This document shows positions 1 through 37,437 of a stretch of DNA of 37,437 nt, one piece after another. The first letter of the stretch is position 1. Every line of letters begins with the position of its first letter. The position numbers and the translations under genes are program-made. The notes beneath the pieces were generated by a model that made no database searches, was not told the DNA's origin, and saw only the letters and a program-made list of their open reading frames with translations. The stretch comes from a virus, in the IMG/VR virus record IMGVR_UViG_3300017991_000228, positions 1 to 37,437 of that record; one strand, 5' to 3'.

Positions 1-1452
1 CCCCGTGATCGTGACCTCGTGACCGCCTCCCGTGTACGCCTTGAAGCGCTCGCGCGAGTGCTTCGCGTTCCACCTATTGCCGGTGAGCATCGCGTGCTGC
101 TTCGGCTCGGTGTCCATGACATCGAAGACCCAGAACTCGTCCTTCAGCACCGCGCCGGTGGCCTCGTCGCGGACGACCCTCATGCCTCGGCCGATGCGTT
201 GCAGCGTGGCGATCTCCGACTTCCCGCCGCACGCGATCACCATCGATCGGACCTCGGGAATGTCGGTGCCAGTCTGGAACACGACCGAGCACACGATGAA
301 GTCGAGCGCACCTTCGCGGAGCCGCTTGATCGCGTCATCGCGCTGCGCGGTGGCCTTCTCGCCCCACACGAACTCGACGCGCAGCCCCGCCGCGGTGAGC
401 ATCTCCGTCAAGGTCTGCCCGTGCTTCTTCATCTTCACGAAGATCAGCCCCGGCGCGGGCGCAGCCTTGGCGAGTCGGACGACCAGCTCATTGCGAGATC
501 GGCTCTCGACGATGTTGGTCTTCTCGGCCTTCTGCCAGGTCTTCGCGTCTCCGCTCTGCTCGTGAGTGACCATGCGGATATGCGGGCGCGAGATGAAGCC
601 GCGGTCGATGAGCAGTTGCGTCTCGACCTTGTAGATGATCGACCCCGTCGATGCGATCGAGAAGAGCGACCGACGATCGCCACGCGCGAGCGGTGTGCCA
701 CTGACCCCGATCCGCCAGTACGCCGGGATCGCCTGCGACACGTTGTAGTAGGTGTCGGCTGGCAGCGTGTGGACCTCATCGATGATCATGCACCCGACCG
801 AGGCGAGGTAGTCGTGAACGACCGACTTCTTCATGGCCATCCGACGCGCGAGCGTTTGGAAGGTCGCCGCGGTGAAGCCATCGCGGGGGTTCATGTAGCC
901 GTCTCCTATGCGACCGGCTTCGAGCCCCGTGCGCTTCTCCCATCGCCGCGCCGCGTTGTGCATGAGATCGGCCTCGGGCGCGATGAAGAGAGTGTTTGTC
1001 AGGCCGAGGCGCATGGCGATGCCGCACGCGATCTCGGTCTTGCCACCACCCGTCGGCACGTCGAGGATGCCCCGCGTTCGAGACACCGCAGCATCGACGG
1101 CTTCGCGCTGGAAGTCGTAGAGCCACGGGCCGTCCGCCTTCATGAGATCGGCGGGGCAGCACTCGGGCCACTCCATCGGCTCGCACGGGCGAACCCGCTT
1201 GTCGAGCACACCTATGACGTGCCCGGCCTTCAGCCCGGCTCGCTTCACGCGACCGACCAGCCCCGCCGGGAAGGTATCGTCGAGCATGAGCAGCGAGATC
1301 TTCTTCGCTGCGTTCACCTTGACTGATCCATCTCGGCGGCGCGTGAACTTCGAGGTCTGATCCTCGAAGGACAGGTAGCCGTATAGCCACGCGCGCTCGT
1401 CATCGGTCGCTTGCGTTACGCGAGCGACCGTGTTCGTGATCTCGATCTGCAC
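1..1452 (-). CDS. Superfamily 2 DNA/RNA helicase, UvsW/DEVH type (3' end outside window)
   Basis: An ATP-dependent SF2 helicase, probably acting on phage replication or recombination intermediates like T4 UvsW. The 484 visible codons have no stop before the window edge, so the C terminus is missing. A FQREAV element (114-119) precedes Walker A PTGGGKTE (133-140). The DEVH box is at 225-228, motif III SGTP at 251-254 and motif VI QRIGRGMR at 418-425, so both RecA-like lobes are present. The N-terminal 110 residues resemble the substrate-recognition part seen in UvsW-like proteins, but I assign that only loosely. The GTG start directly follows the TAA of the upstream HTH gene and is in the same frame, with GGGAG about 10 bases upstream. 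It is the last visible gene of the leftward early operon. Restriction-type helicases share these motifs, but no nuclease domain is visible. Confidence 0.9.
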   Translation of the reverse strand, partial: MQIEITNTVARVTQATDDERAWLYGYLSFEDQTSKFTRRRDGSVKVNAAKKISLLMLDDTFPAGLVGRVKRAGLKAGHVIGVLDKRVRPCEPMEWPECCPADLMKADGPWLYDFQREAVDAAVSRTRGILDVPTGGGKTEIACGIAMRLGLTNTLFIAPEADLMHNAARRWEKRTGLEAGRIGDGYMNPRDGFTAATFQTLARRMAMKKSVVHDYLASVGCMIIDEVHTLPADTYYNVSQAIPAYWRIGVSGTPLARGDRRSLFSIASTGSIIYKVETQLLIDRGFISRPHIRMVTHEQSGDAKTWQKAEKTNIVESRSRNELVVRLAKAAPAPGLIFVKMKKHGQTLTEMLTAAGLRVEFVWGEKATAQRDDAIKRLREGALDFIVCSVVFQTGTDIPEVRSMVIACGGKSEIATLQRIGRGMRVVRDEATGAVLKDEFWVFDVMDTEPKQHAMLTGNRWNAKHSRERFKAYTGGGHEVTITG

Positions 1453-1731
1453 TTATGCCGGCTCCCGCGACTCTTCGGGCGGTGTCTCGAAGTAGACATC
1501 TTCCTGCGTCAGACCTCGAAGCTCGCACGCGTCGCGCCCGATGTGCCGAAGCACGGACGACCAACGCACATATCGACGGAAGCCATCGCGCAGCCCTTCG
1601 ACCTTCTCTTCGGCGAGCCATCGATAGAGCGTCTGATTCGTGCGCCCTACCTTGCGCGCGGCCTCCGAGACTAGGAGGAAGCCGCGCTTCCTCATCGTGG
1701 GATCGGTGATTGTTTCGTGTCCTGCTGTCAT
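1453..1731 (-). CDS. Small helix-turn-helix DNA-binding protein (MerR/excisionase-like)
   Basis: A 92-residue protein whose residues 18-65 (LLVSEAARKVGRTNQTLYRW and the following RRYVRWSSVLRHIG) look like a MerR or excisionase-type winged HTH: a recognition helix with a conserved TLYRW element, then an Arg-rich wing. Such proteins act as phage transcription regulators, excisionases or replication accessory factors. I cannot choose between these, and no integrase is visible to support an excisionase role. It lies between the ParB-like gene and the helicase, 12 bases from the former. Its TAA stop abuts the GTG of the helicase in the same frame, so the two products are separated by one stop codon. 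The acidic C-terminal tail (ETPPEESREPA) is unusual for a bare HTH and might contact a partner. Confidence 0.65.
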   Translation of the reverse strand: MTAGHETITDPTMRKRGFLLVSEAARKVGRTNQTLYRWLAEEKVEGLRDGFRRYVRWSSVLRHIGRDACELRGLTQEDVYFETPPEESREPA

Positions 1732-1743
1732 CGATCTGTTCTC

Positions 1744-2355
1744 CTATTCCCCGAGCGAGACGAGAGCGTGAGCGACCAGCTCCATGAGCTGCTGCGCCGG
1801 TGTCTCTTCGCCCGTCTTGATCAGTGCGTCCTTGACGTAGGCGCGGTCGGACTCGTTCTCGAACTTGATCGTGAGCGAGTACGTCTTCGGCTTCGGCGGC
1901 TGTGGCGGTGCCGCGTTCGCACCTTCGAGTTCGTCATCCATTGTGGGCGTGTCGAGCAGTGCATCGATCTCCCACGAAGCGAAGCCGGTGAGCGTGAGTT
2001 CCTCGGGCGTGTAGCCCTCGTCGATGAGCATCGAGAGCTGACGCCCGACCTCCGAGAGATCGAGTTCGCCTCGAAGCCGGTTCAGTGCGAGCCGCAGCAC
2101 TTCGGCGCGGTTGCGATCGGGCGCGACGACGGCAGGGATCTGCGAGAGCCCCACCGCGACCGCGGCCTTCGAGCGATGGACACCGTCCACGATGAGCAAG
2201 TCGCCCTTCTCTTCGACGACGAGGATCGGCTGTAGGAACCCGTCGGTCTTGATCGCTTTGCAGAGCGACTCAAACGCATGGGGCTCCATGACATTCGGGT
2301 TCGCCGTGGGCAGGTACTTGAGTTGAGAGGGGTCGATGTTGCGGATCTCGATCAT
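1744..2355 (-). CDS. ParB/sulfiredoxin-fold protein (ParB-like nuclease domain)
   Basis: A 203-residue protein with an N-terminal ParB/Srx-like domain. It has a LKYLPTANPN start, SLCKAIKTDGFLQPILV, then the conserved DGVHRSKAA motif (57-65) typical of the ParB nucleotide-binding pocket. The family includes CTP-dependent clamp proteins and phage nucleases. No ParA partner is visible, so a DNA-processing or regulatory role is more likely than partition. Residues after about 150 form a proline-rich linker followed by a conserved-looking alpha/beta tail. I chose the ATG at 2355 because it overlaps the TGA of the sigma-like gene (ATGA) and has GGAAGGA 8 bases upstream. An in-frame extension to 2382 would run into that gene. 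Confidence 0.75.
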   Translation of the reverse strand: MIEIRNIDPSQLKYLPTANPNVMEPHAFESLCKAIKTDGFLQPILVVEEKGDLLIVDGVHRSKAAVAVGLSQIPAVVAPDRNRAEVLRLALNRLRGELDLSEVGRQLSMLIDEGYTPEELTLTGFASWEIDALLDTPTMDDELEGANAAPPQPPKPKTYSLTIKFENESDRAYVKDALIKTGEETPAQQLMELVAHALVSLGE

Positions 2356-2912
2356 GCGAGCAGTCCTTCCGATGCCATGCACGCTAGCACCCGATCTTCA
2401 CGGATCGCTTTCTTCATGCGCTTGACGCAGTAGTACAACCGCTTCGTCCGATCGCTATCGCCCTCGGCCTGCTCGGCCACCGTAGTGAGGTCGAGGCAGA
2501 TGGCGAGGGCAAGCTGCCCCTCGGGCACTCTGTCAGCGAGCACTTTCAGCCTCTCGCGGATCTGCGTGCGGTAGACGAGATCATCGTAGTCGAGCGGGTC
2601 GTCTCCGACGTGCGCACTCGTGAGCCGGACCTTCCGAAGATTGCGGAGCTTCGGCACTTCGTCGTTCGACCGAGTGCCCGCGGGCATCATCGCGCGAGTG
2701 AGTCGATCGCCGCACTTCCGCCAGCACGCGCCGTACAGGTAGCCGGCGAAGGTGCCCTTGCTCGGGCTGTAGTTCCGCTGCGCGCGGTGCATGATCTCGA
2801 CCGCATCCTGATAGATGTCGGCGTAATCGTAGGTGACCCCGCGTGCGAGCCAGGCGCGCGCGACGACATCGGCAACCTTGTGTTGGATCTCGGGCGTGAG
2901 CGCGGGCGTCAT
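2352..2912 (-). CDS. Sigma-70 region 2-like protein
   Basis: A 186-residue protein. Residues from about 27 to 75 (DYADIYQDAVEIMHRAQRNY, then SPSKGTFAGYLYGACWRKCGDRL) match the layout of sigma-70 region 2: a DxxQ/D-type core-binding helix, an FxPSKGTF turn, and a Tyr/Trp-containing helix that in sigma factors contacts the -10 element. A possible region-4-like helical segment (VPEGQLALAICLDLTTVAEQ and onward) follows. It may be a phage sigma-like factor redirecting host RNA polymerase to phage promoters, a role that would fit the repeated promoter motif in this window. The start at 2912 has a strong GGAGGT SD 6 bases upstream, and longer in-frame extensions would run antisense through neighbouring coding sequence. 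It overlaps the small membrane ORF upstream and the ParB-like gene downstream by 4 bases each. The sigma assignment rests on pattern only. Confidence 0.55.
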   Translation of the reverse strand: MTPALTPEIQHKVADVVARAWLARGVTYDYADIYQDAVEIMHRAQRNYSPSKGTFAGYLYGACWRKCGDRLTRAMMPAGTRSNDEVPKLRNLRKVRLTSAHVGDDPLDYDDLVYRTQIRERLKVLADRVPEGQLALAICLDLTTVAEQAEGDSDRTKRLYYCVKRMKKAIREDRVLACMASEGLLA

Positions 2913-3019
2913 CGCAGACCTCCGAAGCGGGCGCGGAGCCACGCGAACGCCGAGGCAAAGAAGGCCGCCCCGCCCAGCAGGGCGATCTCGAACACTCCAC
3001 CGCAAGCGCAGGCCAGCAT
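2909..3019 (-). CDS. 36-residue predicted membrane peptide
   Basis: A very short ORF filling the gap between the 282-aa gene and the sigma-like gene. The product begins MLACACGGVFEIALLGGAAF and ends in FASAFAWLRARFGGLR: a Cys-containing N terminus, one hydrophobic helix (about residues 9-27) and an Arg-rich C terminus, so a single-span membrane peptide is predicted. Its ATG overlaps the upstream TGA (TGATG) and its TGA overlaps the downstream ATG (ATGA). This translational-coupling pattern is the main reason to believe it is real. No function can be assigned. The C-terminal codons also contain the SD of the sigma-like gene. Confidence 0.55.
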   Translation of the reverse strand: MLACACGGVFEIALLGGAAFFASAFAWLRARFGGLR

Positions 3020-3867
3020 CACGCGACCTCGCTTTCGGCCTCGATCGTGAGCGCAGCCGAGACCGCGTTCGCCTTCTGCTCTTCGATCTGCGAGCGCAGT
3101 GCGTCGAGCTTCCCTTCAGCCGCAGCACCGAGCAGCTTCTCGAAACGAGCGACCTTGTCGAGATAGGCCATCGCCTGCTCGGCTCGACCACGAAGCGCAC
3201 GGGCACCGAGATCGCCGTCCGTGAGATCGGCATCGAGCTGCTCCGAGAACTGGACGCACTCTTCGATCAAGGCTTCGAGCACCGCGTCGAGCGCCTCGTC
3301 GGAGTTCATCGCGGGGACGAGATGAACCGAGCAGTCGCTCGCGGAGTGAAGAGCATCGGCCCGCTTGCGCCACTCGTCGATCGCGTGGCGCGGGATGAAG
3401 TAGACCCCGCCGGTGTCTCGCAGCGAGAGCGCGTCGCACTCGCGGGCTTGATCGATGAGCCAGGACGAGATGTCCGTCGAGGCTACGTGGAAGACGTGGT
3501 GCCAGAATCGTTCGGTGAGCATCTCGGCCATGTCCTCGTTCGAGAACTTCGGCGTGCCCCCGATGGTGAGCCGCGCGTCGAGGATCACGTCGAAGCGCGG
3601 GCCCTCGTCGGTCGTGACCTGCTCGACGAGGTAGAGCCCGCCGTCCTTCCCCTTCCCCGCACGCATGAACACCGACCCCTTGGCGCACTCCTTCAGCGTG
3701 CGCCGGAGAGCGCGGCGAGGCGTGGGCAGTGGCAGCCGGTGCTCGGGTGCGATGCCGGCGTCGGTGAGTGCGTTGTTGAGATCGTCTCCGTTCACATCTC
3801 CGGTTAGCCGCCAGTAAACGATCGCGCCTGCGAGATCTTCGTTGCTTGAGTCGATTGCGATGATCAT
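3019..3867 (-). CDS. Phage protein of unknown function, 282 aa (possibly DUF6744-like)
   Basis: A soluble 282-residue protein starting MIIAIDSSNEDLAGAIVYWR. The opening LAGAIVYWRLTGDVNGDDLNNALTDAGI, then PTPRRALRRTLKEC and a beta-rich central part, reminds me of a phage family annotated DUF6744. That is recollection of pattern, not a search result. The C-terminal 100 residues are helical and probably coiled (SEQLDADL to KLDALRSQIEEQKANAVSAA). No catalytic motif is evident. The start at 3867 is preceded by AGAAG and by a CACCGACACAAGGA leader also found before several rightward genes. It is the second gene of the leftward operon, after a 112-base spacer that holds two hairpins. Confidence 0.75.
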   Translation of the reverse strand: MIIAIDSSNEDLAGAIVYWRLTGDVNGDDLNNALTDAGIAPEHRLPLPTPRRALRRTLKECAKGSVFMRAGKGKDGGLYLVEQVTTDEGPRFDVILDARLTIGGTPKFSNEDMAEMLTERFWHHVFHVASTDISSWLIDQARECDALSLRDTGGVYFIPRHAIDEWRKRADALHSASDCSVHLVPAMNSDEALDAVLEALIEECVQFSEQLDADLTDGDLGARALRGRAEQAMAYLDKVARFEKLLGAAAEGKLDALRSQIEEQKANAVSAALTIEAESEVA

Positions 3868-3918
3868 CTTCTTCTGTCCTTGTGTCGGTGGTTTCGGTTG
3901 GTAGCGAGTGCTCGGACT

Positions 3919-3975
3919 CGCAGTGAAGGGGGCGACCGAGGTCGACTCCTTCACTGCGCCCCCGAGCGGGGGCGC
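3919..3975 (-). terminator. Two overlapping GC-rich hairpins between the first two leftward genes
   Basis: An 11-bp perfect inverted repeat, CGCAGTGAAGG (3919-3929) with CCTTCACTGCG (3948-3958), has a smaller CGACC/GGTCG stem inside its loop. It overlaps a second hairpin, GCGCCCCC (3956-3963) with GGGGGCGC (3968-3975). They share 3956-3958, so they are mutually exclusive over their last bases. No U-tract follows on either strand. A partial terminator, attenuator or mRNA-stabilising structure between the HTH gene and the 282-aa gene is possible. Confidence 0.4.
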
Positions 3976-3979
3976 TGAC

Positions 3980-4576
3980 CTAGCCGTCCTGACGGACCTC
4001 CAGATCGCGGCGGGCCACGAAGAGCCGGGCACCGTCATCGTCCTCGACGAGCACATGGGCATCACGAGCGCCGACCACTTTGAGATGGTCGGGCGAGGAC
4101 GTGACCCCCTTGTAGTCGTCCGCGTGCTTCGCCTTCACGCGGACGATCATCCCCTCGGCCAGCTCGACCCGGCCGCCAGTGCGCTTCGTGGCCATGACCG
4201 ACTCGGGCAGCTCGTCGTACAGATCGGCCGCGGTCGTGAGCCCTTCGATCACGCCTTCGAGGGTGGCGATCAGATCTCCGACCGGACCATCCTCGGCGTC
4301 GTTCTTCTGCCACTTCGAGAGCAGCTCGAAGTCGGTCGTGAACTGCGTGGCCTTCTTGCGGAGAGCGGCGGCACGCACTGCGTTCCGCGAGGGGGCGACC
4401 CCTCCGTTCTCCTTCTTCCGGCGGATGCCTTGGACGAGGGAGCGAGAGCACCCGTGCTTCTCGCTGATCTCGGCGACGCTCATGCCCGCGTCGAGGTCCG
4501 CGGCGATCTGCTCTCGATCGTACTTGCCGCGCGTGGTGGTCTCGGAGTCGGTGGTGCTTTGGGTGTCGGTGTTCAT
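3980..4576 (-). CDS. Helix-turn-helix protein, first gene of the leftward operon
   Basis: A 198-residue protein. After a Thr/Ser-rich start, residues 20-54 (DREQIAADLDAGMSVAEISE, then KHGCSRSLVQGIRRKK) form a clear HTH of the transposase/Hin-like class, with recognition helix SRSLVQGIRRKK. The rest has a helical middle (TTDFELLSKWQKN to TTAADLYDELPESV) and a small beta-rich C-terminal part (GGRVELAEGMIVRVKAKH to LVEDDDGARLFVARRDLEV) that looks like an SH3/KOW-like barrel. It is probably a regulator or DNA organiser. The start at 4576 has AAGGAGAA 8 bases upstream. An upstream in-frame extension to 4789 would cross the promoter and is rejected. Being first after the promoter and next to the divergent control region suggests an early regulatory role. 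Confidence 0.7.
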   Translation of the reverse strand: MNTDTQSTTDSETTTRGKYDREQIAADLDAGMSVAEISEKHGCSRSLVQGIRRKKENGGVAPSRNAVRAAALRKKATQFTTDFELLSKWQKNDAEDGPVGDLIATLEGVIEGLTTAADLYDELPESVMATKRTGGRVELAEGMIVRVKAKHADDYKGVTSSPDHLKVVGARDAHVLVEDDDGARLFVARRDLEVRQDG

Positions 4577-4634
4577 CTTGCGTTTCTCCTTGGGGCCAGC
4601 CTGGGTTCGTTCGGCGGCTAGACCCCGCGAGTCA

Positions 4635-4664
4635 AGTATACCACGGGTGCCACGGGATGCACAA
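4635..4664 (-). promoter_or_regulatory. Sigma70-like promoter with extended -10 for the leftward operon
   Basis: On the minus strand, -35 TTGTGC (4664-4659) is followed by an 18-bp spacer and -10 TATACT (4640-4635), with a TG one base before the -10 (extended -10). Predicted transcription starts near 4628, about 50 bases before the HTH start codon. The same -35, the adjacent ATCCCGT and the same 18-bp spacing recur in the promoter at 8123-8152. Confidence 0.7.
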
Positions 4665-4796
4665 CAAGAAAGTTGCGACCCCGCCCTACCTCGCACAGCC
4701 CGCAAGGGCGGCCGCTCGGACCGACCCCCGCGGGGTTCGCAGATCGAGCAGATAGCGGGTGATAGGGCACGATCTTCACTTTTCGGCATTTAGGTG

Positions 4797-4825
4797 TTGC
4801 ACGGGATGCACGACTAGGGCATCCT
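4797..4825 (+). promoter_or_regulatory. Possible rightward promoter or operator containing a GTGCATCCCGTG element
   Basis: TTGCAC (4797-4802) could be a -35, but 17 bases on there is only CATCCT (4820-4825), a poor -10. The stretch 4797-4811 is the reverse complement of GTGCATCCCGTGCAA, the same core as in both clear phage promoters but without a recognisable -10 on the minus strand. It may be a binding site for a regulator rather than a promoter. Some promoter for the genes from 4876 is expected here. Confidence 0.35.
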
Positions 4826-4875
4826 CTCTTTGGGTCGGACGCACCGACCCCCAGCACCCGAAAGGAACCGACGCC

Positions 4876-5145
4876 ATGATCACCCCCACCACCCCCGCCG
4901 CCGTCATCGAGACCCTTCGCCAGATTCAGGGCCAGTACGCCAAGGTCCACAAGGCCGCGTTCTCGGCCGCGCCCGTCGCCCTCAACGACGCGCACGTCGA
5001 GATGGAGCCGGAAGAGACTATCGCCGCGGCCAAGATGATCGCCCGCATCGCCGCCAAGATGATCGAGGACGTGGCCGAGTGCGCCGGTGACGACGAGCTC
5101 TTCGACATCGCCGAGCGTCTCACTGACGAGGTCGCCACTTGGTAG
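4876..5145 (+). CDS. Small acidic helical protein of unknown function (89 aa)
   Basis: An 89-residue product of the first rightward gene, starting MITPTTPAAVIETLRQIQGQ. It is almost wholly helical, with heptad-like AAKMIARIAAKMIEDVAE and an acidic end (DDELFDIAERLTDEVATW). No motif of known function is recognised. The ATG at 4876 follows GAAAGGAACC in a leader (CACCGACCCCC, then CCCGAAAGGAACCGA) that is repeated before the next gene, so I prefer it over an in-frame extension to 4759 that would start inside the control region. Confidence 0.65.
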   Translation: MITPTTPAAVIETLRQIQGQYAKVHKAAFSAAPVALNDAHVEMEPEETIAAAKMIARIAAKMIEDVAECAGDDELFDIAERLTDEVATW

Positions 5146-5201
5146 GGCGACGGCGCAACACCACCACCACCGACCCCCGAGTACCCGAAAGGAACCGATC
5201 G

Positions 5202-5663
5202 ATGGCCTACACCCGCACCGTCAAGACCCCCGACACCTTCGGCATGATGAGGCGCACCGCGGCGAAGCACCGCGCGCGAGCGAAAGGCACGATCGCCGCC
5301 GAGGAAGGCCGCCACGCGGGCGGGCCGTGCCCCGCGGTGGCCCTCGCCACCCTTGCGGGCAAGACCTACGGATGGGCCTTCGCCTTCCTCAACCGCGAGA
5401 CCGGCTACACCGGCCGCGGTGAGTTCCGCGGGCCTCTCGACCGCGCGGCGACCAAGGTCTTCGGCCCCGGCCGGAAGCTGACCCCCTCGGGCACATGCGA
5501 GTCGGTCGCGCTCCGCCTCGGGCGCGAGGCCAACGGCTTCATGTACTGCGCCGGCCACGTCATGCCGATCCGCAACGGTCGGCTGCTGAACGCGAGCGCG
5601 AAGCACCGCCGCAAGCGATGCGAGGGCATCACCCTCTTCGAGATCGTCGAGGTCCGCGAGTAG
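5202..5663 (+). CDS. Unknown basic protein, 153 aa
   Basis: A 153-residue basic protein: MAYTRTVKTPDTFGMMRRTA, then an Arg/Lys-rich helix, a Gly/Pro/Cys stretch and a beta-rich half (TYGWAFAFLNRETGYTGRGE, FMYCAGHVMPIRNGRLL), ending KRCEGITLFEIVEVRE. Its Cys and His residues (GPC, CES, YCAGH, KRCEG) are not in a standard zinc-binding spacing. A nucleic-acid-binding early protein is possible but unproven. The ATG at 5202 follows CGAAAGGAACCGATCG in a near-copy of the leader of the previous gene. An in-frame extension to 5139 would overlap that gene and is less likely. Confidence 0.65.
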   Translation: MAYTRTVKTPDTFGMMRRTAAKHRARAKGTIAAEEGRHAGGPCPAVALATLAGKTYGWAFAFLNRETGYTGRGEFRGPLDRAATKVFGPGRKLTPSGTCESVALRLGREANGFMYCAGHVMPIRNGRLLNASAKHRRKRCEGITLFEIVEVRE

Positions 5664-5692
5664 CGGCCCGCACCATGAAAGGAGACCGAGCC

Positions 5693-6022
5693 ATGAACAC
5701 CGAGATCGACTTCACTGCCATCGTCCGCTCACGGGTGCCCCACGGGGCCCGAGCGCTCCGCCTGAACCTCGTGTGCCTGACGACCGAGCTGCTGTGGCTC
5801 GCGCCCTGCCGCGAGGCGTGGGCGATCTGGGTCGGCCCTCATCTCGTCGGAGTGCTCGCGCGAAGCGAGCAGGGCTGGTCGTGGTCCCTCGGGACCGCGT
5901 GCCCGACCGGCGTGCTCGCAGCGGCCCACCGCGAGACCGCGATCACTCGCATGGCCCTCGCTACCGAGGCGCGTGCCCTTGATCTTCGTATCCAAACCGC
6001 AACCGAATCGGGGAATGTCTAG
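5693..6022 (+). CDS. Unknown small protein, 109 aa
   Basis: A 109-residue protein starting MNTEIDFTAIVRSRVPHGAR. It has a Trp-rich central sheet (ELLWLAPCREAWAIWVGPHL, WSWSLGTACPTG) and a C-terminal helix. No known motif is recognised. The ATG at 5693 has AAAGGAGA about 8 bases upstream. An ATG at 5674 in the same frame (MKGDRAMNTEI) contains that SD within its coding sequence and is less likely. It sits between the small unknown genes and the AAA+ gene, 41 bases before the latter. Confidence 0.6.
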   Translation: MNTEIDFTAIVRSRVPHGARALRLNLVCLTTELLWLAPCREAWAIWVGPHLVGVLARSEQGWSWSLGTACPTGVLAAAHRETAITRMALATEARALDLRIQTATESGNV

Positions 6023-6063
6023 CGACACCCTCGAACCCACCGACACAAAGGAGAACCGACACC

Positions 6064-7230
6064 ATGAACACGATCCACGCTCTTCAGACCATCATGTGCT
6101 CGCCCGGTATCGCTGGCCGTCGAGGGCTGCGCGCCCTGTTTTGGGGCAAGCCCGGCGTCGGCAAGACCGCTCTCATCGAATCGCTCTGCGAGTCAATGGG
6201 CGCACTGCTGATCACGATCATCGCCAGCATCCGCGAGCCCGCCGACTTCCTCGGGTTGCCAATGCCCGACGGGAAGGGCGGGGTTATCTATGCCGCGCCC
6301 GGCTGGGCTCGCCGTGCGAACGAGGCGGCCTCGAAGGGAAAGCTCGTCGTGGTCTTCGTCGATGAGATCACGACCTGCGCTCCAGCGGTTCAGGCCGCAC
6401 TGCTCCGCGTGGTCAACGAAGGCTACGTCGGGGACGTGAAGCTACACGACAACGTGGTCTTCATCGCGGCTGCCAACCCGCCCGAGATCGCGGCGGGCGG
6501 CTACGATCTCTCCCCGCCGATGGCGAACCGATGGATGCACATTGACTGGGCCGACCCCACGGCCGCCGAGTGGAGCGAGGGCATCTTGTCGGACTGGGCC
6601 GACACTCTCAACGTGGAGAAGGCCGAGGTCACGATCGCTCGAATCGAGCAGCGCCATCCGGTCACGCTGGCGAAGGCGAAGGGGCTGGTGACCGGGTTCC
6701 TCCGCTCGAACTCGCAGCACTTGATCACACTCCCCGATGGCGGAGATCCGAACGCGAGCCGAGCGTGGCCTTCGCTGCGAACGTGGGAGCTGGCGATCAA
6801 GGTCATCGCCGGTGCCGAGGCGAACGGCCTCGCGGAAGAGACGGTCGATGTGCTGCTCGAAGGCTGCGTCGGTCGCGGTGTTGCGGGTGAGCTGCGCCAG
6901 TACCAGGCGTCGGCCGATCTCCCCGATCCCGCGAAGCTGCTCGATGCCTCGACTCCCTCGAAGGTCTGGAAGCACAACCCCGAGCGGCCCGACATCACCG
7001 CGGCGGTGCTGAACTCCTGCGCCGCACTGGTCACGCCGAAGAAGGCCGAGAAGCGTGCCGAGCGTGGTGACGCGTTGTGGCAGATCATCGGGGCGGTCAC
7101 GAAGGATGCGGGCGATCTCGCGGTCACTTCAGGTCGAGCCATCGCTCGCGCCGGCCACAACCGCAGTGCCACCGCGCGCAAGGTCATGGTCAAGATGGGC
7201 CCGGTCATGCAAGCGATGGGAGAGATCTGA
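6064..7230 (+). CDS. MoxR-family AAA+ ATPase
   Basis: A 388-residue AAA+ ATPase. Walker A GKPGVGKT is at 28-35, Walker B VVVFVDEI at 95-102, sensor 1 FIAAANP at 133-139, and an NR pair after PPMAN (154-156) marks the region of the arginine finger. The short N terminus, the DFLGLP element after motif I (where MoxR proteins have DLxG), and LLRVVNEG after Walker B place it in the MoxR clade. MoxR ATPases work as chaperone-like remodelers paired with a VWA protein that selects the target. Such a partner is encoded two genes downstream (8170-9507). The C-terminal 180 residues are helical and include a winged-lid-like part. It is cytoplasmic, and AAAGGAG precedes the ATG. Confidence 0.88.
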   Translation: MNTIHALQTIMCSPGIAGRRGLRALFWGKPGVGKTALIESLCESMGALLITIIASIREPADFLGLPMPDGKGGVIYAAPGWARRANEAASKGKLVVVFVDEITTCAPAVQAALLRVVNEGYVGDVKLHDNVVFIAAANPPEIAAGGYDLSPPMANRWMHIDWADPTAAEWSEGILSDWADTLNVEKAEVTIARIEQRHPVTLAKAKGLVTGFLRSNSQHLITLPDGGDPNASRAWPSLRTWELAIKVIAGAEANGLAEETVDVLLEGCVGRGVAGELRQYQASADLPDPAKLLDASTPSKVWKHNPERPDITAAVLNSCAALVTPKKAEKRAERGDALWQIIGAVTKDAGDLAVTSGRAIARAGHNRSATARKVMVKMGPVMQAMGEI

Positions 7231-7232
7231 TC

Positions 7233-8138
7233 ATGGGCCGCCGACTTCGCACCGAAGAGATCCGACGGAAGCGAGCGGCGGCGCGTGCCGACCTCCGAGC
7301 CCAGCGCATCGGCTCGGAGGTCATGGCCCGCGTCCCGTGCTCGCACGCCTCGCACCATACCAGCTGCCCCGTGTACGTCGTCACGAACGTCAAGGGTTCG
7401 CTCGTCCATGTGTCCTCGGGCTGCACCCGCAAGCCACCGACCGACGAAGAGATCGCGGTCATGCAAGGGCTGCTTGGTCCGAACGAGTACCAGTCCTGCC
7501 GCGATGTCGTCCGCACGATCAAGGATGCGCTCGTCGCTCGATCGTGGGATGAGCAGCGGACGGTCGGCGCGAACCTGAATGCGCTCGGCATTTCCTCCGA
7601 CTACGGGGCCAACGTGGTGCTGTACCACGCGATCGAGTCAGTGCGAGAGGTAGCGGACGATCGCCGTCGCCGTGACGAGCCACTCAAAGACCCGGCCGCC
7701 GTACTTCAAAAGCAGATCGAAGGTCGCACGCTCACCCGGCTCGTCGATGGCCTCGTGCTTCCGTCAGGGTGGCGAGTGGTGCCCGATGTTTATCGGCGCA
7801 TCGATCGAAAGCCGATCATCCGGGTTCGCTTTCACAGTCACGAGTGGGGCGAGAGCTTCCACGTCGCCACCTATCGCCGAGGCGGACGCTTCGTGCTTCA
7901 CACTCACGAGATGAACGCACTCGCTCGAAGCTACTCGTCGAACGCACCGCGCAACGGCCGAGGCAAGAAGGCGTGCTCGGTCTGCGGCAAGTGGGTGTCG
8001 AGTTTGAGTGGCCACGTCAAGACCGAGCGCCACCGCGCCGCGGTCGAGCTGGCGGTCATGGACGCGCTCGCGGTGATCGGTGCTCGCCTGCGGCGCAAGG
8101 ACTGGCGGGAGCGAGTTTCCGCTTGTGCATCCCGTTGA
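7233..8138 (+). CDS. Unknown protein with C-terminal C2H2-type zinc finger
   Basis: A 301-residue basic protein lying between the AAA+ and VWA genes. Near the C terminus, C248-x2-C251-x9-H261-x5-H267 (CSVCGKWVSSLSGHVKTERH) is a near-canonical C2H2 zinc finger, close in spacing to the Ros/MucR type. Four other Cys residues (36, 45, 64, 89) in the N-terminal third may bind a second metal. The middle (IIRVRFHSHEWGESFHVATY) is beta-rich. The start at 7233 lies 2 bases after the TGA of the AAA+ gene, so the two are coupled; GGGAGAG lies about 12 bases upstream. An earlier in-frame start inside the AAA+ gene is rejected. Function is unknown: a DNA-binding regulator or a target/adaptor of the MoxR-VWA pair. 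Confidence 0.7.
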   Translation: MGRRLRTEEIRRKRAAARADLRAQRIGSEVMARVPCSHASHHTSCPVYVVTNVKGSLVHVSSGCTRKPPTDEEIAVMQGLLGPNEYQSCRDVVRTIKDALVARSWDEQRTVGANLNALGISSDYGANVVLYHAIESVREVADDRRRRDEPLKDPAAVLQKQIEGRTLTRLVDGLVLPSGWRVVPDVYRRIDRKPIIRVRFHSHEWGESFHVATYRRGGRFVLHTHEMNALARSYSSNAPRNGRGKKACSVCGKWVSSLSGHVKTERHRAAVELAVMDALAVIGARLRRKDWRERVSACASR

Positions 8139-8152
8139 TCTCGTGATACACT
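8123..8152 (+). promoter_or_regulatory. Sigma70-like promoter with extended -10 before the VWA gene
   Basis: TTGTGC (-35, 8123-8128), an 18-bp spacer beginning ATCCCGT, and TACACT (-10, 8147-8152) preceded by TGA (extended -10). Predicted start near 8159. The ATG of the VWA gene is at 8170 with GGAGGA between them. The -35, the flanking ATCCCGT and the spacer length match the leftward early promoter at 4635-4664. It overlaps the last codons of the zinc-finger gene. Confidence 0.7.
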
Positions 8153-8169
8153 AGGAACGGAGGACCACC

Positions 8170-9507
8170 ATGTTTCAGTTCGATACCAAGCTCAACCACC
8201 GCGACAAGATCGCAGCCGCACGCGGGCTCGCGCGCAAGCGGATGCCCTACTTCTCTGCCGCGCTCTTCAATCTCATGCCGCGCCCGATGCCGGGGATGTT
8301 CAAGCTGGTCGGTGCCGCGATGGCGGTGACGCCTCGCTCGATCATGTACTACGACCCCGACGTGGTCGAGAACGAGTGGGATCTCGAAGATGTCGAGTTC
8401 GGTCTGCTTCACGAGATCGGCCACGTCCTTCGAGATCACTCGCAGCGATGCGAAGAGTACGGCTACAACCCGAAGTTGTGGAACATGGCCGGCGATGCGG
8501 CGATCAACGACGACTTGCTCGCGGCCGGCTGCAAGGCGCTATCCACCGACATCGTGCCCTCGAAGATCATCGATCCGAAGTCGAAGAAGCCGATGCCCGA
8601 TGGCCTCCCCGAAGAGGCTTACTATGACGCGCTCCGCCAGCAGAAGCCGAAGGACGATGACGGGGGCGGCAAGGGCGTCCCTCGCCCCGGCGCGGGGAAC
8701 TGCGGAGGCGCGGCCGGGAACGCACTCGACGGGTTGCCCGATGACGGGACGCACTCGCAGTGCTCGAAGGGTCGCTCGCTCGTCGACATCGAGCGCGTGA
8801 AGAAGGCGGTCGCAGGCGCGATCAAGGATCACGTCGAGAAGCACGGTGCCGGCTCGGTGCCTGGCGGTTGGCAGGTCTGGTCGGACGAGCAGCTCACTCC
8901 GCCGCAGATCCGATGGCAGGACAAGCTCCGTCGTGCGGTGCGGTCTGGAGTCGCGCGCGTCAAGGGCATGGTGAACTTCCACTATGAGCGCCCGAGCCGT
9001 CGACAGTGGGGCATCGGGTACGGTGCCGGCCGTCCGATCCTCCCTGCCATGTACGCGCCGGTGCCGAAGATCGGGGTCTTCGTCGACACGTCCGGCTCAA
9101 TGGGTGCCGATGATCTTCGGATCGCTATGAGCGAGGTCGACGGCGTGCTCAAAGCCTCGGGCGGTGAGGTCATCTTCGGCGCGTGCGACGCAAGCGTTCA
9201 CGGGATCACGAAGGTCGCCGATGTCAAAGCCGCGTGCGCTGCGTTGAAGGGTGGCGGCGGGACGAACTTCTGCCCGGTGTTCGACGAGCTGGAAGCGATG
9301 AACCGGATGACGAGGCCGCACGTCGTCGTGTTCCTGACTGATGGCGATGGCCCGGCGCCCGAGCGGTGCCCCGACAATCTTCACGTCATTTGGGTCATCG
9401 TGGGTAAGCACGGTCGCATCCCGTACACTCGAAAGGGCAAGGAGATCGCGTGGGGAGATCAGATCATTGTTCAAGAGCCAGGCGGTAAGACGAGCCGAGC
9501 GGCTTAG
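8170..9507 (+). CDS. Metallopeptidase-like plus VWA-like domain protein (DUF2201 type)
   Basis: A 445-residue two-domain protein. The N-terminal part has a zinc-peptidase motif HEIGH (81-85) with a further His at 90, followed by LWNMAGDAAIND (103-114), as in the putative metallopeptidase domain found with DUF2201. A Gly/Asp-rich linker (about 158-200) leads to a C-terminal VWA-like domain with a MIDAS signature DTSGS (306-310), a following GGGGT (361-365) and LTDGDG (389-394). VWA proteins of this sort pair with MoxR ATPases, and one is encoded at 6064-7230. A target-binding or target-cleaving role in a remodelling complex is inferred. It has its own promoter and GGAGGA SD and is followed by a terminator. 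HEIGH suggests real peptidase activity, which is untested. Confidence 0.85.
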   Translation: MFQFDTKLNHRDKIAAARGLARKRMPYFSAALFNLMPRPMPGMFKLVGAAMAVTPRSIMYYDPDVVENEWDLEDVEFGLLHEIGHVLRDHSQRCEEYGYNPKLWNMAGDAAINDDLLAAGCKALSTDIVPSKIIDPKSKKPMPDGLPEEAYYDALRQQKPKDDDGGGKGVPRPGAGNCGGAAGNALDGLPDDGTHSQCSKGRSLVDIERVKKAVAGAIKDHVEKHGAGSVPGGWQVWSDEQLTPPQIRWQDKLRRAVRSGVARVKGMVNFHYERPSRRQWGIGYGAGRPILPAMYAPVPKIGVFVDTSGSMGADDLRIAMSEVDGVLKASGGEVIFGACDASVHGITKVADVKAACAALKGGGGTNFCPVFDELEAMNRMTRPHVVVFLTDGDGPAPERCPDNLHVIWVIVGKHGRIPYTRKGKEIAWGDQIIVQEPGGKTSRAA

Positions 9508-9540
9508 GCGCGCCCGGCTACTCGCCGCGTCAGGATCAAT

Positions 9541-9569
9541 CAAGGGGCCGTTCACACGACGGCCCCTTG
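9541..9569 (+). terminator. Strong hairpin terminator after the VWA gene
   Basis: CAAGGGGCCGT (9541-9551) and ACGGCCCCTTG (9559-9569) form a perfect 11-bp stem with a 7-base loop, followed by TTCGTGATCTTT. It lies 34 bases after the stop codon and separates the MoxR-VWA cassette from the lysis/nucleotide operon. Confidence 0.75.
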
Positions 9570-9593
9570 TTCGTGATCTTTGGATGGTGTACT
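9567..9593 (+). promoter_or_regulatory. Possible weak extended -10 promoter for the 9631 operon
   Basis: TGGTGTACTT contains TGTACT (9588-9593) preceded by TGG, one mismatch from the TGnTATACT of the other promoters in this window. The -35 is weak (TTGTTC at 9567-9572 gives a 15-bp spacer). Since a terminator lies just upstream, some promoter is expected here. Confidence 0.3.
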
Positions 9594-9630
9594 TGTTGCT
9601 CACGATCATCTCGACCGGAGGACTACTGCT

Positions 9631-9903
9631 ATGGCTCTCACCATGACCGAGATCAACGACATCCATGCCCGACTTCATCGGGCTGCGCCGCACTTGCGCG
9701 GTGAGATCGATCGGCTCGTGCGCGAGGCCGTAGGCACGCGACGCGTCCAGTGGGTCGAGGTCACTCACGCCGATGGCTGCGTCGAGGTCATGGCCGCTGA
9801 CGAGTACCAGCGGCTCACCGCGACCGATCTGGCGCATCGTGGCTTGCGTATCCTGTCCGCAGCCGAAGCAGAGAAGCTCGGCCGAAAGGACACGCACTCA
9901 TGA
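9631..9903 (+). CDS. Small unknown protein, 90 aa
   Basis: A 90-residue protein starting MALTMTEINDIHARLHRAAP, with an amphipathic helical N-terminal half and a short beta part (RRVQWVEVTHADGCVEVMAA), then a helical C terminus. No motif of known function. CCGGAGGAC lies 10 bases before the ATG. Its TGA overlaps the ATG of the lysozyme gene by 4 bases, so it heads that operon and is probably co-translated with it. Confidence 0.65.
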   Translation: MALTMTEINDIHARLHRAAPHLRGEIDRLVREAVGTRRVQWVEVTHADGCVEVMAADEYQRLTATDLAHRGLRILSAAEAEKLGRKDTHS

Positions 9904-10745
9904 GCTACAGCATCTCGGGCATCGACGTTTCCAAGTGGCAAGGGTCGGTCGACTTCAAGCAGGTCCGCGACAGCGGCCAGAGGTTCGCCATCGTCAAGGC
10001 CACCGAAGGACGCGGCTATGTCGATCCTCGGTTCTTGGAGAACTGGCAGAAGCTACTCGAACTCGAAGGCACCTTCTACCGCGGTGCCTATCACTTCGCT
10101 CGACCCGACTCGGTCGGCGGAGCGGCCGACGGCAAGGCAGAGGCGCTCGACTTCTGCGCTGCGCTGAAGGCGGGCGGCGGATATCTGGCCGGGTGCCTAC
10201 CGCCCGCGCTCGACTTCGAGAAGTACAGCGACTTCGGGGCGAAGGAGAACGTGCCGTGGATCGACGCCTTCGTGAAGACCGTCGAGGACGAACTCGGTCG
10301 GTCGCCGATGATCTACACCGGCAAGAACATCTGGCGGTACGAGGTCGGGAACTCGGATGCGTTCAAGCATATCCCGCTGTGGCTCGTGAACTACTCGCGC
10401 GCCGGCATCGACGGGGCAGGCTATCCGACCGCGGCGATGGACTCTCTGCCGTGGGATGCGTTCGTGCTGTGGCAGTGGAGCGCCGGGGGCGACTTCGCCT
10501 ACGGCCCGAAGGTGCCGGGGATCGATGGGGGCACGCGCTCCGTCGATCTGAACTGGTGGCACGGGACCGAGGAAGAGCTTGCCGCGTTCGCCATGGTCGA
10601 CGACCAGCCGGACCAACCGCAGTGCGACCCGGACAAGCAAGCGCTGCTCGCCATGCTCGAATCTGCCGAAGATGATCTCGAACTCGGGCTGACGAAGGTC
10701 CGCTCGATCCGCTGGGCTCTCGAAGCCTTGGAGACCAAAGCATGA
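9900..10745 (+). CDS. GH25-family lysozyme (phage endolysin)
   Basis: A 281-residue muramidase that hydrolyses the beta-1,4 bond of peptidoglycan glycan strands. The GH25 signatures are clear: GIDVSKWQGSVDF near the N terminus with the family Asp, the strand FAIVKATEG, GAYHFARP, the catalytic DxE of PALDFE (about 102-107), PMIYTG, LWLVNYS and FVLWQWS, ending with SVDLNWW. The catalytic domain fills residues 1-215. The C-terminal 60 residues are acidic and helical and may be a small binding or oligomerisation tail. No signal peptide or membrane anchor is seen, so release needs a holin. Candidates are the membrane proteins at 13647-13853 and 14086-14382. It is followed directly by a lipoprotein gene with ATGA overlap. 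Confidence 0.92.
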   Translation: MSYSISGIDVSKWQGSVDFKQVRDSGQRFAIVKATEGRGYVDPRFLENWQKLLELEGTFYRGAYHFARPDSVGGAADGKAEALDFCAALKAGGGYLAGCLPPALDFEKYSDFGAKENVPWIDAFVKTVEDELGRSPMIYTGKNIWRYEVGNSDAFKHIPLWLVNYSRAGIDGAGYPTAAMDSLPWDAFVLWQWSAGGDFAYGPKVPGIDGGTRSVDLNWWHGTEEELAAFAMVDDQPDQPQCDPDKQALLAMLESAEDDLELGLTKVRSIRWALEALETKA

Positions 10746-11134
10746 AGCGCATGATGATCACGATCACCCTCGCACTCGGCCTCACCGGCTGCGCCGCCTC
10801 TCAACAGCGGATGATGGTGAAGGCCGAGCGGGTACTCGAAGCCGGCTCGTCGCAGTGGGACGCCCAGGTCGACAAGAAGATCGAAGAGTGCCGAGCGAAG
10901 GATCTGCCGACCCCAGAAGAGCGCGCCGAGTGCGTCGGTGACACGAAGAAGATCAACGACGAGATCGTCGAGCCCGCGGTCACTGCCGCGGTCGCGGCTC
11001 TCCGCGCGTACTGGATCGGGGTCGCCGTTGGCGAGGACCCGAAGGAACTCCGCCGGCACATCGACAACTTCATCGATGCGATCGACGATCTTCCCCCCGA
11101 GGCTTTCGGGGGCCTGCTCAAACTCGTGAGGTAG
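10742..11134 (+). CDS. Small lipoprotein (possible outer-membrane spanin-like or lysis accessory)
   Basis: A 130-residue protein with a lipoprotein signal: MKRMMITITLALGLTGCAAS has a positively charged start, a hydrophobic core and lipobox LTGC, so Cys17 should be lipidated after signal-peptidase II cleavage. The mature part is helical and charged (VERVLEAG-like start, then KKIEECRAKDLPTPEERAEC and KELRRHIDNFIDAIDDLPPE). Immediate overlap with the endolysin gene suggests a lysis role like an o-spanin (Rz1), but it is longer and less proline-rich than Rz1 and no i-spanin lies beside it. Superinfection exclusion is another possibility. Confidence 0.7.
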   Translation: MKRMMITITLALGLTGCAASQQRMMVKAERVLEAGSSQWDAQVDKKIEECRAKDLPTPEERAECVGDTKKINDEIVEPAVTAAVAALRAYWIGVAVGEDPKELRRHIDNFIDAIDDLPPEAFGGLLKLVR

Positions 11135-11138
11135 ACCC

Positions 11139-11321
11139 ATGAAGGAACTGTTCGGCATCGTAGGTGAGTTGGTCGGCGAGATCGTCGACGCGATCAAGGA
11201 CGGCGTGAGCGATGAAGAGATCCTCGAACGGATCTCGAAGCCTGGCGGAGTCGGTGAGAAGCTGATCGCCGCCGCACGCGCGCGACGATCGAAGCTCGAC
11301 GACTTCATCGCAAACGGGTGA
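11139..11321 (+). CDS. Small helical protein, 60 aa
   Basis: A 60-residue protein (MKELFGIVGELVGEIVDAIK at the start, ending KLDDFIANG) made of an amphipathic N-terminal helix, a short EEILERIS helix and a basic C-terminal helix. It starts 4 bases after the stop of the lipoprotein gene. The first 20 residues could lie on a membrane surface. No function recognised. Confidence 0.6.
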   Translation: MKELFGIVGELVGEIVDAIKDGVSDEEILERISKPGGVGEKLIAAARARRSKLDDFIANG

Positions 11322-11340
11322 GGGGAACGCGACCGAGACC

Positions 11341-11958
11341 ATGAGCGCCCCTTGCTTCATCGCCCTCGAAGGGATCGACGGTAGCGGCACCACGACGCAG
11401 TGCCAGCTACTCGTCGAAGAGCTACACCGCCGAACCCATCGAGAAGTGATCAAGACCCGCGAGCCCTACGACGCGCACTTGACCAGGCGCATCCGTCAGT
11501 GGCTCACCGAAGACGCGCCGCCGCGTCACTCCCTCCTGCTAGCGTTCGCACTCGATCGGCAGATCCATCTCGAAGAGGTCGTGCTGCCGGCCCTCGAACG
11601 CGGGGCCATCGTCGTCACCGACCGCTACAAGTTGAGCACGTCCGCCTACCAGCGGAAGCACAACCCATGGGCCTTGATCGAAGCCATGCTCGACGAGGCA
11701 CCGGACCCCGATCTGACTCTTCTGCTGCGCGTCACTCCAGAAGAGGCCGCCGCGAGGGTCGCTTCGAGGTCGGTGACACCCGATGCCTATGAGCGGAGCA
11801 TCGACTTCCAGCGGTACGTCGACGAGGCTTACATGACCGCGGCCGAGCACGCACGGGAAGGCGGAGCGGTCGTCGAGGTTGTCGAGGCGCAAGGGATGTC
11901 GATCCTCGAAACCCACGACGCGCTGACCAGGGTGGTCTGTGACCGCTTTGGGTTCTGA
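11341..11958 (+). CDS. tmk: Thymidylate kinase
   Basis: A 205-residue dTMP kinase that makes dTDP for DNA synthesis. FIALEGIDGSGTTTQ (7-21) is the family P-loop, RRTHREVIKTREPYD carries the conserved REP, LLLAFALDRQIHLEE is the substrate helix, and VVTDRYKLSTSAYQ carries the DRY/S motif that binds dTMP. LLLRVTPEEAAARVASR is the LID region. Length matches the family. It lies in the nucleotide/lysis operon and overlaps the RuvC-like gene by 20 bases. Confidence 0.92.
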   Translation: MSAPCFIALEGIDGSGTTTQCQLLVEELHRRTHREVIKTREPYDAHLTRRIRQWLTEDAPPRHSLLLAFALDRQIHLEEVVLPALERGAIVVTDRYKLSTSAYQRKHNPWALIEAMLDEAPDPDLTLLLRVTPEEAAARVASRSVTPDAYERSIDFQRYVDEAYMTAAEHAREGGAVVEVVEAQGMSILETHDALTRVVCDRFGF

Positions 11959-12442
11959 CAAGATCCTCGCGCTCGACCTTGGCACGCGCTGCGGCTACGC
12001 GGTGCTTCAAGGTCGGCACCGAGTCGACTCGGGCCGCTGGTCGCTGCTCTCATCTCGCAAGGGGCGTCACCGCGCCGAGCGCTGGCTGAACTTCCGCGCG
12101 CGCGTTCGATCGCTGGTGGTCGAAGTGCGGCCCGACGTGATCGCCTATGAACGCGTCCGCCGGCATGTCGGTACGTCTGCCGCGCACGTATACGGGGGCT
12201 GGCTCGCTTCGATCGAAGAGCTTGACTTAGAGTGGTCGACTGCGGGAGTCTCGATCGAGATCATGGCGATAGAGGTCGGCACATGGAAGAAGGCCGCGGT
12301 CGGGAACGGTTCGGCGACCAAGATCGAAGTGGCCAAGGCCATGCGCCGCCGCTTTCGCTACAAGCCCGCGACCGAGGACGAGAGTGACGCGCTCGCCATC
12401 GCCGAGGCCGCGCGCCTCATGAGGACCGGAGCCTACCCATGA
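11939..12442 (+). CDS. RuvC-like Holliday junction nuclease
   Basis: A 167-residue nuclease of the RNase H/RuvC fold, expected to cut branched DNA during replication, recombination or packaging. The acidic residues are in place: Asp in ILALDLGTRCGYAV (9-22), Glu in VIAYERVRR, and the Asp pair in ATEDESDALAIAEA near the C terminus. KAAVGNGSATKIEVAKAM is the RuvC-typical Lys/Gly-rich loop preceding the last acidic helix. The start is a GTG at 11939 inside the tmk 3' end. A TTG at 11948 is possible but less likely. Its TGA overlaps the next ATG by 4 bases. Confidence 0.85.
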   Translation: MTALGSDKILALDLGTRCGYAVLQGRHRVDSGRWSLLSSRKGRHRAERWLNFRARVRSLVVEVRPDVIAYERVRRHVGTSAAHVYGGWLASIEELDLEWSTAGVSIEIMAIEVGTWKKAAVGNGSATKIEVAKAMRRRFRYKPATEDESDALAIAEAARLMRTGAYP

Positions 12443-12849
12443 AGATCGCCATCTATCCCGTGAGCGAGTACGAACTCGCGGCCGTGTCGCTCGAAGATGC
12501 GGTCGTCGTCGTCGCCTCGCACGCCTACGACACCGAAGAGACCGATCGCCAAGACGCGGTGCTCGCGTTGCGTGATCTCTGCCAGAGCACGGTCCCCGGT
12601 GGTCCGCACTCGATCGTCTGGGTGCCGATGCCCGAGCACCACCCTGAAGTCTCGGTCGCGCTCGGCAAGATCCGCCGCCGCGAGTACGAAGAGTCACGCG
12701 ATGACCAATCGCAGATCGAATCGGGGAAGTCATGGTGTGCTTCGTGCGCTCATCGTCGTGTCTGCGCTGCGGCGGAGGCGGTCGAGGCCATCGAAGCGAA
12801 GATCATCGACTGCCCCGAGCACGTAGCCCTGCCCGAAGGAGAACCATGA
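12439..12849 (+). CDS. Unknown protein with a Cys-rich C terminus, 136 aa
   Basis: A 136-residue protein beginning MKIAIYPVSEYELAAVSLED. The N-terminal 75 residues look like a small alpha/beta domain (VVVVASHAYD, SIVWVPMPEHHPE). C100-x2-C103-x5-C109 and C125 (WCASCAHRRVC, then DCPEH) could bind a metal. It is flanked on both sides by ATGA overlaps (RuvC-like gene before, Dam-like gene after), so it is firmly in the operon. No function is recognised. Confidence 0.65.
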   Translation: MKIAIYPVSEYELAAVSLEDAVVVVASHAYDTEETDRQDAVLALRDLCQSTVPGGPHSIVWVPMPEHHPEVSVALGKIRRREYEESRDDQSQIESGKSWCASCAHRRVCAAAEAVEAIEAKIIDCPEHVALPEGEP

Positions 12850-13463
12850 CCAACCCGAAGAAGCCCCCTCAGTTCCACTACCTGCTGCCGCCCGAAGAGT
12901 GCGAGCGCGTCTATGCCGTGCTGGGCGGGAAGCCGGGTCTCGATCCGTGCGGACACCCGGAGCAGTTCCTCGAAGCGGAGCGCGTCGCCTATGGCATGGG
13001 CGACGGTGACGATGGCCTCATGCTGAACTGGCGCGAGCACGAGACGGTGTTCCTCAACGCCCCGCATGGTGAGCGTGAGCCGGACTGGGAAGGCATCGAG
13101 CGAGACAACCCCGGATGGGAACGACCGAGCTGGCCGTGGCATCCCTTCTCGAAGTGGATCACGAAGGCGTCGGTCGAAGCGCAGAGCGGTTGCACCGTGC
13201 TCGCCTTCTTGCCGGCGAGCACCGACCGCAAGTGGTTCCACCACTACGTCGTCGCCGCGAACTCGATCGCGTTCTTGGAACAGCGCGTGAAGTGCTACGT
13301 GCCGCGAGAGAACGCGGACCCCGAGCGAGGACCGCAGCCGATGAACCCGCACATGCTCGCGTTGTGGACCGACGACAGCGAGACCGCGGATCGGTTCTTC
13401 GAGACGTACAAGGGGCGCGGCATGGTCGTCGAGCCGTTCGCGGTAGGAGGCGAGGACAAGTGA
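12846..13463 (+). CDS. Phage Dam-type N6-adenine methyltransferase family protein with an altered catalytic motif
   Basis: A 205-residue protein with the layout of the phage DNA N-6-adenine methyltransferase family (Dam, PF05869 type). LDPCGHP (32-38) corresponds to the family LDP[CA] motif, then W62 and VFLNAPHG (68-75) at the place of the catalytic NPPY, then FSKWITKASVEAQSG and VLAFLPASTDRKWFHHYV (117-135), the typical second half. The catalytic Pro-Tyr of NPPY is replaced by Ala-Pro-His (NAPH), so activity is uncertain. It may methylate phage DNA to evade host nucleases, bind DNA without methylating, or act on a different base. ATGA overlap upstream, GTGA downstream. Confidence 0.75.
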   Translation: MTNPKKPPQFHYLLPPEECERVYAVLGGKPGLDPCGHPEQFLEAERVAYGMGDGDDGLMLNWREHETVFLNAPHGEREPDWEGIERDNPGWERPSWPWHPFSKWITKASVEAQSGCTVLAFLPASTDRKWFHHYVVAANSIAFLEQRVKCYVPRENADPERGPQPMNPHMLALWTDDSETADRFFETYKGRGMVVEPFAVGGEDK

Positions 13464-13666
13464 CCGAGCAAGAAGCGATCAACGTGCTGAACGAGGTCGG
13501 TGCGAAGTACCACGGCACGCGGCAAGATCACGCCATGATCACGTCGGCCATCGACACTCTTCGACGTGCGGTCGATCTGCTCGACGTGCTACGACGCGAG
13601 CGTGTCGAACAGCAAGAAGCGGCGAAGGAAGCCGCACCGCCCGACGATGAACCCCCCACGCACTGA
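13460..13666 (+). CDS. Small helical protein, 68 aa
   Basis: A 68-residue, mostly helical and charged protein starting with GTG (MTEQEAINVLNEVGAKYHGT) and ending in a Glu/Pro-rich tail. The middle (IDTLRRAVDLLDVLRRERVEQQ) is coiled-coil-like. The GTG overlaps the TGA of the Dam-like gene (GTGA). No function recognised. Confidence 0.6.
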   Translation: MTEQEAINVLNEVGAKYHGTRQDHAMITSAIDTLRRAVDLLDVLRRERVEQQEAAKEAAPPDDEPPTH

Positions 13667-13853
13667 TCACGCACACGAGCCGAGGCCGCGCGTACTCTGG
13701 TCGATCTTCACCGCGCCGATCGTGGTGGTCGGTGCGTGGCTCGGCTCGCGTGCATGGGGCGGGGAGGTCTGGGCCGCCATCGCACTCGTGCCCGTGGCCG
13801 CGTCCCTGCTCGTGCTCGCGCGTGCGTGGGTGCTTCTCGGGCAACCCGACTAG
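13647..13853 (+). CDS. Small two-helix membrane protein (possible holin)
   Basis: A 68-residue protein with a hydrophilic His/Pro/Arg-rich N terminus and two predicted membrane helices (about 17-33, LWSIFTAPIVVVGAWLG, and 41-63, EVWAAIALVPVAASLLVLAR), ending LGQPD. Size and topology fit a holin that would release the GH25 endolysin encoded in the same operon. It overlaps the previous gene by 20 bases in another frame, has no clear SD, and is the last rightward gene before the convergent junction. Another candidate holin is at 14086-14382. Confidence 0.55.
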   Translation: MNPPRTDHAHEPRPRVLWSIFTAPIVVVGAWLGSRAWGGEVWAAIALVPVAASLLVLARAWVLLGQPD

Positions 13854-13990
13854 GCTGCGCACACTTCGCGCGGGTATGGGCGAGGGGCTGAAATCGGGTG
13901 TTTTGGGGCCCGAAACCGGAGCCGGACCCCGTGTAGCGCGGGGACAAGCACGAGAAGCCGCCTCACACGCGCCGAGAACGGCCCGAGAAG

Positions 13991-14017
13991 CGCGGGGGCA
14001 TGGATGGCGCCCCCGCG
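13991..14017. terminator. GC-rich hairpin at the convergent junction
   Basis: CGCGGGGGC (13991-13999) and GCCCCCGCG (14009-14017) form a perfect 9-bp stem with a 9-base loop. It lies between the last rightward and last leftward genes. No U-run follows on either strand, so it is an atypical, possibly bidirectional terminator or RNA-stability element. Confidence 0.5.
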
Positions 14018-14067
14018 GGTGATCGCCTCTCACAATCGATCCTGGCGCGTCCTAGAGGCGCGACAAA

Positions 14068-14085
14068 CGCGCGCGCGCGCGCGCG
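14068..14085. repeat. (CG)9 dinucleotide tract
   Basis: Eighteen bases of perfectly alternating CG lie directly against the TAA stop (14086-14088) of the leftward holin-like gene. Alternating CG is the classic Z-DNA-forming sequence, and the site is between two converging operons where supercoils collide. Confidence 0.85.
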
Positions 14086-14382
14086 TTAGGGAGCCGACTC
14101 GGCTTCCTCGGGCTCGGGGTCGCCCTCGGGCTCGGGGGCCGCGGGCTCCGACCCGCGGCCCTTGTGATCGACCCCCGCGGGCTGACCCATCGCCTTGCCG
14201 TGATCAGAGATCGAGATGCCTCCGATGAGCGCGAGTGCGATGGTGTTGATCGCGGTGAGCAAAGTCGTGAGCTTCTCGGCGTCCAGCTCGAAGCCGAAGG
14301 CGAGCGCCACGTTCAGCACGACGGTGACCACCGCGACCATGAATCGCTTGGAAGTGAGCAGGGTGATGATGGAGTCTTTCAT
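14086..14382 (-). CDS. Small membrane protein, holin-like
   Basis: A 98-residue protein with a short basic start (MKDSIITLLTSKRF), two predicted membrane helices (about 13-30 and 40-57, KLTTLLTAINTIALALIGGI) and a long hydrophilic tail rich in Glu and Pro (EPEGDPEPEEAESAP). The SKRFxVA opening and two-helix layout resemble small phage membrane proteins annotated as holins. It is the last gene of the leftward tail operon, with ATGA overlap to the previous gene. Holin is likely but not certain. Confidence 0.6.
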   Translation of the reverse strand: MKDSIITLLTSKRFMVAVVTVVLNVALAFGFELDAEKLTTLLTAINTIALALIGGISISDHGKAMGQPAGVDHKGRGSEPAAPEPEGDPEPEEAESAP

Positions 14383-14603
14383 GGCTTGTTCTTTCGGGGC
14401 GGTGGCAACGTGGTGATGCTCGTGTCGCCAAGTAGCGTGTCCGCGCTTCGGGTCATCGACGTGATGATGGTGATGATCAAAGCGGACTGCGCCGGGAACC
14501 CGGCAGAGATGTCGACCGCGACCTGAAGCAGCGCACGCTTCGAGTGCGCGATGATGCGGAGATGGTCGAGGATCGCATCTTCGAGTTCGTCACTGGTTCG
14601 CAC
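14379..14603 (-). CDS. Small unknown protein, 74 aa
   Basis: A 74-residue protein starting with GTG (MRTSDELEDAILDHLRIIAH). It has a helical first half and a hydrophobic central stretch (SALIITIITSM) that may be membrane-associated, then a basic Pro-rich end. Its GTG lies inside the 3' end of the previous gene, and its TGA overlaps the next ATG. No function recognised. It is part of the terminal cluster of small membrane-type genes. Confidence 0.55.
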   Translation of the reverse strand: MRTSDELEDAILDHLRIIAHSKRALLQVAVDISAGFPAQSALIITIITSMTRSADTLLGDTSITTLPPPRKNKP

Positions 14604-14856
14604 GCTCCACCTTCAAGTTGAGTGCTTGTTCGGTTGCGATGTCGGCGACCGAGAGACTCTCACGGACGACCTCTGCGCCCTTCGCACCGAAGTACCGCTC
14701 GACCCGTTCCGCGAACATGCGTTCGGTGCGTGCAAGCCAAGTGAACATCCGGGCCAGCTCTTCGGACTCGGTGGCCGCGAAGGCGGGCGGCGGCGGCGGC
14801 GGCGGCGGAAGTGCGATCCGTTGCGAAGTGTCCGGCAAGCTCATGGCCGCTCTCAT
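14590..14856 (-). CDS. Small protein with an eight-proline run, 88 aa
   Basis: An 88-residue protein starting MRAAMSLPDTSQRIAL, followed by eight consecutive prolines (about 17-24) and then a helical C-terminal part (SEELARMFTWLARTERMFAE, then GAKGAEVVRESLSVADIATE). The proline run would stall ribosomes without EF-P, so output may be limited. The ATG at 14856 lies just inside the TAA end of the coiled-coil gene (TAAGATG). An ATG at 14844 is an equally plausible start. Function unknown. Confidence 0.6.
   Translation of the reverse strand: MRAAMSLPDTSQRIALPPPPPPPPAFAATESEELARMFTWLARTERMFAERVERYFGAKGAEVVRESLSVADIATEQALNLKVERANQ
14788..14808. repeat. (CGG)7 trinucleotide repeat encoding the proline run
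   Basis: Seven perfect CGG triplets on the plus strand read as CCG proline codons on the minus strand. They form most of the eight-proline run in the gene at 14590-14856. Such repeats can change length by slippage in whole codons. Confidence 0.85.
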
Positions 14857-14857
14857 C

Positions 14858-15496
14858 TTACAACCCCGCGAACGGATCGCTCGGGTCAATGTCGCGGAAG
14901 AGTTCGGCCGATCCCTTGCGAGCCTTGATCTTGGCCGCCTTCGTCTTCGCCGCCCGCACACTCGGCGGCTCTTCGACGGCCTCTGCCGTGCGCGGGTGAG
15001 CCGCGTCGATCTTCGCGCCGATGAACTCGATCCCGTCTGCGAGCTGAACCTGCTGCTCGACCGCGATGGTGCCCAGTCGCTCGATCTTCTTCTCGGCCTT
15101 CTCGACCCGGTTTTGCATCTTGCTCGACGACTGCTCGACCTGCTCGACGACGGGGCGGGCGGTCTCGGCCTCGGTTGGTTGCCTGGTCACCATATACACC
15201 GTCGCGCCACCGCTGCCCGTGATTAGCGCAAGCAGGGCGCCAAGGATCTGAATCAGCACCTTGTCTCGCTTCGCCTTCTGCTCAGCCTCTTGAACCTGCG
15301 CGGTGAGTAGCTGTTCAAGTAGGGCCTGCTGCGTCTTGGCGGCCTTCTCCTGCTGCTCGGCCTTCTTCCGCTCTTCAGCCTCACGCGCTTCGGCCCTCCG
15401 CTTCTCGTTCGCCTCTTGCAGCTCTTTGAGTTGGGAGATCTCGGTACAGAGCAGGGTCGAGAGAGTCTCAACGGTGCTTTCATCGGCGGCCGGCAT
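14858..15496 (-). CDS. Coiled-coil membrane protein, 212 aa
   Basis: A 212-residue protein with a long charged coiled coil (about 20-78, KELQEANEKRRAEAREAEER and onward), one membrane helix (80-103, VLIQILGALLALITGSGGATVYMV), a second coiled coil (about 115-160) and a basic region (AAKTKAAKIKARKG). A single span with coiled coils on both sides resembles scaffold or lysis-accessory proteins. An i-spanin has an N-terminal anchor instead, so I do not call it one. It lies between the appendage gene and the small membrane genes, 67 bases after the former, with GGAG 12 bases before the ATG. Confidence 0.6.
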   Translation of the reverse strand: MPAADESTVETLSTLLCTEISQLKELQEANEKRRAEAREAEERKKAEQQEKAAKTQQALLEQLLTAQVQEAEQKAKRDKVLIQILGALLALITGSGGATVYMVTRQPTEAETARPVVEQVEQSSSKMQNRVEKAEKKIERLGTIAVEQQVQLADGIEFIGAKIDAAHPRTAEAVEEPPSVRAAKTKAAKIKARKGSAELFRDIDPSDPFAGL

Positions 15497-15563
15497 GGTG
15501 ACGGAAGTCTCCGATGAAACAGGTCACGACACCAGACCCGCGGATCGTCCAAGGATGATCAAG

Positions 15564-17384
15564 CTACTGGTTCGACAAGAAGAGCTGAAGCTCCCACACA
15601 ACGGCGATGTTCTTGATCAGCCCTGCGTTCGCGCCCCATCCGAAAGACAGGTTGAGTTCGCCCGTGCCGGCCGGTGCGTCGACGAAGATAGCCGTGAGGT
15701 CATCGACGCCGCCGTTGAGCTGGCGCGCGGTGTCGAAGTCCGAGTCGAAGGCGACAGTCTGCGCCACGCCCGCGGAAAGGGAGAACACTACCTCGAAGGT
15801 GTTGTGCGTCCCGTCCACGGGGTTCGAGTTGTCGTCCCACGCGACCAGGGTTCCGCGTACCGTGCCGACTACGGTGTTGATCGGAGCAGCACCGCCGTTA
15901 AAGAGCCGAACGTCGGCCTGCGAAATACCGGCCGTAAGCGTGTGCTGGAGGTTCTTGCCGTAGTGGCGAACCGGGCTAACGCCGGTGCCAGCCCCGAAGG
16001 TCCAGTCGTTGTTGCCGTCGAAGTCCTCGGGAATGTGCCGAAGGGTCGCGTCCTGTAGCAACAAGTCCTCGGTGATGATGGCACCCGCGTTCGCATCGAG
16101 TCGCGCGTTGAAGTCGTTGATCGCGGTCCATGTGTTCGCGTTGCCGAGCGACCCCTTCAGCGCGTCGAGAGCGGCGAGCACGAACTCAAGTGTGCCGGGC
16201 GTGATGTCTGTGCCCGTGAGCCCGACACCGATGAGCCCCGCACCGTCGCTGCCGCCGGTCTGGTCGGCGAGGTCTTGCGTGACCCCGAGGAAGGCCGTTT
16301 GAACCTCGGGGGCAAGGCTGAGGTTCGACCAGACACCGGGCATCGGTGCGCCGTCGAAGGTGATCGCGCTCGCCGGGTGCGCGTTGCCTGCGTTGGCGAT
16401 GTGCGTGTTGAGTTCATCCGCGAGGCCATCCGCGAAGTCGGTGATCGTGCCCGCACGGATCTTGTAGTTGAGCCCGTCGTAAGCGAAGACGGTCTGCCGG
16501 CGCGTCAAGTCATCGATGTAGCCATCGGTGCCGGCAGGGGGCGGAAGGTCTACGATCGCGGTCGTGCCGAACTTGATCAGCACGTCGGCGAGTAGGATCG
16601 CGTCGGGGCGCAGAGCAGGGCGCGTGGGGCCACCCGCACCGACCGCGGCCGCGAGCGGGAAGTCGAAGATGGCGAGCGTACTGCCGCCCGTCGCAAGCAG
16701 GCTCGCGCCAGGCCCGGTGCCGTTCGTGGTGATCTCCACGAAGCCACCGTTGTCCGCTGCGGTGATACCCGCCACGGTCGCTTGAATCACTGCCGCGACC
16801 TCGGCCGCGGTGGCCAACGCGATGTTGGCGAAGTCGCCCGCGTTGAAGGTCACCGTCACGGGCACGCCGCCATCGACTGAGAGGTCGAGAGTGTCGCCGT
16901 TCGTGAGCGCGTAGGTCTCCGCGTTGCCGGACGTGTAGACCGCAGCCGAACCCGCGGCGCTCTCTGCCGCTTGATCAACGATAAACTGGAACGACTCTTC
17001 GCGGCGGTATTGAAGCGGAACTCCGTTGCCGTCGACGCGCGGATCGGAGAGCGCACGATCAAAGGCGATGAAGATCGAGAGCCACTTCTCGTTGCCGGCA
17101 CCGGCCACTGCGGTCGGCACCGAGTTCGAGTCGACGGACAGGTCGAGGTTCTGCGCGCCGGAGACGAAGCACCGCTGCCCGCTCTGGTCGTAGGCCACTC
17201 CCGTCGGGATGTCGACGGTGAGGTTCGCCGTCGGGAAGGCTTCGTTGACTTCGAGCCCCTGGACGATCCCGACGTAGTCGTTGTCGGACTGAAGGCGCTG
17301 GTCTGCCGCCTCGGCGAAGTCGAAGACCTCGTCCATGTCGGCCTGGGTGACGAGCTGCTCGAAGTAGAAGTCAAATCGGTTCAA
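15564..17384 (-). CDS. Tail appendage/fibre protein with a repeated beta module (606 aa)
   Basis: A 606-residue predicted beta-rich appendage. The N-terminal 120 residues (MNRFDFYFEQLVTQADMDEV, then VPTAVAGAGNEKWLSIFIAF) look like a baseplate-attachment domain. Residues 151-245 form the module also present in the sheath and in the 385-aa protein (SGNAETYALTNGD, VTFNAGDFANIALATAAEVA). The middle holds linker-like and trimer-forming segments, and the C-terminal 150 residues are a beta-sandwich-like domain. The start is a TTG at 17384 with GGAGG 7 bases upstream, which lies in the last codons of the HNH gene. It probably recognises the host surface. No catalytic motif is seen. Confidence 0.7.
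   Translation of the reverse strand: MNRFDFYFEQLVTQADMDEVFDFAEAADQRLQSDNDYVGIVQGLEVNEAFPTANLTVDIPTGVAYDQSGQRCFVSGAQNLDLSVDSNSVPTAVAGAGNEKWLSIFIAFDRALSDPRVDGNGVPLQYRREESFQFIVDQAAESAAGSAAVYTSGNAETYALTNGDTLDLSVDGGVPVTVTFNAGDFANIALATAAEVAAVIQATVAGITAADNGGFVEITTNGTGPGASLLATGGSTLAIFDFPLAAAVGAGGPTRPALRPDAILLADVLIKFGTTAIVDLPPPAGTDGYIDDLTRRQTVFAYDGLNYKIRAGTITDFADGLADELNTHIANAGNAHPASAITFDGAPMPGVWSNLSLAPEVQTAFLGVTQDLADQTGGSDGAGLIGVGLTGTDITPGTLEFVLAALDALKGSLGNANTWTAINDFNARLDANAGAIITEDLLLQDATLRHIPEDFDGNNDWTFGAGTGVSPVRHYGKNLQHTLTAGISQADVRLFNGGAAPINTVVGTVRGTLVAWDDNSNPVDGTHNTFEVVFSLSAGVAQTVAFDSDFDTARQLNGGVDDLTAIFVDAPAGTGELNLSFGWGANAGLIKNIAVVWELQLFLSNQ
16650..16934 (-). repeat. Copy of the ~90-residue structural module in the 606-aa protein
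   Basis: Residues 151-245: GNxxxYALTNGDTL, DGGVPVTVTFNAGDFANI, ATAAEVAAVI, DNGGFVEIT, a GPGASLLATGG stretch and IFDFP. The same order of elements occurs in the sheath (37108-37395 and 36841-37080) and in the 385-aa protein (21467-21748). Confidence 0.75.
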
Positions 17385-17387
17385 AAC

Positions 17388-18014
17388 TCAGCCTCCTCCG
17401 TTCACGATGTAGGAGATCGCCGATGACGTGGTGCCGTACTCGACGGCGAGCTGACGCATCGTAACGCCGCCCGCGTTGTACTTCGCTCTGATCTCGTCGG
17501 CGAACTTGCGTGGCGCACCGTTGCAGCGGCCGGGCTCCAGACCGTCCGTTACGTGACGCCACACCTTCCGCCCTTTGATCTGCGCCACCAATGCCTGCGT
17601 CACTTTGTGCTCGGCAGCGATGACAGTCTGCGGCCGCCGATCGGTGAAGATCTCGCGTACTGCTGTGTCCGAGAGCCTTGAACGCCCGTTGCTCTCCCCG
17701 CGTGGCAGCGTACCGTGATGACGCTTGTCCTCGGCGTTCGCTTTGGCTGAGCCCCAAGCCAAGTTCGAGAACTCGTTGTTCCAAGGGCATCCGTCGAGGT
17801 GCCGTACCTGCTCCCCCTCGTGCGGCGGCCGGCTGAAGGCCATCAGCACCAAGCGATGAACACCGATGCGCTGCTTTCGAGGGGCCTGCTGTAGTGTCAC
17901 CACTCGATACCCGATGTCGTGCGCGCGAGTTTTGAGCACATGACCGTTGCGCCGCACGAGACCAGTGTCGCTGACCTCGTACTTCTCCCACCCAGGAATC
18001 TGCTTCCATCTCAT
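17388..18014 (-). CDS. HNH homing endonuclease with NUMOD4 domain
   Basis: A 208-residue mobile endonuclease. An N-terminal NUMOD4 element (WKQIPGWEKYEVSDTGLVRR) is followed by an HNH domain (GVHRLVLMAF, then VRHLDGCPWNNEFSNLAWGS and ANAEDKRHHG), and two DNA-binding helical segments follow, the last a helix-turn-helix (VTMRQLAVEYGTTSSAISYI). It sits between the tail-protein-I fusion gene and the appendage gene as a free-standing insertion. ATG at 18014 gives MRWKQ. TTG at 18020 is the alternative. Its own -10 element lies just upstream, so translation from a leaderless mRNA is possible. Its last codons contain the SD of the next gene. Confidence 0.9.
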   Translation of the reverse strand: MRWKQIPGWEKYEVSDTGLVRRNGHVLKTRAHDIGYRVVTLQQAPRKQRIGVHRLVLMAFSRPPHEGEQVRHLDGCPWNNEFSNLAWGSAKANAEDKRHHGTLPRGESNGRSRLSDTAVREIFTDRRPQTVIAAEHKVTQALVAQIKGRKVWRHVTDGLEPGRCNGAPRKFADEIRAKYNAGGVTMRQLAVEYGTTSSAISYIVNGGG

Positions 18015-18020
18015 GCTCAA

Positions 18021-18035
18021 AGTATAACACGGGGT
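18021..18035 (-). promoter_or_regulatory. Extended -10 promoter of the HNH gene
   Basis: Minus-strand CCGTGTTATACTT has TATACT (18026-18021) with TG one base upstream, matching the -10 region of the promoters at 4635 and 8147. The -35 region is weak. Standard spacing puts +1 on or within a base of the A of the HNH ATG (18014). Confidence 0.55.
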
Positions 18036-18038
18036 CTC

Positions 18039-19925
18039 CTATGCGAGCACGGTGGCGGGGGGCGAGGTCGCGCCGAGAAGCGACACGTTCAAGATCCAGT
18101 AGTCGGACGGCGTGATCTCGCCACCCGGTTCGATGATCCCGAGGATGTGCTCATGTGCCGCCTTCATGTAGTCCGCGATGCAAAGGATACGCGACCGCTG
18201 CTCGTCGGTCAGCACCACGGGCGAGACGATGAAGAACGAGTACCAGAGCGGCGACCCGACCGGCGGGGCAAGGATGGTGCCGATGCCGAGCAGGCTGATG
18301 TCGAGCTGCCAGAACTGCCGGCAGTTGATGATGTCGAGGGTGATCTCGATGCCGGTGAAGAAGCGGACCGCGTTGATGATGCCGGGCTCGGTCCCCTTCT
18401 GCTTGTAGATCGAGATCAAGATCCGCGCGAGCCTTCGCTTGTCATTCACCGATAGATCAGAGATGCAGTCTGCGAAGGGGTTGCCGAGGTCTTGCAAGAT
18501 GGCGTCGAGGAACTGCTCGGGCGCGAGGTCGATGTCGATGATCTGCGTCCACTCGTCGACCGAGCAGAGCAGAAGGTCGACCACGTCCTGAAGCACGAGC
18601 AAGAAGCGCCGAAGGTCACCGGAGCCGGGATCGACCGGATCGCCCCCTTGATCAACCGTGCGGTCGTCCGCGATGTTGAAGTCGGGGATGAAGTCGAGCA
18701 GCTCGAATCGTCGACCGATCGGCTTCGGCGGGACGAAGCCGGTGAACCTGCGCTCGCGGCCTTGCGGGTCGAGCACGTTGTTGCTGTCGTCCTTGATGTC
18801 CTTGGCCAGCAGTGTGTAGATCGCACCCTGCGAGGCTTCGATGTCGAGCCCGACATCGACCGCGTTCGAGCGCCCCGGCACGGCCGTCACGCTCACAACC
18901 TGCAACGACACCGCGGGCGCGGACACCCGCGTGACCGAATAGTTCGCCGGGTTCAGTGCGCCGGCCGCCGATGCGTCAAGCAGTAGCCCGTCGGTGAAGG
19001 TCACGCGGATCGTCTTCTTGTCGAGCATCACCGCGGTCTGTACCGCTGGCGGAGTGATGTCCGCCGCGATGAAGATCCACGTCTCATCGATTGGAGAGGC
19101 GGGCCCGAGTAGCTGCGAGATCACGTTGATCTCGACCTCTTGCTCACTCTCGAAGGGCAGCTTGGTTGCGGGGATCGTGAGCGAGAAGACCACGTCGTTG
19201 CCCGTGGGCCCCGAGCCCGGCGTGACCGTCCCCGCCCATGGGGCCACGAAGACTCCGCCCGAGTACGCGACCTGCCCGTCGATCGTCACCGTGGTGTTCG
19301 CCAAGTCCACGCCGGCACCGCTCACGTCCGCGAGGGTGAAGGAGATCGTCGGCTGGTCTGGCGGTACGTCCGTCTGCCCCGGTGACGGGTTGCGCGTGTG
19401 GACGTAGAGATCGCTCGACACGACCTCGGGCGCGAGTAGCTGGTCGACGTAGAACGAGGGCAGCACGACCTCGACATCGGTCGCGGGTGCGCCGGGGTTG
19501 TCGGGGTCGAGGATCAGTTCGAGTGCGAACGAGATGTCGATGCCGGCGCCGAGCCCCGCGATGTTCTCCGCGAGGTCGTTGATCGGGATCTCCAACGGAA
19601 AGGCCAGGTCGCCATAGAGCGTCTCGCCGACCACGATCGTGCTCGTCCATGTGTCGACCTGAAGGCTCGCTTGCCACCCGTAGCCCTCGGGCGGAGACGC
19701 GTTGAGCCGGAGCACGCCGCGGGCTTCGAGGCGCTTCGCGTCGTTCACGTCGCCCGAGGTCTGGACCTCGATCCGATCGCCAGCTTGCAGCACCGCGACC
19801 TCGTCCGTCGCATCCGAGCCAAGCACGAGCGACGCGGCACCACGCCCCGCGGGAGGCGTGCGCGTAGCAGAGCGCCGCCATAGCTGGCGGTACGACTTGC
19901 CGCGTTGGAGTGCGCCGAAGGCCAT
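18039..19925 (-). CDS. Tail protein I-like baseplate wedge protein with N-terminal Ig-like domains (628 aa)
   Basis: A 628-residue fusion. The C-terminal part from about 405 (RRFELLDFIPDFNIADDRTV, RRFLLVLQDVVDLLL, then KRRLARILISIYKQKGTEPGI) has the signature of phage tail protein I (P2 gpI, also found in contractile injection systems), a wedge protein that joins baseplate to fibres. Before it lie at least two Ig-like beta domains: about 175-290 (VHTRNPSPGQTDVPPDQPTISF, DLANTTVTIDG) and 293-395 (DITPPAVQTAVMLDKKTIRV, LNPANYSVT), the second resembling SbsA-type Ig domains. A typical gpI has about 180-250 residues, so the N-terminal additions are unusual. The start at 19925 follows the upstream TAG by two bases. 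Confidence 0.75.
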   Translation of the reverse strand: MAFGALQRGKSYRQLWRRSATRTPPAGRGAASLVLGSDATDEVAVLQAGDRIEVQTSGDVNDAKRLEARGVLRLNASPPEGYGWQASLQVDTWTSTIVVGETLYGDLAFPLEIPINDLAENIAGLGAGIDISFALELILDPDNPGAPATDVEVVLPSFYVDQLLAPEVVSSDLYVHTRNPSPGQTDVPPDQPTISFTLADVSGAGVDLANTTVTIDGQVAYSGGVFVAPWAGTVTPGSGPTGNDVVFSLTIPATKLPFESEQEVEINVISQLLGPASPIDETWIFIAADITPPAVQTAVMLDKKTIRVTFTDGLLLDASAAGALNPANYSVTRVSAPAVSLQVVSVTAVPGRSNAVDVGLDIEASQGAIYTLLAKDIKDDSNNVLDPQGRERRFTGFVPPKPIGRRFELLDFIPDFNIADDRTVDQGGDPVDPGSGDLRRFLLVLQDVVDLLLCSVDEWTQIIDIDLAPEQFLDAILQDLGNPFADCISDLSVNDKRRLARILISIYKQKGTEPGIINAVRFFTGIEITLDIINCRQFWQLDISLLGIGTILAPPVGSPLWYSFFIVSPVVLTDEQRSRILCIADYMKAAHEHILGIIEPGGEITPSDYWILNVSLLGATSPPATVLA

Positions 19926-19927
19926 GA

Positions 19928-20641
19928 CTAGGGGAGCTGCCGGGCGATGGTGATCTGATCGAAGGCGGCGCGACGCGAGACATCGTTCGCGTAGCACCCG
20001 AAGCCAGCGCGTCCGCCCGTGAGCGGAAGCGAGCCGGTGTTCACTGCGAGCGCGTCATCGATGAAGTCGTCCATGCCGGGGATCGCCTGCCACACTGGCG
20101 CGTTGACCGGGTTCACCGACAGATCGCTCTGAAAGACCTGAAGCAGCACATCGCCGGTGCCCTGGACGATCACGTCCATCCGAAGATGAACCCACTCGTC
20201 CACGTTGATCGATGCGCTCGACTTCCGAAGGATGCCGTTCTCATTCACAAGCCCGGCGGGGAGTCCCTGCGCCATCGATCCCTTGCGGAGCACGATGAAG
20301 CTCGGGTCGTCGTCCTGAAGCCCGAGCATGTACGCGTCACCGGCCGCGTCGTTCGCCTGCTCGCAGAGATACAGGAACGGGGCGAAGCCCGTGTTGCCCC
20401 CCGAGGGCAGCCGCTTCACCGCGCCAGTGATCCGACCGCCGGTGTTGCCGGGGAACGGATCGAAGTTCACGTCGCCGGTGTACTTCAGCACGCGCGAGCC
20501 ATCGAACCCCGTGGCGCGTGAGTTGAAGCCGTAGACGAAGGAGCCACCGCCGAGCGGAGGCGTGAGCCCAGAGGTCACGCCGCTGCGGAAGGAAGTGTTC
20601 GGGATACTGTTGACGAGGACGGCCCAGTCGGTGCTTGCCAT
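19928..20641 (-). CDS. Possible lectin-fold (concanavalin A-like) appendage protein, 237 aa
   Basis: A 237-residue beta-rich protein starting MASTDWAVLVNSIPNTSF. Alternating strands (GGSFVYGFNSR, FAPFLYLCEQ, AYMLGLQDDDPSFIVLRKGS, DEWVHLRMDVIVQGTGDVLL) and the ending AAFDQITIARQLP match the layout of concanavalin A-like lectin/glucanase sandwiches often found in phage receptor-binding proteins. No catalytic residues are apparent. It sits between the tail-protein-I gene and the 385-aa appendage gene, 12 bases after the latter. Confidence 0.55.
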   Translation of the reverse strand: MASTDWAVLVNSIPNTSFRSGVTSGLTPPLGGGSFVYGFNSRATGFDGSRVLKYTGDVNFDPFPGNTGGRITGAVKRLPSGGNTGFAPFLYLCEQANDAAGDAYMLGLQDDDPSFIVLRKGSMAQGLPAGLVNENGILRKSSASINVDEWVHLRMDVIVQGTGDVLLQVFQSDLSVNPVNAPVWQAIPGMDDFIDDALAVNTGSLPLTGGRAGFGCYANDVSRRAAFDQITIARQLP

Positions 20642-20653
20642 GATCGTGATCTC

Positions 20654-21811
20654 CTACGGGAAGTCGGGGTTGTTGTCCTGCCCGATCCATTCCTCGGCGA
20701 GCAGCGGGAAGTCGCGGGCGGTGACCGTGTCCACCGACCCACCGGGCGGCGGGATGACTTGGATCGAGATGTCCGCGTCGAGGTTCGTCGGCCAGAGTGA
20801 GAGAAGGTTGAAGAGGTTGGACGACTCGATGCCGACACTGCCCGTGTCGATCGCAGTGCGCAAGGCGAGGCAGATGTCGATCGTAGTGTCCGCCCCGCCT
20901 GCGGTGTATGTGAAGGACGTGCCATTGAGCACGATCCGCCAGAGCCCAGCCGCCGCGGTGACGAAGGTGACCACGTAGAACGTGAGCACCACGCTCTCGA
21001 AGTCGTCGGCGGTCTTCGTACCGTTGGCGAAGTCGGCACCGACGAAGCTCGGCACCGGGAACGGGTTGCCCCATCCTGACTCGAAGTCCTCCGGGTTCGC
21101 GCTCGCGTTGAGCAGGTTCGCCGGGACGAACGAGAAGTACGTCGGCAGACCCCATCCCTTGTTGAAGGTCTCGAAGGGCTCCGTGTCCGGGTCGAACGCG
21201 GCAGCCTCGGCGATGAAGCTGGTGAGGAAGCCGGTCGAACTCCACGCGTCGAAGGGCTCGAAGGGCTTAGGCAAGATCAGCGGGTCGAAGATCGCATCGT
21301 CGAAGCTCGACGAGACCGTGATCGCAATCCAGCCTTCGAGGTCGAAGATCTCTTCGGGGCGCCCGTTCTCATCGGCCCACTCTGCCCACTCGTTGACCGA
21401 GTCGGTGTCATCGATCACGGTCCATCCGTTCGGAGGTCCGCCCGCGTAGGTCTCTCCGCTCACGGTGCCGAGCGGAAACCCGAGGGCCGTGTTCGCCGGC
21501 CCGCCGAGCATATCGATCTCCACGTCTTCACCCGTGAGCAAGGACGTGAGTCGAACGAAGCCCCCATCGGCAGAGGCGCCAAGATCATCGACACGCGCTT
21601 CGAGCAGTGCCGCGACCTCGGCCGCAGTAGCGTTGCCGATGTCGCCGAAGTCGGATGCCAGGAAGATCACCGACTCAGTGACCCCGGCAAAGGTGAACTC
21701 AAGCAGATCGCCTTCGGTGAACGAATACGGCTCCGCGTTCCCACTGACGAGGGTCGGCCCGGTGCCGGGCGGATTCTCGAACGAGAGGTTGGGGAACGTG
21801 GCCGCGACCAT
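20654..21811 (-). CDS. Structural appendage protein with a repeated beta module, 385 aa
   Basis: A 385-residue acidic, beta-rich protein. Residues 22-115 (VSGNAEPYSFTEGDLLEFTF, ASDFGDIGNATAAEVAALLE, GGPANTALGFPLG) are a copy of the module also found in the sheath and in the 606-aa protein. The centre is rich in aromatic and acidic residues (DSVNEWAEWADENG, FDPLILPKPFEPFD). Residues about 265-355 form a second repeat type (VTFVTAAAGLWRIVLNGTSF, GGADTTIDICLALRTAID) seen in many tail proteins. It probably sits on the baseplate or fibre. Receptor binding is inferred from its place between gpJ and the tail-I gene. Confidence 0.6.
   Translation of the reverse strand: MVAATFPNLSFENPPGTGPTLVSGNAEPYSFTEGDLLEFTFAGVTESVIFLASDFGDIGNATAAEVAALLEARVDDLGASADGGFVRLTSLLTGEDVEIDMLGGPANTALGFPLGTVSGETYAGGPPNGWTVIDDTDSVNEWAEWADENGRPEEIFDLEGWIAITVSSSFDDAIFDPLILPKPFEPFDAWSSTGFLTSFIAEAAAFDPDTEPFETFNKGWGLPTYFSFVPANLLNASANPEDFESGWGNPFPVPSFVGADFANGTKTADDFESVVLTFYVVTFVTAAAGLWRIVLNGTSFTYTAGGADTTIDICLALRTAIDTGSVGIESSNLFNLLSLWPTNLDADISIQVIPPPGGSVDTVTARDFPLLAEEWIGQDNNPDFP
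21467..21748 (-). repeat. Copy of the ~90-residue structural module in the 385-aa protein
   Basis: Residues 22-115 contain the same ordered elements as the copies at 16650-16934 and in the sheath: GNAEPYSFTEGD, DFGDIGNATAAEVAALL, GGFVRLTS and TALGFP. Confidence 0.75.
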
Positions 21812-21813
21812 GG

Positions 21814-23328
21814 CTAAGTGGTCTCCAAGGGAAGCACGACCGACCCGGTGTCTCCGTCGGTGATCGTGATCGAGCCGAGCACAGGAAACTCGAAGAACTG
21901 AAGAGGCACGTCGCCGTGAACGAGGTTCAGCAGGAAGTCGATGTCGCGGTCGCCGATCTTGCGCACGCCCGTCACGCCCTCGACGACGCAGAACAGATCC
22001 GACATCGGGAGCGCAGAGTCGGAGCCGTACTTGAGCCCGAAGTTCACCAGCTCGTTCGGGGTGCCATCGTCGTTCGAGATCTGGAAGTAGGCCGCGAGCG
22101 CTTCTTCGATGGCAGTGACCGTGCCGCGCTTCGAGACCCCCGAGTCGAAGTAGACGGTCGCGGCGACATCGACGGTGAGATACTGCGGGTCCTCGACGGT
22201 GAGCTTGAACGTGATCGTGTTCGGCCGCGTGACGGTGACCTCGGTCAGCACTTCGTCCTTCAAGGTCTGCGTCGTCGTGCCACCGCCATCGGGGACGATG
22301 TAGAGGAAGCCGCGGTTCTCGGGGATGCCGACGACCTGATCGCTCGTGACCATGAGAGACCGCGCCACGCCGGAGACGTTGAGGGCACCGATCTCATAGT
22401 CGTCGAGCGCGACCGTGCGATCGGTGACCTTGGTGCTCGGCGGCCCCTTCTGCTTGATGCTCTCGATGCTCTCCCGGTCGGCACCGCCGTTCGCGTTCGA
22501 GGGGTTCGTGATCGTGAAGTTCACTCGACCGCCTTGCACGTCAGTGAGCCCACCGACGAGGCGCGTGATCGTGTTCTCATCCACGTTGCCGACCGACCCG
22601 CCTCCGGTCTTGTAGAAGGTCGAGATGTTCCCGTTCGGGATCTCTCCGTTGACCCCGTTACCGAATCGCATGAGCGCACGGCCGTCCTCGTTCACCGTGA
22701 TCGTGTAGTGCCGATCCGAAGCAGTGCTCGATAGGAAGTTGTCGACCTGCGAGTACGCACCGTTCAGCGCGGTCACGATGAGCGTGTCGTCGAGGAAGGG
22801 CACACCCGAGAGCAGGAACTCTTGATTCGGCAGATCGTTCGACGTGAAGGTCTCGTCGAAGTCCTCCGAGTTCTCGACGGTAACGAAGACCTGCGGTGGG
22901 TCGAGCCCCGCGGGGATCGTGACCTCGAACAAGGACTGAAACTGCAAGCGGTTCGTGACCTCGGCGGTCTCGAAGGTGCGCCCCTGCTCGATCACGACCG
23001 GGAGCACCGGCACCGCGTCGAGGGTGACAAGCACGTCCGCGGTCGCGGCTGCGTTCCCCTCGGGCACGTAGTTGAGCATCTTCGCCAAGGCAAGCACCGA
23101 TCGGCGAAGCTGCGCATCGGACCACCGCGACTCCTTGGCCTGGTTGTCCTGATAGAAGAGCAGGGTGTCGCCCACGAAGGCGAACAGCTCGACGAGGATG
23201 TTGCCGAAGTTGGCGACCTCTCGATCGGTCCAGTCGGGGAAGACAGAGCCGATGAGGTTGAACAGCCGCGCGCGGAGCGAGGCGAAGTCCTTGTCGGTGT
23301 AGTCGAGGTTCAGCGGAAGCAGTGCCAT
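21814..23328 (-). CDS. Baseplate J-like wedge protein
   Basis: A 504-residue baseplate wedge protein of the gpJ family (Mu gp47, T4 gp6-like core). LDYTDKDFASLRARLFNLIG at the start, IVELFAFVGDTLLFYQDNQA, ESRWSDAQLRRSVLALAKML and RTVALDDYEIGALNVSGVAR are typical of long gpJ proteins. The middle (TITVNEDGRALMRFGNGVNG) is the conserved beta segment. It assembles with gp25 and tail protein I into the wedge. The C terminus ends in strands. AAGGACG precedes the ATG. It directly follows the gp25 gene, the usual order. Confidence 0.85.
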   Translation of the reverse strand: MALLPLNLDYTDKDFASLRARLFNLIGSVFPDWTDREVANFGNILVELFAFVGDTLLFYQDNQAKESRWSDAQLRRSVLALAKMLNYVPEGNAAATADVLVTLDAVPVLPVVIEQGRTFETAEVTNRLQFQSLFEVTIPAGLDPPQVFVTVENSEDFDETFTSNDLPNQEFLLSGVPFLDDTLIVTALNGAYSQVDNFLSSTASDRHYTITVNEDGRALMRFGNGVNGEIPNGNISTFYKTGGGSVGNVDENTITRLVGGLTDVQGGRVNFTITNPSNANGGADRESIESIKQKGPPSTKVTDRTVALDDYEIGALNVSGVARSLMVTSDQVVGIPENRGFLYIVPDGGGTTTQTLKDEVLTEVTVTRPNTITFKLTVEDPQYLTVDVAATVYFDSGVSKRGTVTAIEEALAAYFQISNDDGTPNELVNFGLKYGSDSALPMSDLFCVVEGVTGVRKIGDRDIDFLLNLVHGDVPLQFFEFPVLGSITITDGDTGSVVLPLETT

Positions 23329-23338
23329 CGTTCGTCCT

Positions 23339-23857
23339 TCACGCCGCGACCGGCACTTCGACCGAGTCGGTCGCGTTGGAGACGAGCACGCTGCGCTCGT
23401 TGTTGGCGAGGATGTCGTAGCGGACCGTGATGATCAAAGCCTTCGTCGCGTAGCTGATGTCGACCGTCGCGTCCTTCACACGCACGCGAAAGAGCCAGGT
23501 CTTCAGCGCGTCGATGACGTAGGTGCGCGCAAGCTCGACGGTGGTCTCGTCGAGGTTGCGGAAGCGAAGGAGCTGGATGATCGAGCCAAACTCGGGGCGC
23601 CACTGAAGCTCGCCTTGCGTGTTCCCAGACGTAGCGAGGGTGCCGATCACTTGCCGCACGTTCGAGCGCACAAGCGAGATGTCGTCCGCGTTTGCGAAGT
23701 CGCCTTTCCCGTCGCGGCGAAAGGGCGCGATGATGCCGTTGCCGAACGCGATCGGGTTGACGATCGTCCGCGTGCCGCTCGTGAGCTTCGAGGGGACACC
23801 GGGCTTCTTCGTCTCGGGACTCTTGACGAGCTGATACGGGATCGAGTTCGTCGCCAT
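23339..23857 (-). CDS. Baseplate wedge protein gp25/GPW family
   Basis: A 172-residue member of the GPW/gp25 family, which forms part of the baseplate wedge and nucleates the sheath. The signature block is VRQVIGTLATSGNTQGELQW, then PEFGSIIQLLRFRNLDE and LARTYVIDALKTWLFRV. The N-terminal 60 residues are an extension with a Lys/Pro-rich part. It lies immediately upstream of gpJ in transcription order, as in most contractile tails. Confidence 0.85.
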   Translation of the reverse strand: MATNSIPYQLVKSPETKKPGVPSKLTSGTRTIVNPIAFGNGIIAPFRRDGKGDFANADDISLVRSNVRQVIGTLATSGNTQGELQWRPEFGSIIQLLRFRNLDETTVELARTYVIDALKTWLFRVRVKDATVDISYATKALIITVRYDILANNERSVLVSNATDSVEVPVAA

Positions 23858-23860
23858 GGG

Positions 23861-25666
23861 CTACACCGTGCTCCAGTCGTAGTCGAACGTGATGACGACC
23901 TGAAACTCGCCCGCGCCAGTCGTCGGTGTCAGGCCGATCGAAAACAGGTCGCCAGCGGAGACACCGGGCGACGTGAACTCGAACTCGTAGGCTTGGTCGG
24001 CGGTGATGTTCACCGGGCCCACCGTCTCGGAGGACACGCCAGATCGGTTGACGTAGACATCGGCGTCGGTGTTACCGGGGAAGCCGCCTGGCGCCGCGTC
24101 GGTGCTTCGCAGCTCCACCTTCATGCCGCGCAGGTCGGCGGGTGCGAGGAAGTAGGTCTGCTGCCCCTGCGCTGCGATCACGGTGCCGTCACCCTGGACG
24201 GACAAGAACACCTCGACGCCTGAATCGTTGAGCCCGACAGAGCCGACCCACTTCGTGCGGAACGACTGAAACGACAAGTCCCCCGCGCCATCCGTGACGA
24301 TCGCCTGCCCTGCGCTCCCGTCCGCGCTCGGGTAGCTAAGCCCGTCGATCACCGCGCGCCCCGGCGCGCCCGTGCCGGTCGCAGCACCGGGGGCCAGTTC
24401 GATGTCGCCGCCGTTGCTATTCGTGCCCGTACCGTCGCCACCTTCCAGAAGTACGCGACCAGCAGCAGAGTTCACGCCATCGGCCGCCGTGTTGCCGGCG
24501 GTGAGTGTTAGGTTGCCACCGCGAGCACCAGCGAAGGCGGGCGCTCCGGGTCGCGTGTTGTCGCCAGCGGTGAGCGTGATGTCGCCGCCACCACCGACCG
24601 TGTTGGCTCGCCCGTCGCCAGCGGTGAACAGCAGCGAGCCGCCCTGGACAAAGTTGTTATCGACCAGGCACGAGCCCGCGGTCAGCGAGATCGAGCCGGG
24701 GGCGTTGCCCGTCGCCGCGTTCGTGTCGCCGACGCGCAGCGTGATGTCGCCGGTCGCCTGCGCCGCGGTGACGCCCACGCCCGCCTGGGTGTCGAGCGTG
24801 ATCGCTCCGGTCGCTACGCTGGCGAGACCCTCGTAGTTGCCGGTCGGGTCACCAGCATCGGCCACCGCCGCCGTGTAGATCTTCACGGGGCCTGTGACGG
24901 ACCCTGCGAAGCCTGAGACGTTGTTCCGGCCAGCACCGCGGATGAACAGAAGCCCCGCGGCGGGCGGGGCTCCGCCGAGGTTCCCTCGGTAGTTACCGGC
25001 GCGGATCGTGAGGTTCCCACCGCTGCTGTTCGCAGTGCCGGTCGGGAGCGCATCGCCGCCTCGGACGATCGACGGGCCGCCACCAGCGGCGCCGTCGTTG
25101 TCCGTGCCACGGAAGAGCGTAGTGCCCCCGCTCAACGCGCCTAGGAGCGTCGCACCGCCGAACTCCGCATCCAGCCCGCTCGTGTTCGGGCGGAAGCCGG
25201 TCCCGCCCGTGGCGGTCAGCTTGCCGGGAGAGCCGTTGGGTGTAGCGGAGCCGCTGGTCAGCGTCAGCGCGCCGCCTTGGCTGCCGTTCGGCGTCGCGTT
25301 CGTATCGCCGCCTCGGATGGTGATGTCACCACCCGCACGCGCCACGCCCTCGCTTGCGGTGTGGTCACCGGCTCGGATGGTGTAGTCGGAGCCATCCGAG
25401 CCCGGCACGGTCGCGTCGATGCCGACGATGGCATCCCCCACCGAGACGGCGATGCTCGTCCCCCCGGTCAGGTTGCCAACCGCGAGCACGGCTGCGAGGG
25501 CTGCTGCTGCACTCACGGCGGGCTGCCACGCGGCACCGTCGAAGTAGTGCCTCGACGCATCGCTGATCAGGATGCACTCATCGGTGTCGGCGACACCCTC
25601 AGCGACGCCGAACGAGTCGCGCTCGGTCGCATCGTCGAAGACCCATGTTCCGCTCTTGCGTGCCAT
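23861..25666 (-). CDS. Glycine-rich repeat tail fibre, predicted beta-solenoid (601 aa)
   Basis: A 601-residue fibre-like protein. An N-terminal attachment part (MARKSGTWVFDDATERDSFG, then ASRHYFDGAAW and the phage-fibre motif LAAVLAVGNLTGG) leads to about ten degenerate GGxITLTAG-type repeats between residues 110 and 440 (GGDITIRGGDTN, GGALTLTSGSAT, GGNLTIRAGNYR, GGDITLTAGDN, GGNLTLTAGNT, GGDIELAPGA). Such Gly-hinged repeats suggest a beta-solenoid shaft. The C-terminal 150 residues are a beta-sandwich head (PADLRGMKVELRSTDAAPGG). It lies between the 460-aa protein and gp25. Host binding is inferred. Confidence 0.65.
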   Translation of the reverse strand: MARKSGTWVFDDATERDSFGVAEGVADTDECILISDASRHYFDGAAWQPAVSAAAALAAVLAVGNLTGGTSIAVSVGDAIVGIDATVPGSDGSDYTIRAGDHTASEGVARAGGDITIRGGDTNATPNGSQGGALTLTSGSATPNGSPGKLTATGGTGFRPNTSGLDAEFGGATLLGALSGGTTLFRGTDNDGAAGGGPSIVRGGDALPTGTANSSGGNLTIRAGNYRGNLGGAPPAAGLLFIRGAGRNNVSGFAGSVTGPVKIYTAAVADAGDPTGNYEGLASVATGAITLDTQAGVGVTAAQATGDITLRVGDTNAATGNAPGSISLTAGSCLVDNNFVQGGSLLFTAGDGRANTVGGGGDITLTAGDNTRPGAPAFAGARGGNLTLTAGNTAADGVNSAAGRVLLEGGDGTGTNSNGGDIELAPGAATGTGAPGRAVIDGLSYPSADGSAGQAIVTDGAGDLSFQSFRTKWVGSVGLNDSGVEVFLSVQGDGTVIAAQGQQTYFLAPADLRGMKVELRSTDAAPGGFPGNTDADVYVNRSGVSSETVGPVNITADQAYEFEFTSPGVSAGDLFSIGLTPTTGAGEFQVVITFDYDWSTV

Positions 25667-25676
25667 CGTTCAGTCC

Positions 25677-27059
25677 CTACGCGGGCGGAGGCCCAGGCTG
25701 GATGGTCACGTCGACCATCGCGTAAGCGGTGATGCTCCCGCCGAGGTTGAGGTCGTTGACCTGCAAGAAGAGGTCGTTGCCGGTCATGTTGAACCGGAAC
25801 GCGCCATCGGGGTTCTCGCTGAGGATCGTGCGCAAGCGCGTCGCTGCCCGCAGGTTCCACACCTCTTCGAGCACGGCCCACTTCGGGTCGTTTGGCGCGT
25901 TGCCCTGCTGCGTCGTGCAATAGGCGCGTACGATGACTGTCGTGTCGCCGCGCGAAGGCTCGTCCAGCGCGACCGCGGAGCCCATGTCAGACCAGATGCC
26001 CGCACCGGGTGCGGCGCCGTCGAAGCGACGCGCGGACCTCGAACCTCCAGATGTCGGATCGAGCGGGGCGGGCACCTCAACCCCCCACTCCACGCGCTGC
26101 TCGTCCTCCATGCTCGCGTCATTCGCACCGGACACGTTGCCGGCCGCGAGCACGGACGCCCAGTCACCGCCGCCTCCCCCGCCGAGGTTGCTGCCGTACT
26201 CGAAGGCCCACCCATGGACACCGGGCCCCGCGAGATCCTCGACGGCTTGCCACACGAGAAAAGTCGGCCCGTAGGTCCCCACGGGTTCGACCGTCGGACC
26301 ACCGGGCGCGTTGAACGAGTAGGACGGATCGATGAAAGCGTCGGCCACGTCGGGCGTCCACTCGATCGGTGTGGTCCCGTTGCCAGCCGCGAGCACGACA
26401 CCGACGCGCCGGCCGAAGTTCGCGGACGAGACCGGCGGAAACGCGACATACAACGGGTCCTTCGGGCCTGGCGGGAACGGTGGCTCCGCGTAGAAACCCG
26501 CCTCACCATCGACGAGCGTGAGGTCTTGCCGCCCCGGTGAGAGCACCGGCACGTTCGCCACGTCGATGACGGGCTCCGTCAAGGATGAGCCGGCGAAAGT
26601 GAAGTCGACCGTGTTGTCGACATCGGTGATGATCGAGATGCTTCCGTCACTGCTCTTCGCCGTGCGAAACTGAAGATCCTCGGCAACCTTCGTGATGAAG
26701 AACTCCCCCGGCGCCCCACCCTGGTTGCTCGCCGTGTTGACCTCGCCCGACGAAGGAGTGCCGATCTCGGGCGGGCACGCGCAATCATCGACGCGAAGTT
26801 CGGGCGTGCTCGGCCAACCCCCCACGCGACGGATCGCGTAGCGCCGACCACCGGGAATCGTCGTGATCTGCGAGAACGAATAGAGTGGCTGGAAGTTGTC
26901 GCCGTCGTTGGCGAGTTCGACCTGCCCGGTCTCTCGGAAGACGACCCACACGAAGACGCGCAGCTCGGCGATCACCGGATCGATCACGTCGAACGAGAGC
27001 ACCGTGTCCGACGCGATGGGTTCGCCCGCGGGGGGCTGTAGGTTCGTGATGATGGCCAT
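25677..27059 (-). CDS. Structural/fibre-like protein, 460 aa
   Basis: A 460-residue beta-rich protein starting MAIITNLQPPAGEPIASDTV. The N-terminal half resembles an Ig- or jelly-roll-type domain (IASDTVLSFDVIDPVIAELR). It carries phage-fibre motifs: DWASVLAAGNVSGANDAS and FGRRVGVVLAAGNGTTPIEW, similar to VLAVGNLTGG in the 601-aa fibre. A poly-Gly run (GGGGGGDW) precedes one of them. The C-terminal 120 residues form a beta domain. It is likely a baseplate-attached fibre or collar; no catalytic motif is seen. Confidence 0.55.
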   Translation of the reverse strand: MAIITNLQPPAGEPIASDTVLSFDVIDPVIAELRVFVWVVFRETGQVELANDGDNFQPLYSFSQITTIPGGRRYAIRRVGGWPSTPELRVDDCACPPEIGTPSSGEVNTASNQGGAPGEFFITKVAEDLQFRTAKSSDGSISIITDVDNTVDFTFAGSSLTEPVIDVANVPVLSPGRQDLTLVDGEAGFYAEPPFPPGPKDPLYVAFPPVSSANFGRRVGVVLAAGNGTTPIEWTPDVADAFIDPSYSFNAPGGPTVEPVGTYGPTFLVWQAVEDLAGPGVHGWAFEYGSNLGGGGGGDWASVLAAGNVSGANDASMEDEQRVEWGVEVPAPLDPTSGGSRSARRFDGAAPGAGIWSDMGSAVALDEPSRGDTTVIVRAYCTTQQGNAPNDPKWAVLEEVWNLRAATRLRTILSENPDGAFRFNMTGNDLFLQVNDLNLGGSITAYAMVDVTIQPGPPPA

Positions 27060-27080
27060 GAGCGCGGGTCCTATCCTAGC

Positions 27081-27863
27081 TCAGCATCCGGTTGCGGCTC
27101 CACCGACGCCGCCGTTCGGGTTGAAGAACCATGGCGGGTATGGGATCGGGATCGCGGCCCGGATGATTTCGAGAAGTTGAATGAGCAGGTCGACCAGCTC
27201 GATCTGGTCGTCGAGCAAGCCGAGGTCGGCGAGGAAGGTGCCGATGCACGGGATCTTGAAGCGCGAGAGCCCGATGATCTCCAGAAACAGGTTGATGACC
27301 CCGATCAAGCGGTTGACCGGCTTGGCACTCTCGTTCTGCCAGAGGATCAGCTTGTCGAGATCATCGAGCGCGCAGGGCAGCACCCGCGCAAGTGCGAGGT
27401 TGCCCGGCCGCGTGGCCGCGGTCTCGGCATCGAGCACACGGGCGAGAAGGTCGAGGGCGCGGACGAGCTGGTTACGTGTGCCGCGTAGGTAGAGCACGAG
27501 CACTTCGATCAAGCCCGCGACAAGCGCTGGTAATGAGAGTTGCGGGATCAGCTTCAGCAGAGCCGCGACCTTCTCGGCAAGGTTCGGGATGCACTCGATG
27601 ATCTTCACCGGGTCGAGCGTGCTGATGGCCTTCACGCACTCGAAGATGGCGACCACCGCGTCGATGATGTTGAACACCGGCTGAAGCGGGGCGAGCGCTG
27701 CGTTCGCTTGTGCGAAGAGCTGGCGGATGAGCTTGTCCGGTGACGGCGGAACGAGGTCGGGCAGGGTCGCGCAGACTTCCTGTCCGCCGGGGAAGGTGAT
27801 GCACACTTCGCCGGGGACCACGTCCACGTCGATACAGAAGTCTCGAAGATCAGGCAGCGGCAT
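27081..27863 (-). CDS. Hydrophobic helical structural protein of unknown function, 260 aa
   Basis: A 260-residue protein with a Cys-containing beta start (RDFCIDVDVVPGEVCITFPG) and long hydrophobic helices (AALAPLQPVFNIIDAVVAIF, LIPQLSLPALVAGLIEVLVL, RLIGVINLFLEIIGLSRFKI). It ends in Pro/Gly-rich FNPNGGVGGAATGC. Helices of this kind could form a bundle or associate with membrane. Position between gpV and the 460-aa protein suggests a spike or baseplate role. I do not recognise the family. Confidence 0.6.
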   Translation of the reverse strand: MPLPDLRDFCIDVDVVPGEVCITFPGGQEVCATLPDLVPPSPDKLIRQLFAQANAALAPLQPVFNIIDAVVAIFECVKAISTLDPVKIIECIPNLAEKVAALLKLIPQLSLPALVAGLIEVLVLYLRGTRNQLVRALDLLARVLDAETAATRPGNLALARVLPCALDDLDKLILWQNESAKPVNRLIGVINLFLEIIGLSRFKIPCIGTFLADLGLLDDQIELVDLLIQLLEIIRAAIPIPYPPWFFNPNGGVGGAATGC

Positions 27864-27865
27864 GA

Positions 27866-28519
27866 CTACATTCCGTCGATGATCCCGTTCGTGATCTTGC
27901 GGCCGGCGATCTGAAGGACGCTCGCGTCGAGGTCGATCAAGCCTAGGGAGCGGAGCACGATCCCGCCGGGTGCCGAGAGTGCGATGGTGCCGTTCGTCGC
28001 GTCCATCTCGAACATGAGCGCGTTGCCGTCGAGGGCCTCGTCATCGAAGTCCGCCGGGAAGTCTCCGCCCGCGGCTCGCTTGCGCTTCACGAAGAAGCGT
28101 TCTTTACCATCGCGCTCGTCGAAGACCATGACGTAGCTGTTCGTCTCGTAGACCTTGATCTGGTCCGCGACCTCGGGTCCATCTTCGTCGAGCGCGTCGC
28201 GTGCCTGCGTCGGCACTTCGCTTCCCGCATCCGGCCGCACGCCCCAATGCCCGGTCATGAAGCGCGGCTTGTCTGGGTCGCCGCCGAGGAAGAAGACGTA
28301 GACCTCTGACCCGATCGCGGGCACATCGAAGAACCCGCGCTGTGAGACCCCCGCGCCTGGGTTCCCGACTGGGAAGGCCCAGTCGGTGTCCGGGTCGTCG
28401 GCGATGCCCGGCACGCGCGCCTTGATGCGGCCGAGCTTCTTCGGATCGACATTGTCGGTGACGACACCTTCGTAGATGAAGGCGTACTGGTTCGCGGTCG
28501 GCATCCCTGCTGGGTTCAT
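27866..28519 (-). CDS. Baseplate spike protein gpV / gp5-like OB-fold
   Basis: A 217-residue spike or spike-hub protein. The N-terminal part YEGVVTDNVDPKKLGRIKAR, VGNPGAGVSQRGFFDVPAIG and SEVYVFFLGGDPDKPRFMTG form the OB-fold typical of phage baseplate assembly protein V, VgrG and T4 gp5. A C-terminal beta-prism-like tail follows (TNGTIALSAPGGIVLRSLGL). It has no lysozyme domain. It should sit at the tip of the tube. Its ATG overlaps the hub gene TGA by 4 bases. Confidence 0.85.
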   Translation of the reverse strand: MNPAGMPTANQYAFIYEGVVTDNVDPKKLGRIKARVPGIADDPDTDWAFPVGNPGAGVSQRGFFDVPAIGSEVYVFFLGGDPDKPRFMTGHWGVRPDAGSEVPTQARDALDEDGPEVADQIKVYETNSYVMVFDERDGKERFFVKRKRAAGGDFPADFDDEALDGNALMFEMDATNGTIALSAPGGIVLRSLGLIDLDASVLQIAGRKITNGIIDGM

Positions 28520-30078
28520 CGTTCTCGCCCTCCGGTGTTCTGGTACTTCGTGACCTCCTGCCCGTCCGCGTTCACGGTCTTCACCGGCCTCACGGCGGAG
28601 TCATTCACGTCCTTGGTGTTCTGCTTGCCCTTGTTCTTCAGATCCGCCGGTGCCTCGGCGATCCGCTTGCAGAGTGACGCAGCCGCGGCCGCAGCCGCGG
28701 CCACGTTCGGTGCTCCAGCCTTGCGCGCCGAGGCGGCGAGACGGACGAGCTGCTGCCCGAGTCGGATCGCGTTGGCGATCTGCTGGTCGCCGCTTTGGTT
28801 GGCGAGCAGCGCGGTGGCCTTCGAGAGCGCGAGCGCAGACGAGTTGATCTTCTGAAGCACGCCGAGGTTGCCGGTCAGCTCTCCCGTCTCACCATCGACC
28901 CCGGCCGAGAGGTCTTGATAGGCTGCCTCGCGTAGCTGGGTCGCCACTGCGGCGAGACTTGAGCTTGCCTCACCCGCGGCACCACTGCCCTTGCCGCGCC
29001 CGCCCTGGAAGCCGTCGGTGATCGTGCGGACGCTCATCGAATAGCCGCCAGTCGCGTCGAGCTTGTGGCTGACCTCGCGGACGTAATACTTACCGCTCAG
29101 CCGGTTGCCGAGCCCCTTCACGTCGATCACGGTCTTGGCGACCAGCGAAGGGTCGCCGCGAAGTTCGAGCGTGAGCTTGACCGCCCGTTGAGTCGCGCGG
29201 CGGAACTTCCCCTTCGCCTCGCGCTCGGCATCGGCCTGGGTCTGCGCGTTCGAGGCGACCGTGGTCTCGTGGACGACCTCTTGCTTCGTGACGAGTAGCG
29301 TGCCGGCCTCGCCATCGATGACCGCCGAATAGGGCGCCATGACATCGCGGTCGGTGTCCTCTTCGTTCGAGGCGCTCGCTTCGATCTCCTGCTTCGTGAT
29401 CGGGTCGCGGCTCTTGACGGTCACCTTGCCGGGGCGGCGGGTGATGTCGTTCTCGACACTGAAGTCGATGATCTCCCCTTCGTTCGGATCGGTGAAGTAG
29501 ACGTACTCTCTGACCGGAGCTTGATCGACGCGGCGGCGATGCCAGTGCAGCCCATCGAAGTCGATGTAGAACTCGAAGCCTTCGAGGTTCGCCAGCTTCC
29601 GAAGTAGCTGCCCGTCGGTGAGGTTCGCTTGCGCGATGCTCTCGAAGATCTCGGGCGACTCTTCGACATCCGGGTTGGCAAAGCCGTTCTCTTTGGCGAT
29701 CTGCCGCACCACGTCAGAGCGCCGCACGTTCTCGAAGCGCCTCCGCCGCTTGATGGTGTCGAGTGCGGCACCGTCCTTCGTCACCGCGTTGACGGTCAGC
29801 TCGCGCCCGCCCTTCACCTTCTTGATCACCATGTCGCGCACGGGCGAAGCGGACTGCCCGTTGCCGAAGGCGACGCGGAGCTTGGCCCCGAACTCGAAGA
29901 CGGGGTCATCGAAGTTCGAGAGGTCTTTGTTGTCGACGGTGATCTGAAGCCGGTCGACCCCACCCTCGCGGTCGGTGAACGTGAAGGTCTGCACTCGATC
30001 GGTCAGGTCGATCGGATCACTGTTGCCGCCCTCCTGAAGCCGGGCGACGTAGTAGAAGACTGCCGCGCGTTCAGACAT
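28516..30078 (-). CDS. Baseplate hub protein, gpD/gp27 (late control D) family
   Basis: A 520-residue hub that bridges tube and spike. DREGGVDRLQITVDNKDLSN, FGAKLRVAFGNGQ, the RSDVVRQIAKENGF region and GFEFYIDFDGLHWHRRRVDQ are typical of phage late-control gpD / T4 gp27-like proteins. The middle is beta-rich (SGKYYVREVSHKLDATGGYS). The C-terminal 150 residues are Ala-rich and helical (SASARKAGAP-type segment, AAAAAAAASLCKRIAEAP) beyond the usual hub core. It overlaps the LysM gene by 8 bases and is coupled to gpV. Confidence 0.85.
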   Translation of the reverse strand: MSERAAVFYYVARLQEGGNSDPIDLTDRVQTFTFTDREGGVDRLQITVDNKDLSNFDDPVFEFGAKLRVAFGNGQSASPVRDMVIKKVKGGRELTVNAVTKDGAALDTIKRRRRFENVRRSDVVRQIAKENGFANPDVEESPEIFESIAQANLTDGQLLRKLANLEGFEFYIDFDGLHWHRRRVDQAPVREYVYFTDPNEGEIIDFSVENDITRRPGKVTVKSRDPITKQEIEASASNEEDTDRDVMAPYSAVIDGEAGTLLVTKQEVVHETTVASNAQTQADAEREAKGKFRRATQRAVKLTLELRGDPSLVAKTVIDVKGLGNRLSGKYYVREVSHKLDATGGYSMSVRTITDGFQGGRGKGSGAAGEASSSLAAVATQLREAAYQDLSAGVDGETGELTGNLGVLQKINSSALALSKATALLANQSGDQQIANAIRLGQQLVRLAASARKAGAPNVAAAAAAAASLCKRIAEAPADLKNKGKQNTKDVNDSAVRPVKTVNADGQEVTKYQNTGGRER

Positions 30079-30421
30079 TGATCGGTGGCTGAAGGATGCG
30101 CTCGGTCACCGTGCGGACCGAAGGGATGATGATCTTCTCTCCGCGAACGAGCTGCACGGTCGGGTCATGGATCGGCACGGGCTGGAAGTCGGCGATGACC
30201 CACCAGAGGTTCGCGGCAGAGATGAAAGGGAGTCGACCGAGCGGGGCGAAGTAGCGCGCGGCGAGGCGGTGCAAGGTGTCGCCCTCGCGGATCGTGTGGA
30301 CGCGGTTGTCGGGCAGGTCGACGTAGCGGTACGGCGTCCGGTCGGACAAGAAGAGCCGACGGTCTGTGCCGATGGTCTGCGCCGACGTGAACAAGTGCCG
30401 GCTGTTCTCGCGCGGTGGCAT
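30071..30421 (-). CDS. Small LysM-domain tail protein (gpX-like)
   Basis: A 116-residue protein with a LysM domain in the second half (VHTIREGDTLHRLAARYFAP, then LWWVIADFQ and LVRGEKIIIPS). In contractile tails a small LysM protein between tape measure and hub (P2 gpX and analogues) binds or is threaded within the tube end. The ATG directly follows the TAG of the CIS-tube gene, and its TGA overlaps the hub gene. Confidence 0.8.
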   Translation of the reverse strand: MPPRENSRHLFTSAQTIGTDRRLFLSDRTPYRYVDLPDNRVHTIREGDTLHRLAARYFAPLGRLPFISAANLWWVIADFQPVPIHDPTVQLVRGEKIIIPSVRTVTERILQPPINV

Positions 30422-30949
30422 CTACTCGATCACCTTCCCCTGCGACTGTGGCGTCCGCAGTGCGCCGAGCAGCCGCACGTCCTGCTTGCTCAACCGGCGG
30501 ATGCGAGACTCCTCGAACGTACACTCGGCGGTGTACTGCGTCGTGTTGCCAAAGCGGTTCCAGCGCTGGTGAAGGAACTCGATCGTGGTGAGCCGCGCGA
30601 TGATCGAGAGCGTGCGCGGCCAGACGAGAAGCACGCGCGGCGGAGCGGCACCAGCGATCGACTCGGGGTCGTCGGGCGCGTAGCAGAGCGACTCCAAGAA
30701 CCTCGCCGAGTCCTCGGCCTTCTCCAACTCTTCGGGGGTCTCCGCGTTGTAGAAGAGCGCGAAGCGAAGCTGCTGATTGTCGGTCTGAAGGTACTCGTGC
30801 GGAAGATGAGAACTGCCGAGTACGGTCTTCTTCGCGTAGTTCACCGCGATCCGCCGCGAGAGGTCGCTCGGGTTGAACATGGCCTCGACCGTCTCGTTCG
30901 ACTGGAGGTCGGTCAAGGTCATCCGCTCTGGTCGTTCGCTCACCGGCAT
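30422..30949 (-). CDS. CIS tube / tube-initiator protein (Afp7-like)
   Basis: A 175-residue protein with the layout of contractile injection system tube proteins that cap or initiate the inner tube: MTLTDLQSNETVEAMFNPSD, NYAKKTVLGSSHLPHEYLQT and FALFYNAETPEE, then RFLESLCYAPDD and PPRVLLVWPRTLSII with the closing block FNRFGNTTQYTAECTF-like (RWNRFGNTTQYTAECTFEES). It lies between tape measure and LysM gene, the usual position in both eCIS and related phages. It is the second tube-type gene of the window. Confidence 0.75.
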   Translation of the reverse strand: MPVSERPERMTLTDLQSNETVEAMFNPSDLSRRIAVNYAKKTVLGSSHLPHEYLQTDNQQLRFALFYNAETPEELEKAEDSARFLESLCYAPDDPESIAGAAPPRVLLVWPRTLSIIARLTTIEFLHQRWNRFGNTTQYTAECTFEESRIRRLSKQDVRLLGALRTPQSQGKVIE

Positions 30950-30951
30950 CG

Positions 30952-33771
30952 CTAGAACTCTCCCAGTGCTCCGACATCGGCCTCGAAGTCGAGCGAGGCC
31001 GCCTGCGCTTCGAGGGTCTTCATGAGCTTGGCGACTTCCTCGTCACCGATCTTCGTCGTCACGTTGAGCTGGATCGGCTTGCCCTTGCCGTCGGCCGCGA
31101 GTAGTGCCTGCTCGAACGCGTCCTGTTGCTGACGCGCGGCGGCCTTGCCCTTGTTCGCTTCGCCATCCGCAGCCGCGACCACACCGTCCGCCGCATCCGC
31201 GGGCGGCTTCGGTGGGCCGGACAACTCCTTGTAGACATCCTCACCCGCCATGAGCCGACGCTTGATCTCATCCTTCGAGAGCCCGAGGCGTTGCGCTGTA
31301 CTCTCGCCCGCGATCTTCGTGGCCCGCTGCTCCGCGTAGGCCGTGACGGACATACCCTGCGCCGCGGCGGCCTCTTCGAGATCACCGAACGCAGCGACCT
31401 GCCCGCGTGTCTTGATCGTCTTGCGGTACGCCTCGTCGAGCTTCTCCAGCTCCGCTGTCACGCCGGTGATGTCGAGCATCCAATCGGAGATCGCATCGCT
31501 CGCGCCGGTCACCTTGTCGATGTAGGAGCCGAGGGCGTAGGCCGCAGCCGCGACCGCGATCACGAGACCCGCAGGCCCGAGGAACGCTAGCGCACCGCCA
31601 GCAGCCACCGCACTGAACGCGGCTTGTGCGAGCGAGGCGGCCATGATGACCCCGCGGTAGACGAGCACGGCCATCCGCGCGGCGATCATGACCCCCTTGA
31701 AGGCCACGAAGATGCCGACCGCGTAGCCGACGACCTTGGCCAGCTTGTCGAACGCACCGCCCTGCTCGTTCGCCGCTTCGGTCCCATCCGAGAAGACCCC
31801 GATCAAGCTCTCGACGACATTGACGAGCACCATGAAGACCGTGGCGGTGAACCGAAGGATCGGGCCGATGATCTTCCACGCGGCCTTCATGCCTTCGATC
31901 GCTCCCGTGGCGACACGCACTGCGACCGTCAACCCTGCGACGAGCAGCTTGGCGATGTGCCCGACGATGCGCCCGAAGACCTCACCCTTCTGCCGGAAGT
32001 CCTCGCTCTTCGAGGTCATGAGTTCCATGCCCTTGCCGCCGAAGCCGAGTGCCTCGAACAGCTCCTTCACCGCACCCGAGAGAGCTTTGAAGGTAGGGCC
32101 GGCACCACGCATGATCGTGTTGTAGCCGTCGCTGATCCCTTGGAAGAACGCACTCACCCGATGCCGCGCCTGCTGGAAGCGCTGCACCATCGTGAGGATC
32201 GATTCGTTCGCAGGATCGAGAAGCTCCTTCAGCACGTTGCCGCGAAGCCGACCGTCGCCCGACGTGAGCATCTTGATCGCATCGAAGAAGAGCTTGACCT
32301 TGCCGAAGGTCCGAGAGATCGAATCGCCGAAGCCGCCGATGTTCTCGTCGAACGCCTTTCGGAGAACCTTGAAGAGACCGACGAGGACGAGCGCCGCGGC
32401 AGAGACGGCTGCGAGGCCACCGGCAGCCGCAAGCAGAGGGCCCGAGAACGCGATGACGGCCATCTTCAGCAGCGCGAAGCCGGCCACCGCAGCCATGACG
32501 AGACCGCCGATAGTGACGAAGGCGGCGGTGAGTACGAAGATCGCACCGATCGCCTTCTTCACCGGACCGGGCAGGTTCTTCATGACCGCGATGATCGCGT
32601 TCACGACATTGATCACGACCGAGACGAGCGGCTTGAACACCGCGGCGAAGGCTTCGCCGGTGACGATGCCGAGGGTCTGCAACGATCCTTTGAGCAGGGT
32701 CTTCTGCCCCTCGAATGTGTCGAGTAGCTGCTCGCGGAACTTCGCGGCCGTACCTGCCGCGTCGCCCATCTCTTTGCGCAAGTAGGCGACCGCATCGGCG
32801 CCGACGAGCAGATTGCCCTGCGCGTCCTTGATCCCGTTCTCTAGCTGCGTGCTCACGGCCTGGAACGCGGCGACACCAAAGCGGCCGAACAGCTTTAGCC
32901 CCTTCGACGTGCGATCGGCCGCGTTTGGGAACTTCTCGCCGAGCACTGCGTTCGTGTCGGTAACGATGTCGATGAAGTCGCGGAAGTTGCCATCCGCGTC
33001 GGTGACGGACACGCCGAGCTGCTTGAACTGATCTTGGTTCTTGGCGACGAACTGAAGGGCGGACGAGACCGCGGACGCGGCGACCGACGCATCGACGCCG
33101 GTGTTCTTCACGAGGCCCATCGAGACCAGCATCTCGTCGAGGGACTGCTTCGTCGCACTCGCACCTCGGGCCACGGTGCCGAGCATGAGTTCGAGGTCAC
33201 CCGCGCTGATGGCGGTGAGGTTGCTGATCTTGAGCAGCTTGTCCGATGCCTCGGTCGCTCGATCAGCTTCCATCCCGAACACGCGCAAGGCAGAGGCCGT
33301 AGTCGATGCGGCCTGCTCCACACCGATCTGCCCACCGGCCGCGAGGTCGAGCGCACCGCCGAGCGCGTCCATCGACTCGGCGGTCGTGAAGCCACGTAGC
33401 CCGAGCGCTTCGAGACCTTGCACCGCCTCGTCGGGCGAGAACTGCGTCTCGATGCCCGCCTGAATCGCGCGCTCCCGAAGCAGCTCCATGTCGGCTGCCG
33501 ACGCGCGAGTGATCGCGCCGACCTTGGCGAGCCCCTGCTCGAAGGTCCCGAAGTTGCCCGCGAGCTTGAACGCACCCGCCATCGCAATCGCACCGCCGGC
33601 CGCGACAGCGAGACCGGCGACGGCCATGCCCACGTTCTTGTTGAAGTTCTTGGCCGACCGCGATGAGGTCGTGTCGAGCTGACGGAAGTTGCCCTCGACC
33701 TTGCGCATCGTACCAGATGCGAGGTCTTTCGCCGTGAAGACGAAGCCGAGGCCGAGAGAGTTCAGCGCCAC
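30952..33771 (-). CDS. Tail tape measure protein
   Basis: A 939-residue tape measure protein. The N-terminal region (GLGFVFTAKDLASGTMRKVE, FEQGLAKVGAITRASAADME, GLEALGLRGFTTAESMDALG, VFGMEADRATEASDKLL) is the TP901-type tape measure core. Several hydrophobic helices follow in the middle (KKAIGAIFVLTAAFVTIGGL, AGGLAAVSAAALVLVGLF, AALAFLGPAG-like stretch), as usual in this family. At about 1.5 A per residue, 939 residues correspond to a tail of roughly 140 nm. The start is GTG at 33771. It follows the frameshifted chaperone genes, as expected. Confidence 0.9.
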   Translation of the reverse strand: MALNSLGLGFVFTAKDLASGTMRKVEGNFRQLDTTSSRSAKNFNKNVGMAVAGLAVAAGGAIAMAGAFKLAGNFGTFEQGLAKVGAITRASAADMELLRERAIQAGIETQFSPDEAVQGLEALGLRGFTTAESMDALGGALDLAAGGQIGVEQAASTTASALRVFGMEADRATEASDKLLKISNLTAISAGDLELMLGTVARGASATKQSLDEMLVSMGLVKNTGVDASVAASAVSSALQFVAKNQDQFKQLGVSVTDADGNFRDFIDIVTDTNAVLGEKFPNAADRTSKGLKLFGRFGVAAFQAVSTQLENGIKDAQGNLLVGADAVAYLRKEMGDAAGTAAKFREQLLDTFEGQKTLLKGSLQTLGIVTGEAFAAVFKPLVSVVINVVNAIIAVMKNLPGPVKKAIGAIFVLTAAFVTIGGLVMAAVAGFALLKMAVIAFSGPLLAAAGGLAAVSAAALVLVGLFKVLRKAFDENIGGFGDSISRTFGKVKLFFDAIKMLTSGDGRLRGNVLKELLDPANESILTMVQRFQQARHRVSAFFQGISDGYNTIMRGAGPTFKALSGAVKELFEALGFGGKGMELMTSKSEDFRQKGEVFGRIVGHIAKLLVAGLTVAVRVATGAIEGMKAAWKIIGPILRFTATVFMVLVNVVESLIGVFSDGTEAANEQGGAFDKLAKVVGYAVGIFVAFKGVMIAARMAVLVYRGVIMAASLAQAAFSAVAAGGALAFLGPAGLVIAVAAAAYALGSYIDKVTGASDAISDWMLDITGVTAELEKLDEAYRKTIKTRGQVAAFGDLEEAAAAQGMSVTAYAEQRATKIAGESTAQRLGLSKDEIKRRLMAGEDVYKELSGPPKPPADAADGVVAAADGEANKGKAAARQQQDAFEQALLAADGKGKPIQLNVTTKIGDEEVAKLMKTLEAQAASLDFEADVGALGEF

Positions 33772-33780
33772 GCGGACAGT

Positions 33781-34089
33781 CTACCTCGCCCCCCGCTTCG
33801 ATGCGGAGTCCTCGGCGTCCCACGCTTCACGAAGGAACGACCAGTGAGCGAGAAGCTCGTCGAGCCCCATCGCCATGCAGTCATGCCAGGTCAGATTCGT
33901 CCCCGTGCCATGCGGCGCGCGGCGGAACGTGAGCCAGTGGATCATGTTGCGGAAGTGGTCAAGCTCGATGTGCGGGAACATCGAGACCACTTCCGGCTCT
34001 TTCACATCTCCGAAGACCTCGAAGAGCGCTTCCGCTGTTGCGGGCTCCAGAACCCGTCCTCCAAAGGGAGTTCTAGCTCTTCCTCCCAT
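33781..34089 (-). CDS. -1 frame ORF downstream of the tail chaperone (GT-like part)
   Basis: If translated alone from ATG at 34089 it is 102 residues: MGGRARTPFGGRVLEPATAE, then FEVFGDVKEPEVVSMFPHIE, a His/Trp-rich helix (LDHFRNMIHWLTFRR) and WHDCMAMGLDELLAHWSFLR. It overlaps the upstream ORF by 88 bases, with no SD of clear strength for its own ATG. It is more likely translated as the frameshift extension of the chaperone. Short GT-type extensions recruit the tape measure or tube in other phages. Confidence 0.6.
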   Translation of the reverse strand: MGGRARTPFGGRVLEPATAEALFEVFGDVKEPEVVSMFPHIELDHFRNMIHWLTFRRAPHGTGTNLTWHDCMAMGLDELLAHWSFLREAWDAEDSASKRGAR

Positions 34090-34769
34090 CCGCAGTGCGG
34101 ACACTCGATCTCGATCGAAGTCTCGATGCCGCCGTCGACCTCGTCCATCGCATCGATGAGATCGAACATGGCACCGGCGTCGAGGTCTTCGAGGAAGCGC
34201 TTGATCGGTCCCTTGCCGTTCTCCAGTCCTTCGATCGACACGATGCGCTGCGCGAGCGAGGCGGTGGCCTTCTCGCGCGGTGCGAGTCCCTGCACTTGAT
34301 CGATCTTCGCCTCGATCTTCGGCGTGAGAAGCTGGAAGACGACCGTGCGGACCGTGCCCTCTGGATCGACGACCTCGGTCGTGAAGCGGTTGCCGTTCTT
34401 GAACGCATCGATGCTCGCCTCGGGCAGAGGCTTGATCGGGCGCTGGTCGAGATCCTCGGTCCACTCGTACCGCTTCCCGCAGTCGGAGCACTTGTGCTTG
34501 AACGTGTACTCGGGACCGAAGGTAGCGATCCGAGCCTGGAACAAGGCCGTGAATCGGTCGCACTGCGGAGCGACCTTGAAGTCGACCTGGCCGTCGGCGT
34601 AGAGCACTCCGCCATCGGCCGTGGCGATCCACACGTTGTCGAGGATCTGTTGAGAAGTCTTGCTCCGCCGCGCGGATGAGCGGTTGGCGAAGAGGTTGAT
34701 CTCGCGGCCCTTGAGCCCGCGAACGGTGCCCTTAGCACCGGATGGAAGGGTGACTTCGATCTGCGGCAT
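33781..34769 (-). CDS. Predicted -1 frameshift fusion of the tail assembly chaperone (G-GT type), about 329 aa
   Basis: The chaperone ORF (34002-34769) and the following ORF (to 33781) overlap in the -1 frame. Slipping at CCCTTTG (34068-34062) would join residues 1-236 of the first to 93 codons of the second, giving about 329 residues. The pairing, the position just before the tape measure gene and the slippery heptamer all fit lambda G-GT and P2 E-E' logic. Expression of the fusion is predicted, not shown. Confidence 0.65.
34002..34769 (-). CDS. Tail assembly chaperone-position protein with zinc-ribbon motifs, 255 aa
   Basis: A 255-residue protein between tube and tape measure genes, where contractile phages encode the assembly chaperone. 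It has a beta start (MPQIEVTLPSGAKGTVRGLK), then two CxxC pairs: CSDCGKRYEW (about 94-103) and CPHCGWEEE (about 221-229), together suggesting one zinc ribbon or two knuckles. The centre is helical (EKATASLAQRIVSIEGLENG). It may contact tape measure or baseplate; T4-group phages have zinc-ribbon proteins of this sort as baseplate assembly factors. SD GGAGAACC precedes the ATG. Its 3' end contains the slippery site. Confidence 0.65.
   Translation of the reverse strand: MPQIEVTLPSGAKGTVRGLKGREINLFANRSSARRSKTSQQILDNVWIATADGGVLYADGQVDFKVAPQCDRFTALFQARIATFGPEYTFKHKCSDCGKRYEWTEDLDQRPIKPLPEASIDAFKNGNRFTTEVVDPEGTVRTVVFQLLTPKIEAKIDQVQGLAPREKATASLAQRIVSIEGLENGKGPIKRFLEDLDAGAMFDLIDAMDEVDGGIETSIEIECPHCGWEEELELPLEDGFWSPQQRKRSSRSSEM
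34062..34068 (-). other. -1 ribosomal frameshift site CCCTTTG
   Basis: Read on the minus strand in the chaperone frame the codons are C CCT TTG, the X XXY YYZ form. GGGAGGA lies 12 bases upstream, the SD-like stimulator geometry known from dnaX. After slipping, reading continues GGA GGA CGG in the -1 ORF to 33781. Confidence 0.6.
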
Positions 34770-34791
34770 GGTTCTCCGTTGTGCGTGCGAA

Positions 34792-34817
34792 GGGGGCGGG
34801 AGGTCAACCCCGCCCCC
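34792..34817 (-). terminator. GC hairpin between tube and chaperone genes
   Basis: GGGGGCGGG (34792-34800) and CCCGCCCCC (34809-34817) form a perfect 9-bp stem with an 8-base loop in the 62-base gap after the tube gene. It has no U-tract. A partial terminator or 3' stabiliser giving more sheath/tube mRNA than downstream mRNA is likely. Confidence 0.5.
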
Positions 34818-34831
34818 GAGTGATCACGGTG

Positions 34832-35299
34832 CTAGACCGCGCGACGCTCGAAGGCGTCGTAGGTGATGACGACCTGCTCGATCGTCTTCTCGCTGGCATC
34901 GTTATCCCACTCGCCAGCGGTGAACTTCTGAACCCACGCATCGACGAGCCGCCACCGCTTCAGCGGTGTGCCATCCCGATCGAGCACGACGATGTCGAGG
35001 TTCCGGCGGAACTCGGTCTCGATGACACCGGCCTCTTCGACGACGCTCGCGCACTCTTCGGCCCAGTCGTACAGGTCCGAATCGTCAGCGACCGCGCCGC
35101 GTTCGAGGGTGATGTCGGTGAAGTTGACGAGGCCGGGCGACTTGAAGGGGTGCTTGCGCCCTCCCTCGCGGTACTCGACCTTGTCGATCTCGTAGCTGAG
35201 TTCGCTGCACTTCTGAAAGCCAGCGTGCGCGACTCCGTCGATCTCGACGATGAACGAGAACTTGTCCTCGAAGATGCGGGGTGCTCCAGTGACGGGCAT
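34832..35299 (-). CDS. Tail tube protein (gp19 family)
   Basis: A 155-residue tube protein that stacks as hexamers inside the sheath. FEDKFSFIVEIDGVAHAGFQ, KCSELSYEIDKVEYREGG, RKHPFKSPGLVNFTDITLER and GTPLKRWRLVDAWVQKFTAG, WDNDASEKTIEQVVITYDAF are characteristic of T4 gp19-like tube proteins, also found in eCIS. Length is normal. It follows the sheath gene by 26 bases and is followed by a hairpin. Confidence 0.9.
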   Translation of the reverse strand: MPVTGAPRIFEDKFSFIVEIDGVAHAGFQKCSELSYEIDKVEYREGGRKHPFKSPGLVNFTDITLERGAVADDSDLYDWAEECASVVEEAGVIETEFRRNLDIVVLDRDGTPLKRWRLVDAWVQKFTAGEWDNDASEKTIEQVVITYDAFERRAV

Positions 35300-35325
35300 T
35301 GGTCATTCCTCCTATCGGCCGCGGG

Positions 35326-37437
35326 CTACGGCTGCGAAAGCTCCTGTTCGAGCGCGCGGGTGTCTTGCGTGAAGCGGAGGATGATGAACTCCGCGGGCTT
35401 CTGGGTGGCGAGACCGATGCGCCCGATGAGCTGCCCCGCGAACACGACGCTCGGCGGGTTGAGCCCCTCGCCGAAGTCGACCGAGAACGCCTTGCGGGGG
35501 TCTCGTGAGCGGAAGGCTCCGACCCGCATCTGCTGAAGCAGGAAGGCTTCGACCGATCGGGTGACCTCGGCACGAAGGGTGTCGTCGTTGTTTCGGAAGC
35601 GGGCCGGCTGAAGGTTCCGCTTGACCGTGACCTCGATGAAGATCACGCCGCGGCGCTCGGCGATGGTCGGGAAGTTGCCGCTGCTCTTCAGCGTGCGAAC
35701 ACCGTCGAGGATGCGCCCGCCGGTCAGCTCCGAGATCGGGTTGATCCGCTTCGGGTAGAGCAGGTCCCGCTTGTTCACGTCGAAGGTCTCGGGGACCTCA
35801 TTGCCGGCAAGGATCTCCAGCCCGACGATCGCGGACAGCCGGCCGCCAGTGAGACCGGCCGGCGGCTGGTAGATGCCGCCCGGTGCGCTCGCGTCGGTGC
35901 GAGCGTAGCGGCCCGCGACGTGGCCCGAGGGCGGAACCGTGAGCGCCTCGTCGTTGCCGAAGAGCGTGGTGTTCGGGTTGAGGATCTTCACCCGCGGGAA
36001 GTAGATCGCACCGTACTCCGAGGCTTCGAGCAGCAGAGCTTGGTTCTCGACGTAGTCGACCATCTCTTGCGCGGTGAGACCGGCGGGAGGATCGAGAATG
36101 GCGAACACGGTGCCGTTCCGCGTGACCTCGGCGTAGGTCAGCATCGCATTGTGGACCGCCGCGGTCGCCCGCTGCGGCACCGCGAGCAGGGTCAGATCGC
36201 CCGCCACGTCGAGCGCACGAAGCCCGTTCTCGGCGATCGAGCTTCCGATGAAGTCGATGTCGCTGATGTTGGCCAGACCGTTCGTGCCACCGGAGAGCGT
36301 GTAGTCGCCGTTGGCCGGTCGGTCGAGCGTCGCGTTGCCGAGTCCGGCGTCGAGATCGATGACCTGAAGCAGAAGCGATCCACCCTGGTCAGGCTCCGCG
36401 TTGATCACGTCCTCGACGTAGTTCCCCGCCGTGGTCGTGTCGTCCATCGTCAGGTTGTTGAACTGTTCGCGGACGAACCCATCTTCGAGCACGAGCAGGT
36501 TGAACTCGCTCGCCTGGAGAGAGGTCGCCGGAGCGATGCGCACGACGACATCGTTGCCGTACTCGCCAGGATACTTCGCGTCGAGCTGCAAGGTCGGCGT
36601 GGCGACGGCCGCGTCGGTGCCCGCCACTTCGAGGTTCGAGAGCCCGAGCTTCGTGTCGAGCGTGGACACCGGAAGGATCTGAAGGGTCTCGCTTGACCCG
36701 TTCACGTTGCCGGTGATCTGGATCAGCCCGGACACGTCGGTGACGGTGATGCCGGGGATGTCGCCCTCGAAGAGTGTCTTCAGCTCCGAGATGGTGACCG
36801 CAGACGAATCCGCCGCATCGCCGGTGCCGTTCTGGACGCCGGCAGTGAACGCGATGCCCGTGATCGTGCCCGCGGTGACCTCGATGGAGAAGCCGGTTCC
36901 GCTGCCACGGGTATTGGTCAGCCGCACGGTGCCCGCGTTGTCGGACCCCTGCACGTCGACGATCTGCGAAGAGATCGCCGCGGCGACCTCGGCTGCGGTC
37001 GCGTTCTCGATGTCGGCATAGTCGGCGATGAAAACCGTGAAGGTCTGCGCGGGCTCGCCATCGACCGAGATGGTGAGGTCGTCCCCTTCGCCGGTGCCCG
37101 ACACGGCACCACCGGGGAAGGCGAAGGCCGCGGCATCGGTTCCGCCGGTGACTTCAAGGGTACGCGCGTTGGTCAGCGATCGGGTGTTGGTCAGGACCAC
37201 CGCACCGCCCACGTCGGCCGCGCCGATGTCGGTGGTCTGCGCGAGGATCACCGCGACGACCTCGGCAGCGGTGGCCGCACCGATGAGCGCGAAGTCGGCG
37301 GTGTTGAAGGTGACGGTCTGATCGGGCTCACCGTCGATGCTGATGGTGAGCGTGTTGCCGTTCGTCAGCGCGAAGGGCTGCGTGTTGCCCGAGGTCAACG
37401 TCGCCCGCGTGGCGAGCGTGTAGGTCTCCGCCGCGAG
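35326..37437 (-). CDS. Tail sheath protein (5' end outside window)
   Basis: At least 704 codons of the contractile sheath are visible; the frame is open to the window edge, so the start is missing. The C-terminal half is classical: LTAQEMVDYVENQALLLEAS, INPISELTGGRILDGVRTLK, IAERRGVIFIEVTVKRNLQP, VEAFLLQQMRVGAFRSRDPR and IGRIGLATQKPAEFIILRFT. The N-terminal visible part is unusual: two full and one partial copy of a ~90-residue beta module (positions 36634-37395), also found in two appendage genes. T4 gp18 has 659 residues; this one is longer because of the modules. Confidence 0.9.
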   Translation of the reverse strand, partial: LAAETYTLATRATLTSGNTQPFALTNGNTLTISIDGEPDQTVTFNTADFALIGAATAAEVVAVILAQTTDIGAADVGGAVVLTNTRSLTNARTLEVTGGTDAAAFAFPGGAVSGTGEGDDLTISVDGEPAQTFTVFIADYADIENATAAEVAAAISSQIVDVQGSDNAGTVRLTNTRGSGTGFSIEVTAGTITGIAFTAGVQNGTGDAADSSAVTISELKTLFEGDIPGITVTDVSGLIQITGNVNGSSETLQILPVSTLDTKLGLSNLEVAGTDAAVATPTLQLDAKYPGEYGNDVVVRIAPATSLQASEFNLLVLEDGFVREQFNNLTMDDTTTAGNYVEDVINAEPDQGGSLLLQVIDLDAGLGNATLDRPANGDYTLSGGTNGLANISDIDFIGSSIAENGLRALDVAGDLTLLAVPQRATAAVHNAMLTYAEVTRNGTVFAILDPPAGLTAQEMVDYVENQALLLEASEYGAIYFPRVKILNPNTTLFGNDEALTVPPSGHVAGRYARTDASAPGGIYQPPAGLTGGRLSAIVGLEILAGNEVPETFDVNKRDLLYPKRINPISELTGGRILDGVRTLKSSGNFPTIAERRGVIFIEVTVKRNLQPARFRNNDDTLRAEVTRSVEAFLLQQMRVGAFRSRDPRKAFSVDFGEGLNPPSVVFAGQLIGRIGLATQKPAEFIILRFTQDTRALEQELSQP
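36634..36810 (-). repeat. Sheath partial copy C of the module
   Basis: SAVTISELKTLFEGDIPGIT, VTDVSGLIQITGNVNGSSET, LQILPVSTLDTKLGLSN. It resembles only the second half of the module and lacks the ATAAEV helix, so it may be a decayed or variant copy. Confidence 0.5.
36841..37080 (-). repeat. Sheath copy B of the ~90-residue module
   Basis: DDLTISVDGEPAQTFTVFIA, DYADIENATAAEVAAAISSQ, AGTVRLTNTRGSGTGFSIEV, then TITGIAFTAG. Tandem with copy A, 9 residues after it. Confidence 0.75.
37108..37395 (-). repeat. Sheath copy A of the ~90-residue module
   Basis: SGNTQPFALTNGNTLTISID, TVTFNTADFALIGAATAAEV, GGAVVLTNT, TLEVTGGTDAAAFAFPGG. The closest match to the copy in the 606-aa protein. Confidence 0.8.

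Follow-up and report, generated by a model that had tools for sequence, protein, structure and literature searches.

The window analysed here, a stretch of 37,437 nucleotides of IMG/VR virus record IMGVR_UViG_3300017991_000228, carries a contractile-tail gene cluster on its minus strand. On the plus strand, three genes form a single tight run: a MoxR-type AAA+ ATPase of 388 amino acids (6064..7230; Pfam and PHROG_1297), a zinc-finger protein (ZnF) of 301 amino acids from an unnamed family with relatives in MoxR-VWA operons (7233..8138), and a metallopeptidase-VWA protein of 445 amino acids with DUF2201_N and DUF2201 domains (8170..9507; Pfam and PHROG_1314). The ZnF gene is taken to start at the ATG at 7233, the mechanical ORF start at 7077 being set aside, and ends at 8138. 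The three ORFs, the motifs and the gene order are those given in the initial annotation. The cassette strand also encodes an endolysin, a thymidylate kinase and RuvC, while the tail genes lie elsewhere. The window probably represents about one third of a genome: one relative whose sheath is of this type has a contig of 108,577 bases that begins and ends within the VWA gene, which is what a complete circular map would produce.

Two proteins are encoded upstream of the cassette and on the opposite strand, one ParB-like and the other weakly matching sigma-70 region 2 (1744-2382 and 2352-3080, both minus strand). A domain of about 90 amino acids occurs in at least two copies in the tail sheath protein (35326-37398, minus strand), and two further minus-strand proteins (20654-21811 and 15564-17384) have a single copy apiece, with E-values that are inflated by the use of these same proteins in building the model.

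In five members of the ZnF family described below, the MoxR and ZnF genes are spaced by -4 to +11 bp; for the sixth, L342, the printed sequence gives about 63 bp. Two members, L002 and L007, have overlapping ZnF and VWA genes. Moreover, the promoter scan indicated no sigma-70-like site across 4700-13600 and hence none in front of the VWA gene, which together with the overlaps leaves the separate VWA promoter that had been proposed without support. The terminator placed after the VWA gene fared better in part: a strong terminator-like hairpin is found there (about 9541..9569, plus strand; MFE -30.3 kcal/mol for 9530-9585, z = -5.3), but it has no clean T run and is therefore absent from the list of the terminator scan.

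The MoxR and metallopeptidase-VWA pair

The MoxR protein matches the Pfam families AAA (2.4e-9), AAA_5 (2.2e-7) and AAA_3 (1e-6) as well as PHROG_1297 (1.2e-43), and its translation contains an intact Walker A motif GKPGVGKT (residues 28-35; 6145..6168, plus strand), a Walker B motif FVDEI (residues 98-102; 6355..6369, plus strand) and the motif AAANP, in agreement with its earlier assignment to the MoxR clade. E101 is invariant in alignment A3. Judged from its sequence, the protein is thus the MoxR-class AAA+ ATPase with Walker A and Walker B motifs that characterises the phage MoxR/metallopeptidase-vWA pair. Its closest solved relative by profile is the AAA module of Midasin (1.6e-27) rather than a bacterial MoxR.

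The VWA protein shows matches to DUF2201_N (PF13203, 1.1e-30), DUF2201 (PF09967, 2.1e-17) and PHROG_1314 (5e-52). Both of its previously reported motifs are found in this gene, namely the HExxH metallopeptidase motif HEIGH (residues 81-85; 8410..8424, plus strand) and the MIDAS motif DTSGS (residues 306-310; 9085..9099, plus strand); of 137 distinct VWA ORFs, 131 contain HExxH and all contain D.S.S, while D109 is invariant and H90 almost so. A confident AlphaFold2 model (pLDDT 87) was matched by Foldseek, through its VWA domain, to MDN1-MIDAS (prob 1.00) and NorD (prob 0.96). The protein is accordingly read as an N-terminal metallopeptidase domain joined to a VWA domain, with predicted peptidase activity. 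PHROG_1314 and many deposited phage genomes label this protein 'HNH endonuclease'. We reject that identity for the window copy, which has no HNH match in Pfam and solely DUF2201_N and VWA domains, and our findings put the label in doubt in many phage genomes.

Such pairs are already known in phages and common there. A MoxR AAA+ ATPase with a vWA domain fused to an N-terminal metallopeptidase is described for group 2.2 jumbo phages by Iyer et al. (2021; PMC7824862), where a role in virion assembly is proposed. Our census covered 158 loci that hold a relative of the VWA protein; MoxR accompanies it in 150 of them, and several of the remaining loci end at a contig edge; this census is biased in that all loci were found through a VWA or MoxR gene, and it includes some near-duplicates. 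Isolate phages with the pair include a Schitoviridae phage, Moorella phages and Thermus phages. In the literature searched, we found no paper on MoxR-VWA pairs in N4-like phages or Schitoviridae, and no demonstrated role for the pairs in phages, though they are widespread there. The idea of a target-specific remodeler holds for MoxR-VWA pairs as a general class, but PMC7824862 shows that the pair itself is not new in phages.

The cassette resembles several known systems without being identical to any of them. It shares with the jumbo-phage pair (PHROG_1297 and PHROG_1314) both protein types, their adjacency and the vWA-metallopeptidase fusion, whereas the zinc-finger third gene has no counterpart in the accessible description of that pair (PMC7824862). 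NorQ-NorD and CbbQ-CbbO likewise combine a MoxR ATPase with a VWA partner, and the VWA fold found here matches NorD; however, they possess neither a metallopeptidase domain nor a zinc-finger protein, and they activate bacterial enzymes. Among solved chains, Midasin (Rea1/MDN1) lies nearest to the MoxR profile and, through MDN1-MIDAS, is also a top match of the VWA model, but this eukaryotic protein unites several AAA modules in one giant chain, lacks an HExxH domain and acts on ribosome precursors. The p618/p892 proteins of Acidianus two-tailed virus form another viral AAA-VWA pair (cited in PMC7824862 and PMC7911831), which differs in belonging to an archaeal virus and in being reported, in the former source, without a peptidase domain.

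The vWA-MoxR ternary conflict systems (Kaur et al. 2020, PMC7159879) also consist of MoxR, VWA and a variable third component, but there the third component is a VMAP, FtsH or beta-propeller protein, and ZnF matches none of these. Membership in these systems finds no support: the bpMoxR family PF20030, the sole MoxR-type criterion applied, matches the MoxR protein below its cut-off (E 0.0086, 15.6 bits against 27) and no VMAP, FtsH or beta-propeller Pfam match was obtained in any of the three cassette proteins. The suggested link to defence or conflict lost ground in PADLOC-DB as well, where the MoxR protein shows weak partial AAA matches only and the ZnF and VWA proteins show none, so that identity with a PADLOC defence system is also dismissed. 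The p618/p892 pair is not known to have a zinc-finger partner.

The zinc-finger protein and its relatives

Searches with the ZnF protein found nothing in Pfam, PHROGs, NCBIfam or isolate phages, which agrees with the earlier view that the gene lies outside the known MoxR-VWA pairs. Single-protein and two-member searches of IMG/VR retrieved only L002, in which the gene order is the same and the identities to the window are 69% for MoxR, 31% for ZnF and 75% for VWA; ZnF is the least conserved alignable gene between the two (31% against 39-75% elsewhere). Among 12,749 ORFs scored with the two-member model, nothing but the training copies and L001/L086, which carry the same genes as the training copies, ranked above the middle genes of L007 and L012. 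The latter reached only E 0.07 and 0.13, and a profile-profile comparison of the two-member profiles gave E 6.9e-9. A four-member model applied to contigs picked by tail-sheath similarity alone detected two further members, each within a MoxR-VWA operon: the gene order is MoxR-ZnF-VWA in G045 and VWA-MoxR-ZnF in G041. Nothing beyond known members emerged when A4 and the L341 copy were used in later scans. The E-values of members used in model building are strong by construction and are not taken as evidence.

In total, these two included, five diverged relatives are recognised (L002, L007, L012, L341 and L342), with 19-31% identity to the window copy and every one in a MoxR-VWA operon. The initial annotation had staked its proposal on the conservation of the three genes together in related phages, and six contigs do carry the cassette, in the order MoxR-ZnF-VWA in five members and VWA-MoxR-ZnF in one. 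The ZnF family is the new part, found in a group of large uncultured phages.

The six-member alignment has invariant columns at C36, C64, C89, R169, C248, C251, H261 and H267, and an additional column, C45, holds a cysteine in the window and a histidine in the five relatives. The finger C-x2-C-x9-H-x5-H noted earlier is present in the 301-residue product as C248, C251, H261 and H267 (7974..8033, plus strand), invariant in all six members, while C36, C45, C64 and C89 (alignment columns 37, 46, 65 and 92) constitute a predicted N-terminal zinc site (7338..7499, plus strand). ZnF is accordingly predicted to hold two structural zinc sites, C-[C/H]-C-C and C2H2, in a protein whose remaining sequence changes more rapidly than every neighbouring gene. 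Its structure model is weak overall (pLDDT 60) and better over the finger, and Foldseek gave nothing significant for it. The zf-met family (PF12874) comes close to the L007 copy (5.5e-4, 20.6 bits against a cut-off of 21.2) and has no match to the window copy. A SWIM finger was rejected, as there is no Pfam match and the ligand spacing is at odds with the SWIM pattern. An Arg/Gly-rich ORF of L008 with a C2H2-like motif was likewise discarded, not being recognised by the ZnF models.

Of the 26 rows that make up the close clade in the VWA tree, only six carry ZnF, which is hence an accessory to the MoxR-VWA pair rather than an essential component. Its distribution on the tree is clustered (3 of 500 shuffles as low) without forming a single supported clade, and a set of 80 bacterial VWA loci yielded no copy.

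Possible functions of the cassette

By sequence, at least six diverged phages combine an intact MoxR-class ATPase, a partner whose HExxH domain is N-terminal and whose MIDAS-bearing VWA domain is C-terminal, and, linked to these, a protein predicted to hold two zinc sites. We consider the chances about even that the three genes make up one ATP-driven protein-remodelling machine. By analogy with NorQD and midasin, MoxR would form a hexamer on which the VWA protein docks, its MIDAS would grip a client, and ATP turnover would pull or twist that client; NorQD offers the template for a MoxR ring with a VWA protein that twists the client (PMC13036017). The HExxH domain may also cut the client. Rapid divergence around conserved zinc ligands suggests that ZnF is a specificity subunit recruiting the client, quite possibly a nucleic-acid-bound one, and that it would thereby select the target of the remodeller or protease, although fast divergence also fits weak constraint. 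The linkage of the pair, the resemblance of the VWA protein to MDN1-MIDAS and NorD, and the position of the cassette apart from the tail genes all support a remodelling machine.

A simpler possibility is that the ZnF gene is a bystander in the operon, for instance a DNA-binding regulator, in line with its absence from most close relatives and with the other small zinc-binding or helical genes that fill the same gap elsewhere. We regard this as improbable, given that the linkage holds in all six members although the relatives have diverged far from the window copy and one of them has a rearranged gene order, and that ZnF was never seen apart from the pair in the contigs searched. The same linkage, together with an invariance that is nearly restricted to the putative zinc ligands, speaks for ZnF as part of the remodeller. 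A chaperone for cofactor insertion or enzyme activation, acting on a phage or host metalloenzyme in the manner of NorQD, CoxDE and CbbQO, would account for the fold match to NorD and would follow most well-studied MoxR-VWA pairs (PMC9976466, PMC13036017); yet no candidate metalloenzyme adjoins the cassette and the fused HExxH domain is foreign to those systems, which makes this role very unlikely.

A virion-assembly chaperone-protease, in which the pair would remodel structural proteins and trim them, has been proposed for the same pair type in group 2.2 jumbo phages (PMC7824862) and would find an analogy in Acidianus two-tailed virus. The PF04984 tail-sheath search misses the sheath of the window itself, and the window's sheath protein was used as the query. 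Sixteen contigs with a related sheath are 60 kb or longer; eight of them have a strong VWA match and eight have none. Genes can be missing from fragments, but four of the latter eight are at least 95 kb. Three of the eight VWA-positive contigs carry ZnF, as against none of the others. A related tail can thus apparently be built without the VWA gene. Moreover, the pair also occurs in the Schitoviridae phage and others without this sheath, and the cassette lies outside the tail gene arm; a virion-assembly role, one of those first envisaged, is weakened by these results and appears unlikely. Alternatively, the machine may serve host takeover or anti-defence by dismantling a host defence or nucleoprotein complex, with ZnF evolving fast to track its target. 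The uneven occurrence of the machine in phages that share a related sheath, the non-structural neighbours and the putative adaptor being the fastest-diverging gene are consistent with this, but there is no defence-linked neighbour or PADLOC family, no search suggests a specific target, and it amounts to a narrower version of the three-part remodeller; it is conceivable, though we would not expect it. For the three-part remodeller as such, we infer that a host or replication-phase complex is a more likely client than the virion tail. It would be a long way from there to a split, midasin-like phage machine with a peptidase, in which ZnF is a matrin-like adaptor and a host nucleic-acid-protein complex is dismantled during infection, and we give this picture very little credence.

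A known phage machine seems to have an unrecognised third part that is probably zinc-binding and changes fast. Being linked to the pair and yet diverging rapidly, ZnF may provide a handle on the substrate of the machine and could be used as bait, and the cassette may serve as a small model, from bacterial viruses, for midasin-type AAA-MIDAS machines.

Other proteins are also associated with MoxR-VWA loci. In 24 loci an unnamed helical protein of about 290 amino acids separates MoxR from VWA, and in seven it precedes MoxR (for instance L027 5126-5995, L036, L058, L061, L075 and L084, among others); neither Pfam nor PHROGs gave a convincing match for the members tried, and the protein is a second candidate for a third component of these loci. 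Unrelated small proteins with Cys/His pairs are found between MoxR and VWA in L090 (4258-4752), L093 (5500-5988), L095 (5110-5304) and L071 (5485-5715).

Follow-up and report, generated by a model that had tools for sequence, protein, structure and literature searches.

Tailed phages are well known for producing a pair of tail assembly chaperones by frameshifting. In phage lambda, the chaperones gpG and gpGT are produced with a -1 frameshift (Xu, Hendrix and Duda 2004, as cited in PMC5009743), and the TAC locus of Vandenendeviridae and Andersonviridae carries a -1 frameshift at GTTTTT (PMC12846349). The Atkins review describes G-T frameshifting as conserved "except T4" (PMC5009743), and in T4, gp26 and gp51 each carry the designation of hub assembly chaperone (PMC3004832). 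Chaperone genes of T4-like phages were identified by Vladimirov, Gautam and Davidson (Virology 2022;566:9-15, as relayed in PMC10885494 and PMC12846349), and a passage of the PRFect paper describes some T4-like phages in which frameshifting is replaced by two genes, one short and one longer and fused (PMC10885494).

The locus described here places this strategy in a T4-type chaperone of an uncultured, GC-rich lineage. It lies in a 37,437-base virus record, referred to over its whole length as the window. We consider it highly likely that gene A and an overlapping extension, B, correspond to the G and T portions of a T4 gp26/gp51-type tail assembly chaperone, with an A-B fusion made by a -1 slip at C CCT TTG. 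Judging from sequence, this gene, with the tube gene on one side and the tape measure gene on the other, very probably yields two chaperone proteins from a single message. Compared with lambda, the heptamer CCCTTTG differs, and gene A is of the T4 gp26/gp51 type with zinc-finger-like CxxC pairs and is not recognisably gpG. The locus resembles that of Vandenendeviridae and Andersonviridae in a -1 frameshift where TAC-N ends and in a downstream part often annotated as hypothetical, but the signal there is poly-T rather than CCCTTTG. Gene A shares a Pfam family, PF12322, with T4 gp26 and gp51; T4, however, encodes two separate genes without a frameshift, whereas the window phage has one gene with a -1 heptamer.

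Organization of the probable chaperone locus

Gene A (34002..34769, minus strand; ATG start codon at 34769, stop at 34002) encodes a TAC-N-like short chaperone form of 255 aa from the PF12322 / T4 gp26-gp51 family. It matched PF12322 (T4_baseplate) over residues 1-234 with E 1.3e-8 and 35.2 bits, against a gathering score of 24.5, and phrog_150, "baseplate hub", with E 5.5e-15. Searches with gene A gave no match in prokaryote genome contigs and no homologue, by sequence, among solved structures. Two CxxC pairs, flagged as unusual in the first-pass annotation, are indeed present (C94/C97 and C223/C226). The same annotation had placed the gene between tube and tape measure genes, and Pfam and PHROG matches of both neighbours bear this out: upstream lies a gp19-type tail tube gene (34832..35299, minus strand; PF06841, E 1.1e-34) and downstream a tape measure gene (30952..33771, minus strand; PF10145, E 5e-30; phrog_991), the setting of a G/GT-type chaperone. 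Together with the tail sheath (35326..37398, minus strand; phrog_17610 and phrog_23), a hub-type protein and an OB-domain baseplate protein, these genes form a contractile-tail module. Separately, a segment of about 105 residues from phrog_15814 (about positions 149-257) is common to the sheath (35326-37398) and the products of 15564-17384 and 20654-21811 (minus strand), and looks like one domain reused in three tail proteins of the window.

The ORF ending at 34002 is overlapped by a -1 frame ORF ending at 33781, as first described, and the heptamer C CCT TTG lies in A's frame near the overlap (34062..34068, minus strand; codons CTC CCT TTG GAG). The originally proposed extent, 34002-34769, covered gene A; the feature reaches on to 33781, where extension B ends (33781..34062, minus strand; 93 codons plus stop), 9 nt before the start of the tape measure gene. 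The run GGGAGGA, a possible Shine-Dalgarno-like stimulator, is located exactly 12 nt 5' of the heptamer (34081..34087, minus strand). In-frame heptamers of the form X_XXY_YYZ, with Y being A or T, occurred three times in the 7108 minus-strand codons of the window, and CCCTTT was found at this site only. Upstream of the heptamer, too, the -1 frame has no stop for 221 codons, which is a mere effect of the 65% GC content. Extension B had no family match of its own, no tRNA gene that could bear on the slip was found in the window, and a search of the literature for frameshifting at CCCTTTG returned unrelated papers only. The heptamer CCCTTTG/C is one of the less usual features of this locus.

From the reading frames, two products are predicted. 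Most ribosomes would read A to its stop, giving TAC-N of 255 aa, and a minority would shift one base backwards at C CCT TTG, with tRNA-Pro moving from CCU to CCC in the P site and tRNA-Leu from UUG to UUU in the A site. Slipped ribosomes would read on through B, its C-terminal part, to an A-B fusion of about 329 aa (TAC-NC) with the junction ...ELPL-GGRVLE, or ELPF-GGRVLE if the P-site tRNA alone slips. The re-pairing of tRNA-Leu from UUG to UUU is imperfect at the third position, a point against the slip in the window; UUC would be a better A-site codon than UUG because UUU allows complete re-pairing of tRNA-Phe. By analogy with phage lambda, A is predicted to cover the tape measure protein, and tube subunits would be recruited to that protein by the B tail of the less abundant long form. 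We infer slippage, its product ratio and the chaperone role, the slip rate and the assembly role of A and A-B being carried over from lambda.

An AlphaFold2 model of the gene A product was confident (pLDDT 88). In structure comparisons, the N-terminal 84 residues of this model came closest to the HK97 tail assembly chaperone 2ob9 (VIA-align Z 6.5, 72 residues aligned, rmsd 3.1; Foldseek E 0.39) and then to an uncharacterised protein of Bacillus stearothermophilus (Z 5.9); all others had 3.1 or less. A Z of 6.5 is below proving level, so the model is suggestive only of an HK97 chaperone-like fold in this part. Extension B was predicted, at modest confidence (pLDDT 73), to be mostly helical.

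Conservation of the heptamer and of extension B

Loss of both the heptamer and the -1 ORF in homologues had been named as evidence against a frameshift; the opposite was found. Gene A shares 67% amino acid identity with its counterpart in L003, 66% in L004/L005 and 58% in L021. In these relatives CTCCCTTTGGA is identical to the base and CCCTTTG is present in each (L003, L004, L005 and L021), with a -1 ORF of equal length. The -1 extension is conserved also in the distant contigs L030-L033, at 28-38% identity to the window: L030, L031 and L033 carry C CCT TTC at the same protein place (LPF), and L032 carries T TTT TTC a few codons later. With the heptamer or a related site and a -1 ORF in all these relatives, the G/GT-like -1 frameshift first proposed for the tail chaperone is supported. 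In another contig, L020 (4001-6817), the tube gene is 90% identical and is followed by two other proteins, with no PF12322 gene directly after the tube.

The pattern of conservation changes at the heptamer. Between the window and L003, the -1 frame keeps 8 of 20 residues before it, where frame 0 keeps 15 of 20; after it, the -1 frame keeps 15 of 22, and B remains 63% identical to its end. This abrupt rise in -1 identity at the heptamer, preceded by conservation of frame 0, favours a frameshift over a separate gene. The same follows from the relatives in which the -1 frame is closed just 5' of the site (by 9 nt in L021, 0 nt in L032 and 3 nt in L033) and from those in which start codons are lacking or late. 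The first ATG, GTG or TTG in B after the site comes at codon 31 in L021 (TTG), 54 in L030 and 75 in L031, in each case beyond conserved residues, which leaves B without a plausible start of its own; L033, with TTG at codon 25 as the only start after the site, is also clear. In several loci a GTG at -36 sits inside A's CxxC codons. On these sequences, the relatives need a shift to express B.

An alternative that we regard as improbable is that B is a separate gene with a translationally coupled start and that the heptamer is incidental. The window does offer such a start, a GTG (34003..34005, minus strand) that overlaps A's stop as GTGA (34005-34002), is shared with L003 and L004 and is the only plausible separate start for B. 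GGAG, however, lies only 2 nt from this GTG, the B residues upstream of it (FGG-RVLE..AE) are conserved in the -1 frame as far as L021, the heptamer is conserved to the base, and B is kept in L021, L030 and L031, which have no such start. As the GTG overlaps A's stop in the window, L003 and L004, an extra, separate short B is possible in these genomes in addition to the frameshift product.

Far less probable still is a spurious -1 ORF in 65% GC DNA, with a coincidental heptamer and an untranslated B. The open upstream -1 frame is common in GC-rich DNA and the window holds many overlapping ORFs, but B is 63% identical in L003 and 47% in L021, runs beyond A's stop and occupies the space up to the tape measure gene, and is found again in phages with AT-rich DNA, in which open frames are uncommon. 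The conservation read from these alignments already contradicts a chance origin. Slippage by RNA polymerase instead of the ribosome, conceivable at related loci with runs of 6-7 T at the junction, has hardly any probability here, where the site has runs of just three C and three T and close kin use an in-phase two-codon heptamer pattern.

In E. coli dnaX, a Shine-Dalgarno-like purine run lies about 10-14 nt before the -1 heptamer. The likeness to dnaX is the less secure part of the first-pass annotation: in the window GGGAGGA lies 12 nt upstream of a different heptamer, but the run is absent in L032 and L033, and a conserved 3' stem-loop was not detected. GGAGG-type runs are clear in the window, L003/L004 and L030, and partial in L021 and L031. 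In a comparison of simple downstream stem-loops with shuffles, neither the window (folding z-score 0.01) nor any of eight relatives had a more stable one, and the relatives showed no consistent stability. The role of the Shine-Dalgarno-like run and of other stimulators at the window site is therefore uncertain.

Relationship to T4 gp26 and gp51

T4 gp26 and gp51 both match the Pfam model that matches gene A, PF12322. In T4, gp26 terminates at the EFF motif, the point at which other members shift; gp51 continues through a B-like part. A profile of the gp51 C-terminus, built from ten Straboviridae, was run against 4016 six-frame ORFs, and its top three matches were B ORFs in the -1 frame, those from S13 and ZPAH1, both T4-like, and from OLIVR5 (E 2e-5, 1e-4 and 8e-3, respectively). 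By hhalign, B of these three phages aligned with the gp51 C-terminus at 97% probability, and window-group B with marine-phage B at 92%; the direct alignment of window-group B with the gp51 C-terminus was weak (15%).

These comparisons point to T4 gp26 (short) and gp51 (fused) as the separate-gene form of the same pair, a conclusion reached here from sequence that is already published and is not new. Vladimirov et al. reportedly name genes 26 and 51. In RB43 (L043) and KP5 (L048; 1501-2795), the genes resembling gp51 and gp26 lie side by side on one strand and overlap; in T4 they are divergent.

Proposed recoding modes across the PF12322 family

Outside the two-gene T4 group, 31 PF12322 loci were tabulated, found through A or the tube rather than through B, with the exception of Mel-JY01, which was found through B. 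In each of the 31, a B ORF in another frame overlaps A at a slippery run. The shift is -1 in 15 (the window group, L030-L033, OLIVR5, ZPAH1, S13, XacN1, RaK2, BF and MIJ3) and +1 in 16 (L012, L034-L035, L037-L041, SP-15, LIS04, LR756508, BRock, GiJojo, pSt2308, immuto and Mel-JY01), the +1 sites being TTT TTT T/C/A, TTT C or CTT T. As a control, the other 135 ORFs of these loci were examined, and 2 of them had a slippery heptamer near the end together with a long open -1 frame.

B is mostly unannotated across the survey, including in RaK2, MIJ3, SP-15 and BRock. In public records it is absent in LIS04, RaK2 and MIJ3, mis-started in SP-15, BRock and BF, and elsewhere given as a hypothetical gene. 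Overlapping second chaperone ORFs that are lacking or late-started in the record include those of Bacillus phage SP-15 (L022, 4419-4742) and LIS04 (L023, 4440-4748), both with an apparent +1 at TTTTTT, and those of RaK2 (L057, 2190-2420) and MIJ3 (L059, 2283-2519), both with an apparent -1 at TTTTTTC. Loci of this kind, labelled "baseplate hub" and accompanied by a missing or mis-started hypothetical gene, would gain a function and two products.

On balance, we favour a scheme in which PF12322 chaperones form one short/long pair by -1 shifting at C_CCT_TTG/C, by -1 shifting at T_TTT_TTC/T, by +1 shifting at TTT_T, TTT_C, TTT_A or CTT_T, or as two genes (T4), the direction having changed repeatedly and the fusion having persisted. 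Of these, the -1 and two-gene modes are already known in T4-like phages; the +1 mode and the CCCTTT mode may be unreported in this family, and a mix of -1 and +1 shifting within one family is less usual. The T4-type chaperone would be frameshifted well outside T4-like phages, in a GC-rich uncultured lineage among others. With -1, +1 and two-gene solutions in one family, the replacement of recoding signals under a required protein ratio becomes directly testable.

At T-run junctions such as the TTTTTTTGG sites (e.g., L035), +1, -2 and polymerase slippage look alike by sequence, so the direction assigned there is apparent. An invariant TTTTTTTGGCC was observed at the +1 junction, near the end of the gp26-like gene, in L034, L035, L037-L039, L012 and L060. 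In Flavobacterium phage immuto (L055, about 2195-2205), the +1 junction reads CTT TGG; a CUU U slip also occurs in the release factor 2 gene prfB.
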